A stretch of 64,000 bases of DNA from Nitrospirillum viridazoti CBAmc (GTDB lineage: Bacteria > Pseudomonadota > Alphaproteobacteria > Azospirillales > Azospirillaceae), in the NCBI RefSeq assembly GCF_000730165.1, contig NZ_CP022112.1, positions 1,280,001 through 1,344,000 of the forward strand, in the 5' to 3' direction. Every line of letters begins with the position of its first letter. Position 1 is the stretch's first letter. The notes beneath the pieces were generated by a model. That model was not told where the DNA came from. It searched no databases and worked only from the letters and a program-made list of their open reading frames with translations. Shown here in pieces: positions 1 through 64,000 of this stretch. Made by a program: the position numbers and the translations under genes.

Positions 1-397
1 TGTTCACCTGCGCGAAAATACGTCCGAAGTGGCGCCAGCCGTCACCCCCGCCGATGTAGATGTCGAACGCCCCTTCATAATAGGCGCGCAGTATCCCCTC
101 GACGGTGGGGTGGTCCCCTGCCGCCGCCTCATAAGCGTCCAGCGCCGCGGTGCGGGTAGTGACCGCATATTGCACGCGGCGTTCAAAGACGGCATCGAAC
201 AATGCCTTCTTGCCATCGAAGTAATAGTGAATCAGTGCCGGATGGATGCCCATCCTGTCGGCGACATCCTTGATCGTCACCCCGAAGTACCCGAGTTGGG
301 CGAACAGATCCTCGCTGGTATCGAGGATCAACTTCACAGTCGCGGCCCGCTGCTCCGCCCGCGTGCGGCGGCCCGTAGGCTTCGGCTCTGCTGCCAT
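1..397 (-). CDS. TetR-family transcriptional regulator (3' end cut by window edge)
   Basis: About 132 residues of a TetR/AcrR repressor are visible; the C-terminal ligand domain runs off the left edge. The N-terminal helix-turn-helix is clear at residues about 15-65: a basic stretch (GRRTRAEQRAA), then GYFGVTIKDVADRMGIHP and the recognition-helix hallmark ALIHYYFDGKKALF. The ATG at 397 follows GGAG with suitable spacing. The gene diverges from the TonB receptor at 607, and a perfect 8-bp inverted repeat lies in the 209-bp gap. It therefore probably represses the receptor/transporter/esterase genes and itself until a ligand binds. The ligand is unknown. Confidence 0.9.
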   Translation of the reverse strand, partial: MAAEPKPTGRRTRAEQRAATVKLILDTSEDLFAQLGYFGVTIKDVADRMGIHPALIHYYFDGKKALFDAVFERRVQYAVTTRTAALDAYEAAAGDHPTVEGILRAYYEGAFDIYIGGGDGWRHFGRIFAQVN

Positions 398-516
398 ATT
401 CTCCGGCCTTCCTGATCGGACGCGTCGGGAAAAGACGCCATCCACCCCTTCATTCGACAGGGACGATGGGGCGCCCGCCCCGTCCGGTCAAGCAATGACA
501 TTGCCCAATGAACTTT

Positions 517-536
517 TTCATTTATCACTAAATGAA
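517..536. promoter_or_regulatory. Candidate TetR operator: perfect inverted repeat
   Basis: TTCATTTA-TCAC-TAAATGAA is an 8-bp perfect inverted repeat with a 4-bp spacer. It lies between the divergent TetR (start 397) and TonB receptor (start 607) genes, in an AT-rich patch of a GC-rich region. Size, symmetry and position fit a TetR dimer site. A TTGCCC at 501-506 could be a -35 element whose -10 would fall inside the repeat. Function is inferred. Confidence 0.6.
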
Positions 537-606
537 TGAACTTGACGACCCATCGGCCATCGGATATCGCTTTGAGAAACCTATAAATAAACAGGGGAGG
601 GAACGC

Positions 607-3246
607 ATGCCTGGGACCTCGAAAGCCGCGAGGCGCGTCGCGCTGTCCGGCACATCGCTCGTGACCGTCATGCTTTTCGCGTCGGGCCCATCATGGGCCC
701 AAACGTCGGCCGCGCCGACGCAGACCACCGCCGCGACATCAGGTGGCGAGCTGGAAGAGATCATCGTCACCGGTTCCAGAATTCGCGGCGTCCCGCCGGT
801 GGGCTCGAACCTGATCAGCGTCTCGAATGAGGATATCAAGACCGTCGGCGCCACCACGACGGCGGACCTGCTGGCCACCGTGCCGCAGCTGAACAGCTTC
901 AACACCGCCCCGCGCGCCAGCAGCGCCGGGTTCGGCACCTTCGCGCCGGGCCTGCGCGGCCTACCCTCCAGCGCCACGCTGACGCTGATGAACGGCCACC
1001 GCCTGGCCAGCGCCGCGGCCAACGACACAGGGCCGGACTATCCCAACATCCCCAGCCTGGCGCTGGAGCGGGTGGAGGTCGTGCCCGATGGCGCGTCATC
1101 GGTTTACGGCTCGGACGCCATAGCCGGCGTGGTCAACTTCATCACCCGCCAGCACTTCTCAGGGGCGGAAGCCGACGTCCGCTACGGCATGTCCGACGGC
1201 TATCACTCAGTGTCGGCCAGCGGCGTGATTGGCCGGACCTGGGCCACCGGGTCCTTCCTGGCAGCTTATGAGTTCATGCGGAATACCAATATCACCGGCA
1301 GCGAACGGGACTATCGCGTCCAGGACTTCCGGCCTTCCGGCGGTGTCGATACCCGGTCGTACAATTGCCCGTCCGCTAACGTGGTGATCCCGCAGACCGG
1401 CGCGCTGACCTACGCCGCCCCCGGCTTCAGGCCCGGCACGATCAATTACTGCGACGGCAACGCCGCGGTCGACCTGCTTCCCCGGTCACGCCTGCACAGC
1501 GGCTTCCTGACCGGCCGGCAGGAACTGGGCGAGCGTGTCACCGTGTGGGCCGATCTGCTGTATTCGGACCGCATGGACATCATCCAGGCGGCTCCGCCCG
1601 TCGAAACGCTGACCATCACCAGGACCAACCCCTACTTCGTGGCACCGCCCGGCACCGGAGCCACGTCGGAGACCGTGCTGTTTCGCACCGACAACCTTTT
1701 CGGCGCCGACCATCTCAACAACACCGACAACACCCGGGTGGGCAATTCGTCGGTGGGCGTCGACGTGCAACTGCCCGCCGATTTGAACCTGAGCGTCTAC
1801 GGCACCTTCGACTGGGCGACCAACGACGCCTTCATCCCCGGCGTCAATCCCGTGGCCCTCGCCGTGGCGGCGGCGGGAACGACGACGGCCACGGCCCTGG
1901 ATCCCTTCGGCCAGCGCACCGCCCCCAGCGTCGCCGCTGCCATCACCACCTACCCCACCACTGTCACCGTCACCCAGCACACCAACCTGGGCGCCCTGAA
2001 GCTGGACGGGCCACTGTTCGACCTGCCGGGCGGCCCGCTGAAGTTCGCGGCCGGGGCGGAGTTCCGCAACGAGACCTTCACCCAGCGGGGCTACGTCGGC
2101 GCGGCGCCGGTGCCCGAGGATCTGGACCGGGACATCTATTCCGCCTTCGGCGAAATCTTCGCGCCCATCGTGGGCGCCGGCAATGAGGCGCCGCTGCTGC
2201 ACCGCCTGTCGCTGTCGGTGTCCGGCCGCTACGACCACTACAGCGACTTCGGATCGACCAGCAATCCCAAGGTCGGCCTCAACTGGGACCCGGTGGAAGA
2301 CCTGACCATCCGCGGCTCTTACGGCAAATCCTTCCGGGCGCCGGGCATGCGCCAGGTGGGAGCCACCGTGGGCGCCTACTACCTCGACGCCGCCAGCGCC
2401 GCCGTCCTGGCCCGCGACCCGTCGCGGGGGGCGGCGCAGGTCAACACGGTCTACCTGGCGGGCGGTAACCGCGACCTGCAGCCCGAGACGGCCCGCACCT
2501 ACTCCGTCGGCGTCGACTGGCAACCGCACTTCCTGCCGGACTTCCGCGCCAGCGCCACCTTTTACGATATCAAGTTCGACGGCGCGATCGGCACCCCGCC
2601 GGCGTCGCTGGTCTTCACCGACCCGACGTTCGCGTCCGTCGTCTACCGCAACCCCACCCCGGCGCAGCTGGCCAAGCTGCTGGGGGTGGCCACACCGGTC
2701 AACCTGCCCAATCCCCTGCCTCAGATCGGCAACCTGCTGGACGAGCGCCTGGGCAATTTCGGCAGCCGCGCCACCAACGGCCTGGACTTCGATTTCGGCT
2801 ATCACCGGGACGTGGGCTTCGGCACCGTGTTCGCGGGCCTGGCCGGCAACTACATCCTGAAGTTCGACACGCAGCTGTCGCCCACCGCCCCGGTGTCGGA
2901 CAGCCTGCGGCTGGGCCTGCCGCAATGGACCTTCCGGGCCTCGCTGGGCGCCACCGTCGGGGCGGTCAGCGTGGTCACCTTCGTCAATTACCAGGACGGC
3001 GTGACCAACAGCTTCGCCACGCCCACCGGCACCGGCGTGTACAGCGCCGACCCGTACACGACGGTCGACTTGCGCGTCACCTGGACACTGCCGGACAGCG
3101 GCATGACCTCGAAGACAGAGCTGGCCTTGCAGATCAACGACCTCTTGGACAAGCGGCCACCCTACTTCCCCGCGACGGACGGCATCGGCAGCAACTACAA
3201 TCCCATCGGCCGCTTCGTCGCCCTCAATATCAGAAAAAGCTTCTAG
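607..3246 (+). CDS. TonB-dependent outer-membrane receptor
   Basis: An 879-residue outer-membrane receptor for energised uptake of a ligand. The ATG at 607 was chosen over one at 532 because AGGGGAGGG precedes it and the protein then opens with a signal peptide (basic MPGTSKAARR, hydrophobic core, cleavage near SWAQ). The TonB-box/plug entry EEIIVTGSRIRG comes at about residue 50. The plug motif GASSVYGSDAIAGVVNF follows, then the beta-barrel, ending in a terminal phenylalanine (NIRKSF) as usual for barrel proteins. It lies just upstream of an MFS transporter and an esterase, which suggests import of a bulky ester or glycoside. It belongs to the Caulobacter/sphingomonad-type receptors, not the classical siderophore set; the ligand is not deducible. 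Confidence 0.93.
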   Translation: MPGTSKAARRVALSGTSLVTVMLFASGPSWAQTSAAPTQTTAATSGGELEEIIVTGSRIRGVPPVGSNLISVSNEDIKTVGATTTADLLATVPQLNSFNTAPRASSAGFGTFAPGLRGLPSSATLTLMNGHRLASAAANDTGPDYPNIPSLALERVEVVPDGASSVYGSDAIAGVVNFITRQHFSGAEADVRYGMSDGYHSVSASGVIGRTWATGSFLAAYEFMRNTNITGSERDYRVQDFRPSGGVDTRSYNCPSANVVIPQTGALTYAAPGFRPGTINYCDGNAAVDLLPRSRLHSGFLTGRQELGERVTVWADLLYSDRMDIIQAAPPVETLTITRTNPYFVAPPGTGATSETVLFRTDNLFGADHLNNTDNTRVGNSSVGVDVQLPADLNLSVYGTFDWATNDAFIPGVNPVALAVAAAGTTTATALDPFGQRTAPSVAAAITTYPTTVTVTQHTNLGALKLDGPLFDLPGGPLKFAAGAEFRNETFTQRGYVGAAPVPEDLDRDIYSAFGEIFAPIVGAGNEAPLLHRLSLSVSGRYDHYSDFGSTSNPKVGLNWDPVEDLTIRGSYGKSFRAPGMRQVGATVGAYYLDAASAAVLARDPSRGAAQVNTVYLAGGNRDLQPETARTYSVGVDWQPHFLPDFRASATFYDIKFDGAIGTPPASLVFTDPTFASVVYRNPTPAQLAKLLGVATPVNLPNPLPQIGNLLDERLGNFGSRATNGLDFDFGYHRDVGFGTVFAGLAGNYILKFDTQLSPTAPVSDSLRLGLPQWTFRASLGATVGAVSVVTFVNYQDGVTNSFATPTGTGVYSADPYTTVDLRVTWTLPDSGMTSKTELALQINDLLDKRPPYFPATDGIGSNYNPIGRFVALNIRKSF

Positions 3247-3303
3247 GCAGTTGGGTCACTCTTCCGACGTCGGGCATCGGCACCAGCCACGGGTATTTAA
3301 GAC

Positions 3304-4656
3304 ATGACCATCGTTTCCCCGGCGCCAAAGCCGGTGTCGACTTCGCCCCGAGGCACGGCGCCGCCGCCTGATGCACGCGCCTGGTACGTTTTGGCGGCGC
3401 TTTGCTTCGTCTATGTACTGAACTTCCTGGACCGGCAGTTGCTGTCCATTCTGGCCAAGCCCATCCAGGATGACCTGGGCGTCAGCGACGGCCAGCTGGG
3501 CCTGATCAGCGGGCTCTACTTCGCCCTGTTCTATTGCTTCATCTCCATCCCCGTGGCCTGGCTGGCCGATCGCACCAATCGGGTGCGGGTGCTGTCCATC
3601 GCCTGCGCCCTATGGAGCGCGGCCACGGTGGCCTGCGGTCTGTCGGCCACGTATCCGCAGCTGGTGCTGGCACGCATGACGGTGGGCGTGGGGGAAGCGG
3701 GTGGTGTGCCCCCCTCCTACGCCATCATCACCGATTATTTCCCACCGGGGCGGCGGGGTGCCGCTTTGGGCCTGTTCAACCTGGGCCCGCCCCTGGGCCA
3801 GGCGTTGGGCGTCGCCTTCGGCGCCTCCATCGCCGCCGCCTACAGCTGGCGCCAGGCCTTCCTGGTGCTGGGCATGTTCGGCGTCGCCGCCGCGCTCATC
3901 GTCTGGCTGACCATCCGCGAGCCCAAGCGCGGCCGGCTGGATGCGCCACCGGTCGGTGCCACGCCTGCCCAGCCGGCCGAAGCCCCAGCCCAAGCCAAGG
4001 CCGGTTTCATCGAAACGGTGGCGATGTTCTTCCGGCGGCCGGCGCTGCTGCTGATGGCGCTGGCCTGCGGGGCAACGCAGTTCGTCACCTACGCCGTCAT
4101 GAATTTCACCGTCCTGTTCCTGATGCGGGAAAAGGGCATGAGCCTGCAGCAGGTGGCGGTATATTACGCCCTGCTGATCGGCATCGGCATTTCCATCGGC
4201 ATGTATGCCTCGGGCCGGCTGGTCGACCGGTTCAGCGGCCGATCCAAGCAAGCCTACGCCCTGGTCCCGGCGCTGGGCCTGGCGGGCGCAGTACCCTTCT
4301 TCGTGGGCTTCGTCTGGGCGCCGGGGTGGCAGCTGGCGTTGCTGCTGCTGATCGGTCCGACCATCCTCAATTACTTCTTCCTCTCCCCCGCCGTCACCTT
4401 GGTGCAGGAGGAGGTACGGCCCAGCCAGCGCGTGCTGTCGGGCGCCTTGCTGCTGCTGGTCATGAACCTGATCGGCCTGGGGTTCGGCCCCACCTACCTG
4501 GGGGCCGCCAGCGACCACTTCCGGACGGCCCATCCCGGCAATTCCCTGCAACTCGCCTTCTACACCCTTGTCCCCTTCTATTTCCTGGCCATCACGCTTT
4601 TCCTGGCGCTGGCGCGGGTGCTGGAGGGTGAAGCCAACCGGACCGGAGATCACTGA
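3304..4656 (+). CDS. MFS transporter, Spinster-like
   Basis: A 450-residue inner-membrane permease of the major facilitator superfamily with about 12 hydrophobic segments. Family marks are NFLDRQLLSILAKPI in the first helix, the loop motif WLADRTNRVRVL between helices 2 and 3, and the helix-4/5 region around ARMTVGVGEAGGVPPSY. These resemble the Spinster-type permeases common beside TonB receptors in alphaproteobacteria. A proline/alanine-rich cytoplasmic linker (about 217-235) separates the two halves. The stop overlaps the esterase start (ATGA at 4653-4656), so the two are translationally coupled. Role inferred from context: moving the receptor-imported compound, or its hydrolysis product, across the inner membrane. 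Confidence 0.9.
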   Translation: MTIVSPAPKPVSTSPRGTAPPPDARAWYVLAALCFVYVLNFLDRQLLSILAKPIQDDLGVSDGQLGLISGLYFALFYCFISIPVAWLADRTNRVRVLSIACALWSAATVACGLSATYPQLVLARMTVGVGEAGGVPPSYAIITDYFPPGRRGAALGLFNLGPPLGQALGVAFGASIAAAYSWRQAFLVLGMFGVAAALIVWLTIREPKRGRLDAPPVGATPAQPAEAPAQAKAGFIETVAMFFRRPALLLMALACGATQFVTYAVMNFTVLFLMREKGMSLQQVAVYYALLIGIGISIGMYASGRLVDRFSGRSKQAYALVPALGLAGAVPFFVGFVWAPGWQLALLLLIGPTILNYFFLSPAVTLVQEEVRPSQRVLSGALLLLVMNLIGLGFGPTYLGAASDHFRTAHPGNSLQLAFYTLVPFYFLAITLFLALARVLEGEANRTGDH

Positions 4657-6293
4657 TGCGTCTTTTCCTACGCCTGGGCGCCTGCGCCGCGGCCGCCTTG
4701 CTGTCCTTCGGCGCCATGGCCGAGGACAATCCCACGGTGCGGGCGCCGGCCGGCAGCGTGGCGGGCCGCAGCAGCGGCGACCTGAACGTCTTCAAGGGGA
4801 TTCCCTACGCCAAGCCCCCGGTAGGCCCGCTGCGGTGGAAGGCGCCGGAAGCGCTGCCGTCGTGGACGGGCGTGCGTGACGCCGGGGCGCCGGGCCTGGC
4901 CTGCGTGCAGCCCAAGGCGGCCGGCACCACCGTCTACACCAGCCCGCCACCGGCGATGGGCGAGGATTGCCTGACCCTGAACATCACGGCGCCGAAGCGG
5001 GCGAAGAGCGCCCCTGTCCTGGTGTGGATCCACGGCGGCACGCTGCTCAACGGCTATGGCTTCAACGAAATGTATGACGGCGCCGCCCTGGCCCGGCGCG
5101 GCGTCATTGTTGTATCCATCAATTACCGGCTGAGCGTCCTGGGCTACATGGCCCATCCGGGTCTGAGCGCGGAGAATCCCGACGGCATTTCCGGCAATTA
5201 CGGCCTGCTGGACCAGATCGCAGCATTGCGCTGGATCCACGACAACATCGCCGCCTTCGGTGGTGACCCGGCCAATGTCACGGTGTCCGGCGAGTCCGCC
5301 GGCGCGCTGTCGGTCATGTACCTGATGGCGTCGCCCAAGGCGAAGGGGCTGTTCGCCAAAGCGGTGGTGGAGAGCGGCTACATGATCTCCATGCCCGAGC
5401 TGAAGCAACCCAACCATGGCGAGTTCGCGGCAGAGGCTATCGGGTCCTACATCGCCGGACAGGTGGGGGCGACCGACGTGGCGGCGCTGCGCGCCATGGA
5501 CGCGGAAACGCTGGTACAGGCGGCGGCCAAGGTCAACTACTTCCCCCTCGGCACGGTGGACGGCAAAGTACTGACCGGCCAGTTGGTCGATGTTTTCGAC
5601 AAGGGGGGGCAGGCGCCTGTTCCCATCCTGGCCGGGTTCAACAGCGGGGAAATCCGTTCCCTGCGCTGGCTGATCGCCCCGCCGCCGGCCGACGCCAAGG
5701 CCTATGAGGCGATGATCCGCGAACGCTACGGCGACCTGGCCGATGAATTCCTACGGCTCTACCCAGCCACCAGCACGCTGGAGGAAAGCGAGCTGGCGGC
5801 CACCCGCGATGCGCTGTACGGCTGGACGGCAGAGCGGCTGGTGCGGGACCAGACCAGGCTGGGGCAACCGGGATATCTCTACCTGTTCGACCACGGCTAT
5901 CCGGCCATGGACGACAAGGGGTTGCACAGCTTCCACGCCTCGGAAATCCCCTATGTCTTCGGCACCATGGCGCACACCCCATCCTATTGGCCGAAGGCGC
6001 CGGACAGCCCGGTCGAGCGCCGCCTGACCGCCGCCATGAGCGATTACTGGGCCAGCTTCGCCCGCGACGGAAAGCCGGTGGCGGAGGGACTGCCCGCCTG
6101 GCCCGTCTTCGGCCAGGATGAAGGCTACATGGCCTTCACCGACACCGCGCAACCGGGGCACAAGGTGATGCCGGGCATGTACGCGTTGCACGAGGCCACC
6201 GTGTGCCGCCGGCGGGCGGCGGGCAACCTGCCCTGGAACTGGAACACCGGCGTCGTCTCGCCCGTGCTGCCCCCGCATGCGGAGGGTTGCTGA
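4656..6293 (+). CDS. Type-B carboxylesterase, secreted
   Basis: A 545-residue alpha/beta-hydrolase of the carboxylesterase/lipase type-B family, close to the usual family length. It begins with a signal peptide (MRLFLRLGACAAAALL, cleavage near AMAED), so it should act in the periplasm or at the outer membrane. Family landmarks are FKGIPYAKPPVG near residue 45, EDCLTLNI, the oxyanion-hole region IHGGTL, the nucleophile elbow GESAG with Ser214, and the catalytic-His segment HASEIPYVFG with His427. The last gene of the receptor-transporter-esterase run, it overlaps the MFS gene by one base. It probably hydrolyses the imported ester; the substrate is unknown. Confidence 0.92.
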   Translation: MRLFLRLGACAAAALLSFGAMAEDNPTVRAPAGSVAGRSSGDLNVFKGIPYAKPPVGPLRWKAPEALPSWTGVRDAGAPGLACVQPKAAGTTVYTSPPPAMGEDCLTLNITAPKRAKSAPVLVWIHGGTLLNGYGFNEMYDGAALARRGVIVVSINYRLSVLGYMAHPGLSAENPDGISGNYGLLDQIAALRWIHDNIAAFGGDPANVTVSGESAGALSVMYLMASPKAKGLFAKAVVESGYMISMPELKQPNHGEFAAEAIGSYIAGQVGATDVAALRAMDAETLVQAAAKVNYFPLGTVDGKVLTGQLVDVFDKGGQAPVPILAGFNSGEIRSLRWLIAPPPADAKAYEAMIRERYGDLADEFLRLYPATSTLEESELAATRDALYGWTAERLVRDQTRLGQPGYLYLFDHGYPAMDDKGLHSFHASEIPYVFGTMAHTPSYWPKAPDSPVERRLTAAMSDYWASFARDGKPVAEGLPAWPVFGQDEGYMAFTDTAQPGHKVMPGMYALHEATVCRRRAAGNLPWNWNTGVVSPVLPPHAEGC

Positions 6294-6539
6294 CAGGCTG
6301 CCGACGGGACGTGCCGCGATCGTCACCGGGGCCGGCGGCACGCCCTGTTCCTGGTCCGACAGGACGGTGAGGTGAGACCGCGCCCTGGCTGTCCTGTGGC
6401 AGCCGGGCGAGGAAGGGCCCTCGCCCGCCGCGCTCTATCGGGTTAAATTTGACAATATTTTTAGACCCTTGGCTGCTACGCTGCCTCCGTTCCGAACCAT
6501 CATTGGACCGGTGCCCGTCCTGCCGAGGGGAAATTGGAG

Positions 6540-7490
6540 ATGCAGCCGCCCGCCCTGTCCGCGTCCTCCGCCTCCAACGCCCGCAGCGTGGCGGAAACGA
6601 ATTTCATTTCCGCGACCATCCTGCACTCGCAGCTGACGGATGACGGCGAACGGCTGAGCGTCCGGCGCACCACCTGTGACGCCCTGCCCGATGTGGAAAT
6701 GGGCTACGGCGGCATTGACGCCCACCTGGCGCGGCTTTACCTGCAGCCCACCCCCGCCTGCACCATGCAGCAGGGCCGGCGCATGCTGCAGCTGGAACCC
6801 CGGGCGCCCATGGAATGCTCGTTCCGCGACATGCGCGACCCCTGCGTCTGGCGCATCGTCCATCCCGTGGACATCATCAGTTTCGAGCTGCCGCGCGGCG
6901 CCATGGCCCATTGGGCCCGGGACGTGGGGCTACGCGGCTTCCACGGGCTGGACTATGAATCCGGCCTGACGATGATCGACGACGTCATCACCCATTTCGG
7001 CCTGGCGCTGATGGCGCCGCTGGCCACGCCCGGCCGGGCCCCAGCCCTGTTCGTCGACTATATCCTGAACGCCTTCTGCACCTATCTGGTGCGCATCATG
7101 GGGCGCGAGCTGCCCGATGGCTGGCGCCGGGGCGGCCTAGCCCTATGGCAGGAACGCCGGGCGAAGGAAATGATGGAAGCGGACCTGCGGGCGCCGGTGA
7201 CGCTGAAACAGCTGGCGGACGCCTGCGGCCTGTCGGCGGCGCACTTCGCCCGCGCCTTCCGCCAATCGGTGGGGGAACCGCCACACCGCTGGCTGACCGG
7301 CCGCCGGGTGGAATTGGCCAAGGCGTTGCTGACGGCGGGCGAATTGCCCCTGGCCGACATCGCCCTGCGCTGCGGCTTCTCCGACCAGAGCCATTTCACC
7401 CAGGTCTTTTCCCGCTTGTGCGGCCAGTCCCCGGGCGTCTGGCGCCGCGCCCATCAGCGGAACGTCGTGCCCGGCCGCCGCCCGGAGTGA
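6540..7490 (+). CDS. AraC-family transcriptional regulator
   Basis: A 316-residue regulator with a C-terminal double helix-turn-helix of AraC/XylS type at about 215-312. The first HTH is around LKQLADACGLSAAHFARAF. The second is around LADIALRCGFSDQSHFTQVF, followed by G-x-SPG-x-WRR, the family signature. The N-terminal half is a diverged effector domain with no strong match. A TTG two codons upstream would also be in frame, but the ATG at 6540 sits 4-10 bases after GAGGGG/GGAG and is preferred. It lies 245 bp downstream of the esterase on the same strand, so it may have its own promoter; a TTGACA occurs at 6449-6454. It may act on the esterase cluster, but nothing in the sequence proves this. 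Confidence 0.88.
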   Translation: MQPPALSASSASNARSVAETNFISATILHSQLTDDGERLSVRRTTCDALPDVEMGYGGIDAHLARLYLQPTPACTMQQGRRMLQLEPRAPMECSFRDMRDPCVWRIVHPVDIISFELPRGAMAHWARDVGLRGFHGLDYESGLTMIDDVITHFGLALMAPLATPGRAPALFVDYILNAFCTYLVRIMGRELPDGWRRGGLALWQERRAKEMMEADLRAPVTLKQLADACGLSAAHFARAFRQSVGEPPHRWLTGRRVELAKALLTAGELPLADIALRCGFSDQSHFTQVFSRLCGQSPGVWRRAHQRNVVPGRRPE

Positions 7491-7888
7491 AGAGCCGGCC
7501 GAGCCGCTGACACCGACTTGCGGGTCCGCAGCGGAACCACCGCGTCCCGGTCGCCCACGCAAGGGGCGGCACCCGCCCAAACGGCGTAGTCAAAACAGAT
7601 ATACGATCACCGCAGTATCCCACTTACCTAAGTTATAGGACGGCATAGACGGACAGAAGCTGTATCGAACTCTTGGGAACTGCTAGACCATATGAATAGA
7701 ACGACATGCTAAACTACGCCCGTGAAATATCCGTACTTGTAAAATCGGCCCAATAGGGGTGCTCCGGTCGGCGATTGTACGGCAGGAACGGATGCGGCGC
7801 CCCCTCAGGGAAGAACAGGGCCCCGGCCACCCCCGGGGCCGAGCGTCATCAATCCGTGGCCCAGCCGGGCCCATGCCGGGAGGCTTCC
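7491..7888. other. 398-bp non-coding gap before the giant kinase
   Basis: No convincing gene. The middle (about 7590-7755) is clearly richer in A and T than its surroundings and probably carries the kinase promoter, but I found no well-spaced -35/-10 pair. TAAAAT at 7740-7745 and TAAACT preceded by TG at 7707-7715 are isolated -10-like matches. The kinase reading frame is open from a TTG at 7775, but that 5' extension has no conserved content and no ribosome-binding site. Confidence 0.5.
7819..7840 (+). other. GC-rich hairpin in the kinase leader
   Basis: GGCCCCGG and CCGGGGCC form a perfect 8-bp stem around a 6-base loop, about 48 bases upstream of the proposed TTG start. No T-tract follows, so it does not look like an intrinsic terminator. 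It could stabilise the leader or affect translation of a gene with a weak start codon. The structure is read directly; the role is speculative. Confidence 0.4.
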
Positions 7889-14203
<6,315 letters not shown>

Positions 14204-14217
14204 GGGAACGCTTCACC

Positions 14218-16128
14218 ATGGACGTCACGCCCAAGGCCAACATACTCCTGGTGGATGACCAGCCGGCCAAGCTGCTGAGCTACGAGGTCATCCTGAGCGA
14301 ACTGGGGGAGAACCTGATCAAGGCCGGCTCCGCGCGGGAGGCGCTGGAGCATCTGCTGCGGCACGACATCGCCGTCATCCTGGTCGATGTCTGCATGCCG
14401 GATCTGGACGGCTTCCAATTGGCCGAGATGATCCGCAGCCACCCCCGCTTCGAGAAGACCGCCATGATCTTCATCTCGGCGGTCATGATGTCGGACGTCG
14501 ACCGGCTGCGCGGCTATGAGGCGGGGGCGGTCGACTATGTGCCCGTGCCGGTGGTGCCCGAGGTCTTGCGCGCCAAGGTTCGCATCTTCGTCGAGCTGCA
14601 CCGCAAGACCCGCCAGCTGGAGCAGTTGAACGCCGAGCTGGAGCGCCGCGTGGCGGAGCGCACCGCCGACCTGGAGCACACGGCCGCCCGCCTGCAGCAG
14701 AGCGAGCGGCGGCGCAGCCTGGCCCTGGCCGCCGGCGGCATGGGGTCCTGGGACTGGAACGCCGATACCGACGAACTGATGTGGGACGACGCCCAGCATC
14801 GCATCTTCGGCACCGACCCCGCCCGCTTCGCCGTCACCGCCGCCAGCGCCTGGGCCCTGTTCCACCCCGAGGACCGGGAGGCGCAGATCCGGGCCATCCG
14901 CCAGGCCGCCACCACCGGCCAGCGCTATGGCGAGGAGTTCCGCATCATCCGGCCCGACGGCGCCATCCGCTGGTGCTTCGCGGCCGCGGCCCCCACGGGT
15001 GACGCGAACGGCCGCCCCCGCCGACTGAGCGGTGTCACCTTGGACATCACCGAGCGCAAGGATGCCGAGGCCCGACAGATGATGCTGGCGCGCGAGGTCG
15101 ACCATCGGGCCAAGAACGCCCTGGCGGTCGTCCAGTCGGTGCTGCGCCTGACGCGGGCGCCGTCCGTCCCCGAATTCGTGGAGGCGGTCGAGGGTCGCAT
15201 CGGCGCCATCGCCTGGGTGCACACGCTGCTATCGAATTCGCGCTGGCAGGGCGCTGAACTGGTGCGGCTGGTGCGCGAGGAAATGGCCCCCTATCAGTCC
15301 GGCGACATGCCGCGCGTGGTGTTCGACGGCCCGGACGTGATGTTGCTGCCCGCCACCGCCCAGTCGCTGGCGCTCAGCATCCATGAGCTGGCCACCAACG
15401 CCGCCAAGTACGGATCGCTGTCGGTGCCGACCGGCAGCGTCCGGCTGACCTGGCACAGCCGGGCGGATGTCCTCACCCTGACATGGCGGGAAACCGGCGG
15501 GCCTTCGGCAACGTTGCCCCGGTCGCGCGGCTTCGGCATCCGCGCCATCACCGAGAGCGTGGAACGGCAACTGTCCGGCCGGGTCGAGATGAACTGGCTG
15601 CCCACCGGCCTGGTCTGCACCTTCAGCATTCCCATGAGCGAGGTGGGGAAGCTGGTGGCCGATGACGCCGCCCCCGTCGCCCCGCCGGCGCCGGAGCCCG
15701 CCGCCCCGGCCCACCACCTTCCGCCTGGGCGGCGGGTCCTGGTGGTGGATGACGAGGCCATGGTGGCCATGATGATGGAGCAGGCGCTGCTGGACCTGGG
15801 CATGACGGTGGCCGGCCCCGTGGGTACCCTGCCCCAGGCCCTGGTCCTGGCCAAGGCCGGTGGCATCGATTGCGCCATCCTGGACGTCAACCTGCAAGGC
15901 ACGCCAATCTATCCGGTGGCCGATCTGCTGACCGACGCGGGCGTGCCCTTCATCTTCCTCACCGGGTACGACAAGGTGACGATGGATGGCCGCTATCATG
16001 GCGTGCCGGTACTGCAGAAGCCGGTGCGGCTGTCCGACCTGGAGCGTGCCCTGCTGACGCTCATCGGCACGGCCGCGTCACCCCCCGTCCGCGTCTTCGC
16101 CACGGGGCAGGTGGCCAGTCTCGCCTGA
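14218..16128 (+). CDS. REC-PAS-HWE histidine kinase-REC hybrid protein
   Basis: A 636-residue two-component protein. Order: an N-terminal receiver (DD near residues 12-13, phospho-acceptor Asp57 in LVDVCMPDLDG, though the usual Lys-Pro switch is not obvious); a coiled coil (about 125-165); a PAS domain ending VTLDITERKDAEARQ; an HWE/HisKA_2-type dimerisation helix (VDHRAKNALAVVQS, His296); an HWE-type ATPase (ELATNAAKYGSLS, WRETGG); and a C-terminal receiver (Asp556 in AILDVNLQG). HWE kinases are typical of alphaproteobacteria. The ATG at 14218 follows GAGGGA; an in-frame upstream codon at 14188 lies inside the previous gene. It starts 14 bases after the giant kinase stop, so the two are probably cotranscribed and may share a phosphorelay. 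Confidence 0.92.
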   Translation: MDVTPKANILLVDDQPAKLLSYEVILSELGENLIKAGSAREALEHLLRHDIAVILVDVCMPDLDGFQLAEMIRSHPRFEKTAMIFISAVMMSDVDRLRGYEAGAVDYVPVPVVPEVLRAKVRIFVELHRKTRQLEQLNAELERRVAERTADLEHTAARLQQSERRRSLALAAGGMGSWDWNADTDELMWDDAQHRIFGTDPARFAVTAASAWALFHPEDREAQIRAIRQAATTGQRYGEEFRIIRPDGAIRWCFAAAAPTGDANGRPRRLSGVTLDITERKDAEARQMMLAREVDHRAKNALAVVQSVLRLTRAPSVPEFVEAVEGRIGAIAWVHTLLSNSRWQGAELVRLVREEMAPYQSGDMPRVVFDGPDVMLLPATAQSLALSIHELATNAAKYGSLSVPTGSVRLTWHSRADVLTLTWRETGGPSATLPRSRGFGIRAITESVERQLSGRVEMNWLPTGLVCTFSIPMSEVGKLVADDAAPVAPPAPEPAAPAHHLPPGRRVLVVDDEAMVAMMMEQALLDLGMTVAGPVGTLPQALVLAKAGGIDCAILDVNLQGTPIYPVADLLTDAGVPFIFLTGYDKVTMDGRYHGVPVLQKPVRLSDLERALLTLIGTAASPPVRVFATGQVASLA

Positions 16129-16219
16129 CATTTCCCACCCCCATCACTGGAGGCAGATCCCGGGCCCGCGGCAACGCCGGGGGCGGCCATGGGCCACCGG
16201 GGACTAGACGGTAACGCCC

Positions 16220-16585
16220 ATGCTTTCCGAACGGCACCTTCAGCTCTTGCGCCTCTCCATCCCTTCCGTCTGGGCGTTGGAGACCCTTCTGTTCCTGTAT
16301 CGGGAACGTGACCGGGCATGGACGGCGCCTGAACTGGTCCTGCATCTGCGCAGCAGCGCCGCCGCAATCGAGGGGGCGCTGGCCCCCCTCACCCAGGCGG
16401 GCCTGGTCGTCGCGGAAGGCGACGCCCACCGGTTCCAGCCGGCCGGACCCATCCTGGAAGCGTTCGTGCGCGACCTCGAAACCGCCTATGCCGAACAGCC
16501 GCTATCCGTCATGAGAGCCATCCTTTCGACCCCGAATTCGCGTATCAAGTCTTTCGCCGACGCCTTCAAACTGAGCAAGGATTGA
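16220..16585 (+). CDS. Small protein, winged-helix-like
   Basis: 121 residues, family not recognised with certainty. The pattern of helices with TAPELVLHLRSSAAAIEGALAPL followed by a short hydrophobic strand (GLVVAEGDAHRFQPAG) resembles a small winged helix, as in MarR/PadR-like folds. The C-terminal part (VMRAILSTPNSRIKSFADAF) is an amphipathic tail. The ATG at 16220 has only weak upstream purines. It begins 91 bases after the HWE kinase and is followed 4 bases later by two small membrane-protein genes on the same strand. It may be a local regulator or a partner of the kinase; this is inference. Confidence 0.65.
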   Translation: MLSERHLQLLRLSIPSVWALETLLFLYRERDRAWTAPELVLHLRSSAAAIEGALAPLTQAGLVVAEGDAHRFQPAGPILEAFVRDLETAYAEQPLSVMRAILSTPNSRIKSFADAFKLSKD

Positions 16586-16589
16586 GGCC

Positions 16590-16856
16590 ATGCCGACGCT
16601 TGCAGCGGTCGTTTATCTGCTGTGTGGGGCCACCAGCTTTCTGTGCATGGTTCTTCTGATCCGCAAATACCTGCAGGACCGCTCACGCCTGTTGCTGTGG
16701 AGCGCGCTCTGCTTCACCGGCCTGGCGATCAACAACTTCCTGCTGTTCCTGGATTTTGTCGTGCTGCCCGACATCGACCTGCGTCCGCTGCGCACGGTGA
16801 CCGCCCTGGTCTCCGTCGGCATTCTGCTGGTCGGACTTATCTGGGAGACGGAGTGA
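16590..16856 (+). CDS. Small membrane protein (DUF5985-like)
   Basis: 88 residues with three hydrophobic segments: VVYLLCGATSFLCMVLLI, then about 33-55, then about 66-85. A basic loop (RKYLQDRSR) follows the first helix. It resembles the short proteins grouped as DUF5985; that family name is from memory and untested. It starts 4 bases after the winged-helix-like gene and its stop overlaps the next start (16856), so the three genes form an operon, probably with the HWE kinase upstream. It is a plausible membrane partner of the soluble kinases. Function unknown. Confidence 0.7.
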   Translation: MPTLAAVVYLLCGATSFLCMVLLIRKYLQDRSRLLLWSALCFTGLAINNFLLFLDFVVLPDIDLRPLRTVTALVSVGILLVGLIWETE

Positions 16857-17158
16857 TGGGCGCGGGGATGGAAGTGTCTGTCAGGGTGCTGAGCTACCTG
16901 TCCGGCGGCGTGACGCTGGGCTACTTCCTGGTCGGCCTTTTCTTCCTGCGGTTCTGGGTACGGGTGCGGGACACGCTGTTCCTGGCTTTCGCCACCGCCT
17001 TCGGGCTGCTGGCCATCAACCAGGCGATCACCACCTTCGCCGATGTGGCACAGGGGGAATACCTGTGGGCATTCGGCCTGCGGCTGGTGGCCTTCTCGCT
17101 GATCATCGCCGCCATTGTGGGCAAAAACGTGCGACGGCGGGGGAAAGCCCGATCCTGA
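16856..17158 (+). CDS. Small membrane protein, paralogue of the preceding gene
   Basis: 100 residues with the same layout as its upstream neighbour: three hydrophobic segments (VLSYLSGGVTLGYFLVGLFF; about 42-60; about 72-88) with a charged loop after the first (RFWVRVRD) and a basic C-terminal tail (KNVRRRGKARS). The ATG at 16856 overlaps the previous TGA (ATGA). The shared helix-loop pattern (both contain LAIN in helix 2) suggests tandem duplication followed by divergence. Two such proteins in tandem could form a heteromeric membrane unit. Function unknown. Confidence 0.7.
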   Translation: MGAGMEVSVRVLSYLSGGVTLGYFLVGLFFLRFWVRVRDTLFLAFATAFGLLAINQAITTFADVAQGEYLWAFGLRLVAFSLIIAAIVGKNVRRRGKARS

Positions 17159-17183
17159 CGGGACCGGGCGTCCCGCCCGGCGG

Positions 17184-18536
17184 TCATCCCCTCTTGGCCA
17201 CCTGCCAGCCGATGACCATCGCCACCACCCAGGCGGGTGCTACGTAGACGGCCAGGCGGGTATTGTCGTCAAACGCCAGCAGCACCAGGGTCAGGGCGAA
17301 GAAGGCCAGCGTCAGATACCCGCTCCACGGCGCGCCGGGCATGCGATAGGGCGAGGGCGCCACCCGGCCCGCCGCCACGGCGCGGCGGTAGAACAGGTGG
17401 GAAATGATGATGATGGACCAGGTCCACAGCTGGATCACCACCACCGTGCTCATCACGTAGATGAAGGCCTGCTCGGGCGCCACGTAGTTCACCAGCACGC
17501 CGGCCAGCATGAAGACCACCGAGGCGATGATGCCGCGTGTGGGCACGTGCTGGTCGCTGAGCGTGGCGAAGTAGGCCGGCGCCTCCTTGGCGTTGGCCAG
17601 GGTGTGCAGCATGCGGCCGCAGGAGAAGATGCCGCTGTTGCAGGCCGAGGCGGCGGCCGTCAGCACCACGAAATTGATCACCCCGGCGGCGGCGGGAATG
17701 CCGAAATGGTCGAACACCGTGACGAAGGGGCTGAAGTTCGGCGAGATCTGATCCCACGGCACCAGCGACATGATCACCACGATGGCACCGATGTAGAACA
17801 CCAGGATGCGCAGCAGGGCGCCGTTGATGGCGCGCGGCAGGGTCTTGCCCGGATCCTCCGCCTCGCCCGCCGTCACGCCGATCAGCTCGATGCCGCCGAA
17901 GGCGAACAGGGCGGCCGGGAAGACCAGCAGGGTGGCCATGGTGCCGTTGGCGAAGATGCTGCCGTGGGTCCACAGGTTGGAGACGCTGGCGTGGGTGCCA
18001 AGACCGCCGGCGTCGAAGCCCAGCACCGCCACGCCGAAGATCAGCAGGGCGACGACGGCCAGGACCTTGATCAGGGCGAACCAGAATTCAAACTCGCCGA
18101 ACACCTTCACGCTGCGCAGGTTGGCGGCCAGCAGCACGCCCAGCATGGCCAGCACCGGCACCCATTGCGGCAGGTCGGGGAACCAGTAACGGATATAGAC
18201 GCCGACCGCCGTCAGCTCGGCGATGCCGACCATCACCCACAGGAACCAGTAGGACCAGCCGGAAACGAAGCCGGCCCAGGGCCCCACGAATTCCTGGGCG
18301 TATGTCGCGAAGGACCCCGCCACCGGGCGGTAGAGCAGCAGCTCACCCAGCGCCCGCGCCATGAAGAACACCGCCATGCCGCCCAGCGCATAGGCCAGCA
18401 GCAGGCTGGGCCCCGCCTTGTGGATGGCCTGCGCCGATCCCAGGAACAGCCCCGACCCGATGGCGCCGCCCAGTGCGATCATCTGCACATGACGGTTTTT
18501 CAGGCCGCGAACCAGCCCTTCCGACGCTTCACTCAC
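17184..18536 (-). CDS. Amino-acid permease, APC superfamily
   Basis: A 450-residue inner-membrane amino-acid/proton symporter. The N-terminal signature RHVQMIALGGAIGSGLFLGS is the APC helix-1 substrate motif, and about 12 hydrophobic segments follow. GGIELIGVTAGEAEDPGKTLP is the conserved helix-6/loop segment of the AnsP/GabP/ProY-like amino-acid transporters. Substrate cannot be told from sequence. It starts with GTG at 18536 without a clear ribosome-binding site. It faces the small kinase-linked genes tail to tail (25-bp gap) and appears to be a single-gene unit. Confidence 0.9.
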   Translation of the reverse strand: MSEASEGLVRGLKNRHVQMIALGGAIGSGLFLGSAQAIHKAGPSLLLAYALGGMAVFFMARALGELLLYRPVAGSFATYAQEFVGPWAGFVSGWSYWFLWVMVGIAELTAVGVYIRYWFPDLPQWVPVLAMLGVLLAANLRSVKVFGEFEFWFALIKVLAVVALLIFGVAVLGFDAGGLGTHASVSNLWTHGSIFANGTMATLLVFPAALFAFGGIELIGVTAGEAEDPGKTLPRAINGALLRILVFYIGAIVVIMSLVPWDQISPNFSPFVTVFDHFGIPAAAGVINFVVLTAAASACNSGIFSCGRMLHTLANAKEAPAYFATLSDQHVPTRGIIASVVFMLAGVLVNYVAPEQAFIYVMSTVVVIQLWTWSIIIISHLFYRRAVAAGRVAPSPYRMPGAPWSGYLTLAFFALTLVLLAFDDNTRLAVYVAPAWVVAMVIGWQVAKRG

Positions 18537-18660
18537 GCGGCACCGCCAGCGGATTGATCACAAAACATTAAAATCCCTCTCCCGAAAATTCTTATGTTAC
18601 TTGACCAAAGCACGACGCTTGCCCGTTCCCAGGTAATTCAAGGTTTCCGCCAGTCAATCT

Positions 18661-18945
18661 TTACTTGGGCAGAAGGGTCATATCATCTTTTCGGCGCGGT
18701 GGCTGCCCCAGATGCGGGCTGGGTTGGCGGGCCGCCGGCGCCAGCCAGGGCCCCAGGTGGAAAATGGCCATCAGCAGGTACATCTGCGTCATCCCGCCCA
18801 GGGGCCACGCGTCCGCCGGGGTCATGCAGAGCATCGCCGGCTGCGCGGCCTCCTGAACGCCCGTGACCGCCGCCATGACGGCGAAGGTCGGTGCCGCGGC
18901 CAGGCGCAGCCAATCCGCGATACGTGGAAATCCCATATCTCGCAT
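18661..18945 (-). CDS. Small hypothetical membrane protein
   Basis: 94 residues, unrecognised. Two hydrophobic stretches (about 12-30 and 51-70, the latter QMYLLMAIFHLGPWLAP) suggest a small inner-membrane protein with a basic proline-rich cytoplasmic tail. It lies 62 bp downstream of the DUF899 gene on the same strand and could be its operon partner. The ATG at 18945 follows ACAGGG; an internal ATG three codons later is an alternative. Codon use matches the neighbours, which supports a real gene, but there is no family support. Confidence 0.6.
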   Translation of the reverse strand: MRDMGFPRIADWLRLAAAPTFAVMAAVTGVQEAAQPAMLCMTPADAWPLGGMTQMYLLMAIFHLGPWLAPAARQPSPHLGQPPRRKDDMTLLPK

Positions 18946-19007
18946 CCCTGTGGAAGAAGGGGAAGGGCCCGGGATGCCGCCAAGACGCCGCCCCCGGGCC
19001 GCCCGCT

Positions 19008-19784
19008 TCAGCGTTGCGGACCGTATTCGTCATGCCGGCGCCACCAGACGCCGCTCTCGTTGCGGCCCAGCGGCGCGCGGTCCAGCCATTGGTAGGCGCC
19101 CCACAGGCTGTCCAGGCCCCGCGCGTAGGTCGAGTAGGTGTGGTAGAGGGCGCCATCGTCGCCGCGCGCGAAGGCGCTCATGCCCGGCCGGTCGCGGGTA
19201 TAGGTGGGCGCGTCGGTGCCGCAGGTCGCCGCGAATTGGGCCACAGGCTCCGGTACGGCCGTCGTCGCATCCATGGCGTGGCCGCCGCGCTTGTAGTTGT
19301 ACTCGATACGGCCGTCGCGCTGCTCCGCCTCGGTGAAGGCGACGTTGTAGTCGAAATTGAAGTCGCCGCCGGCCGATGACACCCAGGGGAAGGTCCAGCC
19401 CATGCGCCGCTTATAAGCCTGCAGCTTGGCCAACGGCGCCCGCGACACCGCCACCAGCGCCACGTCATGGTTGGCCAGGTGGATGGCGAAGCCGTTGAAC
19501 CCGTCCGCGATCATGGAGCAGGAGGGGCAGCCCGCCGTGTAATCGGGCCCGAACATGAAGTGATAGACGATCAGCTGCGAACGCCCGTCGAACAGGTCGG
19601 CCAGCGTGGCGGGGCCGCCGTCGGTTTCGAAGCGGTAATCCTTGTCCACCCGCACCCAGGGCAGGGCCCGGCGGCGTTGTGCCAGCGCATCGCTCTGGCG
19701 CGTCAGCGCCTTCTCCGCCTCCAGCAGGTCCAGCCGCGCCGCCAGCCAGTCTTCCCGCGTTCCCGTCACATGTGGTGTCATCAT
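19008..19784 (-). CDS. DUF899 family protein, thioredoxin-like fold
   Basis: 258 residues of the DUF899 family, which has a thioredoxin-like fold and no firmly known reaction. Family marks: the N-terminal helix EDWLAARLDLLEAEKALTRQ, WVRVDKDYRFETDGG, the LIVYHFMFGP strand followed by a C-x-x-C (GCPSCSM), and the C-terminal YHTYSTYARGLD and YQWLDRAPLGRNE. The start is the first of two adjacent ATGs at 19784, preceded by GGAGAGG. A longer frame continuing beyond 19784 is antisense to the HTH gene and was discarded. It diverges from the HTH gene at 19900, so the 115-bp gap must hold both promoters. A redox role is likely but unproven. Confidence 0.9.
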   Translation of the reverse strand: MMTPHVTGTREDWLAARLDLLEAEKALTRQSDALAQRRRALPWVRVDKDYRFETDGGPATLADLFDGRSQLIVYHFMFGPDYTAGCPSCSMIADGFNGFAIHLANHDVALVAVSRAPLAKLQAYKRRMGWTFPWVSSAGGDFNFDYNVAFTEAEQRDGRIEYNYKRGGHAMDATTAVPEPVAQFAATCGTDAPTYTRDRPGMSAFARGDDGALYHTYSTYARGLDSLWGAYQWLDRAPLGRNESGVWWRRHDEYGPQR

Positions 19785-19899
19785 TTCCTCTCCGTCAGTA
19801 TGTCCACCCGCCCCTGCGCCAGGGACAGGGGGCGGTGGTCGGGGCCAGACTGGGCCCGGGCGCCGGAGGGTCGGGAGTGACAAGTGTGACGGGATACGC

Positions 19900-21120
19900 A
19901 TGGACTCGCTGATCACGGCCGCCGGACGGGCGTTGGCCCTGGGCGATCCGCTGGGCGCGCTGAACCGCGTCGCCCTGCGCGACGACCCGCCGGCCCTGGC
20001 ATTGCGTGGCATCGCCATGGCGCAGCTGGGCGATCTTCCCCGAGCACGGGTGCTGCTGCGGGGCGCCATGCGCGGCTTCGGCCCGCAGGAGGCCGTGGCC
20101 CGGGCGCGCTGCGCCGTGGCGGAGGCGGAGATCGCGCTGGCCGCGCGCGACCTCGGCTTTTCAGCCGCGACGCTGGACCAGGCGCGCGGGGTGCTGGAGG
20201 CGCGCGGCGACCGCCTGAACGCGGCGCACGCCCGGTACCTGGAGATCCGGCGCCTGCTGCTGGTCGGCCGGCTGGATGAGGCGGAGGGGGCGCTGGCCCA
20301 GCTGGACCCCACCCCCTTCCCGCCCGCCCTGCGCGCCGCCCATGAACTGGTGGTGGCCGGCATCGCCCTGCGGCGCGTGCGGGCGAAACCGGCCCGCGCG
20401 GCCCTGGCCCGCGCCGGGCGCGCCGCGCGACAAGCCGGCATCCCGGCCCTGATGGCGGAGGTGGACGCTGCCGCCCGCGCCCTGACACTGCCGGCCGCCC
20501 GCCTGCTGACGCAGGGAACGCAGCGGCTGCTGACCCTGGAGGAGGTCGAGGCGCTGCGGGCCTCGACCATGCTGGTCGTGGATGCCTGCCGCCTGACGGT
20601 GCACGCCGGCGGCACCCTCATTCCGCTGACCCGCCGCCCCGTCCTGTTCACGCTGGCCCGCGCGCTGGCCGAGGCCTGGCCGGCCGACGTGTCGCGACGC
20701 GCGCTGGTGGCCCGCGCCTTCCGCGCCAAGGACGCCGATGAGTCCCACCGGGCACGCCTGCGGGTGGAAATCGGGCGGCTGCGCGCGTTGCTGCGGCCGC
20801 TGGCCCAGGTGCAGGCCACCAGGCAGGGGTTTGCCCTGCAGCCCTTGGAAGCGGCTGACGTGGCGGTGCTGACGCTGCCGGAGGAGGATGCGCTGGCCAC
20901 CGTGCTGGCCTTGCTGGCGGACGGCGAGCCATGGTCCAGTTCCGCCCTGGCCATGGCGCTGGGCGCCAGCCAGCGCACCGTCCAGCGCGCGCTGGAAACG
21001 CTGGCGGCAGCAGGCAAGGCGCAGGCCTTCGGCCAGGGCCGGGCGCGGCGCTGGACCACCTCGCCCCTGCCGGGATTCACGACGACCTTGTTACTCCCCA
21101 CCTTCCTGCCGGGCGATTAG
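19900..21120 (+). CDS. HTH-containing regulator with a helical repeat domain
   Basis: 406 residues. The N-terminal half (about 1-215) is very rich in Ala, Arg and Leu, in TPR-like helical pairs (ALALRGIAMAQLGDLPRARVLL). The middle (about 225-305) resembles a winged-helix DNA-binding region with a TLIPLTRRPVLFTLARAL segment. A second C-terminal HTH is at about 340-380 (SSALAMALGASQRTVQRALETL). It starts with ATG at 19900, just after GACGGGA. It is followed 32 bp later by the beta-propeller gene and diverges from the DUF899 gene, so it may regulate either. The exact family was not recognised. Confidence 0.75.
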   Translation: MDSLITAAGRALALGDPLGALNRVALRDDPPALALRGIAMAQLGDLPRARVLLRGAMRGFGPQEAVARARCAVAEAEIALAARDLGFSAATLDQARGVLEARGDRLNAAHARYLEIRRLLLVGRLDEAEGALAQLDPTPFPPALRAAHELVVAGIALRRVRAKPARAALARAGRAARQAGIPALMAEVDAAARALTLPAARLLTQGTQRLLTLEEVEALRASTMLVVDACRLTVHAGGTLIPLTRRPVLFTLARALAEAWPADVSRRALVARAFRAKDADESHRARLRVEIGRLRALLRPLAQVQATRQGFALQPLEAADVAVLTLPEEDALATVLALLADGEPWSSSALAMALGASQRTVQRALETLAAAGKAQAFGQGRARRWTTSPLPGFTTTLLLPTFLPGD

Positions 21121-21152
21121 CGTGGGACGGACATCCGACGGAGGCGACACCC

Positions 21153-21788
21153 ATGAAACGATCAGCCGCTGAAATCCTGCGCGAATACGGCCCCTTCCCC
21201 GACGTCGACCGCGTGCATGGGGTGACCTATGACGGCCAGCAGGTCTGGTTCGCCGCCGGCGACCGGCTGAACGCCCTGGATCCGGAAGGCGGCACCGTGC
21301 AGCAGTCCATCGAGGTCGCGGCCCACGCCGGCACGGCCTACGACGGCCGGCACCTGTACCAGATCGCCGAGGATCGCATCCAGAAGCTGGACCCCGCCAC
21401 CGGCCGGGTGCTGTCCACCATCCCCGCCCCGGCCGGGGGTGCCGATTCCGGGCTGGCCTGGGCGGAGGGCACGCTGTGGGTCGGGGAATACCGCGCCCGC
21501 AAGATCCACCAGATCGACCCCGAGACGGGAGCCATCCTGCGCTCCATCGAGACCAACCGCTTCGTCACCGGGGTCACCTGGGTCGACGGGGAGCTGTGGC
21601 ACGGGACCTGGGAAGGGGGCGAAAGCGACCTTCGCCACATCGACCCGCGCACCGGCACCGTCCTGGAGCAGCTGGACATGCCGGCCGGGACCGGCATATC
21701 CGGCCTGGAATCCGATGGCGGCGACCGCTTCTTCTGCGGCGGCGGCGACAGCGGCACGCTGCGTGCCGTCCGCCGGCCCCGGCCTTGA
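21153..21788 (+). CDS. SMP-30/glutaminyl-cyclase-like beta-propeller protein
   Basis: 211 residues with repeated beta-propeller blades: VHGVTYDGQQVWFAAGDRLN, TAYDGRHLYQIAEDRIQKLD, LAWAEGTLWVGEYRARKIHQ and VTWVDGELWHGTWEG. The pattern (W/Y strand, then I-x-x-ID-P-x-TG) matches short cytosolic SMP-30-like or glutaminyl-peptide-cyclotransferase-like propellers. There is no signal peptide. It lies 32 bp after the HTH gene, following GGAGGCG, and is probably cotranscribed with it. Its stop is only 10 bp from that of the convergent regulator. The reaction is unknown. Confidence 0.8.
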   Translation: MKRSAAEILREYGPFPDVDRVHGVTYDGQQVWFAAGDRLNALDPEGGTVQQSIEVAAHAGTAYDGRHLYQIAEDRIQKLDPATGRVLSTIPAPAGGADSGLAWAEGTLWVGEYRARKIHQIDPETGAILRSIETNRFVTGVTWVDGELWHGTWEGGESDLRHIDPRTGTVLEQLDMPAGTGISGLESDGGDRFFCGGGDSGTLRAVRRPRP

Positions 21789-21798
21789 GACTGCTGCA

Positions 21799-24765
21799 TC
21801 ACCAGGGCCAGGCCGACAGCGCGCCGCCGCCGCCGGCCGTCCCTGGCATATCCGCCAGCATGAGCAGCAGCTGATCGGCGGCACGCAGGTCGGCGGTATC
21901 CAGCCCTTCCTGGAATCCGTCGCGCAGGGGCCGCAGCAGGGCCAGCGCCCGGGCCGGCTGCCCCTGATCCATCCACAGGCGGGCAAGGTCGATCGCGGCC
22001 CGCAATTCCCAGGCCTTGGCCGCCTGCCGGCGGCTCCACGCCAGCGCGTCCTGCAACAGCGCCTCCACCTCCGCCGGGTCGCGGTCGGGCAAGGCCCGCA
22101 GGACGTCGGCCTTGACGCGCAACAGCTCGGGCATGCTGAACAACTCGCCATTGCCGGCGCAGCGGCCGACGGCGGCGTCCACCAGATCCAGCGCCTCCTC
22201 CTGCCGGCCGCTGAGCATGAGGCCCTGGGCCAGCGCCAGGCTGAAGGTGGTGGTCAGCAGCTCATACCGGGCGGCACGCAGGCGGGCCAGGCTTTCCTCC
22301 AGCCAATCCAGCGCCTCGCCGACATGGCCCCGCTGGATGGCCAGCTCCCCCCGCAGGCCGCCACTGGCGGCGATGTAGGGGCCCAGCGCGTTGACCTCGG
22401 CGGCGCGCGCGAAGTTGGCCAGGCTGACCTCCGCCTTCTCCAGGTCCCCCGCCCACAGGTCGACCGACAGCGTCCACAGCAGCGCGATGCAGTGGGTCAC
22501 CGCGTGCTCCAGCCCCGCCGCCTCGCGCACGGTGCGGGCGGCCACGGCCCGGGCCTGGTCGGCCAGACCCAGCAGCCACAGCGTGCGGGCCAGCGCGATG
22601 CCCGAGCGATTGCGGTGATCGAAGCCAAAATAGACTGTCCACCGCCGGTCGGAGGGCATGCTCTGCCGGATGGAGAATTCCAGTTCCTGCCGCGCACGGG
22701 ACTGGTCGCCGGCAAGATGATGGGAAATACCAGCCAGGGAGGCCGCGACGGCCGCCGCCTCCGGCGTGTCGATCACCCCGGCCACCTTCACCGCCATGTC
22801 GGCCCAGCCATGGGCCGTCGCGTAGTCGCCGATCCTCTCATGGAAGATCTGCAGGCGGCCCAGAAGGCGCAGCTGGTTCCAATGGTCGCCCAGGGTGGTG
22901 GCGACGGCCAGCGCGCGGCGCAGCGCCGTTTCCGCCGCCTCGCTATTGCCGCGGGTGAACATCAGCGCCAGGCCCAGCGCCGCCTGGATCTCAATCTCCA
23001 CCGCCGTATCGCGGTGGCCGTCCAGGTGGGCCACGGCCCGCGCGCACCAGTCGCGGCATTCCACCAGCAGCGACATGTTGGTGAAAACAGGCACGCTCGC
23101 CGCCGCCAGGCGGACGGCCAGCGCCACGTCGCCATCGGGGCCGAAGCTCCAATCCAGGGCGCTGCGTATGTTGCCCAGCTGGCGCGAGAAGTAATGGAAG
23201 CGATCGAGGCAGCGCCGATCGGAAAAGGCCGGCTCCTCCAGCTTGGCCACGAAAAAGGCCGCGTGCCGCCGGGCAACGGCTTGGAAGGCCTGCGGTCCCC
23301 GGCCCAGCAGCTTTTCCCGGGCGTAGGCGCGTGTCATTTCCAGCAGGCGGTAGGTGCTGGCGTTGCCCAGCCGGTCGGGGGAGATCAGCGACTTGGTCGT
23401 CAGCTCATCCAGGGCCAAGACCGCCGCATCGGTGGGCACCTCCTCATCCGTCACCACCTGCAGCGCCGCGTCGATGGAGAACGGGCCCAGGAAGACCGAC
23501 AGCCGTTCCAGGGTCAGGCGCTCCGCCTCCGGCAGAAGGTTGTAACTCCAATCCAGGGTGGCCTGCAGGGTCTGCTGGCGCGGCAGGGCGGTGCGGCGCC
23601 CGGCCCAGGCCAGGCTGAACCGCTCCCCCAGCAGCTGGGCCGTGGCCTCCAGCCCGTGGGCCGCCACCCGCACCGCCGTCAGTTCGATGGGCAGGGCCAT
23701 GCCGTCCAGCCGGCCGCACATGTCGGACACCACCCGGACGGCATCGACATCGAAGCGCAGCGCGCTGTTGCCCGCCGACGCGCGCTCCACGAACAACGCC
23801 ACCGCAGGAAAGGCCAGCAGCGCGTCCAGCGACAGGCCCTCGACCGCGGTGTCGGGATAGGCCAGCGAGCCCAGCCAATGCACATGCTCCGCCCGCACGC
23901 GCAGGGGTTCGCGGCTGGTGGCAACGATGTGGACATGGGGCGCGGCGTCCATGAGACGTTCCACCACCCGCGACACGGCGTCCACCAGGTGTTCGCAATT
24001 GTCCAGGATCAGCAGCAGATGTTCCTGCCGGATATGACCCAGGATGACGGCCATGGGGTCTTCGGACTGGACCAGTGCCCCCAGCGCGCCGGCGATGGCC
24101 GAGGCCAGCAGGGCCGGATCCTCCAAGGTGGCCAGGTCGACAAAGCGCACCTTGCCGGCGAAGTGGGGCATCAGCATGTGCCCCACCTCCACCGCCAGGG
24201 TGGTCTTGCCCACGCCGGCGGCGCCCACGATGGTGAAAAGCGGCGTTTCGGGTATGCGGCCGGTCAGCAGATGCACGTCCGTGTCGCGACCGAAGACGCG
24301 CGGCAGACGGGCCGGCAGGCGGCCGGCGGCCTCCATGGAGTAGGACCCGCCGTCACGCGGCAGCGGAGCCGCGACAGGCGACGCCTCTGCCACCGGCGCC
24401 GCGCGCTGCAGGGTGGCGACGAAGGCGTAACCCACCCCCACCTGGGTCGCGATGTAGCGGGCGCCGTTCTCGCCATCGCCCAGGAGCTTGCGCAGGCCCG
24501 CCATGTGGAAGCGCAGGCTGCCATCCTCCACCACCACGTCCGGCCAGACCCGCTTCAGCAGGTCACGCTTGGCCAGCACGCGGCCGGGCTGTTCCACCAG
24601 GGCGACCAGCAGGTCAAAGGTGCGGCCGCCGATCTCGACCGGGGCGCCGTCGCGGGTCAGCAGGCGCTCGCCCACGGTGAGGCGGAAGGGACCAAAGGTG
24701 ACGGGGCCCTCCAGGGATGAGACCTGGATCGGGGGAATTTGGGAAGAGGAAGACATGTCGTTCAC
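21799..24765 (-). CDS. Winged-helix/P-loop ATPase/TPR transcriptional regulator
   Basis: A 988-residue regulator. An OmpR/CadC-type winged helix covers about 20-118 (FDLLVALVEQPGRVLAKRDL, VWPDVVVEDGSLRFHMAGLR, GVGYAFVA). A STAND-like NTPase follows, with Walker A GAAGVGKT at 181-188, Walker B LLILDN at about 250-256 and the sensor-like TSREPLRV. The C-terminal half (about 480-975) is helical and TPR-like. No receiver domain is present, so it should respond to a ligand or protein through the ATPase/TPR part. The GTG at 24765 has AGGCGG six bases upstream; an ATG at 24756 is the alternative. It diverges from the MFS gene at 24978 and is a candidate activator of the catabolic genes to the right; this is inferred from position only. 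Confidence 0.88.
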   Translation of the reverse strand: MNDMSSSSQIPPIQVSSLEGPVTFGPFRLTVGERLLTRDGAPVEIGGRTFDLLVALVEQPGRVLAKRDLLKRVWPDVVVEDGSLRFHMAGLRKLLGDGENGARYIATQVGVGYAFVATLQRAAPVAEASPVAAPLPRDGGSYSMEAAGRLPARLPRVFGRDTDVHLLTGRIPETPLFTIVGAAGVGKTTLAVEVGHMLMPHFAGKVRFVDLATLEDPALLASAIAGALGALVQSEDPMAVILGHIRQEHLLLILDNCEHLVDAVSRVVERLMDAAPHVHIVATSREPLRVRAEHVHWLGSLAYPDTAVEGLSLDALLAFPAVALFVERASAGNSALRFDVDAVRVVSDMCGRLDGMALPIELTAVRVAAHGLEATAQLLGERFSLAWAGRRTALPRQQTLQATLDWSYNLLPEAERLTLERLSVFLGPFSIDAALQVVTDEEVPTDAAVLALDELTTKSLISPDRLGNASTYRLLEMTRAYAREKLLGRGPQAFQAVARRHAAFFVAKLEEPAFSDRRCLDRFHYFSRQLGNIRSALDWSFGPDGDVALAVRLAAASVPVFTNMSLLVECRDWCARAVAHLDGHRDTAVEIEIQAALGLALMFTRGNSEAAETALRRALAVATTLGDHWNQLRLLGRLQIFHERIGDYATAHGWADMAVKVAGVIDTPEAAAVAASLAGISHHLAGDQSRARQELEFSIRQSMPSDRRWTVYFGFDHRNRSGIALARTLWLLGLADQARAVAARTVREAAGLEHAVTHCIALLWTLSVDLWAGDLEKAEVSLANFARAAEVNALGPYIAASGGLRGELAIQRGHVGEALDWLEESLARLRAARYELLTTTFSLALAQGLMLSGRQEEALDLVDAAVGRCAGNGELFSMPELLRVKADVLRALPDRDPAEVEALLQDALAWSRRQAAKAWELRAAIDLARLWMDQGQPARALALLRPLRDGFQEGLDTADLRAADQLLLMLADMPGTAGGGGALSAWPW

Positions 24766-24977
24766 AAACTGCCGCCTTTTCGCAGCGCGGTCGAGTCACA
24801 AGCCATCGCCCGGGCCACGGAGGGCAGGCCCCGGCCGGAGGCGCGCGGACATCGAGGACAAGTGTGTGGTGCTTTCATCCCTTCCCCGCAAGTTAGAGCA
24901 CGTTAGACCCTGTGAGACATAGGAATTCGGACCAGCCACCCGTATACAGCGGGCCCGGAACATGGTCAGTCTCAGCG

Positions 24978-26213
24978 ATGCGAACGAACTGGTATTGCAA
25001 ATTGGGAACCAATTCCCGCCGGGCATTCTGGACCTCGTTCGCGGGGTTCAGCCTGGATGCCATGGACGTGCAGTTGTACGCCTTCATGCTGCCCGTCCTG
25101 GTGGCCTTGTGGCATTTGACCCATGCGCAGGCCGGCCTGCTGGCCACAGTCACCCTGGTCTCTTCCGCCGCCGGTGGTTGGATCGCGGGGATGCTGGCCG
25201 ACCGGCTGGGCCGCGTCCGGTTGCTGAAGATCACCATCCTGGGCCTGGCCATCTCCACCTGTTTTTGCGGCCTGGCCGACGATTATGTGTCCTTCCTGGC
25301 CGCGCGGGCGTTCCAGGGGCTGTGCTTCGGCAGCGAATGGACGGTGGGCGCCGTCCTGGTGGCGGAGGCCGCGCCCCCGGAATTCCGGGGGCGCATGGTG
25401 GGTGCCGCGCAGAGCGCCTGGCCGGTAGGCTGGGGCCTGGCCGCCGCCAGCGCCACCCTGATCCCCGCGCTGCTGCCGCCGGACTGGGGCTGGCGGGCGC
25501 CCTTCATGATCGGGCTGCCGCCCACCCTGCTTGTGTTTTTCTACCGCACGCGCATGAGCGAGACCGAGGCCTTCCTGCAATTGACGCGCGCCCGACCCGC
25601 GTGGAACGGCATCTTCGCCGCCCCCGTGCTGCCCTCCACCCTCAAGGGCTGCCTGCTGACCACCGGCATGCACGGCGGCTATTGGGCCATCGCCACCTGG
25701 TGGCCGGCCATGCTGAAGGCGGAGCGGGGGTTTTCCACCGCCACCGCCAGCCTGTACTTCGGCGCCCTGGTGGCCGGGTCCTTCCTGGGCTACGCCTTCG
25801 GCGCCTGGCTGGGCGACCGCAAAGGCCGGCGGGAGACGCTGGCCAGCTTCGCCCTGGGCGCCACCCTGCTGCTGCTGGCCTGCACGCTCTATCCCGTGTC
25901 CGACCAGGCGCTGTTGCTGTTGAGCTTTCCGCTGGGCTTCTTCGCGCTGGGCATGTTCAGCGTCATCGGCGCCGTCCTGGCGGAGCTATACCCGACGGCG
26001 CTGCGCGGGTCCGGCCTGGGCTTCTGCTATAATTTCGGGCGGGGCATGGCCGGCGTCACGCCCTTGCTGATCGGTAGCAGCATCCTGGGTCTGGGGCTCC
26101 GCCACGCCATCGGCCTGTACGCCACCGCCGCCTATGCCCTGGTGGTGGTGGCCGCCTTCCTGCTGCCCGAGACACGCGGGCGGGAGCTGAGGAGCGCGCC
26201 GGCGGACAGCTAG
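24978..26213 (+). CDS. MFS transporter, aromatic-acid:H+ symporter-like
   Basis: A 411-residue MFS permease with about 12 hydrophobic segments. The first helix carries GFSLDAMDVQLYAFMLP, the acidic pattern of the AAHS (PcaK/BenK) group. LADRLGRVRLLK is the helix 2-3 motif, and LGDRKGRRETL is its repeat in the second half. The frame is open to a GTG at 24912, but the ATG at 24978 places the N-terminus just before helix 1 in the usual way; neither has a good ribosome-binding site. Its promoter is shared with the divergent ATPase regulator, and the DUF1348 gene faces it across 22 bp. It probably imports an organic acid. Confidence 0.87.
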   Translation: MRTNWYCKLGTNSRRAFWTSFAGFSLDAMDVQLYAFMLPVLVALWHLTHAQAGLLATVTLVSSAAGGWIAGMLADRLGRVRLLKITILGLAISTCFCGLADDYVSFLAARAFQGLCFGSEWTVGAVLVAEAAPPEFRGRMVGAAQSAWPVGWGLAAASATLIPALLPPDWGWRAPFMIGLPPTLLVFFYRTRMSETEAFLQLTRARPAWNGIFAAPVLPSTLKGCLLTTGMHGGYWAIATWWPAMLKAERGFSTATASLYFGALVAGSFLGYAFGAWLGDRKGRRETLASFALGATLLLLACTLYPVSDQALLLLSFPLGFFALGMFSVIGAVLAELYPTALRGSGLGFCYNFGRGMAGVTPLLIGSSILGLGLRHAIGLYATAAYALVVVAAFLLPETRGRELRSAPADS

Positions 26214-26235
26214 GACGGCGGCACGACCCCAAGAC

Positions 26236-26700
26236 TTACAGCCCCAGTTCCGACAGCGAGGGGTGGTCGGCGGGCCGGGCGCCCAGGCGCCAGCGCAGCA
26301 TGCGTTCGTGTTCCTGGATCGGGTGCTCGTTCACGCTGGTCAGGCGACGGCAGATCAGACCGGTTTCGTCATACTGCCACGCCTCATTGCCGTAGGCGCG
26401 GAACCAGGTGCCGCTGTCGTTGCGGAACTCGCTGGCGAAGCGGACGGCGACGCGGGCGCCATGTGACGCCCATAATTCCTTGATGGTCCGCATCTCGATC
26501 TCGCGGCGCCATTTGCGGGTGACGAAGGTCCGGATCTGCTCCCGCCCCCACAGGAAGTCGGCGCGGCTGCGCCAGTGGCAGTCTATGCGATGGCTGAGAA
26601 CCACGGCGTCGAGATCGCGCAGGTTCCAGCCATCCTCCGCCGTCCGCACCCGTTCGATCAGGCTGGGGTCCAGAACCGGCGCCGCGTTATGCGTGGTCAT
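26236..26700 (-). CDS. DUF1348 / NTF2-like superfamily protein
   Basis: 154 residues of the DUF1348 group within the NTF2-like cone-shaped fold. Landmarks: the helix AEDGWNLRDLDAVVLSH, DCHWRSRADFLWGREQIRTF, RFASEFRNDSGTWFRAYGNE and WQYDETGLICRRLTSVN. Members bind or transform small molecules, but the reaction for this group is not established. It is the last gene of a leftward run from the alpha/beta hydrolase and P460 genes (38 bp after P460). There is no signal peptide, so it is cytoplasmic. Confidence 0.9.
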   Translation of the reverse strand: MTTHNAAPVLDPSLIERVRTAEDGWNLRDLDAVVLSHRIDCHWRSRADFLWGREQIRTFVTRKWRREIEMRTIKELWASHGARVAVRFASEFRNDSGTWFRAYGNEAWQYDETGLICRRLTSVNEHPIQEHERMLRWRLGARPADHPSLSELGL

Positions 26701-26738
26701 GAGATGTCCTTAAATTCAAAGACGGCGACGCGGCCGCA

Positions 26739-27299
26739 TCAGGGCGCATACCGGGTGAAGACATAATCCCGGTCCGCCACCAGCGCCTGGTGGCAGCCCC
26801 AGCAGGTCTCATGCTGGGCCTGGTCGGCCGGCTTGCCGTTGACGAAGCGGCCGAAGCCCCAGCCGCCGGTGGCGGCGTAGCGCTTGCTGTCCTTGACCAT
26901 GATCTGCACCGTGGTCGCCGCCCCGGGGACGGAGGCGGTGGCGAATTCCGGCGACTGGGTATGCTTCCAAGCCAGCTTCACCAGGACGGTGCCGTCCGGG
27001 AACGGCAGCGTGCCCGCCTGGTAGGCCTTGATGGCCGTGGTGTTGCCCACGATGGCGCGCAGCTCATCCAAGGGCGCCGCCTCCTGCGCGGGTGCCACCA
27101 GTTGCCAGGCGCGATAACCCTCCGGGATGGTCACGCCATAGATGGGGGAGGCGGCGCCGGCATTGGCGCCATTCGGCCCCCCTTCAGCCGGCCCCCCTTC
27201 AGCCGGCGCCCCTTCGGCCGACGCCCCCGCCGGCGCCAGGGTCAGGGCCGTGGCGGCCAACGTGCCAGCCACCAGCAGCGCGCTTGTGAACAGTCGCAT
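26739..27299 (-). CDS. Cytochrome P460-family periplasmic haem protein
   Basis: 186 residues with a signal peptide (MRLFTSALLVAGTLAATALT, cleavage near GASA). A Gly/Ala/Glu/Pro-rich linker follows, then a P460 domain. The c-type haem site is the single CWGCH near the C-terminus, followed by the family's DYVFTRY ending; GGWGFGRF precedes it. Classical P460 enzymes oxidise hydroxylamine with a lysine-crosslinked haem, but most family members have unknown substrates. The ATG at 27299 follows GAGGGA; an upstream in-frame codon at 27326 is rejected because it would spoil the signal peptide. It lies 10 bp after the alpha/beta hydrolase, so they share an operon. Confidence 0.88.
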   Translation of the reverse strand: MRLFTSALLVAGTLAATALTLAPAGASAEGAPAEGGPAEGGPNGANAGAASPIYGVTIPEGYRAWQLVAPAQEAAPLDELRAIVGNTTAIKAYQAGTLPFPDGTVLVKLAWKHTQSPEFATASVPGAATTVQIMVKDSKRYAATGGWGFGRFVNGKPADQAQHETCWGCHQALVADRDYVFTRYAP

Positions 27300-27309
27300 G
27301 GCGCGTCCC

Positions 27310-28389
27310 TCACATCTTGTCGGCATCGATGACGGCGCGGACGAAGTCGTCGGGCGCCTCCTGCGGCAGGTTGTGCCCGATGCCGCCGGTCACCAGGCGA
27401 TGGGCGTACTTGCCGGTGAACTTCTTGGCGTAGGCCGCCGGCTCCGGATGCGGGGCGCCGTTGGCATCGCCTTCCATGGTGATGGTGGGGACGCCGATGG
27501 CGGGCGCCTGGGCCAGCCGCTTCTCCAGCTCATCGAACTGCGCCTCGCCTTCCGCCAGGCCCAGGCGCCAACGGTAGTTGTGGATGACGATGTCGACATG
27601 GTCGGGGTTGTCGAACGACGCCGCCGAGCGGTCGAAGGTGGCGTCGTCGAAGCCCCACTTCGGCGAGGCCAGGCGCCAGATCAGCTTGGAAAACTCATGG
27701 GTATTGGCGCCATAGCCGGCCCGGCCGCGCTCGGTGGCGAAATAGAACTGGTACCACCACTGCAGCTCCGCCGCCGGCGGCAGGGGGGCCTTGCCGGCGG
27801 CCTGGCTGCCGATGAGATAGCCGCTGACCGACACCATGGCCCGGCACCGCTCCGGCCACAAGGCGGCCAGGATGTTGACCGTACGGGCCCCCCAGTCGAA
27901 GCCGGCGACCACGGCCTGGCGGATGTTCAGCACGTCCATGAAGGCGATGGCGTCCACGGCCAGGGCCGCCTGCTCGCCATTGCGCATGGCGTTGGCGTCG
28001 CGCAGGCGCGTTGTGCCATAGCCGCGCAGGTGGGGCACGATCACGCGATAGCCGGCGGCGGCCAGCTTGGGCGCCACCTCGGCGTAGGCGTGGATATCAT
28101 AGGGCCAGCCGTGGAACAGCAGCACCGGCTTGCCATCGGCGGGCCCGATGTCGGCATAGCCCACGGTCAGGGGCCCGGCATCGATCCGCTTCAGCGACGC
28201 GAAGGGATCGGCGCCACCGGCCACTGGTTTCCCGGCGGGAGTACCCGTGGGAGTGGCCGGCGCCGCGCGGGCGGGCTCGGCGGTCCCCAGGGTGGCCCCG
28301 AAGGTGGCGGCCACGGCCGCCGCGGCGCTGGCGCCCAGCAGCTGGCGCCGCCGCTGGTCGATCTTGTCGAAGGGGTTCGTGAGGTTCAT
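27310..28389 (-). CDS. Tat-exported alpha/beta hydrolase, epoxide-hydrolase/dehalogenase-like
   Basis: 359 residues. The N-terminus has a Tat-like signal (DQRRRQLLGASAAAAVAATF) and a Pro/Ala/Thr-rich linker. The hydrolase domain has the oxyanion motif HGWPYD, an aspartate nucleophile in GFDWGART (Asp rather than Ser, as in epoxide hydrolases and haloalkane dehalogenases), and the catalytic His in GGIGHNLP. The lid region is around PELQWWYQFYFATERGR-type aromatic segments. It is upstream of and nearly contiguous with the P460 and DUF1348 genes. Likely a periplasmic epoxide or halide hydrolase; the substrate is unknown. Confidence 0.87.
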   Translation of the reverse strand: MNLTNPFDKIDQRRRQLLGASAAAAVAATFGATLGTAEPARAAPATPTGTPAGKPVAGGADPFASLKRIDAGPLTVGYADIGPADGKPVLLFHGWPYDIHAYAEVAPKLAAAGYRVIVPHLRGYGTTRLRDANAMRNGEQAALAVDAIAFMDVLNIRQAVVAGFDWGARTVNILAALWPERCRAMVSVSGYLIGSQAAGKAPLPPAAELQWWYQFYFATERGRAGYGANTHEFSKLIWRLASPKWGFDDATFDRSAASFDNPDHVDIVIHNYRWRLGLAEGEAQFDELEKRLAQAPAIGVPTITMEGDANGAPHPEPAAYAKKFTGKYAHRLVTGGIGHNLPQEAPDDFVRAVIDADKM

Positions 28390-28502
28390 GACCCAATCAC
28401 CTTTGATCCGGCGGGGGGTGTCCCGTCCCGCCCGCGTTGCATTTTCGTCAGGGCCCAGGATAGCGATCGGTGCCGGACAGGCCCGTTATGTGTCGTGAGA
28501 CC

Positions 28503-29930
28503 TTATGAGCGGGCCGCCCCGATGACGGCTTTCAGCTCCAGATGCGCCTCGATGCCGAAGGCGCCATATTCCCGCCCCACGCCGGATTGCTTGAAACCGC
28601 CGAAGGGGGCCAGGGGCTCGTGCGTCAGGGCGTTGATCGCCACCCGGCCGGCATCGACGCGGTCGGCGATGGCCCGCGCCCGACCCATGTCCTGGCCGAT
28701 GATGTAGGCGTGCAGTCCGTAGGGCGTGTCGTTGGCGATGGCCACGGCGTGGTCGTCATCGTCATAGGCGATGACGCACAGCACGGGGCCGAAGATTTCC
28801 TCCCGAGCGATGGTCATGTCGTTGGTCACGTCCGCGAAGATGGTGGGCTGGACGAAATAGCCACGCGTGATGCCTTCCGGCCGGCCGGGACCGCCGGTAA
28901 CCAGCCGCGCGCCCTCCTCCAGGCCCTTGCGGATATAGGCCTGGACGCGATCGTACTGGCGGTGGTTCACCAGGGGCCCCAGGGTGGTGCGCGCGATCCG
29001 GGGGTCGCCGGGCACCACGTCCCGCATCGCGACCCGGAGTGCCTCGCAAAAAGCGTCCACACGGGCGCGGGGCACCAGGATGCGGGTGCCGGCGATGCAG
29101 GCCTGGCCGTTGTTGGCATAGCCGATGGACAGGGCCAGCGCCGCCGCCTTGGCCAGGTCGGCGTCGTCCATGACGATGGTCGGCGACTTGCCGCCCAGTT
29201 CGAGGGTCACACGGGCCATGCGCTCCGCCGCCGTGCGCAGGATGGATTTGCCCACGGGCGTGGACCCGGTGAAGGAGATTTTGCAGACATCAGGATGGGC
29301 GGCCAGGGCCTGGCCCGCCACGACGCCACGACCGTTGACGACATTGACGACACCGGCCGGGGCACCCGCCGCGTGCAGGCATTCGGTGAACAGTTGCACC
29401 TGCCAGGCGCTGTATTCACTGGGCTTGACCACCACCGGGCAGCCGGCCGCCAGCGCCCCCGCCATTTTCACGCTGATGGCGTTGTAGACGCTGTTCCAGG
29501 GCACGATGTGCGTAGCGACGCCCACAGCCTGGGCCACCACCTCCACCTCATTGATGCGGCGGGTGAAGGCGTAGTCCTCCAGCAGCGTGGCGGCGGCCAG
29601 AAAATTGTTCGCCGCCAGGCCGGCGCGCCAGCGCGCCTGCTCGATGGGACCGCCATATTCCAGGATGGTGGCTTCGGTCAGGTCGTCGGCGCGGCGGCGC
29701 ACCGCCTCCGCCAGGGCGTTCAGCAGGTCCATACGTTCCTGCCGGCCGCTGCGCGACCAGGTGGGGAAGGCCCCGACGGCGCTGGCCACCGCCCGCCGGG
29801 CATCCTCCTCATCCGCCAGGACCAGAACGCCCATGGGCGCTTCGGTCGTGGGGTTGAGCAACAGCAGTTCCTCGCGGCCATGGGCCGGCTGGAACGTGCC
29901 GCCGATATAGACTGTGTCGATGCGGTACAT
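28503..29930 (-). CDS. NAD(P)-dependent aldehyde dehydrogenase
   Basis: A 475-residue ALDH-superfamily enzyme that oxidises an aldehyde to an acid. It has the usual length, the cofactor and catalytic Glu segment LELGGKSPTIVM, the catalytic Cys in NNGQACIAGTRI, the substrate-side FTGSTPVGKSI, and the C-terminal EEIFGPVLCVI and FGGFKQSGVGREYG. The ATG start opens MYRIDTVYIGG. It is flanked by alpha/beta hydrolases on the same strand (113 bp to the left, 22 bp to the right). This supports a pathway in which a hydrolase product is oxidised. Confidence 0.95.
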   Translation of the reverse strand: MYRIDTVYIGGTFQPAHGREELLLLNPTTEAPMGVLVLADEEDARRAVASAVGAFPTWSRSGRQERMDLLNALAEAVRRRADDLTEATILEYGGPIEQARWRAGLAANNFLAAATLLEDYAFTRRINEVEVVAQAVGVATHIVPWNSVYNAISVKMAGALAAGCPVVVKPSEYSAWQVQLFTECLHAAGAPAGVVNVVNGRGVVAGQALAAHPDVCKISFTGSTPVGKSILRTAAERMARVTLELGGKSPTIVMDDADLAKAAALALSIGYANNGQACIAGTRILVPRARVDAFCEALRVAMRDVVPGDPRIARTTLGPLVNHRQYDRVQAYIRKGLEEGARLVTGGPGRPEGITRGYFVQPTIFADVTNDMTIAREEIFGPVLCVIAYDDDDHAVAIANDTPYGLHAYIIGQDMGRARAIADRVDAGRVAINALTHEPLAPFGGFKQSGVGREYGAFGIEAHLELKAVIGAARS

Positions 29931-29952
29931 GGACCTTCCCCCTTTCCTGCAA

Positions 29953-30744
29953 TCAGGGCGCCGGGCTGGCGGCCGCCTTTTCGATCAGGGCGGCGACGGT
30001 GCCGGGATGCGACACCATCACGACGTGGGAGCCGCCCTTGACCACCACCGTCCCGTGGGAATGCGCCCGCTCGGCCATGAAGGCCAGGGCCTGGGGTGGG
30101 ATGTTCCTGTCCTGGTCGCCATAGACGAACCAGGACGGGACGTGGTGCCAGGCGCCCTCGCCCGACGCCTCGCCCAGGGCGGCCTGGGCGATGGGGCGCT
30201 GCGTCGCGGCCATCAGCTTGGCCTCCGCCGCCGGCAGGTCGGCGGCGAACTGGTCGGGGAAGCGTTCCTGTTGGATATAGAGGTCCTTGCCCCCGTCCGA
30301 CAGGGTCACGGCCGGGGCCAAGGTGGGGGCCAGCGTGCTGCCGGGGAACTTGCCGCTGAGGCCGGCCGCCGTCTCCCCCGTGTCGGGCGCGAAGGCGGCC
30401 ACGAACACCAGGGACCGCACGTTGGCCTTGCCGTTGGCCGCTTCGCTGATGACGGAACCGCCATAGGAATGGCCGACCAGCACCACCGGCCCCGGGATGC
30501 TGGCCACGACGTCGGCCACGGCGGTGGCATCGCTTTTAACACCGCGCAGCGGGTTGGCGGCGGCCACCACCGGATAGCCGTCCTTTTCCAGGATGCGGAT
30601 GACACCGTTCCAGCTGGACGCGTCGGCGAAGGCGCCGTGCACCAGGACGATGGTGGGCTTCGGGGGCTTGGCGACCATTTCGGCGGCGGCGACGCCGGCC
30701 GTCAGCAGCGCCACCGCGGTGGCGGCGGCGAAGAGCTTCTTCAT
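29953..30744 (-). CDS. Secreted alpha/beta hydrolase
   Basis: 263 residues. A signal peptide (MKKLFAAATAVALLTAGVAA) leads into a compact alpha/beta hydrolase. It has VLVHGAFADASSW at the oxyanion hole, the Ser nucleophile in VLVGHSYGGSVI, the acid in YGDQDRNIP and the His in GGSHVVMVSHPG. It resembles the EstC/salicylate-esterase-like group of small hydrolases. Two ATGs (30750 and 30744) are possible; the second has AAGGA at better spacing. It lies 40 bp after the epoxide-hydrolase-like gene and 22 bp before the ALDH gene, so it is part of the same operon. Confidence 0.9.
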   Translation of the reverse strand: MKKLFAAATAVALLTAGVAAAEMVAKPPKPTIVLVHGAFADASSWNGVIRILEKDGYPVVAAANPLRGVKSDATAVADVVASIPGPVVLVGHSYGGSVISEAANGKANVRSLVFVAAFAPDTGETAAGLSGKFPGSTLAPTLAPAVTLSDGGKDLYIQQERFPDQFAADLPAAEAKLMAATQRPIAQAALGEASGEGAWHHVPSWFVYGDQDRNIPPQALAFMAERAHSHGTVVVKGGSHVVMVSHPGTVAALIEKAAASPAP

Positions 30745-30784
30745 GATCATTTCCTTGAGAGGGAAAAGGGAGAGAGAGGGTCGG

Positions 30785-32053
30785 TCAGCGCAGCGAGCGG
30801 AAGGCGGCGCGCACCTCGGCCGTGAACAACTCGGGCTGTTCCCAGGAGGCGAAATGGCCGCCGTTGCCGGCCTCGCTGAAGTAGACCAGGTGGTGGTAGC
30901 AGCGTTCCGCCCAGGTCTTGGGCGCGCGATAGATCTCACCGGGGAAGACGGTGACGGCGACCGGCAGCGTCTTGATCTCGATGGCGTTGAAGTTGTTGGA
31001 GTGATCTTCCCAGTAGATGCGCGCGGCCGAGGCCCCGGTGCGAGTCAGCCAGTAGAGGGAGATGTCGTCCAGCATCTCCTCCCGCGTCAGCACGCGTTCC
31101 GGCTGGCCCCCGCTGTAGGTCCAGGTCGCGAACTTGTCGTACATCCAGGCGGCCAGGCCGGCCGGACTGTCCAGCAGGGAATAGCCGATGGTCTGCGGCC
31201 GCGTGACCATCATGTCGGCATAGCCGGAGCTGTCGCGGTAGAAGGTCTCCAGCGCGTCGAAGGCCGCCCGCTCCTGGGGGGTGAGCGACACCGGGGCCGG
31301 GCCACCGGCCTTCAGGATGGCCGCGATCTCCTTCGGCACCGTGCCCGGCATGTTGAGGTGGATGGCCATCAGGCCGGGCACGTTCTGCAGGGCCATGCGC
31401 TGCGAAATGACGGAACCGCAGTCGCCGCCCTGGGAAACGTAACGCTCATACCCCAGGCGGCGCATCAGCGTGCCCCAGGCGCGACCGACATGGTCGGACC
31501 CCCAGCCCTTCGCCGAGGGCTTCCCCGAAAAGCCGAAACCGGGAATGGAGGGAATGACCAGGTGGAAGGCGTCGTCGGCGCTGCCACCATGAGCCGTGGG
31601 GTTGGTCAGCGGGTCGATGACCTTCAGGAACTCCAGGATGGACCCCGGCCAGCCATGGGTCATGATCATGGGCAGGGCCTTGGGGTGCCGGGACTTCACA
31701 TGGATGAAGTGGATGTCCAGCCCGTCGATCTCGGTGATGAACATGGGCAGCGCGTTCAGCTTGGCCTCAAGCTTGCGCCAGTCGTAATCCGTGCCCCAGG
31801 TGCGCAGCAGCGACTGCATGGTGGCCAGCCTGACCCCCTGGCTGTCGTCGGGCACGGTCTCGGCCTCGGGCCAGATGGTGGCGTTGACACGCCTCTTCAT
31901 CTCGGCCAGCGCCTCATCCGGGATCTGGACCTTGAACGGGCGGATGGCTTCGTCGCCCGTGGCGGCCCGTACCGCGCCGGGCAGGGCGCCGAGGGCGCCG
32001 GCCGCCGCCGTGGCGGCCAGGAAATGACGGCGTGTCGCCGGGGGGAAATTCAT
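30785..32053 (-). CDS. Epoxide hydrolase with N-terminal EHN domain, Tat-exported
   Basis: 422 residues. The N-terminus (TRRHFLAATAAAGALGAL) looks like a Tat signal, followed by the EHN domain typical of epoxide hydrolases (FKVQIPDEALAEMKRRV ... DYDWRKLEAKLNALP). Catalytic marks are HGWPGS, GFGFSGKP, the Asp nucleophile in GGDCGS and His in GGHFASWEQPEL. It is the first gene of the leftward run 32053-26236 and is preceded by 145 bp of non-coding sequence, so the operon promoter probably lies there. It hydrolyses an epoxide to a diol; substrate unknown. Confidence 0.93.
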   Translation of the reverse strand: MNFPPATRRHFLAATAAAGALGALPGAVRAATGDEAIRPFKVQIPDEALAEMKRRVNATIWPEAETVPDDSQGVRLATMQSLLRTWGTDYDWRKLEAKLNALPMFITEIDGLDIHFIHVKSRHPKALPMIMTHGWPGSILEFLKVIDPLTNPTAHGGSADDAFHLVIPSIPGFGFSGKPSAKGWGSDHVGRAWGTLMRRLGYERYVSQGGDCGSVISQRMALQNVPGLMAIHLNMPGTVPKEIAAILKAGGPAPVSLTPQERAAFDALETFYRDSSGYADMMVTRPQTIGYSLLDSPAGLAAWMYDKFATWTYSGGQPERVLTREEMLDDISLYWLTRTGASAARIYWEDHSNNFNAIEIKTLPVAVTVFPGEIYRAPKTWAERCYHHLVYFSEAGNGGHFASWEQPELFTAEVRAAFRSLR

Positions 32054-32198
32054 CGATCGCTTCCCTTTTCCGCAGAGGATAGTCCCACGGCGAAATCAGT
32101 AAGCGAGAGACGGGCGCCCCGCCCGTTATGGCTTGTGATGCGGTATTGGCGGCTGTCAGCCGCGCCCCCGCTCTAACCACCAGACCGGCCGACGGGCG

Positions 32199-32924
32199 TC
32201 ATTCGCAGCGCAGGTCGCTCATGAACTCATAGCGGTCGCCGCGATAGGCCGAGCGGGTGAATTCCACCGGCGTGCCATCGCCCAGGCGGGTGACGCGCTC
32301 GATGCGCAGCACCTCGGCATTCTCCTTGACGGAGAAGATGCCGGCCTCCGTCGGCGTGGCGAGCGAGGCGCGGATGCGCTGCTGGCCCTTCACCGGGCGA
32401 TAGCCGTGGGTGCCCAGGGCCTCGTACAGGGAATCGCCCAGTTCCTCCAGCGCCGGCAGGAAGCGCGCCGGCACGACCGCATGCTCTATGGCCAGCGGTT
32501 CCCCATCCGACAGGCGGATGCGGCTCAGCCGCGCCACCTTGGTCACCACCGGGATCTCCAGCATGGCCGCCTCATCCTCCGTGGGGCTGGCGTAGGCCTT
32601 CATCATCCAGATGACGCCGGGCTTGTCGCCGCGCCGGCGGGCATCGTCGCTGAAGCCGCTGAGGAAGGCCGGGGCCTCTATCCGCGGCGCCACGAAGGTG
32701 CCCGACCCGTGCTTGCGGAACAGCAGCCCTTCCTCGATCAGCTTGTCGATGGCCTTGCGGATCGTCACCCGCGACATGCCGGTCAGGTCGCTGAGATTAC
32801 GTTCCGACGGCAGGGCGTTGCCGGGGTCGATACTGCCCGATGCGATCTGTTCCCGCAGTTTCCGCGCGAGCTGCAAATAAATCGGGGTGCTGTCTTCGGG
32901 CTGGGGGGCCAGTTTATCGCGCAT
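32199..32924 (-). CDS. GntR/HutC-family regulator, NagR-like
   Basis: 241 residues. An N-terminal GntR winged helix covers about 15-75 (PIYLQLARKLREQIASGSI, LPSERNLSDLTGMSRVTIRK, FRKHGSGTFV), followed by a UTRA ligand-binding domain as in NagR/DasR regulators of aminosugar use. The ATG at 32924 was chosen; a TTG at 32942 is in frame. It lies 54 bp downstream of murQ on the same strand and is the last gene of the MurNAc operon. It probably represses that operon until GlcNAc-6-P or a related sugar phosphate binds; TGGTCTA/AGACCA half-sites lie upstream of the operon's first gene. Confidence 0.9.
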   Translation of the reverse strand: MRDKLAPQPEDSTPIYLQLARKLREQIASGSIDPGNALPSERNLSDLTGMSRVTIRKAIDKLIEEGLLFRKHGSGTFVAPRIEAPAFLSGFSDDARRRGDKPGVIWMMKAYASPTEDEAAMLEIPVVTKVARLSRIRLSDGEPLAIEHAVVPARFLPALEELGDSLYEALGTHGYRPVKGQQRIRASLATPTEAGIFSVKENAEVLRIERVTRLGDGTPVEFTRSAYRGDRYEFMSDLRCE

Positions 32925-32978
32925 CGGGATCACATATCGCAAAGATGGAGAGGGTCAAAAAATGGGGATGGTTAGACG

Positions 32979-33863
32979 TCAAAGGGGACCATGGGCCAAG
33001 GCCGACTTCAGGTCTTTCGGATATAGCGACAAGAGTGCGTCGGCCTCCACCGGGGGGCGCCCCGAAGCGACAAGGACGGCCTTGCGGATGTTATAGTCCG
33101 AAACCTTCAGCGCGTCCTCCGCCTCTACTTCGGAGACACCCGTCAATTCCTGTACGATACCGCAGGCACGGCGCGCCAGCTTTTCGTTGGAAACCCGCAT
33201 GTCCACCATCAGGCCGCGGTAGACCAGCCCTAATCTTAGCATCATTGTCGTGGATAAAAGGTTAAGGACCACCTTCTGCGCCGTGCCCGCCTTCATGCGG
33301 GTGGACCCGGCGACAGGCTCGCCCCCCGTCTCCGCCAGGATGGGGTGGTCGCTGGAGCTCAGCAGCAGGCTGCCGGGATTGTTGGCGATGCCGATGGTCA
33401 GGGCGCCGGCCGCCCGCGCCGCCGCTATGCCCGCCACGGTGAAGGGCGTGCGGCCGCTGGCGGCCACGCCGATGGCGACATCGCTGGGGCCCAGAGCGGC
33501 CGCCGCGATCTGGGCGCGGGCGTCAGCCTCATCATCCTCCGCCCCCTCCACGCTTTCCGTCACGGCCAGGGTGCCGCCCGCCAGCACGAACACCAGACGG
33601 TCGGCCGGCCAATTGTAGGTGGGGGTCAGTTCCACGCCATCCTGCACCGCGATGCGGCCGGAGGTGCCGGCGCCCATGTAGACGATGCGCCCGCCGTCAC
33701 GCAGCCGGTCGGCCGCCGCCTCGCTGGCGGCGGCGATGCGGTCCAGCTGGCCGTAAACGGAGGACACGGCGGCAAGCTGCCCCTCCAGCATCGCCTCCAG
33801 CGCGACCTTGGTCGGCCATTCGGCGATCTCGACGAAGCGTCGGCCGTAGGTTTCGGTGGACAT
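32979..33863 (-). CDS. murQ: N-acetylmuramic acid 6-phosphate etherase
   Basis: A 294-residue cytoplasmic lyase that splits MurNAc-6-phosphate into GlcNAc-6-phosphate and D-lactate, in peptidoglycan recycling. Full family length with the SIS-fold signature YMGAGTSGRIAVQD, the GAEDDE segment, IGVAASGRTPF, and GEPVAGSTRMKAGTAQK; the C-terminal helical part ends near LSLYPKDLKSAL. The ATG at 33863 directly abuts the transporter stop (no intergenic bases), so translation is coupled. With AnmK at 42564 it gives a path from anhydro-MurNAc to GlcNAc-6-P. NagA is not in the window. Confidence 0.96.
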   Translation of the reverse strand: MSTETYGRRFVEIAEWPTKVALEAMLEGQLAAVSSVYGQLDRIAAASEAAADRLRDGGRIVYMGAGTSGRIAVQDGVELTPTYNWPADRLVFVLAGGTLAVTESVEGAEDDEADARAQIAAAALGPSDVAIGVAASGRTPFTVAGIAAARAAGALTIGIANNPGSLLLSSSDHPILAETGGEPVAGSTRMKAGTAQKVVLNLLSTTMMLRLGLVYRGLMVDMRVSNEKLARRACGIVQELTGVSEVEAEDALKVSDYNIRKAVLVASGRPPVEADALLSLYPKDLKSALAHGPL

Positions 33864-35438
33864 TCAAATCTCCTGAAGGCGCGCGCGCCGCGTGGCGCCA
33901 TCCGTCTGGCGGACGGCGCGTCCGCACGCGCATAGGGCGAAGGCGGCCAGCGTTCCCACGCACAGCTGCCACGGAAAGGCGAGGTTCTGCAGGCCCGCCG
34001 GCAGGGACAGGGCCCGGGCCACGGCGGGCTGCAGGGCCAGCACGACGAGGAAGCCGCCGGCCAGCGCCACCATGACCGAGACGCTGGAGCCCCGCTTGGT
34101 GAACAGGGCGGTGAAGTAGACACCCAGCAGCCCGGCATAGGCGAAGTTCATGACCGACAGCACGAAGTCCAGCAGCGGCGCCCGGGTGTAGTGCTGCCAG
34201 TAGTAGGAGCCGATGGCCATGACCAGGGTGGCGGCACTGACCGCCGCCATGCCGAAGCGGCCGGCCATGACGTAATGGTGTTCACCCGCCTGGTGCCTGG
34301 CGGCGTGCCAGGGGCGGTAGAAATCCTGGATCAGCACCGACGACATGGCGTTCAGCGCCGACATGGTGGTGCCCACCGCTGTGGCGATGACGCCGATGGC
34401 CATCATGCCGCGGATGCCGGCCGGCGCCTCCGTCAGGATGAAGTGCATAAGGACGGTGATGTCCTCGCCCTGGAAGGCGCGGGCGGGCCCGGCGCCGGCC
34501 GCCGCGGGCCCGCGATAGAACAGGTAGAGCAGGCTGCCGATGGCGATGAACAGCCAGACGATGGGGATGGCGGCGGCGATGGACAGGTACAGGCCCTTGG
34601 CGCTGGTGCGCGCGTCGCGGCAGGCCAGCAGGCGCTGCGTCGTGTCCTGGTCCAGCGCATAGTTGCCGATGAACAGCAGCACGATGCCGGTCAGCGACGC
34701 CCACAGGCTGAACGGGGCGGAGAGGCTGGCCGTGAGGTCGAACAGGCGCAGCTTGTCATGGCCATCCGGGGCCGCCGACAGGGTTTGGATCATGTCGCCC
34801 AGCGGCATGTCCAAGCGGTGCAGCAGCAGCAGCGTAATGCCGATGGCGGCGCCGACATAGACGATGAACTGCAGCAGGTCGATCCAGACGATGGCCTTCA
34901 GCCCCTTGTGAAAGGCGAAAAGGAAGGACGCCAGGATGAGGAAGGCAGACGCGACGGAGACATTGGCCGCCGTGACGGTGCCAAAGATGATCATGGCCAC
35001 GGCGATAGCCGCCAGATACAGGCGGGCGCCGCCGGCGATGATGCGGCCCACCAGGAACATGCCGCCCGCCGCCTTCATGGCCGACGGGCCGAAGCGCTGG
35101 CCCAGCAGCTCATACACCGTGGTGACGTTGTTGGCGTAGAAGCGGGGGATGAAGACGTGGGCGACGATCACCACCGCCAGGAAGGCGCCGAGGAAGGTGC
35201 TGAGATAGGTGAAATCACCGCGATAGCCGAAGTCGGGACCGCCCAGGAAGGTGGCGGCGGACTGGGTGGTGGCCAGGACGGAGATGGCGGCCAGCCAGGC
35301 CGGAACCTGTCCCGACGCCAGGAAATAATCCCGGGCGTCGCCGCTGTCCTGCCGGTTGACGGCGTAGCCCACGCCGGCGACGGCCAGGAAATACAGGCCG
35401 ACGACCATCCAGTCCCAGCCAGAGAAAGCGCCACTCAT
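33864..35438 (-). CDS. Sodium:solute symporter (SSS family)
   Basis: A 524-residue inner-membrane symporter with about 13-14 hydrophobic segments. Family marks: an N-terminal helix GWDWMVVGLYFLAVAGVGY, DYFLASGQVPAWLAAISVLA, ATFLGGPDFGYRGDF, and the segment around GIVLLFIGNYALDQDTTQRLLA corresponding to the SSS core. It sits between the TonB receptor and murQ. This indicates that it carries MurNAc, anhydro-MurNAc or a related sugar across the inner membrane in place of a PTS (MurP) or AmpG. That substrate is inferred from context only. Confidence 0.92.
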   Translation of the reverse strand: MSGAFSGWDWMVVGLYFLAVAGVGYAVNRQDSGDARDYFLASGQVPAWLAAISVLATTQSAATFLGGPDFGYRGDFTYLSTFLGAFLAVVIVAHVFIPRFYANNVTTVYELLGQRFGPSAMKAAGGMFLVGRIIAGGARLYLAAIAVAMIIFGTVTAANVSVASAFLILASFLFAFHKGLKAIVWIDLLQFIVYVGAAIGITLLLLHRLDMPLGDMIQTLSAAPDGHDKLRLFDLTASLSAPFSLWASLTGIVLLFIGNYALDQDTTQRLLACRDARTSAKGLYLSIAAAIPIVWLFIAIGSLLYLFYRGPAAAGAGPARAFQGEDITVLMHFILTEAPAGIRGMMAIGVIATAVGTTMSALNAMSSVLIQDFYRPWHAARHQAGEHHYVMAGRFGMAAVSAATLVMAIGSYYWQHYTRAPLLDFVLSVMNFAYAGLLGVYFTALFTKRGSSVSVMVALAGGFLVVLALQPAVARALSLPAGLQNLAFPWQLCVGTLAAFALCACGRAVRQTDGATRRARLQEI

Positions 35439-35533
35439 ACCACCCCCAACACCTTGTCCCCCCGATACGGGGAACCCTTCGATTTGCGGCCGCCGGCGGG
35501 CACCACCAGATGGCGATGCCCGCCAACTTCCCC

Positions 35534-38266
35534 TTACTGGCGGAACGTCAGCGCGATGGAAAACACGCGGCCCTCGACATTGTAGGTGTCGGGGAAGGTG
35601 TTGAACACGCCGCCGGCGACGAAGGGCGGGTCCTTGTCCAGGATGTTCTGGATGCCACCGGACACCGAGATGTCCTTGGTCAGCTTGTACGAACCCGTCA
35701 GGTCAAAGTAGTTCTGGGCCGCGATGGTGCCGTTCTGCCCCGGGGCACTGTTGCGCACCGAGCCGATGCGCGTCCAGGCCAGGCGGACCATGGCGTCATC
35801 GAACAGCCAGCTGACACTGGCGTTGTGGCGGTAGTCCGGCTGCACCAGCGTGGTGCCGTCGCTGGAGCAGGTGGCGCCGTAGGTGCCGGCGCATTCCAGC
35901 GTGGCCACGGCGGCGTTGGGCTGGAACAGGTATGTGGAGACGATATTGGCCTGGTAGGCGAATTGCAGGCCAGCACCAGGCAGCCAGTCCGGCTCCACGA
36001 AGTAGGTCATGCCGATGTCGAAACCCTTCTGATCCAGCAGGCCCAGGTTCTGGTTGTTGACATAGGCGTTCGCCAGGTGGCCGTTGGCCGGGTTGCGCGA
36101 GACCAGCTTGCACAGCGGGTTGTTGGCCGTCGGGTTGGTGATGTAGCAGCTGGTCAGGGCGTTGACCGGCTGGATGACGCCGATCGCCCCGGTCAGGTTC
36201 AGCTGGTAATAGTCGACCGTGATGTTCAGGTGGGGAATGAAGGTGGGGGTGATGACCGCCCCGATGGTCTTGGTCTGGCCGGTTTCCGGCTGGATGTTGG
36301 CGTTGCCGCCGTAGAAATACTGGCCCTCAAGGTACGACGGCGCGAAGGAATTGGTGGAGCCCACCGCCGGCGCGCCGAAGCGGGCGCACTGCGCGGCGTT
36401 GCCGGTGCCCAGCACGCAGGGATCGCCGGCGTAGCGCGGCGCCAGGCGGGCCACCGTCACCAGGTTGTTGAACGGCAGGGACGAGGTGGCGGCCGCGTAT
36501 TCGCTGAAGTTCGGCGTGCGGATGACGCGCTGCATGGTGCCGCGGAAACGGATGTTGTCATCCACCGTCCAGGTGAATTCGCCCTTGGGCGTGCCGTCGG
36601 CCCCCCACAGCGAGTATTCGGAGTAGCGGTAGGCGCCGCCGACGTCGAAGCCCTTGATCAGCGGCAGGTCCTTCAGGACCGGCACCAGCAATTCGCCGTA
36701 TATTTCCTTCACGTCGAAGCTGCCGCTGTAGGCGGCCTGCACACCCTGGCGGAAGGTGTTGCCCGTCAGCAGGGCGGAATCCTGCGTGTAGTTGCCGGTC
36801 TCGTTGCGGTACTCATAGCCCAGGGAAAAGCCCACCGGGCCCGCCGGCAGGGAGAACAGGTCGGCCGAGGTGCCGCTCAGCACGCCCGAGCCGATCAGCT
36901 GCTCGCGGGTGCGATGGAAGGCGTCGAAGGTCAGGCCCAGCTGCTTCACGCTGGACTGGTTGGGGCCGAAGAAGTCGATGGTGTTGGCCAGCGAGGCGAC
37001 GTTGTTCACGCCGGCGGCGCTGGTGACCAGGCCGTCGCCGGTGATGGGCGAATCTTCGGTGGAACGGCCGTACTGCACATAGGCATCCCACTTGATGTTC
37101 TTGGTGATATCGCCGCGCAGGCCGGTCTGGACCTGCTCCGTCTCGCGATCGGTGTGATAGGTGATCAGGCCCAGCTCGGCCAGCGACCGGGTGATGCGCA
37201 TCTGCGCCGTGCCGTTGACGAAGGTCAGCTGGTTGGCGATCTGCGGCGTCAGGAAGGGGTTGTTCTGGCTGATGGAAACGACCTGGTCGATGGACGGCGG
37301 ATTGGGGCCGGGCGTGCCCGACTCCTCCGTCTTCGCGCGGGTGTACATGGCGCGGCCGTAGAGTTCGACATTGTCGAACAGGTCATAGTGGTAAAGGGCG
37401 GTGGCGTTGTAGCGGTTCAGCGGCTCGATCAGCGGGTATTCGCTGCTGATGTTCGAGGTGGCGGACGGGCTGGTGGTGAACTGGCCGCTGCCGTCGAAGC
37501 CGAATTTGCGCCCGCTGGCCACATCGGTGAAGACGCCGCCCACGTTGGGAATGGTGCTGGCGGGGGTCAGCGCCCATTTGCGCGACCCGGAATCCACCTC
37601 ATCCCGCTTGGTGTAGTTCAAGGCGACGACGACATGGCCGCGGCCGTTGTTGATGTTGCCGCCGAAGGTCAGGTCGGCACCGTATTCGGAGCCGCCATGC
37701 TGGGCGCTGCGGTCGGTGACCGTGCCCTCGATACCCTCGAAATCGCGATCCAGGATGAAGTTCACCACGCCGGCCACGGCATCGGCGCCGTAGACCGCGG
37801 CCGCACCGCCCGTCAGCACGTCCACCCGCTTGATCAGCGCCACCGGGATGCTGCCGACGTCGACGGAGTTGCGGAAGCTGAACGGCGTGGCACGGGTGCC
37901 GTCGATCAGCACCAGCGACCGGCTTTGCCCGAAGTTGCGCAGGTCGAAGACCTGGGCGCCGAAGGCATCGCTGCCCTGGGATGAGGCGCGCACGCCACCC
38001 GCCAGCTGCGGCAGCTTGGTCGAGAAATCCTGCACCGTCAGCGCCTGCTGCAGGCGAATGTCCTCCGACGAGGTCGAGGCCACCGGGCTGGCCGCCGTCA
38101 GGCTGGGCCGGGGAATGCGCGTGCCCGTCACCACGATTTCTTCCAGGCCGGAATCCGCCGGCTCGGCGCCGGCCGTGGCGGTGGTTTGCGCGTAGGCGCC
38201 GCCGGCCAGCGCCGGCAGGAAAAGCAACGGTGCCGCCAACGCGGCACGCCAATGTTTGTTCCGCAT
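35534..38266 (-). CDS. TonB-dependent receptor of the MurNAc operon
   Basis: A 910-residue outer-membrane receptor. The ATG at 38266 opens a signal peptide (MRNKHWRAALAAPLLFLPAL, cleavage near AYAQ); an in-frame codon at 38347 adds residues that do not fit. The TonB-box region LEEIVVTGTRIPRPS comes at about 43, then the plug with SLVLIDGTRATPF and GGAAAVYGADAVAGVVNF; the barrel ends FSIALTFRQ. First gene of a leftward run receptor-symporter-murQ-gntR. It is likely to import muropeptide sugars or chitin-like oligosaccharides; MurQ favours MurNAc-containing ligands. The gene is 95 bp upstream of the symporter. Confidence 0.93.
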   Translation of the reverse strand: MRNKHWRAALAAPLLFLPALAGGAYAQTTATAGAEPADSGLEEIVVTGTRIPRPSLTAASPVASTSSEDIRLQQALTVQDFSTKLPQLAGGVRASSQGSDAFGAQVFDLRNFGQSRSLVLIDGTRATPFSFRNSVDVGSIPVALIKRVDVLTGGAAAVYGADAVAGVVNFILDRDFEGIEGTVTDRSAQHGGSEYGADLTFGGNINNGRGHVVVALNYTKRDEVDSGSRKWALTPASTIPNVGGVFTDVASGRKFGFDGSGQFTTSPSATSNISSEYPLIEPLNRYNATALYHYDLFDNVELYGRAMYTRAKTEESGTPGPNPPSIDQVVSISQNNPFLTPQIANQLTFVNGTAQMRITRSLAELGLITYHTDRETEQVQTGLRGDITKNIKWDAYVQYGRSTEDSPITGDGLVTSAAGVNNVASLANTIDFFGPNQSSVKQLGLTFDAFHRTREQLIGSGVLSGTSADLFSLPAGPVGFSLGYEYRNETGNYTQDSALLTGNTFRQGVQAAYSGSFDVKEIYGELLVPVLKDLPLIKGFDVGGAYRYSEYSLWGADGTPKGEFTWTVDDNIRFRGTMQRVIRTPNFSEYAAATSSLPFNNLVTVARLAPRYAGDPCVLGTGNAAQCARFGAPAVGSTNSFAPSYLEGQYFYGGNANIQPETGQTKTIGAVITPTFIPHLNITVDYYQLNLTGAIGVIQPVNALTSCYITNPTANNPLCKLVSRNPANGHLANAYVNNQNLGLLDQKGFDIGMTYFVEPDWLPGAGLQFAYQANIVSTYLFQPNAAVATLECAGTYGATCSSDGTTLVQPDYRHNASVSWLFDDAMVRLAWTRIGSVRNSAPGQNGTIAAQNYFDLTGSYKLTKDISVSGGIQNILDKDPPFVAGGVFNTFPDTYNVEGRVFSIALTFRQ

Positions 38267-38459
38267 GCTCCAAGCCCCCCTGTTTTTTGATCGTGGACAT
38301 ACCACTTTGCGGCATATCTCTCGCCGATTAATACCAATCGAAGCCAACTTGCGTCAAGCGCTTCGTTGCAGATTCCCTACCATGCTAGCAATAAGGCGAA
38401 GGGATTCCGGATAGATCTGCGTCGACAGAGAGAGATGCCGACCAAGAGGTGGACTCTAT

Positions 38460-38491
38460 TGGTCTACATTGACGCCAGACACCTAAGACCA
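38460..38491. promoter_or_regulatory. Candidate GntR (NagR/DasR-like) half-sites
   Basis: TGGTCTA at 38460-38466 and AGACCA at 38486-38491 are inverted half-sites. TGGTCTA matches the left half of the DasR/NagR consensus (TGGTCTAGACCA) exactly and AGACCA matches the right half, but here they are 19-20 bases apart instead of adjacent. They lie in the 226-bp gap upstream of the TonB receptor, just beyond the sufS stop. The regulator could be the GntR protein at 32199. The wide spacing keeps confidence low. Confidence 0.35.
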
Positions 38492-38492
38492 G

Positions 38493-39731
38493 TCAGCCCA
38501 GCATGTCCCGCGCGGCCAGCAGGGCGTCGGCCAGGCGGTCGACCTCGGCAGGCGTGTTGTACAGCGCGAAGGAGGCGCGGCAGGTGGCGGTGACACCGAA
38601 GCGGGCCAGCAGCGGCTGGGCGCAATGGGTGCCGGCGCGCACGGCAACGCCGAAGCCATCCAGGATGGTGGCGACATCCAGGGGATGGGCGCCGCCCAGG
38701 GTGAAGGCTAGGATGGGCCCCTTCCCCGCCGCCGTGCCGATCAGGCGCAGTGAGGGGATGGCGGCCAGACGCTCCTGCGCGTAGGCCAGCAACCCCGCCT
38801 CATGCGCGGCGATGGCGGCGGGACCCACGCCGCGTAGGTAGTCCAGGGCGGCGCCCAAGCCGATGGCCTCGACGATGGGCGGGGTACCGGCCTCGAACCG
38901 GTGGGGCGGCTCGGCATAGGTGACGGTGTCGCGCGTCACCTGGCGCACCATCTCGCCCCCACCCAGCACGGGCGGCAACCGCCGCAGCCACGCCGCCTTG
39001 CCGTAGAGGGCGCCGATGCCGGTGGGGCCGTAGAGCTTGTGACCCGTCAGGACATAGAAATCGACATCCAGGTCGCGCACGTCCGCGCCCAGGTGGACGG
39101 CCCCTTGCGTGCCATCGGCCAGCACGGGGATGCCCCGGCCGTGGGCCAGGCGCACAATGTCGCGCAGCGGCGTCACCGTGCCCAGGACGTTGGACATGTG
39201 GGTGATGGCGACCAGCCGCGTCCGGGGCGTCAGCGCCCGTTCCACCGCGTCCAGCGCCAGGCCGCCCTCCTCATCCACATCCACCCATTTCAGCACGGCG
39301 CCGTGACGCTCACGCAGGAAATGCCAGGGGATGATGTTGGCGTGATGCTCCATGACCGAGAGCACGATCTCGTCCCCCGGCTGGACGATGGCCTCGCCAA
39401 AGGCGTGGGCCACCAGGTTGATGGCCTCCGTCGCCGATTTGGTGAAGACGATCTCCTCCGCGCTTTCCGCGTTCAGGAAGGCGCGGACGCTGTCCCGCGC
39501 CCGCTCGAACCCGTCCGTCGCCCGGTTGGCCAGGGTGTGGGACCCACGATGGACATTGGCGTATTCGGCGTAGATGGCCTGGGTCATGCGGTCCACCACC
39601 GCGCGCGGCTTCTGCGCCGAGGCGGCGTTGTCCAGATAGACCAGCGGCCCGCCCTCGACCTCCAGCGACAGGATGGGGAAGTCGGCGCGCAGGCGGTCGA
39701 CGTCGTATGGGGTCGTCACGGTTCCGTCCAT
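38493..39731 (-). CDS. sufS: Cysteine desulfurase, SufS type
   Basis: A 412-residue PLP enzyme that removes sulfur from cysteine as an enzyme-bound persulfide. Landmarks: VYLDNAASAQKPRAVV, the PLP lysine in LTGHKLYGPTGIGALYG, HHANIIPW, and the persulfide Cys in VRAGTHCAQPLL. The group-II/SufS length and the nearby SufE indicate the SufSE pair. The ATG at 39731 follows GGGAGG; a GTG one codon upstream is possible. Odd point: no sufBCD, iscU or iscA is nearby. A MoaD-like carrier, MoeB-type E1 and SufE are, so the sulfur may go to a carrier protein and not to Fe-S clusters. Confidence 0.93.
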   Translation of the reverse strand: MDGTVTTPYDVDRLRADFPILSLEVEGGPLVYLDNAASAQKPRAVVDRMTQAIYAEYANVHRGSHTLANRATDGFERARDSVRAFLNAESAEEIVFTKSATEAINLVAHAFGEAIVQPGDEIVLSVMEHHANIIPWHFLRERHGAVLKWVDVDEEGGLALDAVERALTPRTRLVAITHMSNVLGTVTPLRDIVRLAHGRGIPVLADGTQGAVHLGADVRDLDVDFYVLTGHKLYGPTGIGALYGKAAWLRRLPPVLGGGEMVRQVTRDTVTYAEPPHRFEAGTPPIVEAIGLGAALDYLRGVGPAAIAAHEAGLLAYAQERLAAIPSLRLIGTAAGKGPILAFTLGGAHPLDVATILDGFGVAVRAGTHCAQPLLARFGVTATCRASFALYNTPAEVDRLADALLAARDMLG

Positions 39732-39761
39732 CACCGCCTCCCTTCCCTGGCTCCCGGCCGT

Positions 39762-40952
39762 TCAGATGGTGCCCTGGTCGCGCAGCCGCTCGACCTCCGC
39801 ATCGTCGGCGCCCAGCCATTCCTTCAGGATGTCGCCGCTGTGCTCACCGATGGCCGGGGCGCCGTGGCGCACGCTGGTGGGCGTTTCCCACAGGCGCACG
39901 GCCGGCGCCTGGAAGGGGACGGAGCCCAGGACGGGATGGGGCACGTTGATGATCTGCTCGCGCGCCACCACCTGGGGATTGGTGACGACATCAGCGATGG
40001 TCGCCACCCGCTCGCACGGCACCTCGGCCTCATGCAGGCGGGCCAGGATGGTTTCGCCGTCCAGGGTCAGCGCCCATTCGTTGATGATGCTTTCCAACAG
40101 GCCGACATTGGCGTTGCGCGCCACGAAGGTGGAAAAGCGCGGGTCCTGCACCAGGCCCGGCATGCCCATGGCATTGGCGAAGCGGGGGAAGTGGGCGTCG
40201 TTGCCGGCCACGACGTAGATCCAGACGCCATCGCGGGCGCGGAAGCAATGCGAGGGCGAGAGGTAGCGGTCGCGGTTGCCCAGGCGCGGCGGCGCCGCCC
40301 CGTTCAGCAGATATTCCGGGATAGCCGTGGTCATCAGCGCCATCCCGCTGTCCATCAGCGTCGCCTCCACCACCTGGCCCCGCCCCGTCTTCCCCCGCGC
40401 CTGCAGGGCGGCCAGGGCGCCGATGGTGGCATAGAGGGCGGTGGTGTAATCACAGACGAAGACACCGGACATGGTGGGCGGGCCGTCATGGGCGCCGGTC
40501 ATGCTCATGATGCCGCTGATGGCCTGGGCGGCGCCGTCGAAGCAGGGATGCTGCGCCAGCGGCCCCTTCTGCCCGAAGCCGGTGACGCGCACCAGGATCA
40601 GGCCGGGGTGGGCCTCGCTCAGCACATCCCAGCCCAGGCCCATGCCCTCCAGCGTGCCCGGCCGGAAATTCTCGATGAGGATGTCGGCCTTGGCCGCCAG
40701 GCGGCGGATCAGGGCCTGGCCGTTCGGGTCGCGGAAATCGACGGCGAAGCCGCGCTTGTTGCGGTTGGCGGACAGGAAGAACAGGGTGTCGCCGGCCACA
40801 GCCTCCCCCACGCGGCGGCCGTCCTCGCCCCCATCGATGCGTTCCACCTTCACCACGTCGGCGCCCAGATCGCCCATCAGCTGGCCGCAGAACGGACCGG
40901 CGATGTATCGCGTCATGTCAAGAACGCGAATACCGTCAAGTGATCCCAGCAT
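39762..40952 (-). CDS. CaiB/BaiF family CoA-transferase
   Basis: A 396-residue family III CoA-transferase that moves CoA between carboxylic acids. Landmarks: the N-terminal GIRVLDMTRYIAGPFCGQL, LGADVVKVERIDGGED, NKRGFAVDFRDPNGQ, ENFRPGTLEGMGLGWD and the conserved Asp in FVCDYTTALYATIGAL. The ATG at 40952 follows GAGGTG; an upstream in-frame codon at 40988 is less likely. It lies 30 bp upstream of sufS on the same strand and diverges from the MoaD-like gene. Its substrate and link to sulfur metabolism are unknown; an unusual neighbour for sufS. Confidence 0.93.
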   Translation of the reverse strand: MLGSLDGIRVLDMTRYIAGPFCGQLMGDLGADVVKVERIDGGEDGRRVGEAVAGDTLFFLSANRNKRGFAVDFRDPNGQALIRRLAAKADILIENFRPGTLEGMGLGWDVLSEAHPGLILVRVTGFGQKGPLAQHPCFDGAAQAISGIMSMTGAHDGPPTMSGVFVCDYTTALYATIGALAALQARGKTGRGQVVEATLMDSGMALMTTAIPEYLLNGAAPPRLGNRDRYLSPSHCFRARDGVWIYVVAGNDAHFPRFANAMGMPGLVQDPRFSTFVARNANVGLLESIINEWALTLDGETILARLHEAEVPCERVATIADVVTNPQVVAREQIINVPHPVLGSVPFQAPAVRLWETPTSVRHGAPAIGEHSGDILKEWLGADDAEVERLRDQGTI

Positions 40953-41046
40953 AGTCACCTCGCCTTTTTCTATAGAACGACCAGACACGATAGGCTGTTG
41001 AAATCATCATGCCGATGAGCAATAGTATCCGAAACAGGAGGCAGCC

Positions 41047-41298
41047 ATGCGCATCGCTTATTTTTCCTGGCTTCGCGCCAAGACCGGCACCGCATCGGAA
41101 CAAATAGACTTGCCGCAGAACTGTAACACGGTGAACGATCTGATCGATTACCTGTCTGGCCGGCATCCGGCCCTGGCGGAAATCGCCACCGCGCAGGGCA
41201 GCCTGCGCTACACCGTCAACCGCCGCTATGTCGAGAAATCGCATCCGCTGACGGCGACGGATGAGGTGGTCCTGTTCCCGCCCGTCACCGGCGGCTGA
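41047..41298 (+). CDS. MoaD/ThiS-like sulfur carrier ending in Gly-Gly
   Basis: An 83-residue beta-grasp protein with the exposed C-terminal GG that an E1 adenylates. MRIAYFSWLRAKTGTASE matches the MoaD N-terminal strand-loop; VNDLIDYLSGR is the helix; YTVNRRYVEKSHPLTATDEV and VLFPPVTGG are the MoaD-like C-terminal strands. AGGAGG five bases before the ATG is the best ribosome-binding site of this region. Its 3' 73 bases overlap the 3' end of the convergent E1 gene. It could be molybdopterin synthase small subunit, but no moaE, moaA or moaC is in the window. Confidence 0.9.
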   Translation: MRIAYFSWLRAKTGTASEQIDLPQNCNTVNDLIDYLSGRHPALAEIATAQGSLRYTVNRRYVEKSHPLTATDEVVLFPPVTGG

Positions 41299-42068
41299 CC
41301 GGCTTTTCCTTCCTGGGCCGCCCCGCAGCAGGGACAATTCTCCCGGCGTGGCAGTTCCACCTTGGTGACGTCGCAGCTCCAGGCGTCATACATCGCCAGG
41401 GTGCCGGACAGGCTGGGCTCCACGCCCAGAATCTCCTTGATCACCTCGATGGCCTGCAGGGCGCCCATGACGCCCACCGCCGGGCCCAGCACGCCGATTT
41501 CCGAACAGCTGGGCGCCAGCGCCGGCACCTCGGGATAGAGACAGCGAAAGCAGGGGTGAGAGCCCCCCAAATGGGATTTGAAGGTGGTCAGGATGCCGTC
41601 GGCCAGTTGCACGGCGGCGCTGACCAGGACGATGCCGGCCCGGCGGCAGGCGGCATGCACCGCGTCGCGGGTGGCGAAGTTGTCGCAGCCGTCGGCCACA
41701 ATGTCGTACTGGGCCACCAGCGCGTCCGCGTTCCCCGCGTTCACCGGCACCGCGTGTTCCACCAGCCGCACATGCGGGTTGATGCGGGCCAGCGTGAGGG
41801 CGGCACTCCGCACCTTGGGCATGTCCAGCCGGTCGACGCCGTGCAGGATCTGGCGATGCAGGTTGGACGGCTCGACACAGTCGTAATCAGCGAAGCCCAG
41901 CGTGCCCACCCCCGCCCCGGCCAGGTACATCAGCAGGGGGGAGCCCAAGCCGCCGGCGCCGATGACCAGCACGCGCGCAGCCTTCAGCCGGGCCTGGCCA
42001 GCGGCGCCGATCTCCGGCAACACCACCTGGCGCCGATAGAAACTGGCCTCATCAGGAACGGTCGACAT
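41226..42068 (-). CDS. MoeB/ThiF-type E1 adenylyltransferase
   Basis: 280 residues, normal MoeB length. RQVVLPEIGAAGQARL is followed by the nucleotide motif GAGGLGS, then NLHRQILH, the adenylation Asp in DGCDNFATR, zinc pairs CFRC and CPCC, and the active Cys in SCSEIGVLGP. It adenylates the C-terminal Gly of a beta-grasp carrier such as the convergent MoaD-like protein. The ATG at 42068 follows GGAGG; a GTG one codon upstream is the alternative. The last 24 codons lie antisense to the carrier's tail. sufE follows 34 bp upstream in the same direction. There is no rhodanese domain, so SufS/SufE may supply sulfur. Confidence 0.92.
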   Translation of the reverse strand: MSTVPDEASFYRRQVVLPEIGAAGQARLKAARVLVIGAGGLGSPLLMYLAGAGVGTLGFADYDCVEPSNLHRQILHGVDRLDMPKVRSAALTLARINPHVRLVEHAVPVNAGNADALVAQYDIVADGCDNFATRDAVHAACRRAGIVLVSAAVQLADGILTTFKSHLGGSHPCFRCLYPEVPALAPSCSEIGVLGPAVGVMGALQAIEVIKEILGVEPSLSGTLAMYDAWSCDVTKVELPRRENCPCCGAAQEGKAGQPPVTGGNRTTSSVAVSGCDFST

Positions 42069-42102
42069 CACCCAGGCCTCCGGTTCCGGTTTTCTTGATG
42101 GC

Positions 42103-42546
42103 TCAGGCCGCGGCGGCGGCCTCGCGGATGCGCTTCACGATCAGATGCACGCCGTTGGCCCGGCTGGGCGCGAGGTTGCGCCCAACGGCCAGCCGGTCCA
42201 GCACCGCTGGACTGTGGGCCAGGATCGCGGCGGGCGGCCGGCCGTCATACAGCCGCAGCACCAGGGCCAGCAGGCCCCGCATGATCAGGGCGTCGGAATC
42301 CGCCCGGATACGCAGGGCCGCCGGCGTCCGCTCGATCACCAGCCACAGTTGCGACTGGCAGCCGGTGACCTGGTCCTGGTCCCGGCGCTGCTGCGGCGGG
42401 ATGCCGTCCAGGGCGCGGCCCAGGTCCATCAGGTGCTTCAGGCGGGCGGACCAATCGTCCAGCCCGGCGAACTCCGCCTCCAGCGCCGCGGCGGCGGCGT
42501 CGATGTCCGCGACGGTGAATACGGTGGGGTCGGCTAGGTCGGTCAT
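42103..42546 (-). CDS. sufE: SufE family sulfur acceptor
   Basis: A 147-residue SufE. It takes persulfide sulfur from SufS and passes it on. The acceptor Cys is in VTGCQSQLWLVIE. ARLKHLMDLGRALDGIP, ADSDALIMRGLLALVLRLYDG and SRANGVHLIVKRIRE are all family segments. It lies between anmK (17 bp) and the E1 gene (34 bp) on the same strand, so it probably reads as anmK-sufE-E1. Its separation from sufS by only 2.4 kb supports a local SufSE pair. Confidence 0.93.
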   Translation of the reverse strand: MTDLADPTVFTVADIDAAAAALEAEFAGLDDWSARLKHLMDLGRALDGIPPQQRRDQDQVTGCQSQLWLVIERTPAALRIRADSDALIMRGLLALVLRLYDGRPPAAILAHSPAVLDRLAVGRNLAPSRANGVHLIVKRIREAAAAA

Positions 42547-42563
42547 GGGGTCCGCCCCTGCCC

Positions 42564-43688
42564 TCAGCGCTTGTGCCGCGCCACGATGCCGCCCGTCATG
42601 GGCGCCTTAACCCCCGTGGTCTTGGGGAAGCTGATGGGCAGGCCGGCCAGCACGCGGGCGGCGAGATAGGCGAAACACTCCGCCTCCACCGCGTCGCCGC
42701 GCCAGTCCACCGCCTCGGCCGGCACGGCCTCGATCTTGGCACGCTCGCCCAGGGCGGCCATGATGGCCGGGTTCTTGCGGCCGCCGCCACAGACGATCAG
42801 CTTGGTCGGGCGGGTGGGCAGCAGGTCCAGCGAGCGCCCAACCGTGCCCGCCGTGAAAGCGGTCAGGGTGGCGGCGCCATCCTCCAGCGACAGGCCATCG
42901 GCCATGTCGGCGGTGAAGTCGTAGCGGTCCAGCGACTTCGGGTATGCCGCCGACAGGTAGGGATGGTCCAACAGGCGGGCCAGCCGCGCCTCATCCACCC
43001 GGCCGCGCCGGGCGATGGCGCCGTCCACATCCATCTCCCCAGCCCCGTGGCGCATGATCCAGTCATTGATGGGACCATTGGCCGGGCCGGTGTCGAAGGC
43101 CTCGAAATGGTCCTTGCCGTCCCACCAGGTGACGTTGCCCACGCCACCCAGGTTCAGGGCCGCGACCTCAGGCCCGGCGTGGACCCGCTTCAGCAGGGCG
43201 GCGTGGTAGCTGGCGGATAGGGGCGCGCCGTGGCCGCCCGCGCGCATGTCGGCAGTGCGGAAGTCATAGACGACGTCGATGCCCAGGATGTCCGCCATCA
43301 GCTGACCGTCGCCCAACTGGCGGGTGTCGCCGAAGCGGCCGGGAACCGGCGCGCGGTGCAGCACCGTCTGGCCGTGGAAGCCGACGGCCGCCACCTCATC
43401 CGGCCGCATGCCGTTCTCAGCCAGGAACTGGGCCACCGCCTCGGCCTGGGCGCGGGACAGGGCCCGTTCCGCCTCAGCGAAAATCGGGGGCTCCGCGCCC
43501 TCGAAGCGCCAGGTGAGCGCCTGGGCCACCGCCTCCCCCAAAAGGCCGCGCAGGTCCGTCGGATAAGGGGCCAATTTCCAAGGACCAAAGTCGAACACAT
43601 GGACGCCATCCGTGCGGATGCACGCGATATCGATCATCCCGTCCAGCACTGTGCCCGTCATCAGGCCGATGGCCCACATCGGTTGCAT
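42564..43688 (-). CDS. anmK: Anhydro-N-acetylmuramic acid kinase
   Basis: A 374-residue sugar kinase that opens and phosphorylates 1,6-anhydro-MurNAc to MurNAc-6-P, the substrate of MurQ. The phosphate loop is [17 protein letters not shown] (a variant of GLMSGTSLDG); [48 protein letters not shown] and [11 protein letters not shown] are AnmK family segments. The ATG at 43688 follows AGGGAG. It belongs functionally with the murQ operon 9 kb away but sits in a block with sulfur-carrier genes. Probably single promoter, with sufE and the E1 gene downstream. Confidence 0.95.
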
Positions 43689-43751
43689 TCATCAATCTCC
43701 CTGAGTTCCCAAAGGTTCTTCACTGTATCACGCCCGCGCACCATCCCGGCG

Positions 43752-44777
43752 TCAGGCGTATTGGCGGGCAGGCTCGCGCCCGTCCGCACGCCGCAACGCG
43801 GCGGTATGCTTGGCGTGGATCTCACCCTCCGGCTTGCGGCAGCCGGCGCAGAGCAGGATGGATTGCCGCCCGTCCTCCGCCATGCGGCGCCGGAAGTCGA
43901 CGGCGCGGCCCACCACGGTTTCGGCCGTCTCCGTCATCAGGTTGCCGACGACGCCCTGGGCGCCGTGGCTGATCACGCAGATCGACGTCTCGCCATCCGG
44001 AGCCATGCACAGGGTGTGGCCAGCCCAGAAGCAGGCGCCGGTGGGCACGGGCAGGGACGGGTTGATGTCCTGCGACATGCGCCGGTGCAGCGCCTCGTCA
44101 CTTTCCAGGTCATCCAGCTCCCGGATCTTGTGGTGGGCGCCGCCCGGCAGCAGGGGCGTGACCTTCACATGGTTGTCCACCCGCGCCACCAGCTCCAGGA
44201 ACTCCGAATCATAGTCCTCAAGCGGTTCGTTGAGGTCGATCTGGTACACCCCCACGCGGACATGGCCATGGTCCCGGCCGCGCAAGTCCAGCAAGGTCCG
44301 CAGGCCGCGCATGGTCTTCTGGAACGAGCCCTCACCCCGGTTCAAATCATGGCTGGCCTGGTTGCCGCCATCGATGGACACGTAAATGGTGTGGGAGTAA
44401 GGCACCGCCAGAATTTCCTTAACCCGTTTGGGCGTCAGCAGCGTACCATTTGTATGCCATTGGAGGGGGGAGTGGGGCAAAAGTCGCCGCGTAATGGCCA
44501 ACAATTCAGCGAAATACGGATTCATCAAGGGTTCACCACGCCAATTCAGGTGTATTCCCTTGACCTTCATCGCTGATGACGTGGCCAGTTTTATCAGTAC
44601 TTGTTCAAGATCATCAGGCTCCAGATCCAATTTCCCATGGCTTTGCTTTGTATAGCAAAGACGACAGGACAAATTGCACCGGGTTGTCGGATCCAACCAT
44701 AGCCATATTGGATGTATCTGGTCAGACTGGTCATGCAATGGTTTGAACAACGTACACCTCCGACCGTTTATTGTCAT
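43752..44777 (-). CDS. Radical SAM/SPASM-type protein
   Basis: A 341-residue radical SAM enzyme. The 4Fe-4S/SAM site is CNLSCRLC (Cys-x3-Cys-x2-Cys) after WLWLDPTTR; HLNWRGEPLMNPYF and TNGTLL are core strands. A SPASM-like C-terminal region has four or more cysteines (ACFWAGHTLC, TSICVISHG, LCAGCRKPEGE). SPASM proteins often modify peptides or proteins; the substrate is unknown. The ATG at 44777 was chosen because the sequence upstream is AT-rich and promoter-like; the frame stays open to 44969. The 5' third has much lower GC than the 3' half. Its neighbours are anmK (downstream) and a divergent PP2C phosphatase. Confidence 0.88.
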   Translation of the reverse strand: MTINGRRCTLFKPLHDQSDQIHPIWLWLDPTTRCNLSCRLCYTKQSHGKLDLEPDDLEQVLIKLATSSAMKVKGIHLNWRGEPLMNPYFAELLAITRRLLPHSPLQWHTNGTLLTPKRVKEILAVPYSHTIYVSIDGGNQASHDLNRGEGSFQKTMRGLRTLLDLRGRDHGHVRVGVYQIDLNEPLEDYDSEFLELVARVDNHVKVTPLLPGGAHHKIRELDDLESDEALHRRMSQDINPSLPVPTGACFWAGHTLCMAPDGETSICVISHGAQGVVGNLMTETAETVVGRAVDFRRRMAEDGRQSILLCAGCRKPEGEIHAKHTAALRRADGREPARQYA

Positions 44778-45004
44778 ACAGGGGCGGCCCGTTGAGCCCC
44801 AGGCGGGAAGGATGTCGTGCCCAGATGTGTACCAGATTAATACCATAAAGACATCACTAAATTCACACGATATGGGTGGAAAAGATTTAAGGCGGCGAAG
44901 AGACTGGCCCGGATCGCGGAAAACGGGTGGCCCGGGACGCGAGGCAGAGACGCGAGGCCAGGCCGCCACGGGCCCAGGCCATCACGGGCAAGGAGGAGGA
45001 ACGG

Positions 45005-45853
45005 TTGCTGCAGGTCTGCGCGTTGATTTCGGATGCCGGCGGCCCCTTGCCCAACGAGGACGCGGCCGGCCATCACGGTGATTGGGCTTGGGTCATTGAC
45101 GGGGCCACGGGCGTCAGCGGCGCCACCATCGAGGGCTTGAGCGACGCCGCCTGGTTCGCCCGCGCCGTGGACCAGACCCTGCGCCGTGTCCTTCCCGACA
45201 GCGGGCACCTGCCCACCGATGCCGTGCTGCGCCGGGTGGTGGAGGACTGCACCCAGGCCTTCGCCCAGGCGACGCGCGATGTTCCCCGGGCGTGGCACGA
45301 GCGGCCGTCCGCCGCCTTCGCCCTGCTGCGGCGGTTGGGCGAGCGGCTGGAGATGACCACCCTGGGCGACTGCCAGATCATCCACCGCGCCGAGGACGGC
45401 CAAGCCCGCGTCTTCGGCGCCTCCGCCATTCCCGCCTTCGAGGAACGCACCCTGGCCGCCGCCCGCCGGGCGCTGGATGAGGCGCCCGACCTGACACCGG
45501 CGGGCCTGTGGGACCAGGTGGTGGACCAGTTGCGCGCCAACCGCCGCTGCATGAACGCCGGAGGCGGCTATTGGGTGCTGAGCACCGACACGGACGCCCT
45601 GGCCCATGTCGACCGTGCCACCATCCCAGTGGACGGCGGCCCAGTGGCGCTGGCCAGTGACGGCTTCCTGCGCCTGATCGACATGTTCGGCCGGGCGACG
45701 GCGGCGGATTTCCTGGGCCTGGACGATCAAGCCAAGGCGGAATCCGCCCTGCGGGACCTGCGGCGCATCGAGGCCGCGGACGATCCCCACCATGGCCATC
45801 TGCGGCTGAAGCGGTCAGACGACGCCAGTTTCATCCTGGTGCGCCCAGCCTGA
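45005..45853 (+). CDS. PP2C-family protein phosphatase
   Basis: A 282-residue metal-dependent Ser/Thr phosphatase. Metal-site motifs run in order: NEDAAG, WVIDGATG, the LASDGFLRL strand and C-terminal DDASFILV. The start is decided by the ribosome-binding site: AAGGAGGA stands just before TTG at 45005; the frame is open to a GTG at 44927 but has no such site. Signals that would recruit it to a partner kinase are not seen; no Hanks kinase is in the window. It diverges from the radical SAM gene (227-bp gap) and ends 3 bp before the convergent sugar-kinase stop. Confidence 0.9.
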   Translation: MLQVCALISDAGGPLPNEDAAGHHGDWAWVIDGATGVSGATIEGLSDAAWFARAVDQTLRRVLPDSGHLPTDAVLRRVVEDCTQAFAQATRDVPRAWHERPSAAFALLRRLGERLEMTTLGDCQIIHRAEDGQARVFGASAIPAFEERTLAAARRALDEAPDLTPAGLWDQVVDQLRANRRCMNAGGGYWVLSTDTDALAHVDRATIPVDGGPVALASDGFLRLIDMFGRATAADFLGLDDQAKAESALRDLRRIEAADDPHHGHLRLKRSDDASFILVRPA

Positions 45854-45856
45854 AGA

Positions 45857-46726
45857 TCAATCCGACGCCCGCCCCGCCAGCGCCAGGGCGCCTGTCATGG
45901 CATCACCCAGGGTGGGTGACAGGCGGCGGCGCACGTCGGGGGCCAGCCAGGCCTCCAGGGCGCTGGCCAGGCCGCCGATCAGGCTGACGCGCGGCGCCCC
46001 TTCGGCCAGCAGCGCCCGCACCAAGCCGTTCACATGCTCCGCCGCGTCCTGCACCACGTGGCGGGCCACGGCGTCGCCCTGGTCGGCCTGACGCAGCACG
46101 AGGGGGGCGAAGGTCGCGTAGTCGGTGGCCGTCGACCGGTCCATCCACAGCACCACCTCCGCCGGGTCATCCTGGAAGCGGGCCATCAGCTCCCGCGTCA
46201 GGACGCTGCCGCCCTCGCGCCCGTCATGGGCGCGCAGGCTGTGCTGCAGGGCCCTCAGGCCCAGATAGGCGCCGCTGCCCTCGTCGGAGATGGGGAAGCC
46301 ATAGCCGCCGAACTTCATCTCCCGCCCGTCGATACGGCCGATGGCGCATGTGCCGGTGCCGACGATGACGATGCCGCCATCCCGGCCCCCGTGCGCGCCC
46401 AGGCAGGCGATCATGGCGTCGCTGGTGAAGGCGATGCTGGCATAGGGGTGGCGGATGGCCTCCAGCGCCGCGCGGGCGCCCTTGCGGCCGATGCCGGCCA
46501 CGCCCACGCCGGCGCGGATGCGGCCCACCTGCGTCCCATTCAGTCCGGCCTCCTCGATGGCGTGGCGGGCCGCCGTCTCGATGGCCTGCCACGACGCCTC
46601 GATGCCGAAACGGGTGGCGGCAGGGCCGGCGATGCCCTGCCCCAGGACGGTGCCGGCCGCATCCTCCAGCCGCGCGCGGCAGCCGGTGCCGCCGCCGTCC
46701 ACGCCCAAGTACAGCGCGTCGTCCAT
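45857..46726 (-). CDS. BadF/BadG/BcrA-type sugar kinase, GlcNAc kinase-like
   Basis: A 289-residue ASKHA-fold kinase. The N-terminal phosphate loop is YLGVDGGGTGCRARL, followed by AGIGRKGARAAL, the SDAMIACLGAHGGRDGGIVIVGTG segment around the hinge, and FPISDEGSGAYLGLRAL. These are typical of bacterial N-acetylglucosamine/glucosamine kinases (NagK/GspK-like) of this family. The ATG overlaps the murA stop (ATGA), so the two are coupled. In the aminosugar context it probably phosphorylates free GlcNAc to GlcNAc-6-P; an alternative amino-sugar substrate is possible. Confidence 0.87.
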   Translation of the reverse strand: MDDALYLGVDGGGTGCRARLEDAAGTVLGQGIAGPAATRFGIEASWQAIETAARHAIEEAGLNGTQVGRIRAGVGVAGIGRKGARAALEAIRHPYASIAFTSDAMIACLGAHGGRDGGIVIVGTGTCAIGRIDGREMKFGGYGFPISDEGSGAYLGLRALQHSLRAHDGREGGSVLTRELMARFQDDPAEVVLWMDRSTATDYATFAPLVLRQADQGDAVARHVVQDAAEHVNGLVRALLAEGAPRVSLIGGLASALEAWLAPDVRRRLSPTLGDAMTGALALAGRASD

Positions 46727-47988
46727 CAGCCGGGCACCCGCTCGATATCGGCGCCGCAGCGCACCAGCTTGCGCGCCAAATCCTCATAGCCCCGGTCCAG
46801 GTGATAGACGCGGTTCACCACCGTCTCCCCCTCCGCCACCAGCCCCGCCAGGATAAGGCAGACCGAGGCGCGCAGGTCCGTCGCCATGACGGGCGCACCG
46901 CGCAGCCGCTCCACCCCGCGCACCAGCACGGATGTGCCCCGCAGGGTGAGGTCGGCGCCCAGGCGCGCCAGTTCCGGCACATGCATGAAGCGGTTCTCGA
47001 AGATGGTCTCGCGGATCATGGCCGCCCCCTCCGCCACCGACATCAGGGCCATGAACTGGGCCTGCAGGTCGGTGGGGAAGCCGGGATAGGGTTCGGTCGA
47101 GACGTCGGTGGCGCGCAGATGCCCCGCCCGTTCCACCATCAGGCCCCGGTCGGTGGGATAGACGCTGACCCCCGCCCGCTCCAGGATCTGGCATTGCACC
47201 GCCAGGTGCTCCAGACGGGCGCCAATCAGTTCCAGCCGGCCGCCGGTGATGGCGGCGGCCACGGCATAGGTGCCGGCCTCGATGCGATCGGGAATCAGCG
47301 TGTGCGTCGCCGGACGGAAGCTGGCCGGCCCCTGCACCAGGATGCGCTGCGTGCCAGCACCCTCGATATGGGCGCCCATGGCCACCAGGCAGGCGGCGAG
47401 GTCCGCCACCTCCGGTTCGCGCGCGGCGTTCAGGATTTCCGTTTCGCCCCGCGCCGTCACGGCGGCCATCAGCGCCGTCTCCGTGGCGCCCACCGAGGGC
47501 AGGGTCAGGACAATGCGGCCTCCAGCCAGGCCGCCGTGCGGCGCCCGGGCGGTGACATAGCCGCCATCCACCGCCACCTCGGCGCCCAGGGCGGTCAGCG
47601 CCTTCAGGTGCAGGTCGATGGGCCGCGCGCCGATGGCGCAGCCGCCGGGCAGGGAAACGCGGGCGTGCCCGAAGCGGCCCAGCAGGGGCCCCAGCACCAG
47701 GGCCGTCGCCCGGGCGCGACGCACGGTGTCGTAATGCGCCTCGGCATTCACGGCGGCCGCAGCGTCCAGCGTCACCTGGTGGGCCTGTCCGCGCGTCACC
47801 CGCACGCCATAGCCGCCCGCCAGCACCTGCATGGTTTCCACGTCGGTGATGGCCGGCAGGTTGGCCAACGTCACCGGCCGATCACTCAACAGGCTGGCGG
47901 CGATCAGGGGCAGCGCCGCGTTCTTGGCGCCAGCGATGTCCACCGTGCCAGCCAGCCGCCGCCCGCCGCGGATGATCAAGCGATCCAT
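46726..47988 (-). CDS. murA: UDP-N-acetylglucosamine 1-carboxyvinyltransferase
   Basis: 420 residues, normal MurA length. It transfers enolpyruvate to UDP-GlcNAc, the first committed step of peptidoglycan synthesis. DIAGAKNAALPLIAASLL is the N-terminal signature; LPGGCAIGARPIDLHL holds the fosfomycin-target Cys; YPGFPTDLQAQFMALM and IFENRFMHVPEL are the second-domain segments. It overlaps the GlcNAc-kinase gene, not the usual biosynthetic context known for alphaproteobacteria. It may be the sole murA or a second, recycling-linked copy; the rest of the genome would decide. A promoter is needed in the 133-bp gap to the ubiquitin-like gene. Confidence 0.95.
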   Translation of the reverse strand: MDRLIIRGGRRLAGTVDIAGAKNAALPLIAASLLSDRPVTLANLPAITDVETMQVLAGGYGVRVTRGQAHQVTLDAAAAVNAEAHYDTVRRARATALVLGPLLGRFGHARVSLPGGCAIGARPIDLHLKALTALGAEVAVDGGYVTARAPHGGLAGGRIVLTLPSVGATETALMAAVTARGETEILNAAREPEVADLAACLVAMGAHIEGAGTQRILVQGPASFRPATHTLIPDRIEAGTYAVAAAITGGRLELIGARLEHLAVQCQILERAGVSVYPTDRGLMVERAGHLRATDVSTEPYPGFPTDLQAQFMALMSVAEGAAMIRETIFENRFMHVPELARLGADLTLRGTSVLVRGVERLRGAPVMATDLRASVCLILAGLVAEGETVVNRVYHLDRGYEDLARKLVRCGADIERVPG

Positions 47989-48121
47989 GAGGTTTTCCGC
48001 ATCCTAGCCGTTCGCCCCGCACACCCTGTCTATCATGCCAGTTCGCCAAGTGGTGACAAACTGGTTTTATACTGTTAGCCTCGGCACCGATCCCAATCGA
48101 CCGAGCAGAAGTCCAACCGCG

Positions 48122-48427
48122 ATGCCTGCTGCACCGATCCATCCAAGCTTGACCCCAGATCAGGCCCCCGATCAAGCCGGCCCGACCCAGACCGCCGGCG
48201 CCACCTGCGAAATCTTCATCAACCGCCGCCGCTTCGCCATCGGCAACCAGATGGTGACCGCCGCCGACATCGCCGCCCTGATGGGCGTGCCGGCGGACAA
48301 TGCGGTGGTTGAACGCAGTGACCCCACCGGCGAGTGGGTGGCCCTGCCCCTGGCCGACACCCTGGACATCCACTCGGGCGACACCTTCCTGGTCACCCGC
48401 CAGTTCGTGATGGGTGGGCATGGCTGA
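48122..48427 (+). CDS. Ubiquitin-like (multiubiquitin-type) protein with masked Gly-Gly
   Basis: 101 residues. After a disordered Pro/Gln-rich N-terminus (1-27), residues 28-96 form a beta-grasp pattern: strand CEIFINRRRFAIG, helix TAADIAALMGV, strands VERSDPTGEWVALPL and SGDTFLVTRQFV. It resembles the single-domain multiubiquitin group (from memory). The end is MGGHG: the di-glycine (98-99) is followed by His-Gly and must be trimmed by a protease before activation. The JAB-E1 gene overlaps it by 8 bp. The ATG at 48122 was preferred over an upstream frame opening at 48035. TATACT at 48068-48073 is a candidate -10. Confidence 0.82.
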   Translation: MPAAPIHPSLTPDQAPDQAGPTQTAGATCEIFINRRRFAIGNQMVTAADIAALMGVPADNAVVERSDPTGEWVALPLADTLDIHSGDTFLVTRQFVMGGHG

Positions 48428-49913
48428 GCGACTCTCCCCGAACGGCAAGCCCTACCGCGCCACGCCCACAGGCTTGCTGCGCCTGGCCTCACCGGAGAAG
48501 GAGGCGCTGTTCGCCACCGCCTTCACGGGACAGCCGGATCGGGAGGGCGGCTGTTTCGCCCGTTTCGGCTGGAGGGTGACAGGCACGCATCTGGCCATAA
48601 CCCTGGCCGCCATCGACACACCGCTGCCGGGCGATATCGAGGGCGGCGGGGCAGAGATCAAGATCACGGCCAACGCCCTGCGCCGCGCCGCCCTGGCGGC
48701 CAGCGACCATCCGCTGGCCGTCGGCTTCATCCACGCCCATCCCGCCAGCGTGGCGCCCAAGCCCAGCGCCCTGGATGACGAGATGGACCGCTACATGGCC
48801 GGCTATTTCGCCGACCTGGTCCCCGGCCGCCCCTTCGTCAGCCTGATCGTCGCCAAGATCGGCAACGACACCGCCATTTCCGGCCGCATCTTCTACGACG
48901 ACGCCTGGCATGAGATCGGCCGCGTGGCGGCGGAGCGGGACCCCACCGTGATGGCCTGGCCGCAGGGGGAACCACCGCCGGAGCCGCCCATCCCGCCGGA
49001 GCGGGTGGCCCGCCTGACCAGCGCCTTCGGGCGGGAGGCGTACCAGCGCCTGCAGCGTTCCACCGTCGCCCTGATCGGCGCCGGCGGCACCGGCTCCGCC
49101 GCCATTCCCATCCTGGCGCGGGCCGGCGTGGGCCGCCTGATCATCATCGACAGCGACCACGCCTCGGAATCCAATCTGGAACGGCTGCACGGCAGCACCC
49201 CGGCCGACGTGGCCAACCGCGTGCCCAAGGTCACCATCGCCAAGCGCTCCGTCGCCGAATATGCCCCCGGCACGGTGGTGGAGGCCATCAACGGCCGCCT
49301 GCCGCAACCCGAGGTGCTGGACGCCGTGCTGCAGGCCGACGTGCTGATGGGCTGTACCGATCAGCATTCCAGCCGCATGGCGGTGGCCGATATCGCCACC
49401 CGCTACCTGATCCCGGCGGTGGATTGCGGCGGCCTGATTGAGGGGCGCGACGGTATCGTCACCGGACAGCTGGTGCAGATCGTCCGCTTCCTGGCGGCCG
49501 ACCCCTGCCCCCGCTGCCGCGGCATGATCTCCGCCACCCGGGTGATGCAGGAGATGCTGCCCGTGGTGGAGCGACTGGCCCCGGCGGACCAGGCGGCCCT
49601 GGCGGCGGCGCGTGGCGAGCGGCCGGACCCCATCCTGACCGCCGTGCCACAGATCGACACCGTGGGCTACATCACCACCACGGCCGGAACGCTGGCGGCG
49701 GGTTTCGTCATCGGCTGGCTGACCGGCCGCTTCTCCCCCACCTTCGAACGGCTGCAACTGGATCTCGTGTCGGACTGCCTGGGCGCCGTGGATCGGCCGC
49801 AGCGCGCCCGGCCGGGGTGCAGCTGCACCACCACGCGCGGCTATGCCGACCAGGCGGCCGACGCGGCGCCGTTCCAGCCACCCGCCCACTGGCCCGCCCC
49901 AGTCCGGCCGTAA
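48420..49913 (+). CDS. JAB/JAMM protease fused to E1 (ThiF-type) adenylyltransferase
   Basis: 497 residues. The N-terminal JAB domain (about 10-165) has His105-x-His107, then SxxD with Asp119 (one residue longer than the canonical spacing) and Glu79 as the likely acid. The E1 domain (about 195-450) has the nucleotide loop GAGGTGS (220-226), IDSDHASESNLERL with Asn252 and Arg255, and Asp314 in GCTDQHSSR. Cys363/Cys366 (CPRC) and Cys467/Cys469 (GCSC) probably bind zinc. The Cys expected before the G of a MoeB-like CxxxG is missing (PQIDTVG at 410-416). It could trim the Ubl's His-Gly tail and then adenylate the exposed Gly-Gly. No E2 is present. Confidence 0.9.
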   Translation: MAERLSPNGKPYRATPTGLLRLASPEKEALFATAFTGQPDREGGCFARFGWRVTGTHLAITLAAIDTPLPGDIEGGGAEIKITANALRRAALAASDHPLAVGFIHAHPASVAPKPSALDDEMDRYMAGYFADLVPGRPFVSLIVAKIGNDTAISGRIFYDDAWHEIGRVAAERDPTVMAWPQGEPPPEPPIPPERVARLTSAFGREAYQRLQRSTVALIGAGGTGSAAIPILARAGVGRLIIIDSDHASESNLERLHGSTPADVANRVPKVTIAKRSVAEYAPGTVVEAINGRLPQPEVLDAVLQADVLMGCTDQHSSRMAVADIATRYLIPAVDCGGLIEGRDGIVTGQLVQIVRFLAADPCPRCRGMISATRVMQEMLPVVERLAPADQAALAAARGERPDPILTAVPQIDTVGYITTTAGTLAAGFVIGWLTGRFSPTFERLQLDLVSDCLGAVDRPQRARPGCSCTTTRGYADQAADAAPFQPPAHWPAPVRP

Positions 49914-49923
49914 GGGGCCGCCT

Positions 49924-50973
49924 CTAGAATCCCGGCCCGGCCACCGGGCGGTGGCAGGAACAGCCGACGAAATGGCTCGACAGCGCCTCCAGCGAGCGCA
50001 GCTGCGCGCCGTTGGTCACATGGTCCTCCCCCGCCGCCGGCTCCACCTCCAGCACCAGGTCGCCGTCGGTGCCGAAGCGGGCCGGCAGGTCGGCGAAGGG
50101 CAGGCTGCCGGTACCCAATTCCAGCCCTTCGGAGGAGATGGCGCGCACCAGGGCGGCCGCATCCAGGCCCGGATCGGCGCAGGCGCGTTCATCTAGGCGG
50201 ATGGCGTCGGAGACGTGCAGATAGCTCATCCGCTCATCCACGAAATCGAAGGGATCCAGCCAAGCCGTCCGGTCCAGGTCATCAGCGGTGATCCAGCCGA
50301 AACGGGCGTCGCCGTCGGTCAGGCGCGGCTGGGCGCGGCGGCGGTTGAACAGGTTGGCCGACAGGGTGGCGTGCGCCACGTCGATGAACGGCTCCACCCC
50401 CGTCAGCCCGTGCCGGTCCAGCGCCTCGCGGAAGCGTGCAATCTCCCACGGAAAGAAATGGTCCAGCGGCCCGGTCATGTAGGTGCGGCCGTCGCGGGGC
50501 AGCAGGGAATAGTGGCCGACATTCTCCACCAGCAGCCGCATGCCGCCCGCCAGGCGCGCCAGGTCGCGCACCGCCTCCTCAAAGCCCTGCGCGGCCTCGT
50601 CCCGGTCGTGGGCGCGGGGCGGGGCCTGGCCGAAGACCATATCGAAATAGCGGTGCAGGACGACAGCCTGGGCCCCGATCTCTGCCGCGAAGGCCAGAGT
50701 ATGCCGGCATTGGTCGGCATCGAAGCCGACCCGGGTGACCAGGGGCACCGACTGCGGCGGGATGTGAACGATCAGCGCGTCCACCGGAAATTCCTGTCGC
50801 AACCGGGCGATATTCTGCCGGGCGAGGGCGAGACCGGCGGCGGAGGTCACGTCCCGCTCCCCAAAGGTGTGCAGCTCCAGCCGTACCGGTCGCCCCTGGG
50901 AGACGAGATAGGCGGCGCGCGCGGCCAGTTGGCCGTAATCGGCCACGGCGGCCTTCAGGACAAGGTTGGGCAT
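49924..50973 (-). CDS. TIM-barrel protein, xylose isomerase/AP-endonuclease-2-like
   Basis: A 349-residue sugar isomerase/epimerase-type TIM barrel. Likely metal ligands are Glu in LLVENVGHYS, Asp/His in FIDVAHATLS, His/Asp in YLHVSDAIR and Glu in LEVEP, following the endonuclease-IV-like pattern. The ATG at 50973 follows GGGGAGGTGAG; the upstream frame to 51012 is not needed. It faces the JAB-E1 gene tail to tail (10 bp) and diverges from the oxygenase-like gene at 51131. It may be part of the same pathway as the Ubl/E1 module; this is inference. Confidence 0.8.
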   Translation of the reverse strand: MPNLVLKAAVADYGQLAARAAYLVSQGRPVRLELHTFGERDVTSAAGLALARQNIARLRQEFPVDALIVHIPPQSVPLVTRVGFDADQCRHTLAFAAEIGAQAVVLHRYFDMVFGQAPPRAHDRDEAAQGFEEAVRDLARLAGGMRLLVENVGHYSLLPRDGRTYMTGPLDHFFPWEIARFREALDRHGLTGVEPFIDVAHATLSANLFNRRRAQPRLTDGDARFGWITADDLDRTAWLDPFDFVDERMSYLHVSDAIRLDERACADPGLDAAALVRAISSEGLELGTGSLPFADLPARFGTDGDLVLEVEPAAGEDHVTNGAQLRSLEALSSHFVGCSCHRPVAGPGF

Positions 50974-51130
50974 GCTCACCTCCCCGCCGGATCGCTGACG
51001 CCAGGGTGGCACGGCCGGCCAACCTGGACAAGCTGGTATTCATATGGTATGCAACCAGTGGTCCGGCGGCCTGCCTCAGGCGGGGTTGCCGACCCTTCCG
51101 TTCAGGACAAGAACACCGGGGGCAGGCCCC

Positions 51131-52345
51131 ATGCCGGAAACAGGGTTGGAACCAGTGTTGGATGCGCCGCCGGTGGCTGACGACCTGTCGCCCGTCGGCA
51201 TCCTGGACCGCACCCGCCAACTGCTGCCCCTGGTCGACAACCTGAAGGCGGAGGGGGAGCGTCAGCGCCGAGCCCCCGCCGCCCTGATCGACGCCATCAA
51301 ACAGGCTGGCCTGTTCCGCCTGTTGCAGCCCCGCCGTTATGGCGGCGCCGAATGTCATCCCGCCACCTTCTTCGCCGTGCAGGCCGCGTTGTCTGCCGGG
51401 GACATGTCCGTCGGCTGGCTGCAGGGCGTCATGGGCATGGTGGCCTTCCACCTGGCGCTGTTGCCGGCGGAGGCGCAGGACGATGTCTGGCGCGATGATC
51501 CGACGGCGCTGCTGGCCTCCAGCTACATGCCGGCGGGCAAGGCGACCCGGGTACCGGGCGGCTTTCGCCTCACCGGCCGCTGGGGTTTCTCCAGCGGCGC
51601 CGACCACGCCGACTGGTTCATGCTGGGCGCCATGGCGGTGCTGGAAGGAGAAGGGCCGGAGCATGTTATTTTCCTGGTGCCGCGCGCCGACGTGCGCATC
51701 CACGACACCTGGGACACCATCGGGCTGCGCGGCACGGGCAGCCACGACGTGTCGGTGGAGGACGGCTTCGTCCCCGCCCACCGCCGCCACGGCGTGCAGG
51801 AACGTTTCCTGATTGGGGGACCGGGCCGGGCGGTGAACCTGGCGCCGCTCTATCATATTCCCCTGCCCCAGATGCTGTTCCGCGCCATTTCCACCCCGGC
51901 GCTGGGCGGCCTGCGCGGCATGCTGGACGCCTTCATCGAGCATAGCCGCCGGCGAGCTGGCCCCAACGGCGGCGGCCCCCTGGTGGACCCCGTGGCCCAG
52001 CTGGCCTGCGGCGAGACGGCGGCGGAGCTGGATGAGATGACCCACACCCTGGAAGGCAATTTCGACCGTATGCTGGACCATGCCCGCCAGGGCCGGGACG
52101 CGCCCATCCCCGACCGCATGCTGTATCGCGTCCAAGCCACCTCGGTGGTGGAACGATGCGACCGGCTGGCACGGCGCCTGTTCAAGGCCGCCGGCGCCTC
52201 CGCCCTGTCGGTCGCCAACCCGCTAGGGCGCGTCTGCGCCGACATCCAGGCCGCCCGCCAGCACGCCGCCAACCAATATGAGATCTATGGCCGGACGCTG
52301 GGCGCCCACCTGTTCCAACTGGACGTGAAGGATACTTTGCTTTGA
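51131..52345 (+). CDS. Acyl-CoA dehydrogenase-fold flavin-dependent oxygenase-like protein
   Basis: 404 residues with the acyl-CoA dehydrogenase fold. It resembles the two-component flavin hydroxylase group (HsaA/HpaH-like) more than beta-oxidation enzymes. LIDAIKQAGLFRLLQPRRYGGAE, AALSAGDMSVGWLQGVMG, FRLTGRWGFSSGADHADWFM and GLRGTGSHDVSVED are family segments. C-terminal VVERCDRLARRLFKAAGASAL and RVCADIQAARQHAANQYEIYGR match that group. The ATG at 51131 comes after GGGGGCAGG; the frame is open to 51044. Its stop overlaps the DegT start (TTGA), so translation is coupled. Possible hydroxylase of a small-molecule intermediate. Confidence 0.82.
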   Translation: MPETGLEPVLDAPPVADDLSPVGILDRTRQLLPLVDNLKAEGERQRRAPAALIDAIKQAGLFRLLQPRRYGGAECHPATFFAVQAALSAGDMSVGWLQGVMGMVAFHLALLPAEAQDDVWRDDPTALLASSYMPAGKATRVPGGFRLTGRWGFSSGADHADWFMLGAMAVLEGEGPEHVIFLVPRADVRIHDTWDTIGLRGTGSHDVSVEDGFVPAHRRHGVQERFLIGGPGRAVNLAPLYHIPLPQMLFRAISTPALGGLRGMLDAFIEHSRRRAGPNGGGPLVDPVAQLACGETAAELDEMTHTLEGNFDRMLDHARQGRDAPIPDRMLYRVQATSVVERCDRLARRLFKAAGASALSVANPLGRVCADIQAARQHAANQYEIYGRTLGAHLFQLDVKDTLL

Positions 52346-53358
52346 GCGGACAGCCGGACCAAAACCCCTCCCCGCCCCTGCCCTTCAGCCTGGGCTACGA
52401 CGACCGGGATGAGGAAGAGATCATGCGCCGCTGGCGCGCCATCCTGCGGTCCAACAAGTGGAGCCACGCCGCTTATCTGGAAGAGTTCGAGGATGCCTGG
52501 CGGGCGTGGAACGAACTGCCGGCGGTCGCCTTCGACAATTGGGCCGGCGGCGCCATGGCCGTGCTGGACCATTTCAAGGTCCGGGGCGCCACCGTGCTGT
52601 GCCCGTCCAACACCTTCCTGGCCACGCCCCGTGCCGCCCAGCTGTCGGGGGCGGAGGTGGTGTTCTACGACTGCAACCGCCACGATTTGTGCGGGTCCTT
52701 CGATGATTTCGTGGCCAAGGCGGAACGGCATCGTCCGGCCCTGGCCTTCATCGTCCATATCGGCGGCCACATTGCCTTCGACATCCACAAGATCGCGGCC
52801 TATTGCCGGGACAAGGGCATCATCCTGGTGGAGGATTGCGCCCATGCCGTAGGCGCCGACTGGAACGGGCAGAAGCCGGGCAGCTTCGGCGATGCCGGCA
52901 TCTTCTCCCTCTACGCCACCAAGACCATCACCACCGGCGAAGGCGGCGTGGTGGTCAGCCGCCATGAGGACGTGCTGCGCCACGCCCGGTCCTACCGCGA
53001 TTACGGCCGTGGCTCGGGCTACAAGGTGCAAAGCCTGAACCACCGCATGGATGAGTTCCGCGCCGCCTTCGGCACCGTTCAAATCCGGCGCATGCCGGAA
53101 ATCGTGGCGTGGAAGCAGACCTACGCCCGCGATGTGCTGGACCCGCTGTACCCCGACCGGGTGCGCCTGCCGGAGGGCATGAGCAGCGGCTTCTACAAGT
53201 ACATCGTCTTCCAGAGCATCCCCACCTCGACCGGCAAGGTCTACGAGCTACCCTGCCATCGCATCATGGGGGTGGAGGCCGACCTGCCGAACACGGAGTG
53301 GGTGGCCAAGAACCACTGGTGCGTGCCGCTGTATTACCCTCGCTCATCGCCGGATTAA
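52342..53358 (+). CDS. DegT/DnrJ/EryC1/StrS-family aminotransferase
   Basis: 338 residues of the sugar-aminotransferase (SHMT-like) family, which transfers an amino group to keto-sugars or related compounds with PLP. LCPSNTFLATPRAAQLSGAE, DIHKIAAYCRDKGIILVEDC (the PLP Asp), AHAVGA, and the PLP lysine in SLYATKTITTGEGGVV are clear. The start is TTG at 52342, inside the TTGA overlap with the previous gene, with AAGGA upstream. N-terminal residues up to about 15 are Pro-rich. A strong hairpin terminator follows at 53378. Substrate unknown; the neighbour may be its pathway partner. Confidence 0.9.
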   Translation: MSGQPDQNPSPPLPFSLGYDDRDEEEIMRRWRAILRSNKWSHAAYLEEFEDAWRAWNELPAVAFDNWAGGAMAVLDHFKVRGATVLCPSNTFLATPRAAQLSGAEVVFYDCNRHDLCGSFDDFVAKAERHRPALAFIVHIGGHIAFDIHKIAAYCRDKGIILVEDCAHAVGADWNGQKPGSFGDAGIFSLYATKTITTGEGGVVVSRHEDVLRHARSYRDYGRGSGYKVQSLNHRMDEFRAAFGTVQIRRMPEIVAWKQTYARDVLDPLYPDRVRLPEGMSSGFYKYIVFQSIPTSTGKVYELPCHRIMGVEADLPNTEWVAKNHWCVPLYYPRSSPD

Positions 53359-53377
53359 AGGTCCCCGGAGTGAGGGG

Positions 53378-53424
53378 AACCGGGAAGGCGGGTCCCTCCC
53401 ACCGCCTTCCCGGTTCGTTTTCTT
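53378..53424 (+). terminator. Rho-independent terminator after the DegT gene
   Basis: A 14-bp perfect stem, AACCGGGAAGGCGG paired with CCGCCTTCCCGGTT at 53402-53415, closes a 10-base loop and is followed by CGTTTTCTT. It is the clearest intrinsic terminator in the window. It ends the rightward DegT transcript in the convergent gap with ilvE and slightly overlaps the ilvE stop. On the other strand there is no T-tract, so it mainly serves the + strand. Confidence 0.9.
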
Positions 53425-54505
53425 AAATGACGCGGCGGATCCAGCCATCCACCAACGGGGCCTGGGTGCCGCGCTGCATGCCGACCAGGCGTTCGCGCAG
53501 GCTGGCCGTGGTCGACCCGCCCTCGCCATTGCCGATGACGAAGTCGCCCTCGGCCGTGCGCACGGTGCCGATGGGCGCCAGCACGGCGGCGGTGCCGCAG
53601 GCAAAGGCCTCGCGCACCCGGCCGGTGGCGGCATCCTCCTTCCACTGCGCCAGGGAATACGGCTGCTCCACCACCGTGTGGCCCAGGCTGCGCGCCAGCT
53701 GGATGATGCTGTCGCGGGTGATGCCGGGCAGGATGGTGCCGCTGAGCGGCGGGGTCAGCAGACTGCCGTCGTCGCGGACGAAGAAGACGTTCATGCCGCC
53801 CAGCTCCTCGATCCAGCGATGCTCCGCCGCGTCCAGGAACACCACCTGGTCGCAGCCGTGCTTGCTGGCCTCCAGCTGGGCGATCAGGCTGGCGGCGTAG
53901 TTGCCGCCGCACTTGGCCGCACCGGTGCCGCCGGGGGCGGCGCGCGTGTAGTTCTCCGGCGCCCAGATGGTGATGGCCTTGGCCCCGCCCTTGAAATAGG
54001 CGCCTACCGGGCAGGCGATGACACAGAAGACGTACTCCGACGCCGGCCGCACGCCTAAGAAAGCCTCGTTGGCGAACATGAAGGGCCGGATGTAGAGGCT
54101 GCCGCCCTCGCCGCCGGGGATCCAGGCCTGGTCGATCCGCACCAGCTGTTCCACCGCCTCCAGGAACAGCTCCTCCGGGATCAGGGGCATGGCCATGCGG
54201 CTGCCTGAGTCCCGGAAGCGCTTGGCGTTGGCGTCGGGCCGGAACAGGGTCACACCGCCGTCCGCCGCGCGATAGGCCTTCATGCCCTCGAAGATTTCCT
54301 GGGCGTAGTGCAGCACGGCGGCGGCCGGATCAAGCGCGAACGGCACCCGCGCCGTGACCTTGGCGTCATGCCAGCCCTGGCCTTCCGTCCAGCGGATCGT
54401 CACCATGTGGTCGGTGAATACCTTGCCGAAGCCGGGGTTTTCCAGGATGCGGGCCAGGGTAGCGGCATCGGTCGGATTGGCGGTGCGCTCGATGGTGAAG
54501 GTCAT
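53423..54505 (-). CDS. ilvE: Branched-chain amino-acid aminotransferase
   Basis: A 360-residue class IV PLP aminotransferase for Leu, Ile and Val and their keto-acids. QEIFEGMKAYRAADGGVTLFRP, the PLP lysine in GTGAAKCGGNYAASL, EELGGMNVFFV and GVRTAEGDF-like C-terminal segments are typical of the larger bacterial/eukaryotic-like BCAT subgroup. Last gene of the leftward branched-chain keto-acid dehydrogenase operon (22 bp after lpd). It links Val/Leu/Ile deamination to oxidative decarboxylation. The convergent terminator at 53378 ends the opposite transcript. Confidence 0.95.
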   Translation of the reverse strand: MTFTIERTANPTDAATLARILENPGFGKVFTDHMVTIRWTEGQGWHDAKVTARVPFALDPAAAVLHYAQEIFEGMKAYRAADGGVTLFRPDANAKRFRDSGSRMAMPLIPEELFLEAVEQLVRIDQAWIPGGEGGSLYIRPFMFANEAFLGVRPASEYVFCVIACPVGAYFKGGAKAITIWAPENYTRAAPGGTGAAKCGGNYAASLIAQLEASKHGCDQVVFLDAAEHRWIEELGGMNVFFVRDDGSLLTPPLSGTILPGITRDSIIQLARSLGHTVVEQPYSLAQWKEDAATGRVREAFACGTAAVLAPIGTVRTAEGDFVIGNGEGGSTTASLRERLVGMQRGTQAPLVDGWIRRVI

Positions 54506-54527
54506 GGTGGTTCCAAATGTGCCGGGA

Positions 54528-55943
<1,416 letters not shown>

Positions 55944-55947
55944 GACG

Positions 55948-57246
55948 TCAGTCCATGAAGATGAGGGCGGGGTGTTCCAGCAGGCGCTTCAGCCGCTGGA
56001 TGAAACGGGCGGCGTCATAGCCGTCGACGATGCGGTGATCGAAGGAGGACGACAGGTTCATCACCTTGCGCACGGTGATGAAGGACCCATTGACTACCGG
56101 CCGTTCCACCAGCTTGTTGGGGCCGATGATGGCGACCTCGGGATGGTTGATCACCGGGGTGGCGGCAATGCCGCCCAGGGCGCCTAAGCTGGTCAGCGTG
56201 ATGGTCGACCCGCTCAGCTCATCCCGCGCGGCAGTGCCGTCGCGGGCGGCTTTGCTGACCCGCACCAGCTCGGCGGCGCAATCCCACAGGTCCCGCGTCT
56301 CGGCATGGCGCACCACCGGCACGATCAGGCCGTTGGGCGTCTGCGTGGCGATGCCGATGTGCACGCCGTCATAGGTGTGCAGCACCCCGGCATCGTCGTC
56401 GTAGCGGCTGTTGATGTGCGGGAACTCGGGCAGGATGCGCACCACCGCCCGCATGAAGAAAGGCAGCAGGGTCAGCTTGGGCTGGTCGTCCCGCTTGTTC
56501 TCGTTCAGGTCCTGGCGCAGGGCCTCCAGCTCCGTCAGGTCGCATTCCTCCACATAGGTGAAGTGGGGGATGCGACGCTTGGAGTCCTGCATCTTCTCCG
56601 CGATCTTGCGGCGCAGGCCGATGATCTTGGTCTCCTCCACGCCGTCCCGCGCGGTGTAGCGCGCGTCACCCGTGGGGATGGCGCCACCGCCGGCGATGTA
56701 GGCGTCCAGATCCTCCGGCGTGATGCGGCCGCCGGGGCCGGTGCCGGGCACGTACTGCAGCGGGATGCCCAGCTCATGCGCCCGCCGCCGGGTGGCGGGG
56801 GCGGCCAGGGGCGCATCCTCGGCCAGGCGGGTGGTGAAGGCCGCCGCCTTCGCCGGCTGGGGCTTGGGCTGCTCCACCGGCTTGGGTGCGGGCTTCGCTT
56901 CACCCTTCACCGGTTCCGGTTTCGGCCCAGGCTTGGGTTCCAGCTTGGGTTCCGGCTTGGCCTCCGCCTTGGGTGCCGGGCGGGCGGCGTCGGCGTTGCC
57001 GGCGCCCTCGACCTCCAGTTCCACCAGCACGCTGCCCACGGCCATCATCTGGCCGACCTCGCCATGGATGGCGGTGACCACGCCGTCCACCGGCGCGCTC
57101 ATCTCCACCGTGGCCTTGTCGGTCATGACATCGACCAGATCCTGGTCCTCGCGCACATGGTCGCCCGGCTGCACTCGCCATTTGACGATCTCGGCCTCGA
57201 CCACGCCTTCGCCCACATCGGGCAGGCGGAACAGGTAGGTGCCCAT
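55948..57246 (-). CDS. bkdB: Branched-chain keto-acid dehydrogenase E2 (lipoamide acyltransferase)
   Basis: A 432-residue E2. The lipoyl domain (about 1-80) has the lipoylated lysine in VMTDKATVEMS. A Pro/Lys/Glu/Ala linker (about 85-140) follows, then a peripheral-subunit-binding domain (TRRRAHELGIPLQYVPGTGPGGRI). The catalytic domain has the signature FDHRIVDGYDAARF. It transfers the acyl group to CoA. The linker DNA is repetitive. It lies 3 bp from the E1beta gene and 4 bp from the E3 gene, so all are translationally close. Confidence 0.95.
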   Translation of the reverse strand: MGTYLFRLPDVGEGVVEAEIVKWRVQPGDHVREDQDLVDVMTDKATVEMSAPVDGVVTAIHGEVGQMMAVGSVLVELEVEGAGNADAARPAPKAEAKPEPKLEPKPGPKPEPVKGEAKPAPKPVEQPKPQPAKAAAFTTRLAEDAPLAAPATRRRAHELGIPLQYVPGTGPGGRITPEDLDAYIAGGGAIPTGDARYTARDGVEETKIIGLRRKIAEKMQDSKRRIPHFTYVEECDLTELEALRQDLNENKRDDQPKLTLLPFFMRAVVRILPEFPHINSRYDDDAGVLHTYDGVHIGIATQTPNGLIVPVVRHAETRDLWDCAAELVRVSKAARDGTAARDELSGSTITLTSLGALGGIAATPVINHPEVAIIGPNKLVERPVVNGSFITVRKVMNLSSSFDHRIVDGYDAARFIQRLKRLLEHPALIFMD

Positions 57247-57249
57247 GGG

Positions 57250-58263
57250 TCAGTCCTCCATGACGCGCTTCAGGGCGGCGGCAAGGCGCGCGGGCCCGGG
57301 GAAATAGTCCCACTCGAAAGCATGCGGATAGGGCGTGTCCCAGCCCGCTACCCGGCCGATGGGACTTTTCAGGTGATAGAAGCAACGCTCCTGCAGCAGG
57401 GCCGACAGCTCGCCCCCGAAGCCGCCGAAGCGCGAAGCCTCATGCAGGATGACGCAGCGGCCGGTCTTCCTGACCGAGGCGACGATGGTGTCGATGTCCA
57501 GCGGCACGATGCTGCGCAGGTCGATCAGCTCGGCATCCACGCCCGATTCCTCTATGCCCGACTTGGCCACGTGCACCATGGTGCCATAGGCCAGCACCGT
57601 GGCCTCACGCCCTTCCCTCACCACCGCCGCCTTGCCCAGCGGCACGGTGTAGTGCCCCTCCGGCACGTCCGAGCCGGGGGACTCGGCCCAGGTCTTCAGC
57701 GCGCGGTCGTGGTGGCCGTCGAAGGGGCCGTTGTAGATGCGCTTGGGCTCCAGAAAGATGACGGGGTCGTCATCCTCGATGGACGCGATCAGCAGGCCCT
57801 TGGCGTCATAGGGGTTGGAGGGGATGACCGTCTTCAGGCCCGTCACGTGGGCGAAGATGGCCTCCGGGCTCTGGCTGTGGGTCTGCCCGCCGAAGATGCC
57901 GCCGCCGTAGGGGGAGCGCACGGTGATGGGTGCCCAGAACTCCCCGCCCGAGCGGTAGCGCAGGCGGGCAGCTTCCGACACCAGCTGGTCGAACGCCGGC
58001 AGGATGTAGTCGGCGAACTGGATTTCCGCCACCGGGCGCAGGCCGTAGGCGCCCATGCCGATGGCGGTGGCGATGATGCCGCCCTCGGAAATGGGCGTGT
58101 CGAAGCAGCGCTTCAGCCCGTGCTTCTTCTGCAGTCCGTCGGTCACGCGGAAGACGCCGCCGAAATAGCCCACGTCCTCGCCGAACACCAGGACGTCGGG
58201 GTCCCGGCTCATCATCACGTCCAAGGCGGAGTTCAACGCCTGGATCATGTCCATCTTGGGCAT
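57250..58263 (-). CDS. bkdA2: Branched-chain keto-acid dehydrogenase E1 beta
   Basis: 337 residues. It binds TPP with E1 alpha and decarboxylates branched-chain 2-keto acids. MIQALNSALDVMMSRDPDVLVFGEDVGYFGG, CFDTPISEGGIIATAIGMGAYGLRPVAEIQFADYILP-type segments (split here in reading), SPYGGGIFGGQTHSQSPEA and the C-terminal GWDTPYPHAFEWDYFP. The ATG at 58263 is 4 bp after the E1alpha stop; an in-frame codon at 58284 lies inside E1alpha. It forms the alpha2beta2 E1 with its neighbour. Confidence 0.95.
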   Translation of the reverse strand: MPKMDMIQALNSALDVMMSRDPDVLVFGEDVGYFGGVFRVTDGLQKKHGLKRCFDTPISEGGIIATAIGMGAYGLRPVAEIQFADYILPAFDQLVSEAARLRYRSGGEFWAPITVRSPYGGGIFGGQTHSQSPEAIFAHVTGLKTVIPSNPYDAKGLLIASIEDDDPVIFLEPKRIYNGPFDGHHDRALKTWAESPGSDVPEGHYTVPLGKAAVVREGREATVLAYGTMVHVAKSGIEESGVDAELIDLRSIVPLDIDTIVASVRKTGRCVILHEASRFGGFGGELSALLQERCFYHLKSPIGRVAGWDTPYPHAFEWDYFPGPARLAAALKRVMED

Positions 58264-58267
58264 GGGA

Positions 58268-59521
58268 TCAGACCCCCAGTTCACGGCGCTGTTCCAGGAC
58301 GCGCCAATCGGGCTCCTTGAACACGTCTTCGAACATCTCGCGCACGGGCGGCTTGGATTGGCCCAGCGTGCCGATGCGTTCGCCTTCCTTCACCGCGGCG
58401 CGTACGCCGTCGGCCAGTTCAGCCTCCATCTGGGTGTGGCGCTCCGCCGACCATTCGCCGCGCGCGATCAGGTGGGTCTTCAGCCGTTCGATGGGGTCGC
58501 CCAGGGGCCAGCACGCCGCCTCCTCCGCCGGGCGATACTTGCTGGGATCGTCGCTGGTGGAATGGCCGGCGGCGCGATAGGTCACGAACTCGATCAGGGT
58601 GGCGCCCTTGTTGGTGCGCGCCCGCTCCGCCGCCCACACGGTGGCGGCCCACACCGCCAGGAAGTCGTTGCCGTCCACCCGCAGGCCGGGCAGGCCGTAG
58701 GCGATGGCCTTGGCGGCAAAGGTGGTGGATTCCGCCCCGGCGATGCCGGCGTAGCTGGAAATGGCCCACTGGTTGTTGGTGACGCACAGGATGGCCGGGG
58801 CGCGGTAGACGGCGGCGAAGGTCAGCGCCTCATGGAAGTCGCCCTCCGCCGTGGTGCCGTCGCCGACATAGGCCAGCGCGATCCTGGTGTCGCCGCGATA
58901 AGCCGAGGCCATGGCCCAGCCCACCGCCTGGCTGAACCGGGTGCCCAGATTGCCCGACAGCGAATAGAAGCCATAGTCGCGGGCGGAAAACAGGATGGGC
59001 AGCTGGCGGCCCTTCAGCGGGTCGCCCTCGTTGGAGAAGATCTGGTTGACCAGGTCGAGCATGGGATAATCCCGCGCCCACAGCCAGCTCAGCACCCGGT
59101 ACGTGGGGAAGCACATGTCGTCGCGGTCCAGCATCATGGACTGGGCGGCGCCGATGGCCTCCTCCCCCGTCGACTTCATGTAGAAGCTGGTCTTGCCCTG
59201 GCGCTGGGCACGGAACATGCGGTCGTCGAAGGCGCGGGTCTGGGCCATGACCTTGAGGCCGCGACGCAGCGTCTCGGCATCCAGGCCGGGATCCCAGGGG
59301 CCAACCGCGTTGCCTTCGTCATCCAGCACGCGGATGAGGCCGTAGGGCAGGTCGCGCATCTCCGGCTCCGCCACGCCGGGATCCGGCCGCCGGATGGCAC
59401 CGGCGGGGGAAAAGGGCAGATGGTCGAAGCGGGGCGCCTGGCCCGGCCGGGCCGGCGGCTCCGGTATGTGCAGCTGTAGCGGCGGCCGGTTCGACGCGCC
59501 GATTGGGTCTTGGGGTGACAT
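58268..59521 (-). CDS. bkdA1: Branched-chain keto-acid dehydrogenase E1 alpha
   Basis: 417 residues with the TPP-binding motif GDGTTAEGDFHEAL ... TNNQWAISS. SFYMKSTGEEAIGAAQSM, FPTYRVLSWLWARDYPM and RAAGHSTSDDPSKYRP are family segments. The ATG at 59521 follows AGGAAAT. First gene of the leftward operon; its promoter lies in the 132-bp gap shared with the divergent Lrp/AsnC regulator, as in Pseudomonas bkdR-bkdA. The complex makes isobutyryl-, isovaleryl- and 2-methylbutyryl-CoA. Confidence 0.95.
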   Translation of the reverse strand: MSPQDPIGASNRPPLQLHIPEPPARPGQAPRFDHLPFSPAGAIRRPDPGVAEPEMRDLPYGLIRVLDDEGNAVGPWDPGLDAETLRRGLKVMAQTRAFDDRMFRAQRQGKTSFYMKSTGEEAIGAAQSMMLDRDDMCFPTYRVLSWLWARDYPMLDLVNQIFSNEGDPLKGRQLPILFSARDYGFYSLSGNLGTRFSQAVGWAMASAYRGDTRIALAYVGDGTTAEGDFHEALTFAAVYRAPAILCVTNNQWAISSYAGIAGAESTTFAAKAIAYGLPGLRVDGNDFLAVWAATVWAAERARTNKGATLIEFVTYRAAGHSTSDDPSKYRPAEEAACWPLGDPIERLKTHLIARGEWSAERHTQMEAELADGVRAAVKEGERIGTLGQSKPPVREMFEDVFKEPDWRVLEQRRELGV

Positions 59522-59653
59522 ATTTCCTGGTCCCTCCCGTGCCTTCCTGTTGCCCCCAAGGATGTGGGGTGGGACCTGGAAAAAAAATATCTGATACGTC
59601 TTAAGTCAGCCCGTAATAGAAATGGACAACGCGCGAAACGGGGAGATTTTAGG
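59522..59653. promoter_or_regulatory. Divergent promoter region bkdA1/bkdR
   Basis: 132 bp between the E1alpha and Lrp/AsnC-type regulator starts. It holds a run of A/T-rich sequence (from 59579) and TATCTGATA at 59588-59596, a short palindrome with 4-bp arms. Lrp/AsnC proteins bind AT-rich imperfect palindromes, so this is the likely operator region. The -35/-10 elements are not clear. Confidence 0.45.
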
Positions 59654-60127
59654 ATGGCGATTGCGTTGGACCGTCTAGACCGGCGTATCCTGCTGGCCTT
59701 ACAGGAAAATCCCGACATCTCCACCGCCGACTTGGCGGCCCAGGTCGGCCTGTCGCATACCCCCTGCTGGCGCCGGCTGAAGCGACTGGAGGAGGAAGGC
59801 ATCATTCTGGGCCGGGCCCTGCTGCTGAACGCCAAGGCCCTGGACCTGCCCATCACCGTCTTCGCCGAGGTGCGGCTGAAGCAGCATGACGAGGACACGC
59901 TGGAGGCGCTGGAGCAGGTGGTGCGCACCCGGGCGGAGATCGTGGAATGCTTTTGCATGGCCGGCGGCGAGGGCGACTACCTCATGCGCATCATCGTCAG
60001 CAGCGTGGAAAGCTATGAGCATTTCCTGAAAAAGGTGCTGTTGCACCTGCCGGGGGTGGCGGCCGTCAATTCCCGCTTCGCCCTCAGCTGCGTCAAGCTG
60101 ACCACAAGCCTGCCCATCGTGGCCTGA
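59654..60127 (+). CDS. bkdR: Lrp/AsnC-family regulator, BkdR-like
   Basis: A 157-residue feast/famine regulator. An AsnC-type HTH covers about 5-60 (LDRLDRRILLALQENPDIST, LAAQVGLSHTPCWRRLKRLEEEGII), followed by the RAM effector domain (VFAEVRLKQHDEDTLEALEQ, FCMAGGEGDYLMRIIVSS). The ATG at 59654 comes after GGGGAG with a long spacer; an upstream frame to 59564 has no support. Divergence from the bkd operon and the family suggest it activates that operon in response to branched-chain amino acids, as BkdR does in Pseudomonas. Confidence 0.9.
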   Translation: MAIALDRLDRRILLALQENPDISTADLAAQVGLSHTPCWRRLKRLEEEGIILGRALLLNAKALDLPITVFAEVRLKQHDEDTLEALEQVVRTRAEIVECFCMAGGEGDYLMRIIVSSVESYEHFLKKVLLHLPGVAAVNSRFALSCVKLTTSLPIVA

Positions 60128-60153
60128 AAAACGCCGCGGGCCGGGCAGGAAAA

Positions 60154-60798
60154 TCAGCGCCAGGCGTAATTGAAGCTGAGGGAGATGCGTTCCTCATCGG
60201 CGCGGTTCAGGGCCACCTCATGCCGCAGCCAGCTTTCCCACATCAGCAGGGTACCTTCCTGCGGCGCCACGGCGATGGTGGGCTGCAGGGTGCGGTCGGC
60301 CTTGGCCTTGCGCGGCGGGGCCGCCATCATGAAGGGCAGGCGCGGGTCCTCGAACTTCAGGACGGAGGCGCCGGCCGGCACCCGCACATAATAGGTGCCG
60401 CTGATGACGCTGTTGGGATGGATGTGTGACCCGTGGGAACCGCCGGGGTCCAGCACGTTGATCCACAGGCTGTCCAATTCCAGCTTACGCCCGCCCAGGT
60501 CCCAATCCTGCACCTTGGCGAAGGACTTGGCATGGCGGTCCAGCTGGGCCTTCAGCTTCTTCAGGATGGGGAAGCGCCAGATGAGGTCGTCCAGCGAGGC
60601 ATAGCTGGTGTAGCCGGTATAGCCGTGCTTGTCCGACCAGCGTTGCCCCGCCCCGTCATCCTCCGCCGCTGTCCGGCAGCAGGCCGCCACCTCTTCGTTC
60701 AGGGGCAGCATCTCCACCAACTCAGCCCGGTAGATGCGGGTGACGAACAGGGTATCGATGGTGGCGGCGGGCGCGGAGGCGGGCGTTTCTTCGGTCAT
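60154..60798 (-). CDS. Putative 2OG-Fe(II) oxygenase (TIGR02466-like)
   Basis: 214 residues. YTGYTSYASLDDLIWRFP, SLWINVLDPGGSHGSHIHPN (iron His ligands likely in HGSHIHP), SGTYYVRVP, FEDPR, MWESWLRHEVALN (the distal His) and RISLSFNYAW are typical of the group annotated TIGR02466, putative 2-oxoglutarate/Fe(II) oxygenases. The family name is from memory. The substrate is unknown. The ATG at 60798 gives the MTEETPAS N-terminus; longer frames upstream are antisense to the MFS gene. It faces bkdR tail to tail. Confidence 0.85.
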   Translation of the reverse strand: MTEETPASAPAATIDTLFVTRIYRAELVEMLPLNEEVAACCRTAAEDDGAGQRWSDKHGYTGYTSYASLDDLIWRFPILKKLKAQLDRHAKSFAKVQDWDLGGRKLELDSLWINVLDPGGSHGSHIHPNSVISGTYYVRVPAGASVLKFEDPRLPFMMAAPPRKAKADRTLQPTIAVAPQEGTLLMWESWLRHEVALNRADEERISLSFNYAWR

Positions 60799-61044
60799 GC
60801 CCAGGGCTTTAGCCGGGCGGCGCGGTGGCGTCAATCGCGCCGGGAGAAAAAGGCCGGCGCCTCCCCGATCAACCCGCCTAGACCGAAAACAGTAGGCTGC
60901 GGGCCCGCACGCTTTGGGTATAAAGGAACCCCTGGGGGCGTTCGCCCTTGTCACCAGGACATGTCCCAAAACGAAGATCGGCCCAGGCACCCGCCCCGCA
61001 TGCGGAGGCCCCGGGACCGGCACCGCCCACGGAACGCGCATCCC

Positions 61045-62298
61045 ATGCAGTTGGCCACCGACGCGCCACCACCGGACGTCCGCAAGGACGACCCCCATGC
61101 CGGCATCGGCTTCACCGAATTCGTCCTGATGGTCTCGGCCATGATGGCCATGAACGCGCTGGGCACCGACAGCATGCTGCCGGCGCTGGGCCAGATCGGC
61201 CGCTCGCTGGGTGTGCTGGAGGAACCGCGCTGGCAGTGGATCGTCACCGCCTTCCTGCTGGGCTTCGGCGGCGCGCAGATCCTGTATGGGCCCATTTCCG
61301 ACCGTTACGGCCGCCGGCCCATCCTGCTGTGGGGCATCGTCTTCTACGCCCTGGGCAACTTGGCCGCGGCCCTGGCCCCCACGTTCGAGCTGCTGCTGGC
61401 CGTGCGCGTGGTGCAGGGCATCGCCGTCGCCTCCACCCGCATCGTCGTCGTGTCCGTGGTGCGCGACTGCTACGCCGGGCGGCAGATGGCGCGAGTCATG
61501 TCGCTGGCCTTCATGATCCTGCTGGCCGTGCCCATCCTGGCGCCCAGCCTGGGGCAGCTGATCATGCTGGTGGCGCCGTGGCGCGCCATCTTCGCCTGCC
61601 TGGCGGCCTATGCCCTGGCGGTGGTCTTCTGGCTGTGGCGGCGCCTGCCGGAAACACTGCACCCGGAATACCGCCGGCCCATCGACGTGCCCACCATCCT
61701 GTCCGCCGTCTGGCAAACGGTGACGGACCGCCAGGCCATCGGCTACACCCTGGCGCAAACCCTGATGATCAGCGCCGTCTTCGCCTACCTCAACAGTATG
61801 CCGCCCATCTTCGAAGAGGTGTTCAAGGCGCCGCAGCTGTTCCCGCTGATCTTCGCCCTGACCGGCATGTCGTTGGCCGTGTCCGCACTGCTGAATGCCC
61901 GCATTGTCGTCCGCTTAGGCACCCGGCGCCTATCGCACAGCGCGCTGCTGGGCTTCATCCTATTCACCGGCATCCACACCATCATCGCCCGGCATGGGGA
62001 AAGCCTGCTGGTCTTCACCGTGCTGCAGGCCCTGACCATGTTCTGCTTCGGCCTGGCGACCAGCAACTTCGGCGCCATGGCCATGGAACCGGTGGGCGCC
62101 ATCGCCGGCACCGCCGCCTCGGTCCAGGGGTTCATCAGCACGGTGGTGGGGGCCCTGGTGGGCTTCGTCATCAGCCAGCACTTCGATGGCACCACCCTGC
62201 CCCTGGTCGGCGGGTTCCTGTGCTGCGGCGTCGGCGCGCTGGCCATCGTGCTGGTGACGGAACGCTTCCAGCTGTTCCACCCGCGCATGGGGAAATGA
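61045..62298 (+). CDS. MFS multidrug exporter, Bcr/CflA-type
   Basis: A 417-residue drug:H+ antiporter-like permease with about 12 hydrophobic segments. GTDSMLPALGQIGRSLGV is the DHA1/Bcr helix-1 pattern; PISDRYGRRPILLWGI is the helix 2-3 motif; RVVQGIAVASTRIVVVSVVRD is the helix-4/5 antiporter stretch. The ATG at 61045 gives a short hydrophilic N-terminus. The frame stays open far upstream across the divergent oxygenase, but there is no codon or homology support for that part. It faces the cupin gene tail to tail. Likely exports a toxic or metabolite compound. Confidence 0.9.
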   Translation: MQLATDAPPPDVRKDDPHAGIGFTEFVLMVSAMMAMNALGTDSMLPALGQIGRSLGVLEEPRWQWIVTAFLLGFGGAQILYGPISDRYGRRPILLWGIVFYALGNLAAALAPTFELLLAVRVVQGIAVASTRIVVVSVVRDCYAGRQMARVMSLAFMILLAVPILAPSLGQLIMLVAPWRAIFACLAAYALAVVFWLWRRLPETLHPEYRRPIDVPTILSAVWQTVTDRQAIGYTLAQTLMISAVFAYLNSMPPIFEEVFKAPQLFPLIFALTGMSLAVSALLNARIVVRLGTRRLSHSALLGFILFTGIHTIIARHGESLLVFTVLQALTMFCFGLATSNFGAMAMEPVGAIAGTAASVQGFISTVVGALVGFVISQHFDGTTLPLVGGFLCCGVGALAIVLVTERFQLFHPRMGK

Positions 62299-62321
62299 CC
62301 GGCGCCCGGCGTTTCAGGGGA

Positions 62322-62831
62322 CTACTTATGCTCCGGCTTGTCTTCGGCCAGAGGCTGGCCCTCGTGCAGGTAGGGCGGCGCCTCGATCAGGACGAAGACG
62401 ATGCGGCACGGGGTGGTGGCGCTGGGGTTGCGCCATAGGTGCATGGTGCCGCGCTGGATGATGATGCCGCCGGTGCCCACAATGGTCTTGACGCCGTCGT
62501 CCAGTTCCAGCTCCACCTCGCCCGACAGGACGATGCCGTAGTCGATGCTGTTGGTGCGGTGCATGGGCGAGGAGCTACCGGGCAACATGTCCACCACCCG
62601 GATGACGGAACCCTGGTTCAAGGTCAGGCCGGCGTCGCGCAGGCGACCGTCCGTCTCGTCATTGTTGTCGGCCGGGACGGTGGGCGTGGTCCAGATCAGG
62701 GTGAAGGCGGCATCGCCCGAGGGGATGCGCCGGGTCGGGAACTCATCGTCCGATTTGAAGATGGCGCGCGCGCCGGCGTCGTGCCCCGTCACCACGCGGC
62801 GGATGGCGGGCAGCCCTGAATCACTGATCAT
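62322..62831 (-). CDS. Cupin-domain protein
   Basis: A 169-residue small beta-barrel protein. The cupin core at about 78-150 has motif 1 around SPMHRTNSIDYGIVLSGEVELELDDG (His plus Glu) and motif 2 around GGIIIQRGTMHLWRNPS. Both suggest a metal site of the usual 2-His/1-Glu type plus a later His. It lies 23 bp downstream of the FAD monooxygenase in the same direction, so they are probably cotranscribed. A ring-cleavage or isomerase role is possible; not deducible. Confidence 0.88.
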   Translation of the reverse strand: MISDSGLPAIRRVVTGHDAGARAIFKSDDEFPTRRIPSGDAAFTLIWTTPTVPADNNDETDGRLRDAGLTLNQGSVIRVVDMLPGSSSPMHRTNSIDYGIVLSGEVELELDDGVKTIVGTGGIIIQRGTMHLWRNPSATTPCRIVFVLIEAPPYLHEGQPLAEDKPEHK

Positions 62832-62854
62832 GGCATCGAGCTTTCTGCAGGGAA

Positions 62855-64000
62855 TCAGATATCGGCCAGCAGCGCCATCTGCGCCTTGGCCATCATGGCG
62901 CCCATGATTTCGGGCGAGACGTGGTCTTGCTGCGCCTTGCCGATGGCGACACTGCTCTCCACCACCAGGCGACAGCGTTCGAAGCGCCGGTCGGTGAAGG
63001 CCCGGAAGGCGGCGGCCAAGTCGTCGTGGCGGGCCAGTTCCTCCACCAGGACCAGGGCGTCCTCCACCGCGATGCCGGCGCCGGACGCCAGGTGCGGGGT
63101 GGTGGCGTGGGCGGCGTCGCCGATCAGGATGCTGCGGCTCTTGAACCACTGATGGGGGGGCAGCAGCACGGCCTCCAGCGGGCGGACGTTGACCCAGGAG
63201 TCCGCGTTCAAATTCTCCCGCAAGATGCCCACCGGGCCGCCGAAGGGGGCCAACAGCTGGGCCAGCTGCTGGTAGGCCGTGGCCTCATCCACCCGGCGCA
63301 TCTCGGGCACGTTTTCCAGCAGCCACAGGTACATCAGGTCCTGGCTGACCGGCACCAGGCCGCAGGTCACCGGCGCGCCGACAAAGAAGTGCGAGCGGTC
63401 GATCTCAGGCGGGCGCCTGGCCACCACGCGCCAGCAATACTGGCCGGTGTAGGTGGGCTTGGGCGCGTCGGGGAACAGGAAGGACCGCGCCTTGGAGAAG
63501 GCGCCGTCGGCCGCGACCACGAAATCATAGGTGCCGGCGCCGCCGTCGCTGAAACGCACGTCCACACCATCGCCGGTGTCGGTCCATTCGGTGGCGGTCA
63601 GGCCCAGGCTGACCCGTACCCCCGCCTCACGCGTCAGCCGCGACAGCAGGGCGTGCAGGTCGGGCCGCATGATGCCGCCGGACACCGGCAGGTCGGGCTG
63701 GATGGGCCTGTCTTGCAGGTCGGTCACGGCCATGCCGTTGGGAGCGCACAGGCGCCCGCCCTTCGTCACATGGAAGCCCTGGGCCTTGAGGTCGTCCAGG
63801 ATACCCAGGGTCCGGAAGGCACGGTATGTGGGCCCCGTCACGGTGATGCCGGCGCCATAGACACGCCAGTTGGGATCGGCCTCCACCACATGCACGGGCC
63901 ACCCGGCGCGGCTGGCCAGGATGGCGAAAGACATGCCGCCGATGCCGCCGCCCAGGACAAGGATGGGGGCGCGGTCCGCGCGCGGTAAAGACTGAGGCAT
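62855..64000 (-). CDS. FAD-dependent monooxygenase (start at window edge)
   Basis: 381 residues of a group A flavoprotein hydroxylase. The FAD loop is LVLGGGIGGMSFAILASRAG; the middle motif is VVAADGAFSKARS; the second FAD segment is SILIGDAAHATTPHLASGAGIAVEDAL. It hydroxylates an aromatic or heteroaromatic compound with NAD(P)H. An ATG lies exactly at 64000; a start further upstream outside the window cannot be excluded. The cupin gene follows on the same strand. Substrate unknown. Confidence 0.92.
   Translation of the reverse strand: MPQSLPRADRAPILVLGGGIGGMSFAILASRAGWPVHVVEADPNWRVYGAGITVTGPTYRAFRTLGILDDLKAQGFHVTKGGRLCAPNGMAVTDLQDRPIQPDLPVSGGIMRPDLHALLSRLTREAGVRVSLGLTATEWTDTGDGVDVRFSDGGAGTYDFVVAADGAFSKARSFLFPDAPKPTYTGQYCWRVVARRPPEIDRSHFFVGAPVTCGLVPVSQDLMYLWLLENVPEMRRVDEATAYQQLAQLLAPFGGPVGILRENLNADSWVNVRPLEAVLLPPHQWFKSRSILIGDAAHATTPHLASGAGIAVEDALVLVEELARHDDLAAAFRAFTDRRFERCRLVVESSVAIGKAQQDHVSPEIMGAMMAKAQMALLADI

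Follow-up and report, generated by a model that had tools for sequence, protein, structure and literature searches.

In thioquinolobactin synthesis, a JAMM protease reportedly trims two residues off a carrier protein before its activation by an E1 (the QbsE/QbsD/QbsC system). Operons encoding a JAB-E1 protein together with a ubiquitin-like protein (Ubl) were described in 2006 as type 6e (Iyer et al. 2006, PMC1779556), where a solo Ubl in type 6e is already listed for one species. The Bub operons (BubA, BubB, and BubCD; PDB 9ea4, 9ea5, 9ea8, 9eae, and 9eav), part of which carry CapW, CapH plus CapP, or CapK plus CapS regulators according to PMC13373217, are presumably of the same kind. For thiocarboxylic acid biosynthesis, PMC6006322 describes a route in which a type III CoA-transferase works alongside sulfur carriers; some of these carriers are capped, and the genome encodes a JAMM protease. 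The thioacid cassette of thioplatensimycin comprises a two-domain type III CoA-transferase and an acyl-CoA synthetase.

The stretch of DNA analysed here (64,000 nucleotides of Nitrospirillum viridazoti CBAmc, contig NZ_CP022112.1, henceforth called the window) contains a pair of genes that an earlier note on the sequence had described as a 101-residue Ubl ending in Gly-Gly-His-Gly and an overlapping JAB-E1 gene. Both open reading frames were recovered as described:

48122–48427, + strand: Ubl, a single beta-grasp ubiquitin-like protein of 101 aa, Multi_ubiq family, C-terminus ..FVMGGHG
48420–49913, + strand: JAB-E1 fusion, 497 aa from ATG, JAB/JAMM at about residues 18–170, ThiF/E1 at about residues 195–470, with CxxC and CxC

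The pair probably derives from a Bub-type module that lost its E2 and now serves as a JAB-matured sulfur carrier in the biosynthesis of a sulfur-containing metabolite. The two genes overlap by 8 bases, and a GTG at 48414 provides an alternative upstream start for JAB-E1 (499 aa). The ThiF (E1) match was strong (E = 3.6e-34); the Prok-JAB match was weak in the window protein (18.6 bits, cut-off 25), in which the motif is complete, and exceeded the cut-off in the homologue from Terrarubrum flagellatum (27.2 bits). The JAMM residues H105, H107, S116, and D119 are identical in all ten aligned JAB-E1 proteins and E42 is kept in eight of them, i.e., the protease residues are conserved as the earlier note would have it; the adenylation residues checked in the E1 part are likewise identical (10/10). 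Among four Nitrospirillum strains (six pairs), dN/dS was 0.01–0.07 for the E1 part and 0.22–0.45 for the JAB part, and 0.44–0.47 for the Ubl (three strain pairs). The pair is thus well beyond a chance open reading frame. An open reading frame of 466 aa on the opposite strand (48489–49889) is most likely an effect of the high G+C content; homologues in two phyla and the low dN/dS of the E1 part support the + strand reading of JAB-E1.

The Pfam model Multi_ubiq matched the window Ubl just above its curated cut-off (24.8 bits, cut-off 24.5, E = 2.6e-5) and the Terrarubrum Ubl below it (13.8 bits, E = 0.069). The AlphaFold model of the window Ubl, built from four sequences, has the beta-grasp order of elements (mean pLDDT 78.9). 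Its structural matches were modest (two at E ≤ 0.001); ranks 1, 2, 3, and 5 were multi-ubiquitin proteins and a BubA domain (E = 2.7e-4 to 1.7e-3), the latter at rank 3 (E = 1.4e-3). Below these top ranks, many other ubiquitin-like folds were listed. As in Bub, the Ubl is of the Multi_ubiq type, here with one beta-grasp unit and in Bub/type 6e operons with one to three.

In all four Nitrospirillum genomes carrying the pair, GGHG forms the C-terminal end of the Ubl. The His-Gly codons share bases with the start codon of the E1 gene (GGGCATGGCTGA), and hence the conservation of His-Gly within Nitrospirillum alone is no evidence for a protease site. The Nitrospirillum and Terrarubrum Ubls have a FLVTR-x-FV-x-GG block in common and differ past the Gly-Gly, where Terrarubrum carries a ten-residue tail, unlike the two-residue tail of Nitrospirillum. 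Judging from these alignments, the conserved boundary is the Gly-Gly, and the tail behind it is not kept. For it to be used, two (Nitrospirillum) or ten (Terrarubrum) residues must be removed. Eight other Ubls encoded next to JAB-E1 were compared, and in five of them the Ubl unit terminates in Gly-Gly: the Bub-type Ubls of Paracoccus (GGAA) and Celeribacter (GGAE) resemble the window Ubl in having short free tails past the Gly-Gly, and in three planctomycete proteins the Gly-Gly is followed by an E2-like domain in the same protein. The Ubls at loci L051, L054, and L055 have a single Gly at or near their end, that of L055 also being fused to an E2-like domain. In such Ubl-E2-like fusions, only a cut could free the Ubl end.

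The best solved relatives of JAB-E1 in a phmmer search were Citrobacter BubCD chains (E = 1.7e-17), matched in the E1 part only (residues 206–340). BubCD chains also occupied ranks 1–8 in a Foldseek search (about 450 columns, TM 0.32–0.38), a match that supports domain order and kinship only, as the AlphaFold model of JAB-E1 is poor (mean pLDDT 53.6). Window JAB-E1 and BubCD are alike in having the JAB domain N-terminal to the E1, in size, and in domain order. The Paracoccus JAB-E1 matched BubCD across both domains (E = 1.3e-39) and lies in an operon containing Multi_ubiq, E2/UBC, ThiF, and DUF6527, and a Ubl-E2 fusion of Methylomagnum matched multi-ubiquitin proteins and BubB (E = 5.8e-9). 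The fusion of protease and E1, which had been singled out as the unusual feature of the pair, is how Bub/type 6e operons are usually built and was rejected as a novelty; what is new is the surroundings, i.e., the sulfur cluster described below. The Nitrospirillum and Terrarubrum proteins group in a single clade (support 100/99) in a tree of 17 JAB-E1 proteins and two MoeB outgroup rows; the sister group of this clade (100/99) consists of three planctomycete JAB-E1s whose genes adjoin those of Ubl-E2-like fusions. Long branches were flagged in this tree (L066, L068, and the outgroup versus the Nitrospirillum/Terrarubrum clade), leaving the root unsure.

An E2-like protein or domain accompanies JAB-E1 at eight of nine other loci (L051–L055 and L060–L062), the exception being L056, which sits between IS21 elements; this neighbour count covers L051–L056 and L060–L062 and leaves out L005 and L063–L068. 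Since the planctomycete group (3/3) and the Bub-type rows L051–L055 have an E2-like partner, it is simplest to assume that the Nitrospirillum/Terrarubrum line lost its E2, an argument for which the neighbours of tree rows L005, L063, L064, L066, and L068 were not considered. In agreement with the claim that no E2 is encoded nearby, a profile built from eight E2-like domains found no Bub-type E2-like domain in the window, and neither did its three leave-out variants (best E = 0.56); none of these profiles matched in the 42 kb around the Terrarubrum cluster; as a control, the leave-out profiles recovered the left-out E2 groups at E = 6.5e-13 to 2.9e-4. The DUF6527 profile had no match in the window at E ≤ 5, its best match in the Terrarubrum stretch (E = 0.045) was taken as chance, and its independent positive control, L056, matched at E = 3.9e-49. 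The earlier note had also allowed for a distant E2 with which the pair would carry out conjugation or transfer, a reading for which the frequent E2-like companions at other loci could be cited. This is highly improbable, as Prok-E2_E, the sole E2 family searched genome-wide, had no match at E ≤ 0.1 in any of the four Nitrospirillum genomes with the pair; in the control, the profile matched all four scanned E2-like proteins from JAB-E1 operons (E = 2.5e-47 to 2.4e-5, one just under the cut-off). A Prok-E2_E-type E2 elsewhere in the carrier genomes was accordingly rejected.

The E1 part also departs from Bub. A column with Tyr in 5/5 Bub-type E1s is occupied by Ala in the window protein and by Val in that of Terrarubrum, and by Ala, Val, or Glu in 5/5 sequences of the clade uniting these two with the planctomycetes; by our own count, which assumes a two-residue tag, this Tyr is Y370 of BubCD, and its presumed standing as a defining residue is taken from the name of a deposited mutant. 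The Tyr is also absent from the three planctomycete JAB-E1s, which keep adjoining E2-like domains, so that its loss is not specific to the sulfur cluster and cannot by itself tell a carrier from a conjugation system. Within E1 residues 367–460, no Cys is common to the window protein (one Cys) and the Terrarubrum protein (none). Further differences from Bub are a CxC near the C-terminus of the window JAB-E1, which is common to the planctomycete clade, and the location of the pair inside a cluster of sulfur and amino-sugar genes. This cluster comprises the following genes around the pair:

38493–39734, − strand: SufS-family cysteine desulfurase; the genome has three SufS-like copies
39762–40988, − strand: type III CoA-transferase, one-domain
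41047–41298, + strand: second Ubl, a MoaD-like sulfur carrier of 83 aa with exposed C-terminal Gly-Gly
41226–42071, − strand: MoeB/ThiF-type E1; the genome has two copies
42103–42546, − strand: SufE sulfur acceptor
42564–43688, − strand: AnmK, anhydro-N-acetylmuramic acid kinase family
43752–44969, − strand: radical SAM protein
46726–47988, − strand: MurA paralogue; the genome has two copies
49924–51012, − strand: xylose-isomerase-like TIM-barrel protein, found in this cluster alone in the searches made
51044–52345, + strand: acyl-CoA-dehydrogenase-fold (ACAD) flavin monooxygenase, HsaA-like, under the NCBIfam cut-off
52342–53358, + strand: DegT/DnrJ/EryC1 PLP aminotransferase

A PP2C-like protein and a BadF-type kinase are also encoded around the pair (BadF, the SSS symporter, and the TonB receptor were named by eye, and MurQ and GntR after the annotated Terrarubrum genes that they resemble). 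A scan of the cluster proteins revealed no acyl-CoA synthetase, and rhodanese had no match at E ≤ 1 in JAB-E1 or the cluster MoeB. The parallel with QbsE/QbsD/QbsC that the earlier note had drawn is strengthened by the neighbouring SufS, SufE, second MoaD/MoeB, and type III CoA-transferase genes. These neighbours, being sulfur and metabolic enzymes, argue against E2-independent conjugation, in which JAB-E1 would attach the Ubl to cluster enzymes for regulation and the JAB domain would both mature and remove it. Such conjugation is unlikely, though it would fit the origin of the closest solved relatives of both proteins in Bub/type 6e operons, the JAB domain could serve as a deconjugase, and for sulfur a carrier with free Gly-Gly (MoaD/MoeB) is already on hand; the E2-like and DUF6527 partners of Bub/type 6e operons were not found, and the E1 lacks the Tyr of the aligned Bub-type sequences.

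On a plasmid of Terrarubrum flagellatum, eleven homologues lie within 10.3 kb in different gene order and orientation, with identities of 44% (Ubl), 53% (JAB-E1), 63% (MoaD), 67% (MoeB), 50% (SufE), 66% (CoA-transferase), 66% (DegT), 50% (ACAD), 52% (TIM-barrel protein), 64% (radical SAM), and 71% (AnmK). Terrarubrum flagellatum belongs to the Hyphomicrobiales and Nitrospirillum to the Rhodospirillales, and hence the cluster occurs in two orders. The Terrarubrum cluster adjoins MurQ, GntR, and NagA; homologues of SufS, MurA, PP2C, and BadF were not found in the 42 kb around it. A stretch of 31 kb in Croceicoccus marinus contains homologues of AnmK, PP2C, radical SAM, SSS, TonB, MurQ, GntR, and BadF and none of the sulfur genes of the cluster, so that the locus resembles a region for muramic-acid utilisation with an added sulfur module; AnmK, MurQ, BadF, SSS, and TonB may constitute a separate catabolic locus. 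The conservation of the same eleven genes in two orders despite rearrangement also bears on the idea that the pair is a defence system lying beside metabolic genes by chance. According to PMC13373217, a putative immune function is ascribed to Bub operons, with phage protection still to be demonstrated, and the planctomycete locus L061 is near a protein with a Piwi match under the curated cut-off (24.9 versus 28.9 bits); among the PADLOC matches of JAB-E1 listed (25 of 30), all are to E1-E2 families via the ThiF part. A defence role is very unlikely, and membership of a defence island was rejected given the conserved eleven-gene cluster.

JAB-E1 was found in four of seven Nitrospirillum genomes, and the cluster copies of MoeB, MoaD, SufS, and MurA in the same four, the other three having more distant copies only. 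(L057–L059 are by coordinates the same genomes as G004, G002, and G003 and were counted once.) The JAB-E1s of the four carriers are 94–96% identical; as these are close relatives, the co-occurrence pattern may reflect a single gain or loss. AnmK breaks the pattern, with a 92% homologue in G006, a Nitrospirillum genome without the pair, where it is situated close to a contig end (at a distance of about 2.3 kb). The 20 kb there contain no other cluster gene, and a weak TonB match (29%) was the only other observation in them; an empty site of the cluster was not recovered in G006. Within the family, 4 of 82 genomes contained full-length JAB-E1, all of them Nitrospirillum, as did 1 of 385 genomes of the class. 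Of 72,556 plasmid records, 343 matched JAB-E1, two of them over at least 80% of the query and one at 53% identity, and plasmid searches with the TIM-barrel and DegT proteins returned Terrarubrum only. A scan of genome contigs yielded six loci (three Nitrospirillum and three planctomycete), using two short peptide patterns only, by which diverged relatives would be missed; in viral contigs, three pattern matches were obtained and no relative of the pair. The cluster is rare and present in two lineages in the data searched, and no description of it was found in the literature searched, which covered few subscription journals. Its rarity, including that of the TIM-barrel protein (1/385 class and 1/398 phylum genomes, the window's own both times), counts against a sulfur module serving mainly a variant of cofactor or tRNA thiolation instead of a specialised metabolite. 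MoaD, MoeB, SufS, and SufE are indeed families of primary metabolism; with further copies of MoaD, MoeB, and SufS-like enzymes elsewhere in the genome, this role is extremely improbable.

The reading as a sulfur carrier rests on gene anatomy, conserved residues, conservation of the cluster in two orders, and the lack of a detected Bub-type E2, from which we infer the chemistry as follows. The JAB domain would trim the residues past the Gly-Gly of the Ubl (two in Nitrospirillum, ten in Terrarubrum), and the E1 domain would adenylate the exposed Gly. Persulfide sulfur from a cysteine desulfurase and SufE would convert the Ubl-adenylate to a Ubl-thiocarboxylate; sulfur and not a protein target would receive the activated Ubl. 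Alongside the second carrier, MoaD/MoeB, and in parallel to or after its relay, the Ubl would then pass sulfur on to an intermediate, a small molecule that the aminotransferase, flavin monooxygenase, TIM-barrel protein, and CoA-transferase of the cluster would produce. The residues NxxR, K, and D, which we take to be the adenylation residues of MoeB, are shared by JAB-E1, and the adenylation chemistry is likely the same; the Ubl/JAB-E1 pair is separate from the cluster MoaD/MoeB and differs from it in that its tail is masked and a JAB domain is present. The resemblance to the Qbs and Pdt systems (thioquinolobactin and PDTC), here by sequence only, is a capped Gly-Gly carrier with a JAMM protease. 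Unlike in these systems, a single protein comprises both JAMM and E1, no rhodanese is fused to the E1, and the Ubl belongs to Multi_ubiq and not to the ThiS/MoaD family; unlike both Qbs/Pdt and the thioacid cassette, the cluster includes a SufE of its own, in Nitrospirillum also a SufS, and MoaD/MoeB as a second carrier pair. With a one-domain CoA-transferase and no acyl-CoA synthetase seen, it also differs from the thioacid cassette of PMC6006322, and a thiocarboxylate is hence only one possible product.

The carrier function is favoured by the eleven homologues lying together in another order despite a different gene order, by the extra MoeB, MoaD, and SufS copies accompanying JAB-E1 in the same four of seven genomes, by the retention of the Gly-Gly but not the tail with intact JAMM and adenylation residues, by the lack of a Bub-type E2-like partner and of DUF6527 in the window, by an E1 without a shared Cys at 367–460 and with Ala/Val in place of the Bub Tyr, and by the precedent of a type III CoA-transferase acting with sulfur carriers (PMC6006322). 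It is weakened by the presence of a MoaD/MoeB pair, which makes a second Ubl needless for a single sulfur-transfer step, by the missing SufS, MurA, PP2C, and BadF homologues in the Terrarubrum stretch, by the one-domain CoA-transferase without acyl-CoA synthetase and the E1 without rhodanese, and by AnmK falling outside the co-occurrence pattern and the restriction to two lineages. More tentatively, a Bub-type module, whose relatives are taken to join Ubls to proteins, might have turned sulfur carrier in a two-carrier cluster (MoaD/MoeB plus Ubl/JAB-E1). Judging only from the neighbouring genes, the product could be a thiocarboxylate or other sulfur derivative of a muramic-acid-related amino sugar, the extra MurA of Nitrospirillum being its target or a means of self-protection.

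Sulfur carriers are regarded as the origin of ubiquitin systems. In the present case, one member of a conjugation-type family seems to have returned to small-molecule sulfur chemistry, which, if true, reverses the usual story leading from carrier to ubiquitin, and with this compact two-protein system it can be tested where a sulfur carrier ends and a ubiquitin tag begins. For Nitrospirillum, which are nitrogen-fixing plant associates, the cluster points to a sulfur-containing metabolite, perhaps tied to the recycling of cell-wall amino sugars.

The genes at window 32199-38347, upstream of the sulfur genes, encode a GntR regulator, MurQ, an SSS symporter and a TonB receptor, which suggests import and degradation of sugars containing muramic acid. 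Homologues of AnmK, PP2C, radical SAM, SSS, TonB, MurQ, GntR and BadF were found on a Croceicoccus marinus plasmid (L069), and this locus, at which none of the sulfur genes of the cluster was found, is a muramic-acid utilisation locus. Two further genes of the cluster are as follows.

Window 44927-45853, PP2C-like phosphatase, mid-cluster
Window 46726-47988, MurA, second genomic copy, adjoining the Ubl/JAB-E1 pair

A 37% homologue of the phosphatase adjoins AnmK in Croceicoccus too.

Opposite the JAB-E1 gene, the following open frame was recorded; it is most probably a side effect of the high G+C content.

Window 48489-49889, minus strand, open frame of 466 aa, antisense to JAB-E1

At three planctomycete loci, JAB-E1 is adjoined by a Ubl-E2-like fusion protein, in which Gly-Gly closes the Ubl units and the E2-like domain follows directly.

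L060:2849-4075, Ubl-E2-like fusion protein
L061:8916-10022, Ubl-E2-like fusion protein
L062:8844-9965, Ubl-E2-like fusion protein

At L061, a protein close to the fusion and JAB-E1 gave a Piwi match below the cut-off. The surroundings of the Bub-type genes in Celeribacter and Roseomonas are mobile: an IS256 transposase separates the E2-like gene from JAB-E1 in the former (L053:2151-3422), and IS21 elements flank JAB-E1 on both sides in the latter (L056:1539-8930).

The cluster MurA shares about 60% identity with the other genomic copy and co-travels with the cluster in four of the seven Nitrospirillum genomes; its counterpart in one genome (G003:C1:37657-38727) gave a single-frame match limited to residues 64-420. 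This second MurA could be a target duplicate or a self-protection gene.
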